From positions 4,171,920 through 4,235,919 of the forward strand of contig OX030961.1 in NCBI GenBank assembly GCA_943735955.1: a stretch of DNA of 64,000 bases, in the 5' to 3' direction. This stretch comes from Piscicola geometra (lineage: Eukaryota; Annelida; Clitellata; Hirudinida; Piscicolidae). Both the position numbers and the translations under genes were made by a program. The notes beneath the pieces were generated by a model. That model saw only the letters and a program-made list of their open reading frames with translations. It made no database searches and was not told where the DNA came from. Positions 1 through 64,000 of this stretch are shown here, in pieces. Each line of letters opens with the position of its first letter. The stretch's first letter is position 1.

Positions 1-216
1 TAGATGAATGGATGGATGAATGGATGGATGAATGGATGGATGAATGGATGGAAGAATGGATGGACGAATGGATGGATGAATGGATGGATGGATGAATGGA
101 TGGATGAATAGATGGACGAATGGATGGATGAATGGATGGATGAATGGATGGATGAATGGATGGACGAATGGATAGATGGATGGGTGAATGGATGGATGGT
201 GGATGAATAGATAGAT
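1..216. repeat. Minisatellite, TGGATGAATGGA-type units
   Basis: Near-perfect tandem array of tetranucleotide-based units (TGGA/TGAA alternating, roughly 12-bp period) with scattered single-base variants. It lies downstream of the last visible PKC exon, so it is probably intronic. The array continues off the left edge. Confidence 0.9.
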
Positions 217-415
217 ACATTGATAAGTGTGAATAGAAATGAATGCACACATGTGTGCAGGATTGTTTACGAAGATAGATGGGCGCGTTAATAAATGAAA
301 TTGTAAAAACCTTTCAAATAATTAAACCAAATTGAAAGTAGAATTAAACAAAAATTTAATTTTTTCTAAAAACAAAGTTGCAAAGAGCCTAGCACTGCCA
401 ACAAAATAATCTCAC

Positions 416-11566
<11,151 letters not shown>

Positions 11567-13310
11567 TCTTCATCCACTCGCTGATTGCTGCTAAGAGATC
11601 TCAGTAGGATGCTTGTTATGACTTTTTATGAGATTTCAAAACGTGCTGTGTTTCGATTTAAGTTTGTTATCTTTGAGATTAATAGTAGGACGATGAAGCA
11701 ATATTTTGTTGCGGTTGAAAATTACAAAAGTATAGGCTCTAATTCAATGTTTTTGGAGAAGCTATTTGCAAGAGCCTGAAGTTCATATCCTGAATGAGAG
11801 GTTAGTAATAATCTAGAATGCTTTGAAGAGTTGATTTCAAAGACTTCAAAGAGTGAATAACATTGCTCAACATTATCTGAGTGCCAATTTTATTATTCCA
11901 GTAAAGATCTACTTGATTTAATCCATGGCATTCACTTCACTTAGCAAGTGTTTCTTATTTCTTTTCAAGTATGCTGTCGGGTTTATGTGAGACTATTGAA
12001 GTTAAACGTTTGGTTTAGAAAGAATTATATAAAGTTTCTTTTATTTGACATTTCGAGCCAGGTTCAATCAAGGTTTAACTCGTCTTTTCACTTTCAAGTG
12101 ATTATCTACGAGTTACCTATGCTTCAATGACAGCCTAGACTTTAATCATGGCAAACTAATGCAAAACTCGAAGCTTAAAAGATGCGCATACAAGACTAGT
12201 TGAATGACATAATACCGACTGAACATATACAGATTATAACACAAAACACGTGAGTATATATAAACCCTCCCATACTATCTGTTCCCATATACATTAAGTC
12301 ATTTCAAACTGATACATAAGTAAATAATAAATAGGCTAGAAGAATCCCTATTGGTGTGAAACTTACTGACATTTCAAAGCTCTTTAATTAGTAAAAAAAA
12401 TATAGGTTTATAATCTTTTAATGATTTTTTTATTATCTATGCAAATAAATAAAAATAGATTTATTAATATTTAATAGTTTTCAGCTTAAGACTTTCTATA
12501 AGACAGGTTGTTTGCACACAAAGGTAAAGGAATGAAAATTAAAATAATGAATTTTGATAATAAAAAGTTTTAAGAATGAATTCTGAATGAGTGCATGAAA
12601 ATATTTATCAATTTGATTATCAGAATTAATTCTAAATTTAAAACTGTTAATAGCCATCGAGTTGAATAATTATTCAATAATTAATAATAAATATTTTCTT
12701 AATAAAAATTTGTAAGCCTTCATTGGATGAACGAGAGACCCTGCGTGTAACGACTCTGATGGATAATGGGCCTAAGTTCGTGTGCAACCGATGCCCTAGT
12801 TACTAGGCCCTAGTATAACATTTGCAGAAACTGTAACCTGGGAACCCGTTAGGGTAGTAACTTATGAGTCACTATAAAACTCATAATAATTATAACTTAT
12901 CGTATAGTAACAATAATAGTAAGAATAATTTTTATTATAGTAAAAAAACAATGATAATAATAATAATAATATTATTATTAATTGTTATTATTATAATTAA
13001 GCCACCAATCAAACAAATCTAAGCCGACAGCTTTTAACTGGTGGTCGTGGGATTGCTTCATGGTGGTTTTAGGTTATGAATTCATTTGTCTTGAGTGTTT
13101 TTCTTAGAAGTACTTGAAGGTATGAATATCAATTAAATTAAAAAAAGATAATGGGCGCAACGGGCTTTTGAGATGCTGCAGTGGCTAAATAACTCTTAGT
13201 TTTATAATCGGTCTTTTGCTAACTTTAACCAGCCTTTTCTTTTTAGAATAAACCGTTTTTGGTTTAATATTTCAAATTTTAACCTTCCTATAATAATTAT
13301 ATAATATTGA
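11567..13310. other. Region upstream of PKC; mostly unassigned
   Basis: AT-rich sequence between the PKC start codon and the UBE2E fragment. It should contain PKC 5' UTR and promoter, but I see no confident core promoter. It includes SINE-like copy 2 (12735-13050). Small ORFs here have no recognisable protein signal. Confidence 0.5.
12735..13050 (+). repeat. SINE-like interspersed repeat, copy 2
   Basis: Second copy of the family at 2325-2515: shares a GGCCTAAGTTCGTGTGCAAC-like block, GATGCCCTAGTTAC, CCCGTTAGGGTAGTAA and an AT-rich trinucleotide tail (ATA/ATT). Divergence between the copies is substantial, so the family is old. Confidence 0.45.
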
Positions 13311-13324
13311 TTGGGAATTGTATC

Positions 13325-13620
13325 CTATTTTTTTTCAGTCTGTTGAGAGATGATCACAGAAAACCATTTGAGCTGCAAAAACAAAGTCTTGGAAATGTTC
13401 TTTTCAGCGAATGCGGTCTTGCCCTCAAGAACAGTTCCAAGAGGATTCAGAAAGAGTTAGCTATTATAACACTGGATCCTTCTCCCAACTGCAGCGCGTG
13501 TCCAAAGGGAGAACAATTATTCGACTGAGTTTCGATCTTTTCTCTTCTGACAGACTGCATCCAAAAGTTCTCCTCGTTGCCAGCGTTGTCTACCAGTTCT
13601 TCCCGAACAGGCAATAACAC
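13325..13620 (+). pseudogene. UBE2E-type ubiquitin-conjugating enzyme fragment (internal deletion)
   Basis: Plus-strand reading gives [20 protein letters not shown] and [13 protein letters not shown]. This closely follows the start of the UBC fold in UBE2E enzymes ([25 protein letters not shown]). A stop follows at once. After it, another frame resembles the far C-terminal part around SLLTDC, so the roughly 80 residues with the catalytic Cys are missing. A pyrimidine-rich stretch ending in CAG precedes it, but no other exons are visible. Best read as a deleted, nonfunctional copy. Its local GC is higher than its surroundings. Confidence 0.65.
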
Positions 13621-13667
13621 AATTAGAACGATCACTGAACCAAGTAATAAGCTTCGTGTTGCTATAT

Positions 13668-13765
13668 TGACGATGATGATGATGCTGTAGTGGACTGATG
13701 ATGATGTGGTAATGATGATGCTGTAGTGGACTGATGATGATGTGGTAATGATGATGCTGTAATAA
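13668..13765. repeat. About 42-bp direct duplication, GATGATG-rich
   Basis: Two and a half copies of a unit containing GATGATGCTGTAGTGGACTG followed by ATGATGATGTGGTAAT, just after the UBE2E fragment. Confidence 0.8.
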
Positions 13766-14640
13766 GAAAAAGGATACTGTGATGCTGGGGTCATGATGAG
13801 GATTTTGATACAAGTGGTGGTTAATTCATTCTCAAGGTTATCTGATATTTATTTAAATTTTCAATACATATCATTTAACTGGTAAAAACAGTTTTATTCA
13901 ACAAATTTATTGAAAAGCGCTTTATGAAATAAATAAATTCATTGATTGAAGTTTTAGTTTTTTTAGTGCGTCGTCTGTGAAAATTTAGCAAAGCGTACAG
14001 CGCATAAAAACCGAAACTATTAAAACAATAAAAGAATGAAATTATTGATATCACAACCTTGAATTCTTGCAGTGGAGCTAACAAGAATTCTTTGAGAATT
14101 CATTTCCAGCGCGTTTACAATTGTTACAAAGTCTGTCGCCTATCTTCCTATATTTTCAGTCAGCAACATACGAATGAACTAACAGTCTAATTTAGATAAA
14201 TATTCAATAAAAGTGATTTATTCAGTAATGGAAAGATTACATTCAAAAGTCTGTGTAAGCACTTATAAAATGAGGACAAAAGCGAATAAATTGTTGTTTT
14301 GAGGATAATGTAGTTTAGTATGATGTTCAAGTATTATTTCATTTCTTTTAAATGAGTAAAACAATGTTTTAAAACATTTGTCATGAGCTGTGAGCAAACA
14401 TAATTTTCAAGTTTTTCAAAAAGTGAGTTAATGTAAAAAAACTAAGTTTAAAAAGTCATTGAAATTCGGTGAATTTCAGAAAAGAGAAGAAAAAACCATT
14501 GTAGCTGCTACAAAATGTTCCACGATACCATTGACTCTATCAGTAATGCTTATGTTGATGAAAATTCTCTTTCTATTTTTCATTAGGTCATAGTTATTCA
14601 AATGCAAGTTTTTCATTTCAGAACTTAATTATCAGGTTGT

Positions 14641-15275
14641 TCATCTTTCAATGACTTCAATCATTTTCACGATTGAGTGGTAGACAACTAGATCCACAAC
14701 CTGGAAAAATGGTTTATATTGTATTAAATTAAACATTTTAAAAATCATTGATTAAATAATATTTAAATATTCATAATAAAAATTTGTGAGTATTTCAATA
14801 TGCTGATAAATTTATCTTAAATAATTAGATTTTTTATCCTTTTTGAAGTATCATAAAGATAAACGGCTCATTTACAAATGATAAGTATATTAAAACATAT
14901 AAGAAATACCAAAATAAATCATGAAAGATTAACTAGAAAAAGTTCTTGATTAGCTACCTCAAAAACAGTGAGAAGACTGCAGCCCATCAACAGTCCTAAG
15001 TAACTGCCCAAGTCGCCTGCAAGCAAGAAGTGTAGCAAATAGATTAGAGAAGAATGGAAAAATGTGTATAAGAATTTTTAATTGTAAAAAAATTTACTTT
15101 GACTTTTTATTCACGAAAACTAAATATATAAACTGTATATCAATAATATACTAATTTTAATGTAGTAGTAGTGAGAGAAGTACTGAAGAAGTTGATCCAG
15201 GTGTAGGCCTCAGAAGTGGCGATATTTTCGTATTTCATTTCGCCAAAGTAAATGTTCATCTTCAAGAAGTTGGAC
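14641..15275 (-). other. Channel pre-TM2 strand, TM2 and C-terminus
   Basis: Exons 15275-15184, 15016-14958, 14700-14641. They read NFLKMNIYFGEMKYENIATS, then DLGSYLGLLMGCSLLTVFE, then VVDLVVYHSIVKMIEVIER and stop. The G-C-S in LLMGCSLL occupies the selectivity-filter G-x-S position. The C-terminal tail after TM2 is very short. Confidence 0.93.
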
Positions 15276-18200
15276 CTGTCAGTGGTGGTGGTTTAGAGGA
15301 ATCTGAAAGGCATTAGTCTTTCTTTGTAATGCAATTCATCGATAGATTAGTTCTATTTTGCAACTCTAGGCCAAAACGCTAGTAACCTATTTGATTTTTA
15401 CAAAAATACAGAAACAATAGTTTTCTTATTGGGAATTAAAGAATAGAAAAATTGTTTATTAAAATTTTTTTACAAGAATTATGTCTAAACATCTAAGCTA
15501 TTTGAAATTATTAAAGCTTGCTATGATGAAATTGTTTTGAACGAACATGATGAAGCTTTCGTCGATCTTGGAAGAAGGAAATTTTTCAGAAATTTTGCTT
15601 TTAAGTCGCTTAAACAGCAAAAAAATCTTTAAGTTTTGCTCAACTAGGCGTTCTGTGGTTTCCTGTAAAATTAAGGGTTAGACTAAATTATATTTAAAAT
15701 GTACCAATGGTACATTGCACCATACAATACAAAAAAGCTGAGTATAATAGAGTAAAATAGGATAAAACAACAAAAAACATCTAAATAGATTTGAGCGTTT
15801 TCATTTTACCTTAATGAGATCATCATGGGGCTTTCTGTTCCAGCTAACCCACGCCTGGATCAGCCCTGAGATGATGTCAATGTCCATGCCATTGATTTTC
15901 AGAGTTTTGATTTTCTGTAAAGATGATCATGTAATCATTAAACTATTTTTTCTCCGTTTTTTCAAGAAATGTGGGTTAAAATAAAAAAAATAAAGATGTG
16001 TAAAACTATTTTTAGCAAGTTATATCTATTAACTCGATGAGCATTTCAACTGAGATTTTATATCTTTTTATTGTATCAACAAGATCTATAGATAACGTAG
16101 GCTCGGAACCTCGTCTTTGTTAACTTTTTATGGCTAAATATGTTTGGGCAAACCTTTATTTTTTATAAGTTATGTTGAATTAGTTTAATCTAAAGAATGC
16201 AACGGGTTCATTTTTTATTTGTCCTTCACGGCGTCCATCAGTCTCGGAAGATAATTGGCTTAAACCAATGCTTAAACCTGTTCGGTGCCTATACAAGCCC
16301 ATTCTAGAGTTTCTGTCTGATTCGACTGCTAGCCGCTGCTGGAGTGAAAAAAGTGGGTCTCAAAACAATCACTGTTTTTGTTCTGCTTTTTCCCAATGTT
16401 TTTAGATTTTGTCAAACTGTGATGGAACAACATCTATCTGACTGGAAACTGCTCAGCTTGAGTGGAAGGGGGAGTTGTGAATGAGACATGGCGATCTCTC
16501 CCACCGTCGGAAGCGGCTTCTTGAACCATATAAAAAACATGATTTATAATCGGTAACTACTACTTCTTTTTTTTCTTCTTTTTTCTTTGTGCCGCTGGGT
16601 AACTCAAAAAGTTCTAATTATCTTGTCAAGAGGGGAGAGTCAGTTTAGTTGCTGATCTCTTGACCACGATACAGGTTGAACAAGCTTACATGGGACTAGA
16701 AGCAGTTTCTTTATCTCTATTTAACTAATATTTCTAAAAAGATTTTCAGTTTAAATTTTTAAAAAAAAATGTGACAACCCAAATTTAAACTTTCTTTTGG
16801 GTATTCGTTGTCATTCCTATCATTTTAGAGCTCTACATTAAATGTTAGTGATGATGAAAAAAACGATTTTTAATACTTTTCAAACTTTGAAAAGTAATAA
16901 AAATCGTATTTTAAAAAATACATATATAATAGATTCTATCAAAAACTTTATATTAAAAATTCTTTGGCAACTCACGTCAGAATTTTGAAAGCCTTTAACT
17001 TTTTCCAAAACTCCAAGTTGATTCAGAATTTGGTCCACGAGCTCATCAACCTCTTTGGTTCCTACCGTCTGGTCCAATTCCTGCAAAAAATGGAAAAACT
17101 GCCCGTACTGTGAGGCCACTTGCCGACTGACATTTTCTGTTGCTTCATCCAATGGTTTCAAGAGTTCGGTGATGATTGTGGGCACAATTGAGTCGACACT
17201 CTGAATCATGTCTGTATTCTTCGAATCGGTGAAATTCTCGTAGACTTCTTTGTCACTGATTTTGTTTGTCATAAACAGATTCATTTTTTCCTCCCACCAA
17301 GAAATAAGATTATTCAAGGTAAACAATGATTCTTGTGCGATGTTGCTTTCAGTTAGGTTAGTTTTAAAATCCAAATCTTTTAACCACTTTTCATAATCTC
17401 TCAAAACTAGGAATACCGCATCCAAACAGCCTTTTCTCACGCCATCCATCAACGTTAACACCACTCCATGCTCTTCCAGAACCTCCATTCCTTGCAACCA
17501 CAAACCATCGATTTGCTCCTCATGTGTAAGTTTCTCATTTTTATTGTTTTTGTTTATATTGAAGTTAATTTCTTCTGTATTTATATCATTTTGATAATCG
17601 GTACCATCCACATTATTATTTTGGTTATTAGTTTCATTATTAGTTGTATTACTACCATTTTTCTTTAAAAATATTTGAAACTTATAGTTTGTTTCATTAA
17701 AAAGTTGCGTGAAGAATGATATGGATTGATCAAGTCGGATGTTCAAGTTTGCTTTGAGTTGCGAACAAGTGTTTGCTTGATGGTTCGCGAATTTTTTTTG
17801 ATTTGATGATTCTGATTGTGAAGTTTCGGAAAATCCCTCATTAGCACTATGAGTGAAAAATGGATGAGTGAAATAGTGGTGATTAAAAGAAGAGTAAAGA
17901 TATGATGGATACGCTGAAGATGGATAGTCTTGGAACGACTGATTGATTGATGGATAATTGAGAGATTGATAAGTAGATATTGGTGAAATTTTGGAAGAAT
18001 TTGAGCCGGTTTTTTCTTTTCCGTCAAGTTGATTGAAAAATAATTTGACGCCAGTTAAAGAATTCAAAACGTTTTGAATTGAATGCATGTAGATAGTCCA
18101 GTCATTTTTCAACTTTTCATCTTCGAAAGATCGAGAGACTTTTAAGTTTTTATCCATTTTTGTTACATTTGTAGGATCTTCATCGTTGCCTGCTTTGTTT

Positions 18201-21200
18201 TTATTAATTTCTAAATTTTCATTTTTCAAATCATTGTTCTTTTCGTCTTTATGCAAGAGGTATTCATGGTGAATCACAAAAGAATGTAGTGAGTTTTGAA
18301 ACTTGTTGATGAGATAATCAAACATCAGTGATTTAATCTTAACCTGCTTAAAATGTAGTGTTATAAATTTTTCATAGAACGTGAGACCAGCGCGTTGTAT
18401 GTCGCTTTTCGCAAAAGATGAAATCTCGCTCAGATACGAATTGGACTGAACGGGAGTTGGAGGCTTCAGCACGGTCAAGACGATGATGTCTCGGAGGTGC
18501 TTCAACTGGTTGAGGTAGTCGTAAAATGCAGCAGATAATTCTTTGATGTTTCTGCTGTCGACCCTGCTTCTCATCTCAGACGCTTTAGCGTACCTCTTCT
18601 CTAAACTGGCTGCATTTGGGCCTAAAAGGTTTGATGACGTTGTGTTTCAGTAGTAAAACAAAACACAATTTATAGGATTAAACCAATTGAGTTTAAAAAA
18701 TTTTTTTTTTACAATTCTGTAAGATTGTAACAAAATATATATTTCAAATTCTTGAAACACGAAAAAAAACCTATGATGTCTTCCATTCTGAGGGCCGAGA
18801 TCTTTGACTCAGACGTTTGAGCCGAGTACGAAGTAGACACACAGGCACATGGACATTCATAAGAAAACTCTTTGGCTGTAAGAAGGATGATTGCAGTGTT
18901 GGTCACGTAAGTGATATTGACTACAGTAGAGTTGAGTCATGAAATAAGGTATGTTTTATCATCTTTAGCTGTGCCAATGTTTTTCTGATAATTGCAATAG
19001 GTTTGAATGAGATTGAATTGTCAAGTGAATTCAGAAATCTATAAAAATGTACACAATTTAGAAAAAAGCGGTTAAAATTTTATGATTTTATAAATAGAAT
19101 GATGAAAATCTTTTCGTGACACCCAGAAATGTCTGTTAAAGCTAGCGTTTAAGCAGTGCCATTGTTGTTTGAGAGATTTCAATAGATTTGAATAGAGTTA
19201 AGCTGGTAATAAAACTAATTTTTTTAAAATAATCTTACATAACTTCACGATAAATAGAACCATTATTCATTTCGGCCTGTTATCGCGACTCCAACATAGG
19301 CCGCCTAGCAGCTTCCATCAAGTGGCTTGGTTCTGGCTAAGTTCTTCCAGCTGCTTCCACGTTCTCTTCGTTTCTGTGTCAGCATCCAAGTTTTGGGGCC
19401 AGATGCTTTTGGCGCTTTTGAGAGTACCCGAGGCAAACTACTTTGTCTCACTAGATCTGCCTTCCGAACAGTATATCCTATCCATCTTCAAAGTTCAAGT
19501 TTTTTTATACTTATCAAAAAACTGTGGTATTGTTTTTCTTTATAGGTCTTGTTTTTCTTTATAGATCTTGCATAGCCAGCGGAATTTCTAGAAATTCATA
19601 AAGAAGGTCTTGATGAAGATTTGTATTTTTTTCATGGGGGTCAAAAAAGTTCTCTATGTTTCCGCTCCATAAAAAATATTGTTTTTCCAAGGTAGTATAA
19701 AGCCAAGTTGATGCCAATAACGTTGGATCGTCAAATGTTTCTCAGCTAACGGAGGCTGTACGTAATGGCTGCGTAAAGTGACATTTAAATTGCCTCTGTC
19801 ACTTATAGCATATTTATAACTTGAATTAAATTGTTTTTTAAAGCAAATTCTTGGTAATTAAAACTATTTCCATTGGGTAACTTAACTACGAAGTTTCGCA
19901 ATATCCGTCATGAGTGTCTTTGGTTCGATAAATAGGATGACATAAATCTGTTAAATGTGACATCGAGTAGTTCGGAGTATAAAGAAAACCTCGTATCTGC
20001 GATAAACAACGTCGAATAACATAACATAAATCTGTTCGTATGGCATACAGAGTAGCTTGTGGAACAAAAGAAAGCTCTCTATAGACGGTAAATAACTTGA
20101 CGTGAAATTGTATTGGATGTTTTATGGCAATCAACGATTAACAAAATCTTAGAAAATTTTACAATTATGAGTATGAGCAAAAACATGGGAGTTTGTATTT
20201 TGTCTCACCAGGTTTACTGGAACAACCGAGGTATCTGGAGAGATTGCAGACTGGAGCCGATCCGTCTTAAGGGTGAAATAAATTAAAAAATTAAGTATTC
20301 AATAAAGTTAACTAAGTTGTCAATAAATTATTTTTAATTATTTTTTTGATAAATTTTAATATATTAGTAAATAATAAAATTTAAAAAAAGATTTATTAAT
20401 ACTTTAAATTTAGAATAAAAAAAATAAGTAATCCAATCACCAAAATACATTCCAAATCTCTTTTTGTTTTTAGCTTTTCCAACAATACATAGTTTCTATT
20501 CTGTTGAAAAAACCTTTCGCATGCACCCTAAAACACACCTTCGCTGCGGGGCATGTAAGCGTCGACACAGCCACAGTCCGAAACCATTTGAACGGCCTTT
20601 TTCTCCAGTTTGCATCGATCAACGGAGTATACTTGCTGATCTTTCTGCTCCCATGGGTAGGAAAGATTCATCGGCACTTCCGCACAGATTCCGAAAGGAG
20701 GAGGGAGCTTTTGTTGCTGTAGGAGGCATTATAATGGGATGTTGTTTAGTGGGTTAATATTATTGGAAAAGATTTTGTTTTTGAATGTCCGAGCTTGTGT
20801 TAATTTAATTTTGAAATGTTTTGAAGCAATATAACTTTTAATTAAATACTTCAAACAATCCAAACAAAAAACAACTAAAACTACGCCCTCAAAAGGCAAA
20901 CTACTCCACCGACCATTGAATACGATATTATGCCGAGACTGTGCACACCAGGTCCCGCTGCCAAGCCCCTGGCTAGCATCGAAGGCATTTGCCCCGGTCC
21001 GTGTAAGTAAAACTGGAATGATGTGTGGATGGGTTATGGTTTCACGCTCGGTGAAGCTGGGAATTCTATGTATAAAGCGCGCCAAGTTTTAAGAGTTAGT
21101 TTTAGGTAAAAAAAGATTTCAATATGCATGTTATTGCATGGTATGTAGAATGTGTTTAAGTTTAGTTTTTCAAAATGTAAAATAGAAATATATAAAAACT

Positions 21201-23147
21201 ACGATAGGTTTCTGCTTATGTACCGTGAAACATTATGTATAAGGTGCATGGGTTACTGTCAATAATTTATTTAAGAAATAATTAACGAGGAATCACAATG
21301 GATAGTTAGATAAATTTTTTAGTTGATCCTGAAGATAAAAAAAAGAACAGAAAGTAAATTCAAAGAAGGAACCTTGACTCCGACTCCTGATACGTATCCA
21401 GGCACATGTTCGTACTGTTCCACGTTCAGAATGAGACCCAGTCCGGACTGAGAGCCTGTTTGCGATGTGACTCTGTCGAGAAAGTTTGAGGATGAATTAT
21501 TGTTTTAATTTGGAAAGAATGTGGTTTTTTATTTTATTTTATCAAAAATATATTTTATTTTTTTAAGGGATTCTTAGGGGTGATGGTTTAAAGGGAGTTT
21601 AGAAAGATTAAAAAAGACTTTCGGGCATGATAAACCTGGATGCTTTGAATTTCATTGTCACAAATATATAAAAATCCACTACATAACTACAATAAATTTT
21701 AGTTTCGCCACCTATCGTTCTCAACGTTAAAGGTGTAACACTGAGCCATGTCTGTCATTTGGACTGAAACGTCGCTCTCCTTGCACTCTACTCCTTTGTA
21801 GGTACAGCTGTAGTGGTGGTGGTGGTGGTGGTGGTGGTATTAGTTGTTGCAGCCATTGACACTGATTTCATGTTGTCATTTACAACTACATATTTAAAAG
21901 CGATATTGAAATAAAGAGTTGAAAAAAATAAATAGTAATTAAAAGCAAAAAGTTATAAATTCTGGATCATAACAAAAAGATTCTATTTGACGAAATACTT
22001 TGAGAACAGACTGAACAAAACATCCACAACGACAACACTCACGAGTGGATGAGATCGCTCTTCTGGTGTGAAAGCTTTGAGTTCCAATACTCCATTGAGA
22101 TGTCTGGTAAAAAAAAGTTTTATAATCTTAAATTATTTATATAAATTAATACTTTCATTTTTTAGACTCTGCTGTGGTTTAGATAAATTCTTAAGTGAAA
22201 TAATGATCATTTGGAAATTCAAAAGTTACCTATATTTGAACTGTGAACTGGAAACACTAAGTGTAAGTCATTCTAATACTATTTACCTTTCTTAAAAACA
22301 TCCCCAACAACCTCCCCTCTCACTTTTTATTCCCTCCAACAAGCCGTCTCTGTACGCCAGTCGGTTCAACCGCTTTCCTGCGTACTTCATTCTCATTGGG
22401 AGAAGTTTCGTCTCTGTAAAAGTGGGCAGACTTGTGGGAGTGACTGTAGTTCTCGGTGGAGTGGTTTCAGACTCTGTTGGAAAGTTGGAATGGTTTTGTA
22501 ACATGGAAGGGTGGTGGTGAAAGAAAGTGGAATGGCGGTTTGATGAGGGTAGTTTTAGTGGGAGTTGGAATAGGAGCAGTAGTGCCGTTGAAGGGTAGTT
22601 GGAAAACAGAAATGAGTGGTGTTGGCAGTCGAATGAATAAAACTTTTTCTAAATTTGTTTAAATATTCAGTTACTGATAGTTTATTTTCAATTCATTATT
22701 CCTAAAACGGATTTATTTACATAGAAAACAACCTGGCATTGTCTTCTTCGTGAAACTCGTCTCACAATCCAACACAGACGTCGTCGTTAAGTTGTCTATT
22801 GCCACAAACATTCTACTTTTATCGTTAACGTTGAAGTTGTTTGGTTTCATTTTGCTGTTGTAGAGATTTTTGTTTTTCTTTTGAATTGTGTCGTACACTT
22901 CAGCAACGAAGTAGACATGCCATTGGCCAGACGGAAGACATGCGCTCACCTCTTGCCACTTTCGTTGTGCGTGGAAGTCCACTTTTGAATTTTTGGTGGT
23001 TTTTAAACATATTTTTCACAATAGATGGTTAAGACACAAAATATATACACATAAATACACACACACATACACAAAAACACACACACACACAAAAACACAC
23101 ACACACACAAAAACACACACACACACAAAAACACACACACACACACA

Positions 23148-23233
<86 letters not shown>

Positions 23234-26200
23234 AAAACACACACACACACACACACACACAAAAACACACACACACATACACACACACACACGCACGCAC
23301 GCACTCACCAACAAAAGACTCATAGGTCGTGTGAGACAACTGCTTCAAAGAATTTTCAAGGCGCAACTCCAACAACACGTCCCCATCCACGTAGGCATGG
23401 AAACTAACTCTCATTTTTGATTGGCTGGAAACGAGTGGTGACGTCATTATTCCCAACCAATCAGAGTACTCCTTTGAGCTGACAAATGTCACCACTTTGC
23501 TATGATCTTTGCAGCCATTAGTGACACCAGCATCTCCACAATTAACCAGGTCACTCCAGCTGATCCAAGTCCATGGTAGGCCAAAAAATGAGGTCATCCT
23601 GTAGCCACACACACTCTCCTCTTCAAAGTCACATGTCAGGCTGTTCTTTTTGTCTTTGTGTGGGCGAATTCCAATTTTGATAACGATAAGGAAGATGGTG
23701 ATGATAATAATTTTGATTTTGATGGTGATGATGATATCATAATTATAGAAAAAATAGTGTTATTTTTCATTTAAAAAACTATTTTCGAAATAGTATACCG
23801 TCCATTAGTAGGAATAAGAAAAGTTTTATTCGTAGAAAAATTATTTATCCAAAAAAATATATTCAAGATTTATTTCTTTTTACAACTCACTCGAATCATC
23901 CAGAAATGCCAGGCACTCTTGCTCCAAAGCCTCTATGCTTTTAATTCTAAACACCAAGTCATTTTTCGAGTAATCTTTTCCGTGGAAAATTTCTCCTTCA
24001 TGAATACTAATTTTTGTCTTTTTTTCTTGCAAAACGTATATGCTAAGCCTTGATAAATCCATTGTCGGCTCTAGCTTGTAAAACATCACCCCTTGCCCCT
24101 TTTTCGCTTGGTAAAGACCAATGTGTTCCGTGTGACTGTGGGAAACTTGTACTTGCAGCTGATTTGAGGTGCTTTGGTACACTAGGCGGATGCACTGAGA
24201 CGTGTGGTGGGGCTGGAGGAAAGGTGAGAGAAGTTTTGCCACTGATCCCTGCTTACTGAGATTGAAGTTTGCTTCTAAGTAGTGACCTGCGTTAGTTGAA
24301 AGAGTTTTTTTGATTAATAATTTTGTGATATTGCTGTGTTGTACTATCATTAGAAAAAGTATCATTAGTTAATAGTTAGTTATTAAATTCATAAAAAAAC
24401 AATATAAAAACAAATTCAATAAAATAAAAAAGATCAAAAAGAAAAATCTTTCCAAGACCATTTCAAATGAAATGCAACAAATCTTCTAAAACCAAAGACA
24501 AATAAACTACATTTGCAGCTTTGTTCGTGTTTTCTGATCCAGTAGATTGGACCCGAAGACACATCCGTGTATCCACACATGTCAGCAGTGTCGAACGAGC
24601 AGTTTATGGATGAATGACGAACTGAAGTGGTGGTGATTATAGTCGTTTTAGTTGTTTCAATAGTGATTTTTTTTCTAAAGCTGATTTTGTATTGGCTGTT
24701 TAGGTTGATCAAAAAGTATAACACTTGTAGCTACGTTTTTATAATTTAAAAAAGGATTAATGGTTTTAGAGTAGTGAGCTCAAATGACATACTTGATAAC
24801 GCTAATGTTTATATGCACAATGTATAATATAATTTATACAATATAAAAACTTTAAAATACGTTGATTCATTATCGTAGGTCTGTGGCACTTTTTAGTCCT
24901 AGTATAACTTGTTCAAATAATATAATAGACATTAAATTAAATGCCTCGAAATCTCCGTGAAAAGAAAATTAGTTATCTGTGAGTTGAATTTTTCTAATAA
25001 AACTCTTAAAACACTTACCCATAGAAAAACAGTCCATGTTGTAGAGAGAAATGTTACGCAGGTAAGATGATTCATTGCCTGGAACCACCTCGTATATAAT
25101 TGCAAACTGGCGATACCACGGTGACTCTGTAAAATACAATTGTGGCAATCGAAACTGGTTGATGGCGACGTAATGTGTGTGCCAGGTGTGGTCGATGGGG
25201 CTTGGTGAGGAGAGAAGGGTGACCTGGGAGGAAGGTGGAAAAGTTCAAGAATTGTAGGGTCTATTTTTAAAAAGTTGAAAACTTTATATAGAACAACTTC
25301 TTTAAGATGCTTTTGTCTTATTTCTAGTTTATACTAAGGTTAAAACGGATTTTAAAAAATACAAGTTTTTCATAAAGTTCAAAATTGATTGTTAAGTATT
25401 CAAAAGACTTGGTAAACTAGAAGTCTATCTACTAACTTCTTCATAGTGATCTGTTACATCAAGATACGCTATCCTCAGACTAAACGCCGCAGCACTGTTC
25501 ATCTCAACAGCCAAGCAATATTCGTGGTTATTCCTACCCCCATCATATTCACCATTGGCTTCTTGACCACCACCAGCATAAGCCTCATCATTAGCGTGTT
25601 TCTTATCGTTGTTGCCATTATGGTTTTCATGAAGGGGTTGGTTTTCGAAGAGAGTGAGTGGCATTGAAATGAGTTTAGCACTGTGTTGCGTTTCGGTGTT
25701 GAATGTTGCAATGTTGTAGTCAAAGGAAATGGCATATTCCACGTCTGTAAGGAAATTAAGATTGTTTTCATTGGTTTATAATAATTTGGAAAAGATTAAA
25801 ACAATTTCGAAGGTTACTTTTGGAGCTAGAATCATAGTATGCTAGCTTGAAGCCTCCAGTCCTCAAAGAACTATCACTTGTAAAAACCAGTTTTAGCTTA
25901 TTTCCTTTTGACAGGAAGGAAGGGGGTAAGGTTTCACCACAATATCTTTCGGTCACGCCTGCTACTGCATCGATTACCTTGGAGGTGGTGATGAGAATGG
26001 GATGCTGGTTGTGGACAGGTGATGTGAATGGCATAGTGAATGATTTAGTTGAAAAAGACTTTGCTTTCACGCTGATAAATCTTCTCAACATAAAAAAAAA
26101 GTTGTTTTTAAGAAGAAAAATATCAATAGTTGTGAATTTTTCTCAAGGAGTTTCGAAAAAACTTTCAAAGTTTACTAAATCTTTTTTAAATAACAATTTT

Positions 26201-29200
26201 TAAGATATAATAAAAAGCACCTGTAAACTGACGTATCGGCAGTCTGGGTGCCATTCCAACTTCATAAATAGAAAGTCCAGTCGGATGGTTGAATCTGTGT
26301 GGTTCGCAAGAATGAAAAACGGCGTAATTTGAAGATTAAAATAAATATTTTCTTTTCAGAAATTTCCATAAATGTAGTTTCTTCATAAAATTAAATTATT
26401 CATTTTTTCTATTCTCATGAGATAACGCTTAGTATTTAAATCTCATTGTCTTATTTTATATTATTTTTTGAAATTTAAAAAATGTCTATTTTTTGCATTT
26501 AATATAAATTTATATAAAAAAATAAGCACATCACATACTCCCAGGAATCTGAATGTAAGAAACTTGAGAGCCCGATGGAAAGCTTTCTGATACGATTATT
26601 CCTTTTGTCTTAGTGAAGACCGAACCGAAACCTGTATGAGTGGGCAGTGAGTTGGATGTAAGAGGGTTTGGATGAACAAATAAGAAATTTGATAATATTT
26701 AGATTTAGAAGACGAGTTGGATGAGTGGTTGAATAGGTGGTTGAATAGGTGTTTGGATTGGTGGTTGAATGAGCGGGTGTACAGGTGGTTGGTGTCAATA
26801 AATGATAGACTTTATGCTTTGTAGGCCACGTTGAAAATGATTTTAGAGAAAAAATTATTTTTAAATCATTAAGCACTTTTTTCAAAAACAACAAAAACTA
26901 ATTTAATTAAGTGTACAATATACTGTATATTGTATACACTGGTGAGTATGAAGAGTATATCCTTTGTAGCATTTTTACATAAAACTAACGTTCGGTAGAC
27001 AGATTACACTCTAGATCTCCTTGCACGCACTTCAGTTGCCAAAAGAGAAACGAGGTTGTGAATTGGAAAGCGTAATTGCAAAGGACATGGAGACAGTCTG
27101 TGAAAGTTGTAATAATTGGGATTGACATGGGATTGGAAATGAGTTTTGTGGCTTCAGTGGCGTTGAAAAAGAGATTATCATAATCCACTTTTGTATCAGT
27201 TGTAAGGGTTTCAGAAGTGCTGGTACTTTTTGTTGCAGAGTTTTTAAAAGTGCTAATGTTTGTTGTTTTTGTCGTTGTCGTTGTTTTTGTTGTTGTTTTC
27301 GTTTTGGGAATGCCATTTGAAGTGGATGTATGTGGTTTCACATTTTGGGTTTTTGTTTCATTAGTAGCAGTTGTATTAGTTATAAAGGTTTTGCTACCAG
27401 AGTTAGTGCTATTTCGACCACACTTACTGCTATTGTTAAAAATGCTGCTACTTTCACTTTCACCACCAATAGAATCTGCATCAATGACATCACTTAGGAT
27501 TCTATCCTCATACGTAGTCTCGTATCTTTCACAGCTTTCTCCTAGCTCCACACTGGCGATGCTTATATCCATCATGTAGGCTACTTCAGTTTCAAACATC
27601 AGATGATACTTGCCAACAGGTAGGCATGCCACTCCCACTTGTAGACCATGAGTTCTCAATGGTTTATCCGCGATTCTCTTAATTGGGTATTTTAGATTTG
27701 TCAGTTGGTATAGTCTCAAGTGAACGTCTTTATCAATGGCGTTTTGTAGACGGCAGGGAGCAGAAGAGCAAGAAGAAGAAGAAGTAGAAGAAGATTTTTG
27801 CAAAGGCAAGGGGGAACTTTTGGTTTTTTTAGTGACGAGATAATTGAATCTGAAAGTTGAAACAATTTAAATAATCATTTTCACATAAAAAGGAATTAGA
27901 ATAAATTTAGTTTAAAAGTATCATACTATAAAAAATAAAAAAACACGAAATTATAAAGGCAGTGTAAAGATAAAAAAAGTTTAAAGCCTATATAAATATA
28001 CCTGACGATAGTTCTGTTTTCGAAGTTCCAGAGAGGAGAGATTAGTTGTACCGTGTCTCCAAGACAACCAAGGGAGGAATCCAGATACATGAGAAAGGCT
28101 GCAAAAACAAAAAAAACTAATAAATTTACTTTTAAATTATTATTCAAGTTATTTTCCCATAAATGCTTCTATGCAGTTAAAATAAAATTCTAAGAATAAT
28201 AAAAAACATTATTCTAAAAATTTTAAATTTATTTTATAATTAAACATCGTTTGTCATGAAATCATGACACAGTAACCAACCCCACAACCACCACCACAAC
28301 CACCACCACAACCACCACCACAACCACCACCAAAACTAGGAACATTCTTGAAAGAGCCAATGTCTGAAATAAAACCCAACTCCGATATTTTCCGACGCCT
28401 CCAGGCCAATTCTCCAACAACGGTGCTCTCGTAACCGCAGAGGTAATCGTCGTTGAAGTAACACTGCACATTCTTTTTGGTCACTGTGAATGGATATATT
28501 AATCACGCGGTTGAACCCACATTATGGATGTAACTAATTATTCAACTTTAGTTAAAATAAAGCATTTAAATAAATGCCAAAACATGACAAAATATTTTTT
28601 GCTAACCAGATAATAGTCTATAATTGAATAGATATTAGTAGATAATCTTTTTTCACATTATTACACTAAATTAATTACCAATATCACTAATAAATTCAAT
28701 TTTAGCATCTTTAAACGTTTCTTTTTTCTATAATTTGAGACAAAAAACATAGTATCTTATCGAAAGTATCTTATTTATTGGTGTTGATATAAATATGTTA
28801 TACTATATTGTATATTATATTATGTGTATATTATACCAAACCTCAACCCTTATCTTACAACAATAGGCATCTTCATCAGCACCGTCTTCACAGTCCCTCA
28901 CTCCATTGCATAGTAGGTGGTCAGGCATGCACAACCCCCCATCACACCTTGCGCTCGCCTTGTTATGACATTCTAGTTGGAGAATAATTTTTTTTAAATA
29001 AATAATTATAATTTAAAAGGTTATTTGAAGAATACATTCACTAAAACTGACGAAATATGAAAAAGACAGAATTAGTTAGATGCATTTCTACTACTTAACT
29101 TGCGCATACTACTACTAGATCCCAGCTACTACTAGACCTCACCACAATAAGGGACGTTGCAGTGTTCAGCATACACCAAATTCTTCTCTGCGACGAAGCA

Positions 29201-32200
29201 TGAAGGCTCCATCCAACCTTCGCCTTTCAAGTTTCTGCAGTAGTTTTCTGATACTTCCGTTCGACTGTGAATAGTCAAACCAGTCAATTGTATCAATGTT
29301 GTCGCAAGTGTTAGCTTGATGGAATATAAAAATTTTCATCTTTTCTCACCATCATTTTCAACACCAGCATTGTCATAATCCACACAACCCACACAATTAT
29401 CCCCAAAATCATCATATTCTTTACAATCATCAATATCGTCAAACTCACTTCAGTTTAACAAAAATCACTCAAAGCATCACTTCCAACCTTTCAAACCACC
29501 GGTTCGAAATTCTAAGTTCATCCCACTGAAGACATTCCTTGCCGCTGGATGACACACTCATGAACCCACTGTAGTCCAGACCTCTCCTGGAGCTCTTGCA
29601 TTCTTTTGTTTTTTCTGCATTAGTAAAATATCCGTTTTTGTATACGATTAGTCATATTTATAGATTTTGTGAAAATATTGGTTTAATGTTAATATATTCA
29701 CACAAAAAATTAAAGATTTGTTACAAAATCTGTTAAAATTTTGAAAAATTTCGTGTTGAAATTTGAAATTCATAACAATTCCGGTGTTCGTAATCAACCA
29801 TCTTATCTTTTTTATTCAATTTTTATATTAACTAGAATTACCATTTCAATGTTCTTTCCTGTCTTCAAATAAACATGTAAATATTTTCTTTGTATTAGCC
29901 ACATTATATTATAAGTTACAGTTCAATAGACAAAAGAATGAAGGAAAGTATTGAACTATTAAAGGCGTATGTAGGATTGTAAATCAGTTCGAACACTAGC
30001 TTCAGTTTTCAAGTTTCTTTCATTCACATTCATTTCAGATTAATATTACCTTCTTTATTCAGATATAAATATCATAACAATCTCTACATTCATTTCAACC
30101 AATTATTTGTTCAAACTTACTATGAAATTTAATTTGAATAAAAACTAACCGAACGCAGAGCATTTCTTAATCATGATATCATCGATGGCAATGGCTGAGA
30201 TACTAGAAATCGATCGGGTTCCAAGGATCGCTACTCGGTGAACACCCGCTGGCAGCTTGTACATCATGTGTGACCAGTCCCGGCCGATTAAAGTGAAAGA
30301 CACGAGAGGCTTTTCTTCTAATTCTTCGGTTATTACGACGATCGAAATGGTAGGCAGTTTCATGTCGAGGTTTCCTTTAAATGGGTGTTGTTTTCGTTTA
30401 GTTTTGCTAAAAATAAATTTCTTTGATAACTCACAAAATTAAACTAGGACTTTTTAAATTACATTTTTTAATCTAAATGGTTTCATAACTTGAAATAAAT
30501 TAAACTGAAAGTTTTTAAATAGAATGTCACAACTCACCTTCCGAATAACCTCCGAAAGTTTCCTGCTCATTTTCGCTATTCTGTGAGTCAACATTCCCGT
30601 CCATGGGAATTATCGGTTTCTTGAGAATCCAGTAAGAAAACTTCATGCAAGTGTCAGTAGTGTCCATGTAGGGAAGAAGGATCTTAGCACTAGAACCCGA
30701 CTTGTGACTCGTCTCTTCCATCAATGCTACGTGGCCTGATTCTGTGGAAAAAGTGGAAAATTAATTATTTCTCAAATTCACTTTTTATCATCATCACGAA
30801 AATTATTTAGATCCTACAAACCAAACCACGAATTCACAATGCAATGCCACTTTTACATTAGACATTCATCCCTCCACAATCAACAAACACTCACCAATAT
30901 ACAAAGTCTCGTCTTTTTCGACAAAAGTGTTTCTCGCCTTGGTAACCTTGAAGACATCAGCTGATGAAGCGACCATCTCCAACGGCAAAGTGTCTTCTTC
31001 GAACGTCACAATTAGTTCGCTGTGAGCTGTCAAGCGATGAAGTTCGGATACTTTTAAAAATAGGATCGTATTAAGGATCAATATAAAAATTAATAAAGCG
31101 TTAGTGATACTTGATGAAGTTAGTATGAAGATAAGTTAAAATGTCTAAAAATGCGTATATTTTCGTAGACATTTTTTCGTTAAACAAAAAGCTGATTTTT
31201 TTTCTTTTTTATATTTTTAGTCAATTCAGTTAGCTCTAGACTTCAATTATTAAAGTTTAACATTTACGGCATAAACTTTCGTTTTACGTGTGAGTATCAA
31301 TGGATTTTTTGAATTACAATATATTCTAATTCAATCAATTCTTAGTTATTTGAAAAATTGAATATTGAGATACATTATGTAATTCATTTGGTATGAGTTT
31401 CAATAATTTAACAAAAATAGCCTCATAAACAATGGAATCGTGTTAGACGGGATTCAAGAAAACCATTAAAAAAATTTTAAAGACTCAAATGTTGTCCCCA
31501 CCTCTTAGTGTTTAATAGACTGACAAAAGTATTTTAGAGTTCGAAACTTCTATCTTTCTATAAATAATTCATATTTTTTGAAAATGAAATTAATAAAATC
31601 TTATTCCATACAAATAGCAAGTTTTTACACAAAAAACGTTGATTAGTGCACAAAATATTCTTTTCTAGAAATGTTTTTCAAAGCGCCACAACTTTATTTG
31701 TTTAAAGATAAATATCTTTTTATGTAAGTGTGTTGTTTTTTTCAAATTAAAAATTCATGAAAAATTTCAATGAATTTAAAACCCAAACCAAAGTTATAAG
31801 AAAAGTTATTTTGCTTTTCAAACGGGTTCATGCGCACCCTTTATAAAAAAAAATAACGTTGAAATGATGCGTAGTGGTTACTCGTTGCATGTAAAAATTA
31901 AAATAAAAAGTGACATAAATTCTAAACCGGTAAAAAAAAGTTAAATTGTTTTCAACTTGAGTCACCGTAAGCTGACATTTGAATACGCTAGTATGCATTT
32001 ATGACAAATCGACTGGCATTGTTATTATAGCGTAGTCAAAGAGATCCAAATCCGTTTACACAGTTAGCTATAGATTTCTGGTGAATGAATCAATAGCTTG
32101 ATTATTGTTTGTGAGAACTCAGTCGATTTTCGAATTATAAAAAAATTATAGTAACAAACAGAGTTTGTGGTACAAGTGGAAACGATTAATCGAAAAGTTA

Positions 32201-35200
32201 ACTTCGTTAACCTTTAATAAGTTTTTGTAGATCATTTTTTAACGAATTGTACATTTAAACGTTAAAATTGCAAGAGAAAACGAAGTTAAAATTACTTTAA
32301 TGAAAAACAATTTTTATATTATAGTATGAACTTTTTTTTATTTCGATATAAAAACATTTTTTTGTGAAAAAAATAATTTATAAAACAACTGTTATATCTT
32401 CATAGTAGCTATTATAGAGGTCAAAAGACCTACGGTAGTTAAACTTCCTATACTTTAATTTCTTAAAAACTAACTCACGCAATTTTCTGATCCTCCTATA
32501 GAACTCGACTCTTTCACCAAGATTCTCTCCATTTTCCCCACAACTCTCTGTTGCCATCTCGAGCCATTCTCCTGTGTATGACGTCATCTCACAACTTTTG
32601 TCTTTGCTTCGGTACAAGAAACCTTGGTGATTAGGTTGCGTCTTTGTTGAAAAGAATTAAAAAACATTTTTCTTATTTTCAAAAATTGTAAATAACCTTT
32701 AGATGAAGGTTTTAAAATACAGATTTTATACTAAAAACTTTGAAATCTTTCTATTTTTCATCAATTTTTTATAAAACCTACGCGCCAACAAGACAAACTA
32801 ATTTAAACCCACAAAAACTATCAACTGTTTTATTTCAATCCAATTTCACCACAACTTCCCAGCCCAATCCTTCTCACCACACCCTTCCCAACCGAACCCT
32901 TCTCACCAGAGCAAGAGCTGTTGTGTACGTTGGTGCACACTGCCATGCACACCCTCCTGCTAACTTCCACCATGCTCAAAGAGATTCCCTTCTCTAGGTA
33001 GGGAATACGACATATGCCTGGGTAATACATGTACTCCGGGCAATCTGTTTTGGTAGCAAAAACGTTTTTTCTCGAATGATTATCTCAATTATTTTATGTA
33101 ATAGTATAATATTATTCTTGTTTGTGTTATTATTACTCAAGTTTTTATTTTATTTTTTTATTTTCTATTATTTAATTCAATATTCTATTATTATTTTTTT
33201 TGCCTATATCAATCACAGTCTGACAGTCGCAGGCCATGTTACAATATTCTTTTATGGCCCAGAGACGCCACTCCACACAAAATACTTTTTCACCAATATG
33301 CGCGTCGCTAAGTCCGCATCATACACACTAGGTATATACTAGCTCACGGTTGCTCATCAGGGTTTCGAACAGACAACCTTTGAGTTGCAGGTTCGACATC
33401 TTACCGTTTAAGCCACCCCAAGTCGCCAATTGTTTTTGTTTGTTTATTTTTATAAATAAATATTATTTTGAATATTTGAATATAATTTTTATTTTTCACA
33501 TTCGCAAGCAAAATCCTCGCCATCCTTGTCGTTCACCATGACGTCATACAGGCCGTGCTCTTGAATGGCAGTCAATCTGTCATTTGATTAATTTTAACTT
33601 TTATTTTTAATTGCCAAAATGTTGGATTTAAAAATTAAATATACCAAACAGACCTTGCAAAACTAAACAAAAAATATTTTAAAGAGCAACTATATTTTTC
33701 CCATTTTTATTAAAGTAATTCAAAAAGTATCCTAGTGAATAAAAGTAATTTCTAATAACTTAAATTACTTTTAAATGTTTTTAGTAAGATAAGATTTGAC
33801 CTGTAGAGGTTTTGGTTACAAACGGTGACAGCAGAAAAAGGCAGAGTGTCGTTGTAGATGATGTTGACAGAAATGGTCGTCGGGTAAGAACTAATGACCC
33901 ATAGTTTGGTGTTAATGATGTATATGAAAAGACTTATATTGGTGGAAAGAAGAAGAGCCCAGATTATTCTGTGGTGTTTGTCATAAGATGGGTTTTTTAG
34001 TTGTAACGGTGTGATTTTGTAATTTATTGCCTTGAGAAATGTCTAGATTTCAGTAGTGTTATGAAAAGGTTTTTGATTAATTATAAAATAAACTAGACCA
34101 AATCTCTGAGAAATCATCTTAAAAAACACACTGTTTGACCAACAATCAAAACCAAGAAACATTCACTCAACCGCCTCAACACAAAAAATCAAACGTACAA
34201 CTCCACCAGCCACAAACTTGCGAGCCACAAATCGACTTCTCAGCTCCAAGAACTTCGCCCCATGCCAAGTTGTTCTACTCACAAAGTCCACCCACAGCAT
34301 TCTCCACGACGGCAACTTAGGCGGCTTTTTCTTCTTTTTCGGCTCACTGCCAAACTCGGTTTTGAAATTCATGTCATAGCCGACACTTTCATTGCGTTCT
34401 AAACCGATTGTCTTGATCACGCCTCCATCCTTCTCGCCACCGTCTCCCATTTCCAGACGAACCGTGCTGATGACGACTCTCGAGTTCGGGACTTTTCCAT
34501 TTTTATCCAGTGAATTCTTCCTCAGTTTCACGTTCACATCGTCGTCTTCTTCTTCGGCGTTGTACCTACAGCAAATCAGTATACAGCTGCCCAGCTTTTT
34601 CAACCCTTCGGTGATTCAAAGTGTGTTGTTTCAAAGGCATTCAATCATGCGATACTTTGGGGCATTTATTATACATATGTGTAACTGTGGAGTTTGGATC
34701 GTAGCTGATCATAGTCGGGGATTTGATCTACTGCCTTCACAACAATACTCGAAATAATGAACATGAGCTAATGCGATTGAAGGCTTTCTAGACCACGGAT
34801 TTATGCCTATAATTTCCAAATATTGTTCATGAATGTGTAGAAATATAGTTTTATGGAATAGTTACACTTAGAGCAACAAATTCGATATATTATATTAACA
34901 ACATTTAATTTTTAAATTTTACTCAAGTTACGCTATGAATTACGTTATATTCAAAGTTGAATTTTTTATGTTACTCAACGCTAGAAAATACGATCACAGA
35001 AGCGATTAAGGCTTATGAGAGGTTTATAAAATCAAAAAACCAAACTGGGGAGTTATTATGGCCTATAAGCTACCTGTGTGGACTCATTCACATAATATTT
35101 TAATAATTTAATTAAACCGTTCGTGTGTTTCACGTGTTAATATGAACAAGGCACCTTTGTAGAGAAGCATGAAGAGGTTTCTGAATAGAGATACAATCCA

Positions 35201-35221
35201 GTATGACACAGTCGCAAACAT
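14641..35221 (-). CDS. DEG/ENaC-family channel with inserted PAN, MAM, kringle, LDLa and CUB modules
   Basis: Predicted trimeric, amiloride-sensitive-type cation channel subunit. I find 38 exons whose phases all match and whose lengths sum to 7,974 nt (2,657 codons plus stop); the first exon, 35221-35155, is tentative. Channel landmarks appear in order: the His-Gly gating motif SRTTWHG, TM1 with PFSAVTVCNQNLYR after it, ectodomain motifs (MAQCYTFN, GLGLILNVEQYEHVPG, LPPPFGIC, CGCVDAYMP, YLGCSSKP, CPCACVSTSYS), the pre-TM2 strand FLKMNIYFGEMKYENI and TM2 with LGLLMGCSLLTVFE. Family members are usually 500-700 residues. The extra length is a module train after TM1 (exons 33044-22324) and a long insert before TM2 (18621-15547). 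TM1 and TM2 lie about 19 kb apart, and neither half makes a channel alone. I know of no characterised channel with this layout. Expression is untested. Confidence 0.88.
15547..18621 (-). other. Long insert before TM2 (three exons, about 620 residues)
   Basis: Exon 18621-16976 (1,646 nt) is one uninterrupted frame. It continues from the Cys-rich exon (GPNAASLEKRYAKASEMRSR) and splices on to 15914-15810 (GMDIDIISGLIQAWVSWNRK) and 15662-15547. The flanks look helical; the middle is low-complexity, rich in Ser/Tyr/His/Phe and Asn/Asp. It carries no cysteine-rich module I recognise. In ordinary DEG/ENaC proteins this gap is a few tens of residues. The last donor (at|gttcgt) was chosen for phase. 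Confidence 0.75.
18771..22103 (-). other. Channel ectodomain core exons (finger, beta-ball, Cys-rich)
   Basis: Exons 22103-22043, 21807-21712, 21472-21373, 21012-20914, 20716-20539, 20265-20209, 18875-18771. They read LSHQKSDLIHSCTYKGVEC, DMAQCYTFNVENDR, GLGLILNVEQYEHVPGYVSG, GLAAGPGVHSLGI, QKLPPPFGICAE, DRCKLEKKAVQMVSDCGCVD, VCNLSRYLGCSSKPAKEF and SYECPCACVSTSYSAQTSES. Every block has a counterpart in the DEG/ENaC ectodomain. The small intron-flanked exon EE (57 nt) is typical of this region. Confidence 0.95.
19255..19495 (-). mobile_element. Degenerate LINE-type 3' coding remnant
   Basis: Minus-strand reading gives RTWKQLEELSQNQATWWKLL after KMDRIYCSEGRS-like text. It resembles the W-----A--R--WR end of invertebrate LINE polyproteins. 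It lies in a channel intron. A stop is present, so it is dead. Confidence 0.4.
22324..23653 (-). other. MAM domain 5 exons and Thr/Pro linker
   Basis: Exon 23653-23309 reads LTCDFEEESVCGYRMTSFFG, then PWTWISWSDLVNCG. Exon 22981-22733 reads KWQEVSACLPSGQWHVYFVA and closes RMFVAIDNLTTTSVLDC. Exon 22473-22324 is a Thr/Pro-rich spacer ending KYAGKRLNRLAYRDGLLEG and returns to phase 1, marking the end of the module insertion. Confidence 0.88.
23040..23308. repeat. (AC)n microsatellite filling an intron from its 5' splice site
   Basis: On the transcribed strand the donor GTGAGT at 23308 runs straight into GCGTGCGTGCGTGTGTG and then about 240 nt of GT repeat with TTTT interruptions. The array makes up most of the 327-nt intron between the two MAM 5 exons. 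Confidence 0.95.
23891..24621 (-). other. MAM domain 4 exons
   Basis: Exons 24621-24511 and 24286-23891. They read INCSFDTADMCGYTDVSSG, then GHYLEANFNLSKQGSVAKLL, then SPFLQPHHTSQCIRLVYQ, and end IEALEQECLAFLDDS. The order C-F-----CGY, GHYL-A, A-LLSP and C-RL-YQ is a typical MAM. Confidence 0.88.
25019..25744 (-). other. MAM-type domain 3 exons (long acidic/Gly loop)
   Basis: Exons 25744-25437 and 25223-25019. They read TQHSAKLISMPLTLFE, then a low-complexity Asn/Gly/Asp-rich loop, then HEYCLAVEMNSAAAFSLRIA. The second exon gives WYRQFAIIYEVVP and closes with NISLYNMDC. It lacks an obvious opening C-F-E/D strand, so it may be a partial or diverged MAM. Confidence 0.65.
25818..26631 (-). other. 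CUB domain exons
   Basis: Exons 26631-26539, 26294-26221, 26058-25818. They read TKGIIVSESFPSGSQVSYIQ, then STIRLDFLFMKLEWHPDCRY, then TERYCGETLPPSFLSKGNKL and FTSDSSLRTGGFKLAYYD. G-I-S---P, L-F--LE--C, Y-CG---P, S-GN-L-L-F-SD and GF---Y are the CUB hallmarks. The acceptor at 26058 was chosen because it keeps frame; its tract is weak. Confidence 0.85.
26990..28483 (-). other. MAM domain 2, Ser/Thr-rich linker and half-MAM exons
   Basis: Exons 28483-28331, 28098-28002, 27849-26990. MAM start is VQCYFNDDYLCGYESTVVGE, then FLMYLDSSLGCLGDTVQLIS. The large exon closes it with VACLPVGKYHLMFETEVAYM and SIASVELGESC. About 90 residues of Thr/Ser/Lys (stretches of TKTTTTTK type) follow, likely O-glycosylated. 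Then NATEATKLISNPMSIPIITT and TDCLHVLCNYAFQF resemble an isolated middle piece of a MAM domain. Confidence 0.8.
28262..28330. repeat. CCACCA/ACAACC repeat at a splice donor
   Basis: Directly after the donor of channel exon 28483-28331 the transcribed strand is GTGGTGGTTGTGGTGGTGG repeated. Read through, it would encode a Gly-rich stretch. Confidence 0.8.
28859..28972 (-). other. LDL-receptor class A domain exon
   Basis: A single phase 1-1 exon encodes one complete LDLa repeat: CHNKASARCDGGLCMPDHLL, then CNGVRDCEDGADEDAYC. Six cysteines and the calcium-cage acidic cluster (DCEDGADED) are intact. Confidence 0.97.
29143..29614 (-). other. Kringle domain exons
   Basis: Exons 29614-29500 and 29264-29143 join in phase 2. 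They read ECKSSRRGLDYSGFMSVSSS, then GKECLQWDEL, then ENYCRNLKGEGWMEPSCF and EHCNVPYCG. The order DY-G, C-W, NYCRN, W-x3-C and the closing Cys is the kringle fold. No protease domain is nearby, so it is a binding module here. Confidence 0.93.
30150..31050 (-). other. MAM domain 1 exons
   Basis: Exons 31050-30895, 30741-30538, 30374-30150, all phase 1 at both ends. Signatures: TLYIGESGHVALMEETS, then DTCMKFSYWILKK, then WSHMMYKLPAGVHRVAILG and AIAIDDIMIKKC. These match the MAM core (GH-al, Cys before an aromatic strand, and the closing A-DDI-C). MAM domains are extracellular adhesion folds. Confidence 0.88.
31051..32478. other. Large channel intron, no gene seen
   Basis: AT-rich intron between the PAN-like exon and the first MAM exon. 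I see no coding frame with family similarity and no obvious repeat in it. Confidence 0.5.
32479..33044 (-). other. PAN/apple-like domain exons
   Basis: Exons 33044-32907 and 32622-32479, each bounded by phase 1. They read CPEYMYYPGICRIP, then SRRVCMAVCTNVHNSSCSG, then FLYRSKDKSCEMTSYTGEW. The spacing C-x3-C-x7-C, aromatic stretch, then C followed by a polar residue and Ser is the PAN/apple pattern. It probably mediates protein or glycan binding outside the cell. Confidence 0.7.
33220..33425 (-). repeat. tRNA-derived SINE
   Basis: Minus-strand reading shows a tRNA-like head: GGGTGGCTTAAACGGTAAGA resembles an A box, and about 40 nt on lies GGTTGTCTGTTCGAAACC, a B box. A non-tRNA body follows towards lower coordinates. 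It lies in the intron between channel exons 33500 and 33044. It could equally be called a tRNA pseudogene head. Confidence 0.6.
33500..33968 (-). other. Channel TM1 and first ectodomain exons
   Basis: Exon 33968-33801 encodes IIWALLLSTNISLFIYIINT, which is TM1, then SYPTTISVNIIYN and FSAVTVCNQNLYR. This matches the family pattern of TM1 followed by Tyr-x-x-Pro-like spacing and F-AVT-CN-N. Exon 33576-33500 continues LTAIQEHGLYDVMVNDKDGE and ends in phase 1, where the module insertion begins. Confidence 0.93.
34218..35221 (-). other. Channel cytoplasmic N-terminus with His-Gly motif
   Basis: Exon 34605-34218 encodes an acidic, Lys-rich tail ending LWVDFVSRTTWHGAKFLELR. The HG pair is the DEG/ENaC gating motif. 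Its donor splits a Lys codon that rejoins at TM1. The exon may start with GLKKLGSCILICCRYN, a Cys-rich stretch that could be acylated. A possible first exon (35221-35155, ATG, hydrophobic, phase-matched) lies upstream, but the acceptor at 34605 has a poor pyrimidine tract. The true start is therefore uncertain. Confidence 0.7.
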
Positions 35222-36349
35222 GATCGCGAGGGTGGTAGTTGTAGTCCAAAAAGTCTTTTTGAAATGGGTTTGGGAAGATTGTGATGTTTGTTAATTAGGG
35301 ATTGAAAAACAATTTTAAAAAGTTTCAGTAGGAGAATTACGCATCTTTGTTTGGGGTTGGGAATAAATTCTTTTTAGCAAAAAAATTCTAAGATTTAAAA
35401 CTCAACCTGGTTTGGTTGAGAACCCTTAAAGGGTTGGTAAAACAACCAACTTATTTATTTTTTATTCTATTTGTAATCCTTTATAAAGCTTCTTATATTC
35501 AATAAAACCTATTTAAAAATATATTTTATCATATTACTCTTTAATCATTTCAATGTTTGATGATTCACCAAGTTTATTTTATACAGCCTTTAGACATGAA
35601 TTGAATCGAGTTGTTACGCAGCTCTGTCTTTCTTTATATACTTGTCGGACGCTACAAATGCCGGGTACCATAAAAATCATAAAAATAAATACAAAAAAAC
35701 AATATCAATTCATTTCAAAGCTATGATATGCGCCAACTGTTATGATTAATTTTCTTATTTATAAAAATTATTGAGTTTACATCTATATTTTATTTGAATT
35801 AATTATTTAAATTAATTTTTTTGGATTAAATTGTTTATAATTTAAAGTTTTTTATTTACCCGTTGTTAAATTTCCGAGGTCAGCGATTTCTCAGTCATTC
35901 CACATGGAAGAGGTTAACTACCAACCTCACACTAACAACTTTCCCGCTACCCATATTTTCTTGCCATCATTCTTCTTCAACATTTCAATCCCTTCTACCT
36001 TTTCACACTTTCACTCAGAACATTATCAAATGCTCTCATCAATCATCCATCCATCCACTCAACACAGAATCTAATCAAGCAGAAAAATTTTCTTCTCTTC
36101 TTTATAAACCGTATTGACTTTCAACATTTTCCATACTACCATTAAACTTTCATTTGGCTTCATTTCAAATGCCTTTTTCTTTGATCGTCTCAGAAAAAGA
36201 TTCTTCTCTTACTACTCCCAATGTTAAACCTTTCCAAAGCGAATGGTTGGGCCACACTACATGGCCTACCAGGAAAGAATCTACTCCAAAGAGATTTTCG
36301 AGGAAGTAATATATTTATTTAATTATTATTAGCAATATTATTTCCTTTT
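35222..36349. other. Intergenic or channel 5' region
   Basis: AT-rich DNA upstream of the tentative first channel exon. Short ORFs are present without a recognisable protein. The channel promoter probably lies here, but no specific element can be identified. Confidence 0.4.
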
Positions 36350-37305
36350 ATGAAAAATAATATTATGTATTCATTTTAATTTATTATTTATTCATTTTAA
36401 TGTATTATTTATTCGTTTTAATTTATTATTTATTCATTTTAATTTATTATTTATTCATTTTAATTTATTATTTATTCATTTTAATTTATTATTTATTCAT
36501 TTTAATTTATTATTTATTCATTTTAATTTATTATTTATTCATTTTAATGTATTATTTATTCATTTTATTTTATTATTTATTCATTTTAATTTATTATTTA
36601 TTCATCTTAATTTATTATTTATTCATTTTAATTTATTATTTATTCATTTTAATTTATTATTTATTCATTTTTATTTATTATTTATTCATTTTTATTTATT
36701 ATTTATTCATTTTAATGTATTATTTATTCATTTTATTTTATTATTTATTCATTTTAATTTATTATTTATTCATCTTAATTTATTATTTATTCATTTTAAT
36801 TTATTATTTATTCATTTTAATTTATTATTTATTCATTTTTATTTATTATTCATTCATTTTTATTTATTATTTATTCATTTTATTTTATTATTTATTCATT
36901 TTAATTTATTATTTATTCATCTTAATTTATTATTTATTCATTTTAATTTATTATTTATTCATTTTAATTTATTATTTATTCATTTTAATTTATTATTTAT
37001 TCATTTTTATTTATTATTCATTCATTTTTATTTATTATTTATTCATTTTTATTTATTATTTATTCATTTTTATTTATTCTTTATTCATTTTTATTGATTA
37101 TTTATTCATTTTTATTTATTATTTATTCATTTTTATTTATTATTTATTCATTTTAATTCATTATTTATTCTTTTTAATTTATTATTTATTCTTTTTAATT
37201 TATTATTTATTCTTTTTAATTTATTATTTATTCTTTTTAATTTATTATTTATTCTTTTTAATTTATTATTTATTCATTTTAATTTATTATTTATATGATT
37301 CTAAA
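36350..37305. repeat. 21-bp minisatellite, about 45 units, with higher-order structure
   Basis: The unit is approximately TTTAATTTATTATTTATTCAT. Because 21 is divisible by three and the unit lacks an in-frame stop, it gives a 302-codon artefactual frame (YYLFILI repeated). Variant units recur in the same order at intervals of several units, so blocks have been duplicated. Confidence 0.95.
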
Positions 37306-39010
37306 TAGTATTAATATTTGTTTTTCATTTATTTTTGGGTCTAATTTTAAAATATTTTTATTAGTTCTTATAAAAATGGTACTCATCGTTTTTCATAAAC
37401 GAGTGGTCCTAAAACTGGTTCCTGCTTAAGCCAGGTTAATAACATTCTTTGTTGCATTATAGCTTTGTATTGTATTTCTTATTTTATTTTTATTTTGTAT
37501 TTTTATACACCTTTCTGTTTGTTAACCGGGTTGGTTGATGAAACACAATGAAAATTATACTCATATAATTGAAATAATAGGAAAATTAAGTAGACCAAAA
37601 AATTCCATTCAATGTTCCTGTAAGCAAATGAGAACTTGTTTTTAGTTATACAAATTGGAATATACTAATGAGCATAACTAATGAGGTATGGATGATGCCA
37701 ATTATCATGGGAAAAAAGTAAATCAAGATGATTTATTACAGTTATTATAAAAATATTATTATAAAAATGACTGATTATAATACACAAAATCATCATAATT
37801 ATCACCAAGGCACACATGATCAATTTTGCCTGTTTGAGAGAGCTATAGAAGAAAGTACTTTTTTATCAGCCTAGAACGGATATTGTAGTCTGGTTGACTC
37901 ACCATTGAGTTGAGGTTTTCAAGATAAGGAAGAATTTTCCGTTACCCCATATAACGGCCCAAGTCCCAGATTTTAGGTGTTTATCGAATCAAGTGGTTCA
38001 AGATTTTGTGATCGTTAATTACGTATTTCATTTTATAGTACCGAATTGAGTGTAATAAAATGCAAATTTTAGTGAGAATGTTTTGACTGAAAATTTTAGG
38101 CCATAGTCAATATAAAATATAAATCTTGTCTTGAAGCTGTAATTTATTCAAGTTTTATATGTTTTTTTATAGATTTCTTAATACAACTTTGCTTTCTGTC
38201 ATCGATTATTTTATCTTTTCAATCACACTAAATCTAAGATGGAATCAAACATTATTTATTTATTTTCATGCTTGCTTAAGTGGTGTCAACATTTTTTATT
38301 GAGCTTTTGACGTCAAAATAGGGGCAGATTTTGAATGATTGTTTCATTTTTCTCCAAAACAATTTTTTTCTTCAAAACCTCTTTTTAATTTTAAATCTGT
38401 CATCCTTTTTGAACAGTTACTGTTCTTTTTCGAACTGTTTACAGAATCAGTAACTGCAATTATTTTCCGTGTCTACCAACTTTCAAGAGCTTTCCAGACC
38501 ATCCAAAGCATATTCAATCTATTTGACGAGTATTAAAAAAAGTTAAATTAAAAATATGTTTTTCTAATAATCTTCACAGTTTAGGAAAAATACTTCTGTA
38601 AAACAGATCCATGCTATATCCACTATCATGCATGAATAACTGAGTTTCAAACTTTTATCAGTTAATGTTTACAAATTGCCCTATATATTAGTGATATAAA
38701 AATATATATAATAGTTTTAAATATTTAATGAAAACGTAGTTTCCAAGTAACAAGATTTTTGTCTGGATATCAATGAGATAAATTGACAAGCCACCTACAA
38801 AAATATTTTTAAGAGAAAAAAGAAATATATACAAAGAACAATTCTTGAAAAATATGTGTATTCAGGATATATACAATTGAAATTAAATTAAATTAAATCA
38901 ATGAAATTACTTGATATATATTGTAAAATAGTAGATATTCTTTAACTATAAATGGATTTAAATTATTTTAAACTACTCAGAAGTTTCATTCAAATCCATC
39001 AGTCGTTCTA
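37306..39010. other. Intergenic region, no gene seen
   Basis: AT-rich, between the minisatellite and the 3' end of the GPR158-like gene. It should contain the 3' UTR of that gene near 39000. Nothing else is recognisable. Confidence 0.4.
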
Positions 39011-42000
39011 CTACGACTTGTTCCTCGTTGTCTTGAGATTCGACTGCTTCTTCGCCTGAGGAGTGCCGCTGAACTCCGCTGGCACGTAGCTGCTCTCATC
39101 CATGTAGACGCTCACACCTTCGATGCTGTTCGATGAACCGTCTAATGACCTGGCTGACAGCTCACCCCCTGCCGTTGCGGTCGAGTTTTCGGTCTGATCG
39201 GCTGCGATTGAAGCGCCACCGGCCAAGCTTCCACTCGGCGTTGTTGAAGTCTTATAGGAGCCTTTGTATTTAGAGTGAAGATTTTGGAAACTGAATTTAC
39301 GGGTTGTTTGCTTTTTCCCGCCCCTGCGTTTTGAGATGTGAGGATTGTCTTGTCGCATTGTCTTTGTCTTGTAGATTTGAAGTTGCGTGTACAATTTTCG
39401 CAGCTCGTACTGTTGGATAAATGGGGTTTCAGCAATTTTGTATTTTTAGAATAACTATTTGAAAATAGGTTTTCTTTGAAAATATTTCTATTATGGGAAT
39501 TACAGCACGAAGCATTAAAAATTTGATAAAAGGAATTATTTAAAAACACTTAAGAGCAAACGAGCTCTTTCATCTTTGCGTGAATGCGCAATGCGGAAGT
39601 ATTATTCAACCATTAAGCAGATTCCAAGACTAAAACAAAAATATTACTTTTTTAATTTCAATAACTTTTTCCGAAAGAAATACCACTTTGAAACTATTGA
39701 ATTCCCCTCCCATGCGACGAAGTTTCTACTGACTATGTGAACATAAATAAACACACCATATTTATCTAAACCATTGACTCCACCTTTAAAACAATCTTTC
39801 AAATTTGGCTAAAACATGCACGCACAATCTTTGACATTTGGACATACAACTCTACTCACCCTGATGTCTTCAGGCCTCATGTCAGAGATGTCGATTTCTT
39901 CAGCTTCCTGGTTCTGCTTGCATGGCTTGCAATCCGCAGCGGAGTTTCTGTAGTTTTTAACGTCAATCGGATTTGAATAGAGACGTCCTCGAGGTGTTCC
40001 TCCCTTCAGAGGTCTGTTAGAGTACCAGAGCTGTGTGGTGCGATTTTTAATGCTGAGTGTTTTAGCGAAAGGATGAAAAAAGTTATTTTAATATAAATAG
40101 TTATTTTAAAAAATCGTTAATGAATATTTGATACAAATTATGAAAAATCAAAGTATGATATATTAATGATATATTTAAAAAATTGTTGTATTTGTTTAGG
40201 TATTTTCATTAATTTTCCAAGGCATTTGATACCATTAATCATTCTATCTTGCTTGATAAACTGTTTCATTATGGAATACGTGGAACATGTCACAAATTGT
40301 TTTATGAATATTTAAGAAATCGTTCCCAATATGTATACATTGATGGTGTAACATCTAACACACTTAAGATTAACACTGGTGTACCGCAAGGATCTACTTT
40401 AGGACCTTTGTTATTTAACATTTATGTTAATGATTTAATGAATCTTTCTGAAATTGTCAAATTTGTCCTTTATGCTGACACTACAGTATTGTTCCAAGAC
40501 AAAAATGTTAATAATCTTATTTTAAAAACAAATACTTTTCTTAATTTGTTACATCAATGGACAAGTGGCAACCAACTCAAAATCAACTATGCAAAAACAT
40601 GCAGCATTCTTTTTGTCCCTAAAATAAAAACAAACATTATTAATTATACACTTACAATTGATTCTTATATTATAGAGATAGTCGATTATACAAAATTCTT
40701 AGGTATTTATATAACCAGTAATCTTTCTTGGAATGAACATATAACGTATTTATCAAAAAAACTTTCAAAAAATATTGGTATTTTACATAAACTTAAACAC
40801 AATTTACCATCTCATATAATTAAGTTACTCTATTCTACTTCAATTCTACCTTACTTGAACTATTGTCTCCCTTTATGGGGACTTGCTTGCAAAACTCATT
40901 TACATCCTTTAAATGTTATACAAAATAATTTTCTTCGAGTCCTGTTTAAATTACACTCTCATGACCACATATCTCATCTGTATCTTCCAGCTCAAATTTT
41001 AACAATCAATCAGTTATACATCTTTAAAACCTATATTCTTTTTCATAAACTTATTATAAAAAACACATCTTCCTATTTACACATTTAATACATTCCTTCA
41101 CATCCAACTGCACACGAACATTGAGAATTAAGTCTGACTATTACTTACAAACACCAAGAACCAATTTCTATCTAAATAGTCCAATCTATGCAGGCTCCAA
41201 CTCTGGAACAGATTACCATTGAATTTGAAGAATATACACCAAACCCTTAATTTTAAGAAAATAATTAAACCACTTATAATTTCCAATCACCTTAATTAAT
41301 TAATTTCTTTTGTAAATCAATGAAAACATTTTTTATTATTAACAATTCTTTTAATTGGTGAATTTAATTAAGAAGTTCGTGTGTTATTTTATTTTTCTAA
41401 GAGGTCATACAAGCATTTATTTGCTTGCAAATAAACGAAATGTTGTTGTTGTTGTTAGAGATAGGAAAACGAATTGATAGTTGCGAATGGACATAACGAT
41501 GAAAAATGAAAATTTAAAAAAAATAATTAATGCATCAAACAGTGACTGTCACTAACTTTGACGCAAACCTCCATCAGCACTACTACAGAGGCGCTCAGAT
41601 GACAGCGCACCAGCAGGGCTGCCAACATCACGTCTGGATGTATAGTCGCCCTTGCAAAGTACCTGGTACGTAATGTGGGGTGTTTTTATATTTTTCTAGA
41701 ATTAAATTTATCGTTAGTGCTATGAATAAATGGGTTTAGTCTTCTCGAAGATCTAAATTTGTAATAATATATAATGATTAATAAATGTAAATAAAACAAT
41801 TTGTAATTTGATTTTTTTTCATTTTATACAAATCAAATCTATTTTAGCCGATTAAAAATTATCCTAGCAAAAATATCAGAAGTTAAACCCGCCATGCCAT
41901 CAACACGAGAAGCAACAAACCTGAAAGAATAGAACATGACGGAGAAAAGAATTTCGTTTAAAATGCAAAACGTCACCAGTTTGTTTTGGCCATATTCGTC

Positions 42001-45000
42001 GGGCGCTTTTCTGACTTTGTAGCACAGCTTCATCGCGTAGGCTAGAAATATAAGTTCTCCTGAGGTGAGGGTTGTGGCTAGCATGTAACGACTTAATTAT
42101 TAAATTTAAAATGTTTAACTTGAGTATAGTTTGAAGATAAAAAAATTAAGTATTGGAAGTGTAAACAAGTATTTGCTGTCTATTATGCTTATTAATCCTT
42201 TCATTTTTTAAAAACAAGTTGAATTGAGTTCTGTTTAGCGTTTTCAACTACATTCTCGAATTACTTCGGTAGCATTTTAACTTCATTTAAAAAATAAAAA
42301 GCTTGTAAAAAACTGTTGAAAAAACTTGAATTCTTGTCATCTTCAGAAGAATGAAAGCATTGCTAAGTATTAAGAATATATGTAAATGATAACCCTTTAA
42401 ACTCTCCCACTCACCTGCTTCTAGAAGACGGTCTTTGACGGAAAGCTGACACACCTGGCCAACTAGAATTCGTTTGAGAGGAATAAAAGTGTCAAGAAGA
42501 GAAGCACTCCAGGCTGCCATCTGGAAGGACAAGATGGCCAGCATGAAGCATAGAGCGCTCAGAAGGTCCTTGTCTTGCATCTGGACTCGATGAGCTTTTC
42601 TCGACTGAAACTCTGATAGAGTCCTGGAGTGGTCAGATAGAATATCAGTTGAACGAGATCAGATAAAAATTGTTTTAAAAAATTAAATTTCATTTTTAAA
42701 GTGGTTTAAACGCTTTAAATTTAAATATTTGTTTGACAACGTGAAGTAATTCAAGTTTTATTTAACTAAACAAATTTAACCTGATTTAAATGTATTTTTC
42801 AACTATAAAAAATAAAAATACATTTAATTAGAAAAAAAATTTGAGTACAACGAACATAAAAAAACAAATGATAAATATAAACGAACCGTCGTAGCTTTAG
42901 AACGAGAGAACCGTATAAGAGGATGAACGCTAGCTCCCTGAGCCAAGAGAGGACGATGCAGGCCACTGGAGACGGTGTCATGTACGCCACAAATACCTGC
43001 CATTGTGATGATTATCACCATACAATTAGGTTAAATAAATAAAAATTTAAATATATAATTATATTTTAAAATATTGTTAAAAACATTTAGTAAAAAATTA
43101 TATACTTGATCCCACCATCGCAATAGTTTTTAGGTTTGCCAACCGAAGAGTGAAGAAGAGTGGCTCCCAGCACGATGGCCTCCAACAGCACCCACACTGC
43201 AGCCTTTAGAACCTGGTTATTCCTCAGAAAAGCCACCACCACAGCCAGAGTGAGACCCGCAAATATGAAGAAAACCTGCACTGAGAGGCACAAGTCTCTG
43301 AGCCAGTAAGTGCCTTCGTGGCTGGGATCCTTGCCGTTCAACAAACAACCGTCTTCGTCTGTGTACAGTGAACAAAAAGTACAGTTCTGAAGAAATGTTG
43401 TGCTCGTACGATTTTCCAAGAAGTAAAGTCTTATGCTACTACTGGTAGTTTTTTTTTCTTTCATTTTCACAGTTTCTTTAAAAATATCCTTTGAAAAAAT
43501 GCTTTTTTCGTACAACTTTTTCATAAAACATTTTTCAAGTGAAGCGCCATCTAGAATGCATTTCGTTGGAAAATCATTTACTGGAGAATCTGTTATCAGT
43601 TGTGTTTGTGGTGTTTGATGAAGAGAAGACATTTTTGCAGAAGTATTATCTTGTTTTTGTTGCTCAACACGTTTTTTAGCTCCATCCAAACTTGTTAAAC
43701 TATTCAAGTGACCAGCCAAGTTACTCAAACCCAGCAAACTTTTCTTTTTTGTGTTATTCGTGTTAGTATTGATTTTTTTAGTGCTGTTTCCGTCGAGTGA
43801 TGTAACGTTGACGCTGGAGAAAGGGACTTTTCCGACACTGCTGCTGCACTCGCAATGGTACGATCCTCTCCTGAAGCCTCTCCCTGGAAGATGCTGACAC
43901 TGGAGTTGAAGGTGGTCTAGGTTGTATCAAAAGTTGATTTTCATGGTGGTTTTAACACATAGGTTTGATATAATGTAAAAATCAATTGCAAAAATATATT
44001 TTGAAGTTTGATTGGCCAATATTTTTTTAATAGATAATAAAAATATCATTAACTGTTATTACAATTATTTCTCATTATAAAAATTATAATAAATACTTTA
44101 AACTGAATCAACATGAAAAACCTTTTACATAATCATTTTTTCCTTTCATGCTATTATTTTTTTTATAAAAAAGGATAAACTCAGTACAGGAGAAAATAAA
44201 GAAAACTGCGAAACTGATTTTCGGCGAGTGCAACTACACAAATTAATGTTTTTAAATATCATTGTTTAAGTAAATTAATGTTTTTTCAAACTTAAATCAA
44301 TATTTTAAAAAGCGCTATTAGATTAAAAAATTTCTAACACAAGATTTGTTCAATAACCTATTTCTTAGAAGCCAATCATGCTTCGAACTGAAATTATCAA
44401 CTGTCATATTTAGAGAAATTGCGTGCATGGCAAGAATGTTAATAGATTTTAAAAATAATTTTCTTAAAAAATATATTTACGTATAAATTTATTTCAAAGT
44501 TACTTCAGTCTAATCACTGAAATCGATTAATACAAATTATATTCTTTTTTTCTCTAAAAAATGGTTTCTTAGGTTAACGGAAAATTCATGCAAGAAGCGT
44601 GTACTTGTGATATAATAGGTGATTGTAATAACGATGTAACAAATTAATTGCAACGGTCAAATTGACTTTTTATTTTCTTCAAATATACAAAACGTTTCTT
44701 TTTGTTATTTCTAAATACCAATTTAAAAGATCTTTTTACAAAATGTTATCAAATCAATTCTTTAACCATTTTATAAAAAGACATTCATGCTTTTAATTGC
44801 CGTTCGAACCCTCGTTTGATTTTTAAATGTACCTTAGTCTTGGGCGGGCATTTGTGGTCAAGTCGGAAAAGAAAGGGGCTGTTGGTAAGAGGACTGCACT
44901 GGTTTAAGTCCGACCACGTCACATCCAGGTCCACTTCCAGAGCCCCTCTGTAGTGGAAAGGTGGTAGTAATGATGAAGTTGATGATGAATTTGATAATGA

Positions 45001-46923
45001 TCTTGAAGATGTTGATGTGGGTGAGATTTGTATTTGAAGGTTGGTTATAATAATTATTAAATTTGTTTTAATTTAATTTGTATTCATATTCTATAGACCA
45101 TTTAAAAACTGGTCTATTTAATAAGTTTATTGCAGAGCGCTTTGATAAAATTGAAAAGTGGAAAATCATTTTTGCACCTAGAGGGATCAATTACCATGAA
45201 ATAGTACTCAAGACTTGAGTCAAGTACTACATTATATTCAGTAATTTCATTGAATAAGAGTAAAATCGTCTATTAATGAGACTATTATTTACAAAATAAA
45301 AATCTTGCACGAGGTATTAGAAAAAAAATTCACAATTAATTCTATTTTTATTTGACCGTAACTGCTTAAGGGAAGCAAAAAATAATTTATGTTTGACCTT
45401 TTGTATTATTACTTGCTTTTATTTCTAAATATATGTTCAAATTTGTATTTAAAATTCTACAAAACATTTATTATTATTATTTTTAGCGTTCCACACTACC
45501 AATTTAAAATTTAAATAATTTATTTTATAAAATTAAAAATCAATTGAAGAAATAAAATAACATTTGATACCAAAATAAAAACCGCAAAGATCACCTAGAC
45601 TCACAAAAGATCAGACGCCGACTGGATGGCAACTGCGTAGGGTAAGGTCCAGAGAGTTTTTTTGCTTGAAAGTCTCAGCGAACACTTCGACTGCAAATGC
45701 CCCCAGTGAGTTTTCAAGAAGTCGTTGTTTCTGTAAGTCCCAACAGCATCTTCCTTCCATGTGCTTTCTTCTCTTTTTTTCTTTTTCCTTTGGTGGTGAT
45801 GATGATGAGCGTGTTGATTTGTCTCAGAATCTTTTTTGTTCTGAACACTCTTACGAATGGCTGCCTGCGAACACACGCGAGTGTTTCGACACCATTGCAA
45901 GACGTTTCTGTCTTCTATCTTAGCTTTCTGTGGAGATGACAGGCTGTACGTAGTGTCGAGCAGAATCAGACTGGATGCAGCGATTGAAGAGTCGGAAGTG
46001 AGAAAACTATTCAAAACTTGCATGTTCTCTCCTGCATCTCCCTCCCTCATCACTTCAGTCAAGATGTTCGCTGTCAACGCCACTTTCCTTGTTTGCAGCT
46101 TGAATAGGTGCCTGACGTTGATGACTTGGTGGGTGTTGTGTTTAAAGGATAATTCACATGACAACCTTGGTTTCATCTTCACATCTTTATCTCCTTTATC
46201 AACCTTGTCTTTTCCGTTTTTTTCTTTTTCTTCATTCTCCCGCTCTAGTTCAAAAGAAGGAAGTTCCAGGAACTGCATCAGAGCTTCAGCGGGGTGTTCC
46301 TTCATCACTTCTTTCAGCCACGCTTGCATGTCTTCCTCCACTCCTTGGAACAGATCTTGAGACTCCACACCAGTCCACAAGGCAGGCACCACTCTTGACT
46401 TCTTGAAACGATGAATCCGTGAAATCTTTATTGTAAACTGCTTTTTCTTGACATTTTTGTTTTCTTTACTATTGTTACCGCGTCTCACGCTTGATTTTTC
46501 TTCTTGTAGTCTTTGGTTGAAGGAAGTTTTTGACGTTTTAGGATTTTGTTTGTTTTCCTGAGTAAAATTATTTTTTATTTTAAATGATTTATTATGAAGA
46601 CTATAATCTTCCAATGACTGACTGTGAGCTGTCGCATTTCTTTTTAGTCTAATTTTGCTTGAATTTTTAAACAACTGCATTCGTGTTTCAAACTTGTGTC
46701 TAGACATTTTGTTACCCTTACTCATAATTTTTTTCCTAAAATATTTTCTATAATTTTGTGAACGCTTTATTTTTGTATACCATTTTTCTAGAAGTGTCTG
46801 TTTTTCAATTATTCCTGCAAGCTTTATCTGTTTCATACAGTTTCCATTCCCAACGAAATCATTACTTAACTGACAATTCAAACAACCAAGCAAATATAAT
46901 AATAAAATTATGCATTTTTCCAT
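39011..46923 (-). CDS. GPR158: GPR158/GPR179-like class C orphan receptor (complete)
   Basis: Nine exons: 46923-45605, 44947-44833, 43899-43144, 42996-42887, 42623-42415, 42059-41921, 41662-41557, 40030-39860, 39409-39011. They sum to 3,324 nt (1,107 residues plus stop) with all phases matching. The start MEKCIILLLYLLGCLNCQ is a signal peptide. Family landmarks are ANILTEVMREGDAGENMQVL in the N-terminal ectodomain, LPGRGFRRGSYHCEC before TM1, VLKAAVWVLLEAIVLGATLL, LSWLRELAFILLYGSLVLKL, VCQLSVKDRLLEAG, AMKLCYKVRKAPDEYGQNKL, FYSFRYFARAT and the cytoplasmic MRPEDIR/YELRKLYTQLQIYKTK coiled-coil start. In vertebrates GPR158 binds RGS7-Gbeta5, and glycine has been proposed as a ligand. A Lys/Ser-rich loop of about 130 residues is inserted in exon 3 before TM1. 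Confidence 0.95.
40196..41456 (+). mobile_element. 5'-truncated non-LTR retrotransposon (LINE) fragment
   Basis: Plus-strand reverse transcriptase C-terminal half: LDKLFHYGIRGTCHKLFYEY, NTGVPQGSTLGPLLFNIYVN, KFVLYADTTVLFQ, GNQLKINYAKTCS. The catalytic YADD has become YADT, and the frame shifts after 41088. The 3' end is AATAAACGAAATG followed by (T/G)TGTTG repeats, a typical LINE tail. It sits antisense in the intron between GPR158-like exons 41557 and 40030. Confidence 0.92.
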
Positions 46924-48550
46924 TTTCAACTGGGATATGAATGATAAACTTGGATTTTTGGACTTTTTTGCTATTGTTTAAACTATATCAGGCAGGATAA
47001 GTTGTCATGCCTCTTTAGCTACCTTTTACACACATCAGCATAAAATATATATTTAGTCTACCTTAGACATAATTGAACCATTTTAAATGTATAAAGTGTT
47101 CAAAAACCTCAAAGTCTTTCGCAAAAGGTCAACCATCTAGTCGTTTTTCATGTCTCTCTAGACATCAGCATAAACACTGCACGAAATGCAGTCTGCTAAC
47201 TTGATGAACTTTGTACGCTTTGTACGCTCAAAAGTGTCATCGAATAATTAGAAAATATTTTTAAAATACAAATTGAAAATTTTTATTTAATATTTGAGAA
47301 AAAAAAGAAATGCTTGGTTGTGAGATGAAATAATTATATTTTAAAAATAGGACCCCCCATCAATAATTCAGCTTCACCAACATTTACCTTTGATAACTTG
47401 GCTTTCGATTTTGAACGATGGAATTTGGGTAATTTGCATTACGAAATATTATTTGCTTTCGAATTTTTACTAATTTTTAAACTCTACAGATTCGAGAAAT
47501 TTTCTTGGAATGGTGTTCACTTTTCTCGGCTCCAAATTTGAAAAGAAGCAGTATTATATCGAATCTCCGATGATGCCTTCCCAAGTCTACGAATTATGTG
47601 CTTTTACAATTGTTTTGACACTTTTTTTTATAGTTGTGTCACTATATTGTCTGTACAAAACAGTTAGAATAGTTTGTCTTGTTTTAAGGTATGCCTTACT
47701 CTTCATTTCATCAATATTAAAGATGTTGTTTGCTAAATCAAAAGAAGTGACTACAAACTCTAAAAAATCATGATAGCAATAATTTGAAGTATTCTTTTAT
47801 AATTCAACTCATATTTATTTGTATGTTTATTTTGTATTCATCTTTTTTTTGGATCATAGTTGTAGCTTGTTTCTTTTGTAAATAGAATGCATACATTGTA
47901 TAATTAGTTGTTTTCCATGGATAACTTATACGTTGATGTTAGAAGGCATTTTTTCATAATTTTTTTTCTTCTAATCTTTATTTCAAAAACGCTTGCCAAA
48001 GTGGAAAATCTAAAAGAATTCTGTAAAATATTAAAAACCATAATAGATTTACAACAGACAACAGTCTTTCTAACTCTAAAAATCATACTAGTTTGGTGAA
48101 GAAACAATTCAGAAGTAGAAATCATTTGAAAATTTGGATAGTGCTGAAGACTAGTTGAATAAGCAAAGAGATTAAAAAAACTCAGTAAGCTCTAATCAAG
48201 GAATGTAAAAATTATTAAAATGTTTTGGAAAAAATTAGTGATAAAATGGGAATGAAAAGTATTTCTAGACTTTTCTTCGATTGTTAAAAAGCAAACTAGA
48301 TAGAAAATTATACAGCTTAAAAAGATATAAAATCAATAAAAGGTTAAAAGAAAGGTTATCGACAAAGGATATATATAGTTCTTTAAAAATCGCATATTCA
48401 TAACTCTGTTCTATTTTATTAAAATTATCAAAACTTTACCTAAACTACAAAACAATGAAATCATATAAGTGAGTAGCACATATAATACCCGGTACATATA
48501 ATCAACCATCAAACCTCTGATTATTCGTAATCGAAAAGTAATTACCACCA
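46924..48550. other. Intergenic region between GPR158-like and NUDT14-like genes
   Basis: Contains the presumed 5' flank of the receptor gene and the 3' flank of the NUDT14-like pair. A small plus-strand ORF (47510-47773) is listed separately. Otherwise AT-rich with no clear signals. Confidence 0.4.
47510..47773 (+). CDS. Hypothetical small membrane protein
   Basis: An ATG-initiated 87-codon frame with a strongly hydrophobic core (CAFTIVLTLFFIVVSLYC, then VLRYALLFISSILKML) and a Lys/Ser-rich end. A CTACAG lies about 20 nt upstream, so it could be a terminal exon. I recognise no family. It may be a chance frame in AT-rich DNA, although its length and single clean hydrophobic block are suggestive. 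Confidence 0.25.
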   Translation: MVFTFLGSKFEKKQYYIESPMMPSQVYELCAFTIVLTLFFIVVSLYCLYKTVRIVCLVLRYALLFISSILKMLFAKSKEVTTNSKKS

Positions 48551-50840
48551 TTAGCATTTGTTGAGGCCAAACCAAAGGAGAGACAGTGATAGCGAGAGGG
48601 GATATGTAGCTTCCATCGCCATTTTTCGCCATTGCAAACCACTTTTTTCGCCATTCTTTTTCGAATCAACACCACCAGCACCGCCACCACTATCAACACC
48701 ATCCCTAACATCATCATCATCACCTACGCAGTCCGCATTAAGAGGTACTTCAACCACACTAGAGCCGCTCCCACTCGACCACGCTGCAAGCCTCATCTCC
48801 TCCGTCACCTCTGCGTACAACAACGAAAGCTGCACTCCCGTCAGTGAAATGTTTGTCCTGTATGGCGATAGGCGGGTGAGGATGGGTAATATACATTGTA
48901 TTAAAAATACATATATCTATTTTCCGACGAGTTTGTCATCGGGACTTCGTAATAAAGAAGTCGAAAGACTTTATAATCAAATATTAATTTCTTTAAACTT
49001 ACTCCAACCCAAAATCTTTTCTAGAATATAACTCTTAATTATTGGTATGAGACAAACAAGTGAATTCATACACGGGCCGCATTCTTGTACATTATATGTG
49101 TATAAGAGTTATGAAACATTTAATGTTTATTAGCCTGAGGTTATAAACGATAAACTTTTGCCTGAAACACAAAAAAATTTATTTGATTTGATCAGACCTT
49201 GAAAACCCTAAAGCACATGAGTCAGTTTATATTTTGCACATTATAGCTCAAACGCTCTTTTTTATAACATGCCATTTTTACCTAAAACAAACATAAAAAT
49301 GAGTAAATTTAGCATTTCTAATGTTTTAATCTGCTTTAGGATTTGTGAATTAGTTTTAAATACACTTTCTGTTAAGATATTCAACTGATTTGCAAGTAAA
49401 ATGAATATCCTCCATCAACTTTACAGCTTTCTCAGCTACTATGTTGGAGCGAGACACATCAAGCACAGATGGTTCTTTGTTCCAGCGAGAAGAGAAACAC
49501 TTCATAGATATGGAAGGACCCTTAACTTGAGATATTGCTGATAACAAGTCTTCATTATATATATCTGAGAAGTTTGGTTAGAAAACCAGGTTCATGGCCA
49601 TGTAACGGAAATGAAATCGAAAGATACATTCAGCTGTTTTCGCCAATTTGGAAAGGAAAAAACAGAAGAAAAAAAAATTTTAAGATTATTTTTTTCGAAT
49701 AATACTTCAAAAGGATAATTATTTACAGGTTTTAACGATAATAACACGCAAACACCATTATGAATGTATGCAAGAAAACGCGTAATAAAAAACATCGTGA
49801 AACCAACCCACCTGCAGTTAATAATCTTTTGGAATCCATCCTTATGAAGCGAATATCCCAATTTGGATTCGATGCACCTCACAGCCACCTCTCTTACATC
49901 TTCATCTAATTGGTAAGATTCTCCAGCCAATTGGATGACTAGAGCGCATGAGGATGATAATGGCGTCTCTTCTTTGGGTGTGGGAGAGGCGGTGCTGTAG
50001 ATTGAGCAGTATATGGCTGTGGTGGTGGTGGTGGTTTTAGCTGGTTGTGGTGGTTTAACAATGCAATGGAAAATAATTTATTGAAACATAATACAATACA
50101 TTAAACTCAAAAACTAAAAATTATCATCATTATTTCCAATATTCTTAATATTTAAATTAATATTAATAATATTGAAATAAAATAAGAATTATAAAATTTA
50201 AAAAAAATCACATTTATCTAACCAGGCCTGAAGCTTTTTAATAAGACGAAAACCTTCTTATCTGTGTTGAAGACCAAGATACCACAGCTGTTTGTCTCAC
50301 TTGAAAAAATAATATATGCTTTACGAGTTTACTTAATTAAAAGAAGTATTTTCTTTAATTTTTGAATTGAGTATAAAATTTAAATGAAATTTTATTTTAC
50401 GTTTGCACAAATATTTAATACCTGTTCTTAGCTCTCACCAAATCCCACGCTTTTTCAATTGAATTCTACAATGTTTTAATAGAATAAATGGAATAAATTG
50501 ATGTGTAAAATAACATAAAATGTTAAAACTATCTTCAAATATTTCCTTTTCTCTTTACACATAAACACACACACATTGTAATAAACACACATAAACATAC
50601 ACACATTGAAAAAAACACACATAAACATACACACATTGAAAAAAAACACACATAAACATACACACAAGCACCTGTCTGTAGTACAACCTGTACACAGTGA
50701 ACTCTTGACTACTCCTTACATCTTCCACTGATACCACTTCCACATCATTATCATCACCACCAATGCTTTGTTGGGTAGTCAGGTGGTGGTGATCAATTCT
50801 TGCCAATTGGTGGTCAGTAGAGGAGGAAAGAAGTGGTGAT
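48551..50840 (-). CDS. NUDT14-like unit with degenerate Nudix box
   Basis: Exons near 50840-50672 (start unclear), 50465-50422, 50299-50223, 50016-49812, 48857-48551. The first small exon is 44 nt, as in the neighbour, and phases match throughout. It reads EFTVYRLYYRQ, CGILVFNTDKKVFVLLKSFR, LVIQLAGESYQLDEDVREVA, VRCIESKLGYSLHKD, and ends YPLSLSLSLLWFGLNKC. The box position reads VRCIESKLGY, so the paired glutamates are lost and hydrolysis is unlikely. No in-frame ATG is seen in the first exon. It is either the second domain of a fused protein or a decaying duplicate. A Gly/Asp-rich insert (about 40 residues) lies in the last exon. Confidence 0.75.
49356..49547 (-). other. Unassigned coding-like fragment in a NUDT14-like intron
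   Basis: The frame reads LLSAISQVKGPSISMKCFSS, then LDVSRSNIVAEKAVKLMEDI, with balanced composition unlike the AT-rich surroundings. It has no start, and I recognise no family. It may be a transposon remnant or an alternative exon. Confidence 0.25.
50550..50671. repeat. ACACAT-rich repeat beside a splice donor
   Basis: Three copies of a 30-odd-bp unit (ACACACATAAACATACACAC with A-runs) begin within a few bases of the donor at 50671. On the transcribed strand it is GT-rich. Confidence 0.8.
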
Positions 50841-51090
50841 AATGATGACACTGGTAGTGATGATGATGATGGAGGTAGTAAAGATGATGATGGAGGTAGT
50901 GATGATGATGATGGAGGTAGTAAAGATGATGGTGGTAGTAATGATGATGAGGGAGGTAGAAGTGATGATGATAATTTTAGTAATGATAATGATGTTAGTA
51001 ATAAAAATTATGATAATGGTGTTAGTAATAGTATGAAAGTGATGATGATAATGATAGTAGAAACGATGATGATGAGGATAGTAATGATAA
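50835..51090. repeat. GATGATG/GGAGGTAGT imperfect repeat
   Basis: Imperfect 15-30 bp units of GATGATGATGGAGGTAGTA type between the two NUDT14-like units. They overlap the read-through end of the upstream unit's last exon. Confidence 0.85.
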
Positions 51091-52026
51091 TGATGAGTTT
51101 TTAAAACCACCTTGCATATTCATGAACCAAAGCAGGGCGAACGTGAAGCCGACGGGTTTCTGCAGCGAATCGTCGAAGACTGCAGCGAGCGCCACTGCGA
51201 CAGGAACGTCGACCACCTCGATGAATTCTCCCTCCTCCTCCTTGCCACCGCCCTTGCTGACCCGCATCTCGTCGCTCACCCTGCAGTAGAACGTGTAGCC
51301 GAGTGTGCCGCTGTGTTCGCTATTGTTCCTGTGGTGTGGTGGTTGATGTCGGTGTTGTGGTTGATGTCGGTGTTGTGGTTGATGTCGGTGTTGTGGTTGA
51401 TGTCGGTGTGGTGGTTAATGTCGGTGTTGTGGTTGGTGTCGGTGTTGTGGTTGGTGTCGGTGTGGTGGTTGGTGTTTTTTTGGTGGTGTAGATGTAGTGT
51501 ATTTGTTGTTGCTAATGGTGATGTTGTGGTTTATATATTGTTGTTGGTAGTGGTTATTGTTTCTGTTGAGTAGTCGCGATGATGGGGATTAAGGCAAAAA
51601 AACTGTTGTTAATGGCTTTTTATTCACGTGTGACATGAGCTGGAACATTCAATCAGCTAGCACACACAGATGTAACAATTCAGCGTAAAAGACACTGGAT
51701 GCATTTTTCTATTTAACGATATAAAATGGTATTTTGGAATTTAATTTGAGAAGTATCATCAAAAAAGAATAAACAAAGACGACGACAAATACGAGGCATA
51801 TAAGAGCACACCTAGTAGCGGTTATAAAGTGCAGGTCAGTCTCTTGGATACTGTATCCAATCTCTTCGTACACCTCTGCCACCGCCGTTTGTTCTGGACT
51901 CTGGCCTTCCAATATGCCTGCACACAGCTCTACAGTAAGACCCCTGTGTGGTTTTGTAGTGTGGAGAACTCTTCTGTATGCTTGTGAGAAGACTTTGATG
52001 GCGATTTAGTAATGATATCAAGGAAA

Positions 52027-52063
<37 letters not shown>

Positions 52064-52996
52064 TATATATACCAACAAACTTTTTAATATCTTCTTCAGA
52101 TGGAGAAGGAAGAGTGAAGGGTAATGAAGGCCATTGCATGGACTGCATGAAAACTGCTGTAAATTGTTTGAGTATGTAATATTATACTAATGAATAAATG
52201 CGTTATATAAATATAATTAATTGATTGATTGATAGAATGTTAATCGATTTAGTTTTGATGTTTCCATTTTATAATTTAGAACTGAATATATGTAACCCAT
52301 CTAATGTTTAGTTACTCTCAAGCTTTATCATATATATCCCTTTCTTCTCTTCTTTACAAAGTTTGATATTTATTTTATTTTTAAGAATGACAATTACTAT
52401 AAGTATCATGAGAGGTAAACCTGGTCTAAATTGCCGTACAAACACAAAGACATCTTGATCAGTGTTGTGAACCAGAATAGAAACACTTTAAATAAAAATG
52501 AAATAAAAACTTTTAAAGAATCCAATATATATATTTTAAAAATAATGTTGAATAATTAATTATTTTTTTATATCAATTGCTAAATTACTATTCTAATAGA
52601 AAATCTATGAATGCATATATTGCCACCTGTTGTGGGAATGTAGAATATCTTTTTTAATGAGTTGCTGATTCTGTAGATAATGATAAAAACGTTATTTCAG
52701 TGATAGTAGGATATAATACTATCTCAATTATTCTTCAATATGTGCTAAAACTAGTAATTAATAATTATTTGGTCTTCTATTTGATTTTTGCTACTAAGTT
52801 TATAGCACCATTTGATCTTGGGAAACCTTTACATTTATATCATGTGAATTTTATATAATATTTTAATAAATTTTTTATATTACTTTGATTCTTGCAAATG
52901 AACTTGTAGATAAACCTGTTTGTAAGTCACTCGTTTTATATTTATCCATCTGCTCTCATTAACCTCTTCCAATTTCAAATCAGAAATAATTTCCAT
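51022..52996 (-). CDS. NUDT14: NUDT14-like UDP-sugar pyrophosphatase, catalytic copy
   Basis: Six exons: 52996-52916, 52670-52627, 52485-52421, 52156-52073, 51980-51812, 51328-51022. These give 249 residues if the last exon runs to its stop. The start is MEIISDLKLEEVNESRWINI. Core blocks are SVSILVHNTDQDVFVFVRQF, GLTVELCAGILEGQSPEQTA, VAEVYEEIGYSIQ and EEEGEFIEVVDVPV, ending GFTFALLWFMNM. The box differs from GX5EX7REUXEEXGU mainly at R to A, and the acidic EVYEE metal ligands remain. Human NUDT14 hydrolyses UDP-glucose to glucose-1-phosphate and UMP. After WFMNM the frame runs into simple repeat, and a donor (ATGCAAG|GTGGTT) there could splice to the downstream unit. Confidence 0.88.
51340..51480. 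repeat. 18-bp minisatellite TTGTGGTTGATGTCGGTG
   Basis: About eight units with small variants, in the intron just before the last exon of the catalytic NUDT14-like unit. Confidence 0.9.
52028..52072. repeat. (AC)n filling a very short intron
   Basis: The 92-nt intron 52072-51981 starts GTATATATATTTGTGTG on the transcribed strand and is about half GT repeat. Confidence 0.85.
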
Positions 52997-53554
52997 CTTC
53001 GAATTTGAGAGAATGTTATTTCAAAAGTTTTTGATAAATAATTGAATAACTAGAAAAGTTTTTCTAAAAATCTTTACAAATTGAAAAGTAAATTTAGTTA
53101 CAAAAAGTGTGTCAATAAATTCATAACTGGTTTTTTTCAATTCTAACAAATTTAAATTTATTTTTTAGTGTCACGATGAAATAAAATTTTATTAAAAGAT
53201 TTATTAAAATTATGTATCGATGCGCTGTTTTACGGAAACACTTGGGTGGAATGATTTCATGAAATTAGTTTTGAATGTTACTCGCAATGTTTTAAAATTA
53301 TCGAACGTTTTCGAAATTTATTCATCTATGTTTAAATCTTACCCTGCTTCAATTACACATTTTTTATGTGGTAAATAGTGAAAGAATGATAATAAACTTT
53401 ATTAAATAAAGAATTAAAGACATCAAAGAAGAGCATGCTAGTTTACAGACAGGACAGAAAGGCAGAGTAACCAGCCAGTTATGGTAGTGAAAGGTTAGTT
53501 CATTGTTTAGGTATATTTTACGTAAGAGACATTTTTGGGCCTGTTTTACATAAG
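52997..53554. other. Upstream flank of NUDT14-like gene; nothing recognised
   Basis: AT-rich, presumably holding the promoter and 5' UTR, up to the first transposon-like repeat. No specific promoter element can be supported. Confidence 0.4.
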
Positions 53555-53935
53555 TGAACCGCCACGAAATTTGCAAAATTTATTAATTTAAAAAATAAAA
53601 TATTTCTATGATAGATTTTGAAATGCAGATTTCAAATCAGTTTACATTTTCCAAATATCTCAAATGGTTCAAAAGTTATTCAATTTTTAAACTCCCGAAA
53701 AGTGAGCGTTTTGGCGAATTATTTTCAATGCTTAAGCCAAAAAAATACATAAGAGTTTGAGGTTTAGGTTTTTCGTCTTTTCCTATGATTGAAAAAAACT
53801 CAGATAATGAGTTCTTATTTCTCTTCAAAAGTTGTAAAGACGAATGGTAGTTGATAAAGTCCGTTTTTTCTATTTTGAGGAGTGAATCGGTCAAGGAAGG
53901 AATCGACTGCAATTCATTTGTATTTTCTGATTAAA
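53555..53935 (-). mobile_element. Transposon fragment A (copy of 57482-57800)
   Basis: Nearly identical for about 310 bp to 57482-57800, including the CCGCCACGAAAT end and the subterminal repeat. Minus-strand coding remnant reads INYHSSLQLLKRNKNSLSEF. It diverges beyond about 53860. Confidence 0.85.
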
Positions 53936-54129
53936 ATTGTAAGACATCTTTATTTTTTGCTAATTTTTATATCAAATATTTATATTTATATTTTTGAAAT
54001 GTAACTACAGATTTTCAATTTATTTTCTCCAAATTATTAGCTTTCAAACAATAAAACAACATTCACAAGCAAGAATAAATCTGATTAATTACAATTTTAA
54101 TCAGAATAGTCATTTATGATACACAAAAA

Positions 54130-54860
54130 GAATTAACCCATTCATCAATATTTCAAATGATAAAAGAAGAAATTCCAGAATTTGAAAAGGCAGTGAATAT
54201 TATTTTTATAACCGACAATGAAATAAGTATTTGCAATGCATTCAAAAATAACTTTCCGAAAAATCCCTCATTCCTCTGCACAAACCACGTGATGCAAGAT
54301 ATGAAAATAAGCTAAAGACAATGTGCAGATGCTGTTACAACAGAAATCTTACCAGGAATATCTAGAAAAACTAATTGATAATTCATTGACGTGGGATAAA
54401 GAATTTAAAAACTATTTTATGAATACTATCCATAAAAATGTTAATAACTTAAGCTATTGGGAGTTAATTAAAAATAATATTAAAACATGTACAACAAAGG
54501 CATCGGAATCATTCAATAGAGTCCTTAAAGAGTTAAACGATTGGAAAGAGTGTCCTGCAAACTGTATAGTTGATATAGACTATTAAGACATTGAAAGAGG
54601 CTACGAAGGATGAATGGAGATATAGAGATGACTGAGAAAACAGGGAGAATAGCCAAACTTAATGTCTTGAGAAGTGATGAAACGAGAATAGCTCAATAAA
54701 ATTCACGAGAAATCTTGTCTTGTGACTGCAAAACATCCTGCTATCAATTACTAGCAAAAAACACAACATTAAATTTGAGCACGTTACTAAAACATAATAG
54801 AAAAATTCAGAAAAGACATGAGCCCGAAGCAAACCAAGTTACTTGGTTTTAATTCTTAGG
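54130..54860 (+). pseudogene. MULE-type transposase remnant (with SWIM finger), degraded
   Basis: Plus-strand pieces in several frames: IIFITDNEISICNAFKNNFP and SFLCTNHVMQDMK (MULE core, D and C/H block), an 87-codon frame 54323-54586 with TTKASESFNRVLKELNDW, then LSCDCKTSCYQLLAK (SWIM C-x-C...C-x-H-like, His replaced by Gln). Stops and frameshifts show it is dead. Its end matches the minus-strand copy next door. Confidence 0.7.
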
Positions 54861-54919
54861 TTGAAAATTATATAAAAAAACATCTTAATACCTAATAGGC
54901 TTATGAAAATAAAATTTAT

Positions 54920-55492
54920 TTAACAAAAATCACATTTAAAATCCTCACCTATAGATACATTTTTATTATAACAAATATCGTGAAACCACTTCGTACAGTG
55001 GTTGCACCCTATCCATTTCCACTCGCTACTTCTTTTACTTAAATCACCCTTTTTACATAAAAAACATTTATTATCTAAGTCTATTATCCTTGGTTTTTTT
55101 CGGCCGCATGTCTTGTCTACGTTTTTACGATTTCTTTTCCGTAACGTGGTCAAGTTCAATGGAGTGTTTTTTTTAGAAACCTCCATACCTAGACTCATTT
55201 TAACTGCTAGTAAATGATAGCAGTTTGTTTTACAGCCGCAGGAACAAGTTTCTCGTGGATGTAATTTAACTACTCTTGTTTCATTAGTTCCTTGGACATT
55301 AAAAACTCCAAGTTTGGCTATGTAAATAATTCCATCATCTTGTATAATTTGTAAGGCCCTTTCTGTTTGGCTGAGTTTACTTGTGTCTGTCTGAACGTTT
55401 ACGTCCAGGGATTTTGAGCAGCAGGGTTGCATCAAGTCCTGGAAAAATAATAATTATATTCTATTTGTGATGGGTTTAAATAAAGCATTACC
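54920..55492 (-). mobile_element. MULE-like transposon protein C-terminus: SWIM plus PHD-like finger
   Basis: Exon 55438-54920 encodes 172 residues: LGVFNVQGTNETRVVKLHPR, then the SWIM finger CSCGCKTNCYHLLAVKM, a basic stretch, then CFLCKKG, WIGCNHCTKWFHDICYN and CDFC, a PHD-like C4HC3 finger. An upstream exon ends at 55492 (FALPVTLETADVLEK, clean GTAATG donor). The frame is intact here, but the catalytic part is not seen in the window, so this is a 3' piece or a truncated copy. Confidence 0.75.
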
Positions 55493-56094
55493 TTTTCTAA
55501 AACATCAGCCGTTTCCAAGGTAACAGGCAATGCAAATTTCTCAGCTCCCTTTAAATTTGTCTCAGCTTCCTTTAATTGAAGTTTTTTTAACAAATCTATA
55601 TGCTTCACCCATTATTTCTGCACCTCCAGTTGCACCCTCAACACCAGTTCAAAGAAGTTATTAAATTGATCGATAGTTTTTTGTATCTAATTTAATTTAA
55701 AGTTTCACATATTTAAATATTCTATAGGGGTTTAAACAAATTTATTTGACAACGCTCTTGAATTTAAAATGTGCTATACATTACATTTGATTATTAATTA
55801 TTTTTTACATTCAAAACTTGTTTCAATTTGGAAATAAAAATAAATTATACTTCAGAATAGTAAAAAAGTCCGATAAGAATTCTAGTTTATGTGGGTATAT
55901 AATAGGCTGGTCTTAGTTAAAGCCTTAAAATTTAAGAAACGATAGTAAAAACGTTCACAAACGACAATTCAGTATACTCAGGGTGAATAAAAATAATCTG
56001 GATTCTCAAGATATGAAGAGGCCGCATACCATAAGATGGGAGGCCCAAGACAGAGACATTGAAGACACCACAAGAAAAATATCTTTAACATTTT

Positions 56095-56330
56095 TTGTTA
56101 ATAATTTTATTTACTAAATTTAATTTTTGTTAATTTTATTTAATAAATTTAATTTTTGTTAATTTTATTTAATAAATTTAATTTTTGTTAATAATTTTAT
56201 TTACTAAAGTTAATTTTTGTTAATTTTATTTACTAAATTTAAATTTTTAAAATTTTATTTACTAAATTTAAATTTTGTTTATTTTATTTACTAAATTTAA
56301 TTTTTGTTTATTTTATTTTATTTAAAAAAA
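56095..56330. repeat. About 29-bp AT-rich tandem repeat
   Basis: Six to eight copies of AATTTTATTTACTAAATTTA followed by ATTTTTGTT. Flanking DNA to about 56530 is A/T homopolymer-rich. Confidence 0.85.
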
Positions 56331-56613
56331 AATATTTTAAACTAATTTGTTAAAATTTTTTCTTTAAAAAAAAGAATTATTTAAAATATTTCTTTAAAAA
56401 AAATTATTATTTAAAATATTTTCTTTAAAAAAAGTTATTTTTTAAAATATTTTCTTTAAAAAAAAATATTTTCAAAATTGTAATGTAAAATTTTTATTTA
56501 AAGGTTTAAATAACTTTAAACTTTAAAGGTTTGTAAAAATTTACATTATCTATGTTTATGTTTGTGTTTTTGTTTATGTTGTCGAACTGAGTCGAACTTG
56601 TCTTATGACTCAA

Positions 56614-56662
56614 GTGGATAAAGTGCGAACAAGTTCGCTTCGCTAGTTCGCATTTTATCCAC
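56614..56662. repeat. Perfect-but-one hairpin-forming inverted repeat
   Basis: GTGGATAAAGTGCGAAC and GTTCGCATTTTATCCAC pair at 16 of 17 positions around a 15-nt loop. A partial third arm (GTTCGCTTTTTATCCAC) follows at about 56692-56708. May be the end of an unrecognised element. Confidence 0.7.
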
Positions 56663-56884
56663 GTAGTTCGTTCGCCTGTTCGCCGTTCGCTGTTCGCTTT
56701 TTATCCACACCCCATTGTTGTTAGGCTAAATAAGTGAGTTACGTTGCAGCGCGTCGATTAAATCAAGTGTGCGGCTTGTATTAACGGGATTATACAAACT
56801 TCATATACTTGTATATAAGAATATACGTTTTATTAATTGATTTTAAAATAAAAATTCGAAAAAATCTTGGCAGCCATCTTCATC

Positions 56885-57180
56885 GCATAGCCTTGCACGA
56901 TGTGATTTCAATAATTTTATTGATCGAAATTTATTTATTGCTGATATATGCGCCTTCAAAGTTGATGCTCAATGACGGAATGGTCAAACTTGCATAACTT
57001 TATCAGATACTCTGCTTTTTGTGGAGAATCGGGATTCATTCTTTTTATCTTGACATTGATATTCATCCTTGCACGATGGGATTTCATTAATTTTATTGAT
57101 CGAAATCTATTTATTGCTGAGGTTTTCGTCTTCAAAAATAATGCTCGATGACGAAATGGTCAAGTTTGCTCTAATGCTAA
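56885..57180. repeat. Direct repeat, two copies about 180 bp apart
   Basis: TTGCACGATG(T/G)GATTTCA and the next roughly 100 bp recur with about 85 percent identity. I recognise no gene; small ORFs across it are unconvincing. Confidence 0.7.
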
Positions 57181-57481
57181 TTTCCACTTTTAAATAGCTA
57201 TATCTTCGTTATATGTAATCGCTTAGTAATATATTTAGTATATTTTTTTATGTTTTAAACTCCTTTTCCCGAAAATAATAATTAAAACTCAAAAAAGTGA
57301 AAATAAAAAATCCTTGCAACTACCTAATATAAACGAAACACAGTATTGCCAGTATTAAGTTAATAGCGAGCCTTCGCTTATACTATAAGCCTATAGCATA
57401 AACACATAAGACTAGCATCGTCCTATCAGCGCGATTAAATACAAATTAAAGGGCCATGCAACTAGCTAACATAAGTGAACC

Positions 57482-58470
57482 TATACTTAGCAACCGCCAC
57501 GAAATGTGCAAAATTTATTAATTTAAAAAATAAAATATTCCTATGATAGATTTTGAAATGCAGATTTCAAATCAGTTTACATTTTCCAAATATCTCAAAT
57601 GGTTCAAAAGTTATTCAATTTTTAAACTCCCGAAAAGTGAGCGTTTTGGCGAATTATTTTCAAGCTTAAGCCAAAAAAATACATAAGAGTTTGAGGTTTA
57701 GGTTTTTCGTCTTTTCCTATGATTGAAAAAAACTCAGATAATGAGTTCTTATTTCTCTTCAAAAGGTGTAAAGACGAATGGTAGTTGATAGAAGCACTGG
57801 GTCTTTTTTTCTGACTACTATCCAAGGCCCCGAATTGGTGTTCACATGCAAGGTTGGTTAAAGGTGCGAAAGCTGTTCTTTTTAGTTTCCTAGCTTCAGG
57901 GGTTACACTGAATAAACCATCAGCTAGAAAGTCAGCTAGTTGTTTTTTTATCGCTTTCAGCATTCCATTGCAGATTTTTTCCAAAATATTTTGGAATAGT
58001 TGGCTTTCATTATCTATCTCATTCAGTGACTCGAGATACAACTCTTTATCAGCTAATTAGTACTCACTTTCAATCCATTCTTCTTTATTAGAAACCGGAT
58101 TAACTGAACATTTCATCAGATAATTTATAAGCTTCTGCACATAGATGGGAAGTTCAAGGTAGGCCACTCTTCTAGACATTAATAGGTTCCAAAATGGACC
58201 TGTTACATTAATATATATAAATGCTAAGCATGAGAACATTATTATAACTTTTTTATTCGATAAATTTGTTTTTACTAATTGTATTTTTTTAATTCAGATT
58301 ATCATTTGTAAAGTTGTTAAGCTCAAATGGCCTAATTTAGTATTTTTGACTCACTTTTCGGGAGTTAAAAAATTGAATAGCTTTTGAACCATTTGAGATA
58401 TTTGGAAAATGTAAACTGATTTGAAATCTGCATTTCAAAATCTATCATAGGAATATTTTATTTTTCGTTT
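57482..58470 (-). mobile_element. Fold-back DNA transposon-like element with ORF
   Basis: About 110 bp at 57529-57641 recurs inverted at 58353-58465 (TTTGAACCATTTGAGATATT and flanks), giving long terminal or subterminal inverted repeats. Between them the minus strand carries a broken ORF in two parts (58239-58057 and 58041-57622) with FWNLLMSRRVAYLELPIYVQ, LTNLACEHQFGALDSSQ and INYHSSLHLLKRNKNSLSEF. This resembles a widespread transposon-encoded protein of invertebrates that I cannot name. The ORF end lies inside the left inverted repeat. Confidence 0.7.
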
Positions 58471-59044
58471 ATTAGCTCAACATAAACTTTAGAGCGCATT
58501 ATATAGATTATGAAGACACTTTGTATATTGCTTACATATCAATTTACGTAACGTCGTAGCATATATATATAGACTGTCGCATTTTTACATTACGCATTGG
58601 ATGATGCTAGTATGGAGCCGGATTTGTAGGTTAATGAGCACAAAGAATAATGATTTGTAGCTAAATTTGAAATTTATACTTTTTAGCACTTGAACTTTTA
58701 TTAAATAAAAAGAACTGTCAAAATTTAATTTGTTATTTAAAAAAAGTTTATTAAATTTTTTAACATTTCTTTTAAAAAATCACTTATTTCAATTTATTTT
58801 TGAAAGTTAAATGCACTTTTCAATACATTATTTCTATGAAATTTAGTTATTAGATTGAATCTATAACTTGGAAAAATTCAATGCTAAGTAAAATTATACT
58901 TGTGTCTTCCATTTAGTCATCTTTGATGACATCTTAAAAAGTTAATCCGTTTTGTGATATTTTTTTGCACCATCTTGTTCATTATTCATGTTCATTTAAC
59001 TCCTCCCACTTTTATTGATTGACACTTGTAAACAATTCTCAATT

Positions 59045-59140
59045 TGAAGCGAATGAGTTTTAAATATGGAGACAAGAGAGCGTTTATTAATCAGAAGGTT
59101 TCTTATATATAGGACGAGTGCTAAGGAGTGGCCGTGTGCA
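59045..59140 (-). repeat. Short LTR, left copy (3' LTR in element sense)
   Basis: 96 bp matching 60342-60447 except for a deletion of about 10 bp. It contains a TATATATA box and AATAAA in minus-strand sense, and is bounded by TG...CA. Confidence 0.75.
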
Positions 59141-59551
59141 CATAGTGCACAAATGCAGCACGCTACAATAGTCCTCTCGCAGATGGCTGAGCCAATGTGT
59201 AATGAAAAAATTAGTATCATATTGAAGTAAGGAATTATTTTTTTTAATGAGTTTGTCCATGTACTGCTATAGAACGACCATCAGTAGCTTTTAAATGAAT
59301 ATAAGATGGTGATAATAAACATGAAAGTGATTTTGAAATTGACAATGGGATTAAAGATATTGATGAACCTGTATCAATTAAAAAATCTAAAGAAAGTTTC
59401 GCAACCCTGAAAGCGGCCAACAATTGAGGAGCGCTACCAGATGCCGCAGATGCTGGCGCGCCTAGTTGTTTAAAGACTGCTCTGAATTATTTCGCGACCT
59501 CACTGGGGTTGAATCACGCAACTGGAGTGTTTTACAACCAGATTTGTCTGG

Positions 59552-60224
59552 TCATTGACACCAATGGCGACACATGCGCGCTTTAATGCCATAGAATATA
59601 TGATTTCTGCAAACCTTGGGCCGCTGGTTTTCAGCATATGGAGTTAATGTTTTTGTTATAAAGCTTGTTTTTGTTGTTGTTGCTTCTCTTCTTTTTGTTG
59701 ACGCTCGATTGTTTAAATTTGATTCGCTGACGAAAGAAGTTGACTGGCTCTTTAGTAGAGGCAGTAGTTCGTCGGCGAGTCTTCCGAGGTCGTCCAGTCC
59801 CAATGCCTTTTGTGATGCGATGACGGGAGCGAGACTGGGCGGGAGAGCTTGTTGGAACCTGTGGCGGACCAATTCTTCTCCCACACCGGCCTTTTTTGCC
59901 ACTTTCGTCATTTGGAGGAGAAAGTGGGATGGTTTGCCCGATGAGAGGTGTTTCCTGGAGAAAAGATTCGAATAGTTCACCTTTGCTCATCTCATGGAAA
60001 CTCTTGACAGCGTCCTTCAGCATGTCATAGTCGCCAGCATGGAGTATTTCTTCGTCCAGGTTGGTCACTGTCTCAATTGGCAAGTTTGCTAATGCGTGGT
60101 AGAACTTCGTGGTTGAAGTCGAGATACCCGCTATGTTGAATTGGGCTTCGAGTATCACAAACCACGTGGCAGGATTTGTTGTTATAAATGGCGGTGCTTT
60201 CACAGATACTGCAGCGCTTGCCAT
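59552..60224 (-). pseudogene. Gypsy-type gag gene, one frameshift
   Basis: ATG at 60224 opens MASAAVSVKAPPFITTNPAT, then WFVILEAQFNIAGISTSTTK, a typical gag N-terminus. Near 59960 the frame shifts. The new frame continues PSHFLLQMTKVAKKAGVGEE, PSLAPVIASQKALGLDDLG and a zinc-knuckle-like VCRNHIFYGIKARMCRHWC, then stops at 59552. No protease, RT or integrase follows before the left LTR, so pol has been lost. Confidence 0.85.
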
Positions 60225-60324
60225 GTTGTCCTCTTTATGCGGTTGAACTGTGGCAGTCTCTGTATCTTCTCCAAAAATGAGATGTTGTTGTTGGAAATGT
60301 TGTTGGAGAGTCCACGAGGTTGAA

Positions 60325-60341
60325 ACGTCGGGGTCACCAAT
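60325..60341 (-). other. Primer-binding site of the short-LTR element
   Basis: Directly after the LTR end (CTTCA) the minus strand reads ATTGGTGACCCCGACGT, a leader I recall from animal Gypsy-group elements. It lies about 100 bp before the gag ATG. The tRNA primer cannot be assigned by eye. Confidence 0.6.
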
Positions 60342-60447
60342 TGAAGCGAATGAGTTTTAAATATGGAGACAAGAGAGCGTTTATTAATCAGAAGGTTTCT
60401 TATATATAGTACGAGACAAAAGGGGTGCTAAGGAGTGGCCGTGTGCA
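60342..60447 (-). repeat. Short LTR, right copy (5' LTR in element sense)
   Basis: 106 bp, beginning TGCACACGGCCACTCC on the minus strand. It carries TATATATAAGAAAC as TATA box and TTAATAAACG as polyadenylation signal, and ends CTCATTCGCTTCA. The compactness is unusual. Confidence 0.8.
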
Positions 60448-60544
60448 TGTTCCATCCAAAGTCGCTGTCCCGACCAAAGATACGATTTGCATACGTAATT
60501 AGTCTATTTTTTAGCTATTTGGACCAAACTAGAATTAGCGAAAT

Positions 60545-60995
60545 CACATAAATAATGAGGGTCTATCTAAACCTTTCAAACTAAAAATATAATTTAGATG
60601 TTATTTTAAAATCTAATTAATAATTTTATCTAAACCTACAGTTTTTTTAATATTATTTTAATAAAATTTTCGAACTAAAAATATAATTTAGATGTTATTT
60701 TAAAATCGAATTAATTTCTAAACTACTATCTAAACCTACAGTTTTTTTAAATATTATTTTAATAAAATTTTCAAACTAAAAATATAATTTAGATGTAATT
60801 AATAATTAGAATATAATAATATAATTAATAATTCTAATTATATTCTAATTAATAATTCTAATTATATTCTAATTATATTCTAATTAATAATTCTAATTAT
60901 ATTCTAATTATATTCTCATTAATAATTCTAATTATATTCTCATTAATAATTCTAATTATATTCTAATTAATAATTCTAATTATATTCTAATTAAT
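60545..60995. repeat. AT-rich tandem repeats (about 120-bp unit, then about 27-bp unit)
   Basis: Two and a third copies of a 120-bp unit (ATCTAAACCTACAGTTTTTT and flanks) run to about 60790. Many copies of ATTCTAATTATATTCTAATT-type units then run to about 60995. Confidence 0.85.
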
Positions 60996-60999
60996 AATT

Positions 61000-61496
61000 T
61001 TTTTACAGTTTTATTCAATTCCAATTCCAATATTTAATACCAATAATTATCAAAAATTTTATACGAATAAATGTCAGAAATAATGAAACAAATTAATCCT
61101 GTAAAAATATATAAAATGTAATAAAAAGCATATAAAAAAATGTCATAAAAATTATATATAAAATTTAATAATAATAATAATAAAATTCATTTATATAGCG
61201 CTAAAGCACGCACCAGAAGGTACTTAGTGGAATAATAATAATAATAGATAAAAAATAAATAAATAGAATAAAAATATCATGAAATAAGTGACTGAGTAAA
61301 TGACTACAAATGAATGACTAAGTGGATAAGTCATTGAAATAAAAGAAAATAAGAGAGAAGATGATTAATTAAATGCTATTAATACCAATAATTATCCAGA
61401 AATTTAATAAAAATAAATGTTAGGAATGTAATACATTTCAAAAATAATAAAACAAATTAATTCTTAAATTAATAATGAAATAATAAAAAAAGAAAT
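61000..61496. repeat. AT-rich flank with (AAT)n and TTTATATAGCGCTA
   Basis: ATACCAATAATTATC blocks occur at about 61030 and 61382. (AAT)n precedes TTCATTTATATAGCGCTAAA at about 61185, a motif seen next to trinucleotide repeats in many invertebrate repeats. No gene is seen. Confidence 0.5.
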
Positions 61497-63892
61497 TCAT
61501 GCAGGTGCCAAAATTGTGGGATCAATTGCACAAGCTTGATTTTGACACCCTGTGCCCTTGTGGCACTTGCTTGTGCAAATAACTCCACGGATTTTGCACC
61601 TGCATGAATTTCTGGTGCAATTAGTCTTACATTGGCAAACTGAAACCCGAAAATCATTTCTAGGGTTGCTTTTTATGGCAGCCGCCCTAAGAGAAATTGA
61701 TGTGGAAGCCTCCCAATTTGTATGATCCAGTCTCAGGTCCCCTTCATAGGACTCTAGGTCTGCCTCACCGAAACAGCTGCCAAGGACCCCAAATGTGCAC
61801 CTTTAAAAAAATTATCAGAGATAAAAAACATGAAATTCAATTTAAGCACTGGCACTTACTTCAAGCGGTACATATGATAGGTCTCTCCCATACGCTGTAC
61901 AATCACACATGGGAGCCTGTGTGAGTCGGTTGAAGACCTCTCTATTCTCGGAATTTGAACCGACACATAATCACCCACATTGAAAACTTGAATCTGTAAA
62001 TACATAAAGTAATGATAAATAAAAGTTAATGGGAAATTGCATATCAATTTTGTGGAATATGTTATCAAAAACTAGTTTGTACATGCAAAAACCATTTTTT
62101 ACCCTCTTTCTTTTTCCTTTGACGTATTTCATCTTCATCCTCTTGGCGTTTAATAAATAATTTTTATCTGCCTGCTCGCGAATTTTTGAGTGTTTGTGTC
62201 CTGGTTCAGAAAATGTTCCTGGAAGCGGTTCATCTAGTGCACTAGATCTGCTTCCAGGAACATTTTCTGTCGCAGATGGTCTTGGAAGTGGTTCAACTAA
62301 TGCACTAATGTTTTCAGGAACATTTTCTGAGCCAAATGGTCTGCTTCCAGGCAAATCCTCTGTCTTAGATGGTCCTGGAAGTGGTTCATCTAATGCACTA
62401 GATGATCTGTTTTCAGGAACATTTTCTGAGCCAAATGGTCTGCTTCCAGGCAAATCTTCTGTCTCAGATGGTCTTGGAAGTGGTTCATCTAATGCACTAG
62501 ATGATCTGTTTTCAGGAACATTTTCTGAGCCAAATGGTCTGCTTCCAGGCAAATCTTCTGTCTTAGATGTTCCTGGAAGTGGTTCATCTAATGCACTAGA
62601 TGATCTGTTTTCAGGAACATTTTCTGAGCCAAATGGTCTGCTTTCATGCAAATCTTCTGTCTCAGATGGTCCTGGAATCTCATCATCTGCTTCGTCACAG
62701 ATGATGTCCTCCACATCTTCCTCCATAATAGGAACGCCCCGAACAGAACCTGGGAAGATGCACTGTCTCGGGGGCTGTCCAAACACCAAATCGTATGGTG
62801 TTGTCTTCATGACACCATGGGTAGTGGTGTTCAGTTGATCTGAAAGTCAATGGGTATGTAACTTGAACTTAAACTGACAAATCCGAACTGGAAAATCACT
62901 GGTATGTATGTAACAATGTAACATTGTATGTTATAAGTATGCATGAACAAAATTGAGCTGTAAACTCACATTGAATCAAAGGGGGCCATTGGGACCAAGG
63001 AGGAGTATCTGTGTTGGCGCCTCAAGAAGACGAGCACCTAACATCTTCTCAACCGTGGCATTGCCCTGTTCCACAAGACCCTGGCACTTAGGATTCCTTG
63101 GACGGCCATTCACAATAGTGACTTCCCCAGGCCATTCCTTACAAAGGTCTGTCACAATTGAGTTAACGAACTCACGGCCATTATCTGAGTGGAGTATCTT
63201 TGGAGTCCCCAGATAACAGAACACCTGGTTTTGAAGACTAAAGGCCACTTCAGCTGCTGTTTTATGACAAAGGGCAAAAAGCATGTGGAACTTGGACCAG
63301 TGGTCCATGTAGGGCCCAATCCAGCTGTACGTCCCATCTCGACAATGCCTCATGTCTATCAGATCAATCTGTAACAAATGCATGTAGAGTGGTTAGGCAT
63401 GTTAATTACTTTAAATCCTATAACAATTATCAATTATTAATGAAAGATTGATAGGGTTGTGCATGTACCTGCCCTCTCGTCATGAATCCGGATGATATTA
63501 TGGGTTTCAATGGCGCTCTTGTTGTCTGTGGCTTGCGCATGTGACATGTAAGGCAAAGAGCAACATACTTGTCTATGGCACATCTAGGCACACAGTCATA
63601 CAACTTCGACACCTCATCAGCTGTCTTTCTGATGCCCATATGACCTTTACTCATGTGCACTTCATGAATGATGTCAAAAAAGTCCTCAACAAAAGCAACC
63701 GGCTTCCAGGAAGACATTATGGTTGTGTCATTGGCATTCGGCAAAAATATTTATTCATTAAAAAATTACATTAAAAAAATATAATAAAATCACAATGACT
63801 TACTTGAGATTTTGAGGGTAGACAAAGTACGTCCTCAAGTCCCAATGCTGCATGGGAAATAAGCTGGAACCCTCAGCTCTTGACCCATCTAT
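61497..63892 (-). mobile_element. Intron-containing retroviral-type integrase gene (KRBA2-like / Ginger-like)
   Basis: Exons 63892-63804 (tentative), about 63744-63469, 63368-62996, 62839-62103, 61993-61860, 61800-61497; the last four join in frame and end in a stop. Zinc-binding part: HEVHMSKGHMGIRK...LCLTCHM (HHCC). Catalytic core: IDLIDM (D), LHSDNGREF (D), GLVEQGNATVEK (E). After the core comes TPYDLVFGQPPRQC, a 33-residue repeat block, then FNVGDYVSVQIPRIERSSTD, and a cysteine-rich tail VCQCKTNCTRNSCRCKIRG, CTSKCHKGTGCQNQ. The same order occurs in KRBA2-like proteins of many invertebrates. The acceptor of the exon near 63744 is not evident. Confidence 0.85.
62215..62690 (-). repeat. 99-bp in-frame coding repeat in the integrase gene
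   Basis: The motif GCCAAATGGTCTGC recurs at 62331, 62430, 62529 and 62628, exactly 99 bp apart, with degenerate copies at the edges. Each unit encodes 33 residues containing SRPFGSENVPENRSSSALDE. It is acidic, Ser/Pro-rich and probably disordered. Confidence 0.95.
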
Positions 63893-64000
63893 TAAATACT
63901 TTAGAGAAGTTTTCTTCTTTTTTTAGACATCTTTTAATTTTATGTAGCCCATTCCAAAATTGAATATAGCCACTGGGCCGTGGAGATTGTTGAGTCAGGG

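Follow-up and report, generated by a model that had tools for sequence, protein, structure and literature searches.

The locus raises the question of whether one DEG/ENaC subunit carries a train of adhesion-type modules within its own extracellular chain, or whether channel and modules belong to separate genes. We addressed it in the window, that is, the whole stretch of 64,000 nucleotides of Piscicola geometra DNA that was analysed (contig OX030961.1, positions 4,171,920 to 4,235,919); positions given below are those of the window.

Gene model and integrity of the locus

The giant channel gene was rebuilt on the minus strand (34450..14641) as 37 exons with 7,290 nt encoding 2,429 residues, the first in-frame ATG of exon 1 (34450) being used as the start. 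All 36 introns were GT-AG and in phase, and 37 of 37 segments were open, compared with 11.7 of 37 expected by chance. With leave-one-out splice scores, 19 of the 36 donors ranked in the top 5% of 1,045 GT decoys, as did 22 of the 36 acceptors among 969 AG decoys. Because homology and phase guided the choice of exons, the splice and open-frame statistics characterise the model but do not test it blindly. The weak junctions were 3-4, where channel and modules are fused, 17-18, 20-21, and 35-36.

The sequence-only reading had spread a DEG/ENaC N-terminus, TM1, ectodomain motifs and TM2 over this locus, and all were found on the minus strand with the module exons between them. The matching junction phases and the divisibility by three that it proposed were also recovered, but its count of 38 exons and 7,974 nt was not, and its protein of about 2,650 residues became shorter in the rebuilt model. 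The choice of start and an extension of exon 14 may explain the difference between the two models.

The window contained zero N, and the first half of the module chain, which was the half searched in this way, was single-copy in the 171-Mb assembly (10 of 10 matches fell within the giant channel locus). A duplicated or gapped locus was set aside on these two results. When TM1 was searched against its own genome, one group of matches was found in the window, placing the module chain inside one channel gene. A signal-peptide-like ATG was not found at 33500-30895, compared with 76 across the whole minus strand. Exon 3 can also be joined in phase to exon 24 or exon 25, so that the module chain could be a skipped cassette. 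The results confirmed that the channel and module exons, as modelled, form one frame-consistent series, and we infer that all of them are joined in one transcript.

Features of the giant channel gene (window positions; 1-1, module phase; E-values and bit scores from Pfam)
Exons	Feature	Position	Strand	Evidence
1-2	Cytoplasmic N-terminus (HG motif SRTTWHG), TM1, first palm strand, CNQN	33801..34450	-	ASC 56-144, 1.4e-12; own-genome TM1 match
3	Finger helix alpha1 (RLTAIQEHGLYDV...), phase-1 end	33500..33576	-	Collinear with ASIC; weak donor GTGAAA, rank 0.54
4-5	PAN/apple (1-1)	32479..33044	-	PAN_1 7.3e-6 as isolated module, above cut-off
6-8	MAM 1 (1-1)	30150..31050	-	MAM 8.7e-7, 29.4 bits, above cut-off
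9-10	Kringle (1-1)	29143..29614	-	Kringle 2.8e-10, above cut-off
11	LDLa (1-1), acidic CNGVRDCEDGADE motif	28859..28972	-	Ldl_recept_a 1.7e-4, 22.2 bits (cut-off 24.1)
12-14	MAM 2 (1-1)	27428..28483	-	MAM 5.3e-4, 20.3 bits when scored alone (below cut-off); top MAM stretch within its piece
15-17	CUB (1-1)	25818..26631	-	CUB 3.1e-12 and 3.8e-13, two overlapping pieces
18-19	Degenerate-MAM-like unit (1-1)	25019..25744	-	By eye only; MAM match absent
20-21	MAM 3 (1-1)	23891..24621	-	MAM 1e-7, 32.3 bits, above cut-off
22-23	MAM 4 (1-1)	22733..23653	-	MAM 1.1e-5, 25.8 bits (cut-off 26.4)
24	Thr/Pro linker, then finger alpha2	22324..22473	-	Second half aligns with ASIC stretch before alpha3
25-31	Finger alpha3, beta-ball, palm, thumb	18771..22103	-	ASC 6.7e-35 and 2.2e-48; P0001 homologous
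32-34	Knuckle alpha6 and insert of about 616 residues	15547..18621	-	Same-site inserts in relatives
35-37	Last palm strand, TM2 (GCS selectivity motif), short C-terminus, stop	14641..15275	-	Collinear with ASIC TM2; close match in P0001

The channel core

The HG motif before TM1 aligned with ASIC sequences, and TM2 carried the GxS selectivity motif (GLLMGCSLLTVFE in exon 36, the GLLMGCSLLT region). Two transmembrane segments and a cysteine-rich ectodomain were present in the model, and the ASC profile was matched on both sides of the module chain (N-terminal part 1.4e-12, 47.9 bits; C-terminal part 2.2e-48, 165.8 bits; cut-off 23.6). The best of 28 sequences in a comparison restricted to the PDB were ASICs (ASIC2, 3e-38; ASIC1, about 6e-38), and ENaC (7e-25) and FaNaC (1.1e-20) were weaker matches. 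With both inserts left out, the core was collinear with ASIC2 and ASIC1 from the HG motif to TM2. The ectodomain contained 25 N-glycosylation motifs, 10 of them in exons 32-34. The furin-type motif R-X-K/R-R was absent from the model, in which R-X-X-R occurred twice and RRRK once, and furin-type control of the kind associated with the ENaC GRIP domain was rejected on its absence. We consider the encoded protein, as modelled, to be a DEG/ENaC channel subunit whose ectodomain contains modules of the adhesion type.

The module chain in the finger

The ASIC alignment located the module chain inside the finger, in the loop between helices alpha1 and alpha2, and not between TM1 and the finger region as had been claimed. 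The chain was 1,281 residues long (3,843 nt, divisible by three) and consisted of nine modules, each of phase 1-1. The Pfam matches along the model read ASC, PAN, MAM, kringle, LDLa, MAM, CUB, MAM, MAM, ASC.

The Pfam search that the sequence-only reading had proposed recovered ASC, MAM, kringle, CUB and PAN, but left LDLa and two MAM units below cut-off and one unit without a match. The PAN/apple, kringle and CUB modules were all as claimed and above cut-off, and the LDLa module had its acidic motif and a match falling short of the cut-off. Four of the five MAM-type units claimed had Pfam matches when scored singly against the cut-off of 26.4 bits (two of them over it), but exons 18-19 gave none when tested in the same way and were rejected as a fifth true MAM. 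No EGF family was found in the model by Pfam at E up to 1. The frame of exon 14 stayed open for about 140 residues beyond the model, and this Thr/Ser-rich extension may be a linker.

MAM, CUB and PAN modules, like lectin modules, are domains that serve recognition. When inspected by eye, the kringle appeared to lack the acidic residues of the lysine site and the CUB module the Asp of the calcium site, and binding of the canonical ligands is therefore doubtful.

The knuckle insert

The earlier reading had missed a second insert, located in the knuckle and about 616 residues long. It was helical in a low-confidence model; the single-sequence structure predictions (mean pLDDT 37.9 for exon 32 and 32.6 for the database relative P0001) were unusable. 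Inserts at the same site were seen in P0001 (pairwise 3.7e-10), in the paralogue L037 (an ORF of 518 aa), and, by eye, in L043 and L049. Since the sequence match between L037 and the giant channel insert was marginal (phmmer 0.036, BLAST 0.2), their homology rests on site and length. The L037 insert matched DALR_1 above cut-off (1.7e-5), and no DALR_1 match was seen in the inserts of P0001, L043 or the giant channel as scanned. The match in L037 is likely to be noise from helix composition.

Relatives and sister genes

P0001 retained the channel core and the knuckle insert and began downstream of the module chain. None of 1,257 candidates in the database search was a homologue of comparably giant size, and none of 5,885 candidates matched the TM1-PAN-MAM-kringle arrangement. 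The chain was not met in the 14 fetched stretches of the 12 other DEG/ENaC loci in the same genome. MAFFT alignments of exon pieces were too gappy for use. Exon-wise counts from the genome searches are weak evidence: the MAM search gave two matches and met one of the giant channel's four MAM units, the kringle search gave two matches but not the channel's own kringle, which is split over two exons, and the C-terminal exons of the channel were missed by the ASC search.

A sister DEG/ENaC gene on the same contig contained a Lectin_C module (9.8e-8, above cut-off) and a Thr-rich stalk within the finger, and in the gene model this insert was also of phase 1-1. The finger loop looks like a socket for recognition modules, as judged from the two gene models. 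In L037, the intron after alpha1 read by eye as phase 0, not phase 1, which argues against a simple drop of the chain into an old phase-1 intron.

As a separate observation, contig C66 (15,135 bp) was the mitochondrion, with all genes on one strand in the order COX1-N-COX2-D-Y-G-COX3-Q-ND6-CYTB-W-ATP6-H-ND5-F-E-P-T-ND4L-ND4-C-M-V-L-A-S-L-ND1-I-K-ND3-ND2. Protein genes were named by eye, 20 of 27 tRNA calls were used (seven, either misplaced in the order or read from the opposite strand, were dropped), and the order leaves out ATP8, tRNA-Arg and the rRNAs. It presumably fits the annelid/clitellate order.

Discussion

We tentatively propose, with slightly less than even confidence, that the module chain is a built-in extracellular arm that would open the pore in response to pull or binding, which would make the protein a cis-tethered force- or ligand-gated cation channel. 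Three subunits would assemble as in ASIC, with the chain projecting from the outer corner formed by finger alpha1-alpha3 of one subunit and knuckle alpha6 of the next. The modules would attach to matrix, to an adjacent cell or to a protein ligand, and tension or binding would move finger and thumb and open a Na+/cation pore, a movement that we liken to peptide binding in FaNaC and to the supposed protease release of ENaC. At this corner lie the peptide pocket and the sites proposed for matrix tethers (PMC11026163), and a knuckle glycan is reported to matter for the shear response of ENaC (PMC7958617). The suggested coupling to gating is helped by papers that assign protease and peptide sites, and proposed tether sites, to the finger corner (PMC6197857, PMC11026163), and by the sister gene with its lectin-bearing finger.

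The chain most likely originated when exon shuffling placed modules of phase 1-1 in the finger, in a channel lineage whose knuckle was already enlarged. It is possible, although we hold this below even confidence and more guardedly than the arm itself, that this lineage made receptor-channels by using the finger loop as a socket for shuffled modules (a PAN-MAM-kringle-LDLa-MAM-CUB-MAM arm with a giant knuckle in one gene, a C-type lectin on a mucin-like stalk in the other), so that the tether or receptor, for which other DEG/ENaC channels depend on separate proteins, lies in the chain and gates directly.

The possibility exists that the chain is instead a ligand-recognition head without a mechanical role, where a protein, either in solution or on a cell, would bind and thereby gate the channel or make it more sensitive. 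The recognition nature of its modules and the lectin in the finger of the sister gene speak for this, as does the FMRFamide pocket that annelid FaNaC1 has at the same corner (PMC11026163). A candidate ligand is, however, absent, an arm would account at least equally well for the 1,281 residues and the module count, and the sequence has nothing to separate head from arm; we regard a pure recognition head as rather unlikely. Adhesion modules often serve positioning, and the chain might serve only to position or cluster the channel, at junctions, in the cuticle or in the matrix, with no part in gating. Localisation of MEC-4 requires matrix proteins (PMC10148893), but the insertion lies in a gating-relevant finger loop and not at a terminus, and the opposite knuckle is enlarged too, which makes a purely positional role clearly unlikely.

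Two further explanations concern the gene itself. The weak donor of junction 3-4 and the in-phase splicing of exon 3 to exon 24 or 25 would be expected if the chain formed a gene of its own, on the same strand and within an intron of a channel gene of ordinary size. Against such a nested gene stand the lack of a signal-peptide-like start at 33500-30895 and the finger lectin of the sister gene, spliced in the same phase (also in a model), and we consider it improbable. It is more improbable still, to the point of being very hard to credit, that the locus represents a fusion, either decayed or wrongly joined in the assembly, which is not expressed as a single protein: the sub-threshold LDLa and MAM matches, the one unsupported unit and several weak splice sites agree with decay, but every modelled exon is open, the window is free of N, the chain's first half occurs once in the assembly, the pore motifs are present, and the core is conserved in P0001.

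If the built-in arm is real, a tether of the kind usually sought in separate proteins becomes directly testable by excising one in-frame cassette. The finger loop would then tolerate an addition of about 1,300 residues, a point of relevance to engineered gated channels, and the arm would bear on the origin of peptide-, protease- and force-gated branches from one protein corner. A 2021 paper states of extracellular tethers that 'their architecture remains largely unknown' (PMC7958617). In leeches, touch, pressure and nociceptive neurons have been identified, and the deg/enac family is expanded, with 65 gene models in Helobdella robusta (PMC7992859).

Comparison with known systems

The giant channel resembles ASIC, its best match among solved structures, in its collinear core from the HG motif to TM2, and differs in its two inserts, of 1,281 residues (finger) and about 616 residues (knuckle). 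The FaNaC and WaNaC channels of annelids and molluscs are not known to carry such modules, and FaNaC is a weaker match to the giant channel. In FaNaC/WaNaC the gating ligand binds at the corner of finger alpha1-alpha3 and knuckle alpha6 (PMC11026163). The GRIP domain of ENaC is described as lying between finger alpha1 and alpha2 (PMC6197857), and the giant channel has its extra domain at this same site; GRIP, however, consists of one small beta unit and has protease sites, whereas the giant channel has nine modules, no R-X-K/R-R motif and a weaker match to ENaC. EGAS-1 to EGAS-4 of C. elegans, named for EGF plus ASC (PMC10424705), are likewise DEG/ENaC channels with an added extracellular module, which is EGF in EGAS and PAN, MAM, kringle, LDLa and CUB, with no EGF match, in the giant channel. 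The MEC-4/MEC-10 touch channel, in which channel and matrix components work together (PMC10148893), shares the logic of a tethered channel. MEC-1, MEC-5 and MEC-9 are separate matrix proteins, whereas the giant channel, as modelled, carries adhesion-type modules in its own chain.

Results

Gene model and domain order

Exon-by-exon reconstruction in the window gave a DEG/ENaC channel gene model of 37 exons and 7,290 nt including the stop codon, encoding 2,429 residues. GT-AG borders were present at all 36 introns and phase was kept at all 36 junctions, a tally that serves as a consistency check since splice sites were chosen with phase and homology in view. In leave-one-out splice scoring against decoys, the median site ranked at the top 4.7% for donors and at the top 3.9% for acceptors; donors were weakest at the four junctions 3-4, 17-18, 20-21 and 35-36. 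The frame of exon 1 stays open on the 5' side of its first in-frame ATG, so the gene may have another exon before it, and exon 14 may extend as a Thr/Ser-rich linker.

The model was scanned with Pfam in overlapping pieces, and the units were then tested singly. ASC matched residues 56-144 (E 1.4e-12), with its remainder (6.7e-35 and 2.2e-48) after the modules; between these parts came PAN_1, MAM, kringle (2.8e-10), LDLa (1.7e-4, under the Pfam cut-off), CUB (3.1e-12) and MAM again. The sequence-only reading had claimed five MAM-type units. Four had a MAM match when tested singly, MAM 1 (exons 6-8) and MAM 3 (exons 20-21) over the cut-off and MAM 2 (exons 12-14) and MAM 4 (exons 22-23) under it, but the unit of exons 18-19 had none. 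The whole chain of modules (exons 4-23) totals 3,843 nt, and all nine units, as well as linker exon 24, start and end in phase 1 in the model; phase 1-1 units are a classic mark of exon shuffling. Sequence, module order, phases and positions were established from the DNA. The pore motifs were found, and 10 of the 25 N-glycosylation motifs within residues 101-2360 fall in a second insert, at the knuckle.

Insertion sites

With the chain and the knuckle insert left out, the remaining 511-residue channel could be aligned over its full length with ASIC2 (3e-38) and ASIC1 (about 6e-38), a better match than ENaC (7e-25) or FaNaC (1.1e-20) among 28 matched PDB sequences. On this alignment the chain lies between the stretches that we take to be finger helices alpha1 and alpha2 of ASIC. 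Its earlier placement between TM1 and the finger region is corrected accordingly: it sits inside the finger. The knuckle insert, about 616 residues as cut, opens at knuckle helix alpha6.

One gene or two

The chain could instead be a separate same-strand gene nested in an intron of a normal-sized channel gene, which we consider improbable. Exon 3 can be joined in phase to exon 24 or 25, as such an arrangement would need, and this also makes a chain-free isoform possible. However, TM1 matches in the window are confined to exons 1-2, and between 33500 and 30895 no ATG leads into a signal-peptide-like stretch, although about three such starts would be expected there by length, given 76 on the strand as a whole. 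In the genome the chain's first half is also single-copy, with all ten matches at the window locus.

Other DEG/ENaC loci and relatives

A search of the genome (171 Mb, 66 contigs) for ASC returned 32 matches, which by eye fall into at least 13 loci; the C-terminal exons of the window gene were not among the matches. The 12 other loci were covered by 14 retrieved stretches, and two more stretches were added. No part of the chain was met in the 14 stretches by tblastn with the whole model (E up to 0.05). Modules at these loci could be missed, since five were read over parts of their length, with a minimum ORF size of 20-60 aa, and for the other seven the minimum was 120 aa.

One paralogue, L040, carries a C-type lectin in the finger. 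Its order is TM1 (ASC 1.2e-14), an RAKR site, the lectin, a long Thr-rich stretch and finger alpha3. Lectin_C scored 9.8e-8, over the cut-off, with two exons joined; scanned alone, neither the second lectin exon nor the stalk exon had a Pfam match. The lectin is a phase 1-1 insert in the model, one intron would be GC-AG, and the exons for palm and TM2 were assigned by eye. Given the chain and this lectin, predicted recognition modules are in the finger at 2 of 13 loci. In paralogue L041 the finger region has, by eye, a Thr-rich ORF as well as an RFKR site.

Paralogue L037 combines a normal finger with a knuckle ORF of 518 aa and has an intron at the matching place after alpha1 (phase 0 as read); L043/L049 (contig C16) has, by eye, long ORFs between the CxxxC motif and the strand that precedes TM2. 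The knuckle thus seems to have been enlarged before the chain arose. The L037 ORF also gave a DALR_1 match (1.7e-5) that may be noise.

A search of 5.8 billion proteins returned a single core relative among 5,073 candidates, P0001 (719 aa; 67% identity over 18% of the query, 1.5e-56). It retains the channel core and TM2 and has a long insert at the knuckle, which matches that of the window gene at 3.7e-10; it starts downstream of the chain position and is uninformative on a chain in its gene. Two further protein-database searches found nothing, which means little because animal sequences seem to be sparse in this database.

Other features

The C2 and C1 exons are likely part of a protein kinase C gene, and transmembrane-like segments were seen by eye after the GPR158/179-like exon. 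Contig C66 (L053, L054) is mitochondrial (15,135 bp, 22% GC), with its protein genes on one strand in what we take to be an annelid/clitellate-like order. An annelid source is therefore likely, whereas assigning it to the leeches would be a guess.

Features located in the window and at paralogous loci
Feature	Position	Strand	Basis
DEG/ENaC channel gene	window 34450-14641	-	reconstruction
C2 exon	window 3008-3376	-	6.4e-8
C1 exon	window 6138-6467	-	7e-4, under cut-off
21-bp AT-rich tandem repeat, just upstream of channel gene	window 36361-37294		44.5 copies
Reverse transcriptase ORF, transposon remnant	window 40213-41085	+	2e-18
Exon resembling GPR158/179 extracellular domain	window 43090-43926	-	1e-4, under cut-off
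NUDIX exon	window 51712-52005	-	1.6e-5
Retrotransposon-like ORFs	window near 59.5-63.8 kb		by eye
Second DEG/ENaC gene with finger lectin	L040:4639-9749 (C7, about 7.544-7.549 Mb)		Pfam and by eye
DEG/ENaC paralogue, long knuckle ORF	L037:2850-7183 (C5)		
DEG/ENaC paralogue, RFKR site	L041:5577-7180 (C10)	-	by eye

Discussion

Our preferred reading of the window gene product is a cis-tethered channel. Spliced as one mRNA and assembled as a trimer, it would project the chain outward as an arm anchored outside the cell, and a pull or ligand binding would move finger and thumb and so gate the pore. A motif scan of the model sequence did not support furin-kind protease gating.

In ENaC, the top of the channel carries a collar made up of finger and knuckle (PMC6197857, in excerpt, as are all papers cited here), and the peptide pocket of annelid FaNaC1 comprises alpha1-alpha3 and the neighbouring subunit's alpha6, a corner important in gating family-wide, with proposed matrix tethering sites (PMC11026163). 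From their positions, the finger chain and knuckle insert are thus predicted to flank one common gating corner. The GRIP domain of ENaC, whose stretches between alpha1 and alpha2 are described as unique to ENaC, occupies the corresponding site (PMC6197857), where the window gene has the chain instead. A study of the ENaC shear response, in which one palm and one knuckle glycan site were important, describes the architecture of tethers as largely unknown (PMC7958617).

Searches of the open-access literature (PAN not specifically sought, 'DEG/ENaC' unsearchable with its slash, subscription papers outside the scope) yielded no DEG/ENaC channel reported to carry MAM, kringle, CUB, PAN or lectin domains, and the excerpts of PMC9822975 and of PMC9949801, which describes an ASIC of the annelid Owenia fusiformis, do not mention such modules. 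Adding modules to DEG/ENaC channels is already known by name from EGAS, EGF plus ASC (PMC10424705). In the tethering model described for the family, the matrix proteins are separate (PMC10148893, a review), whereas in the window gene the modules are predicted to lie within the channel chain itself.
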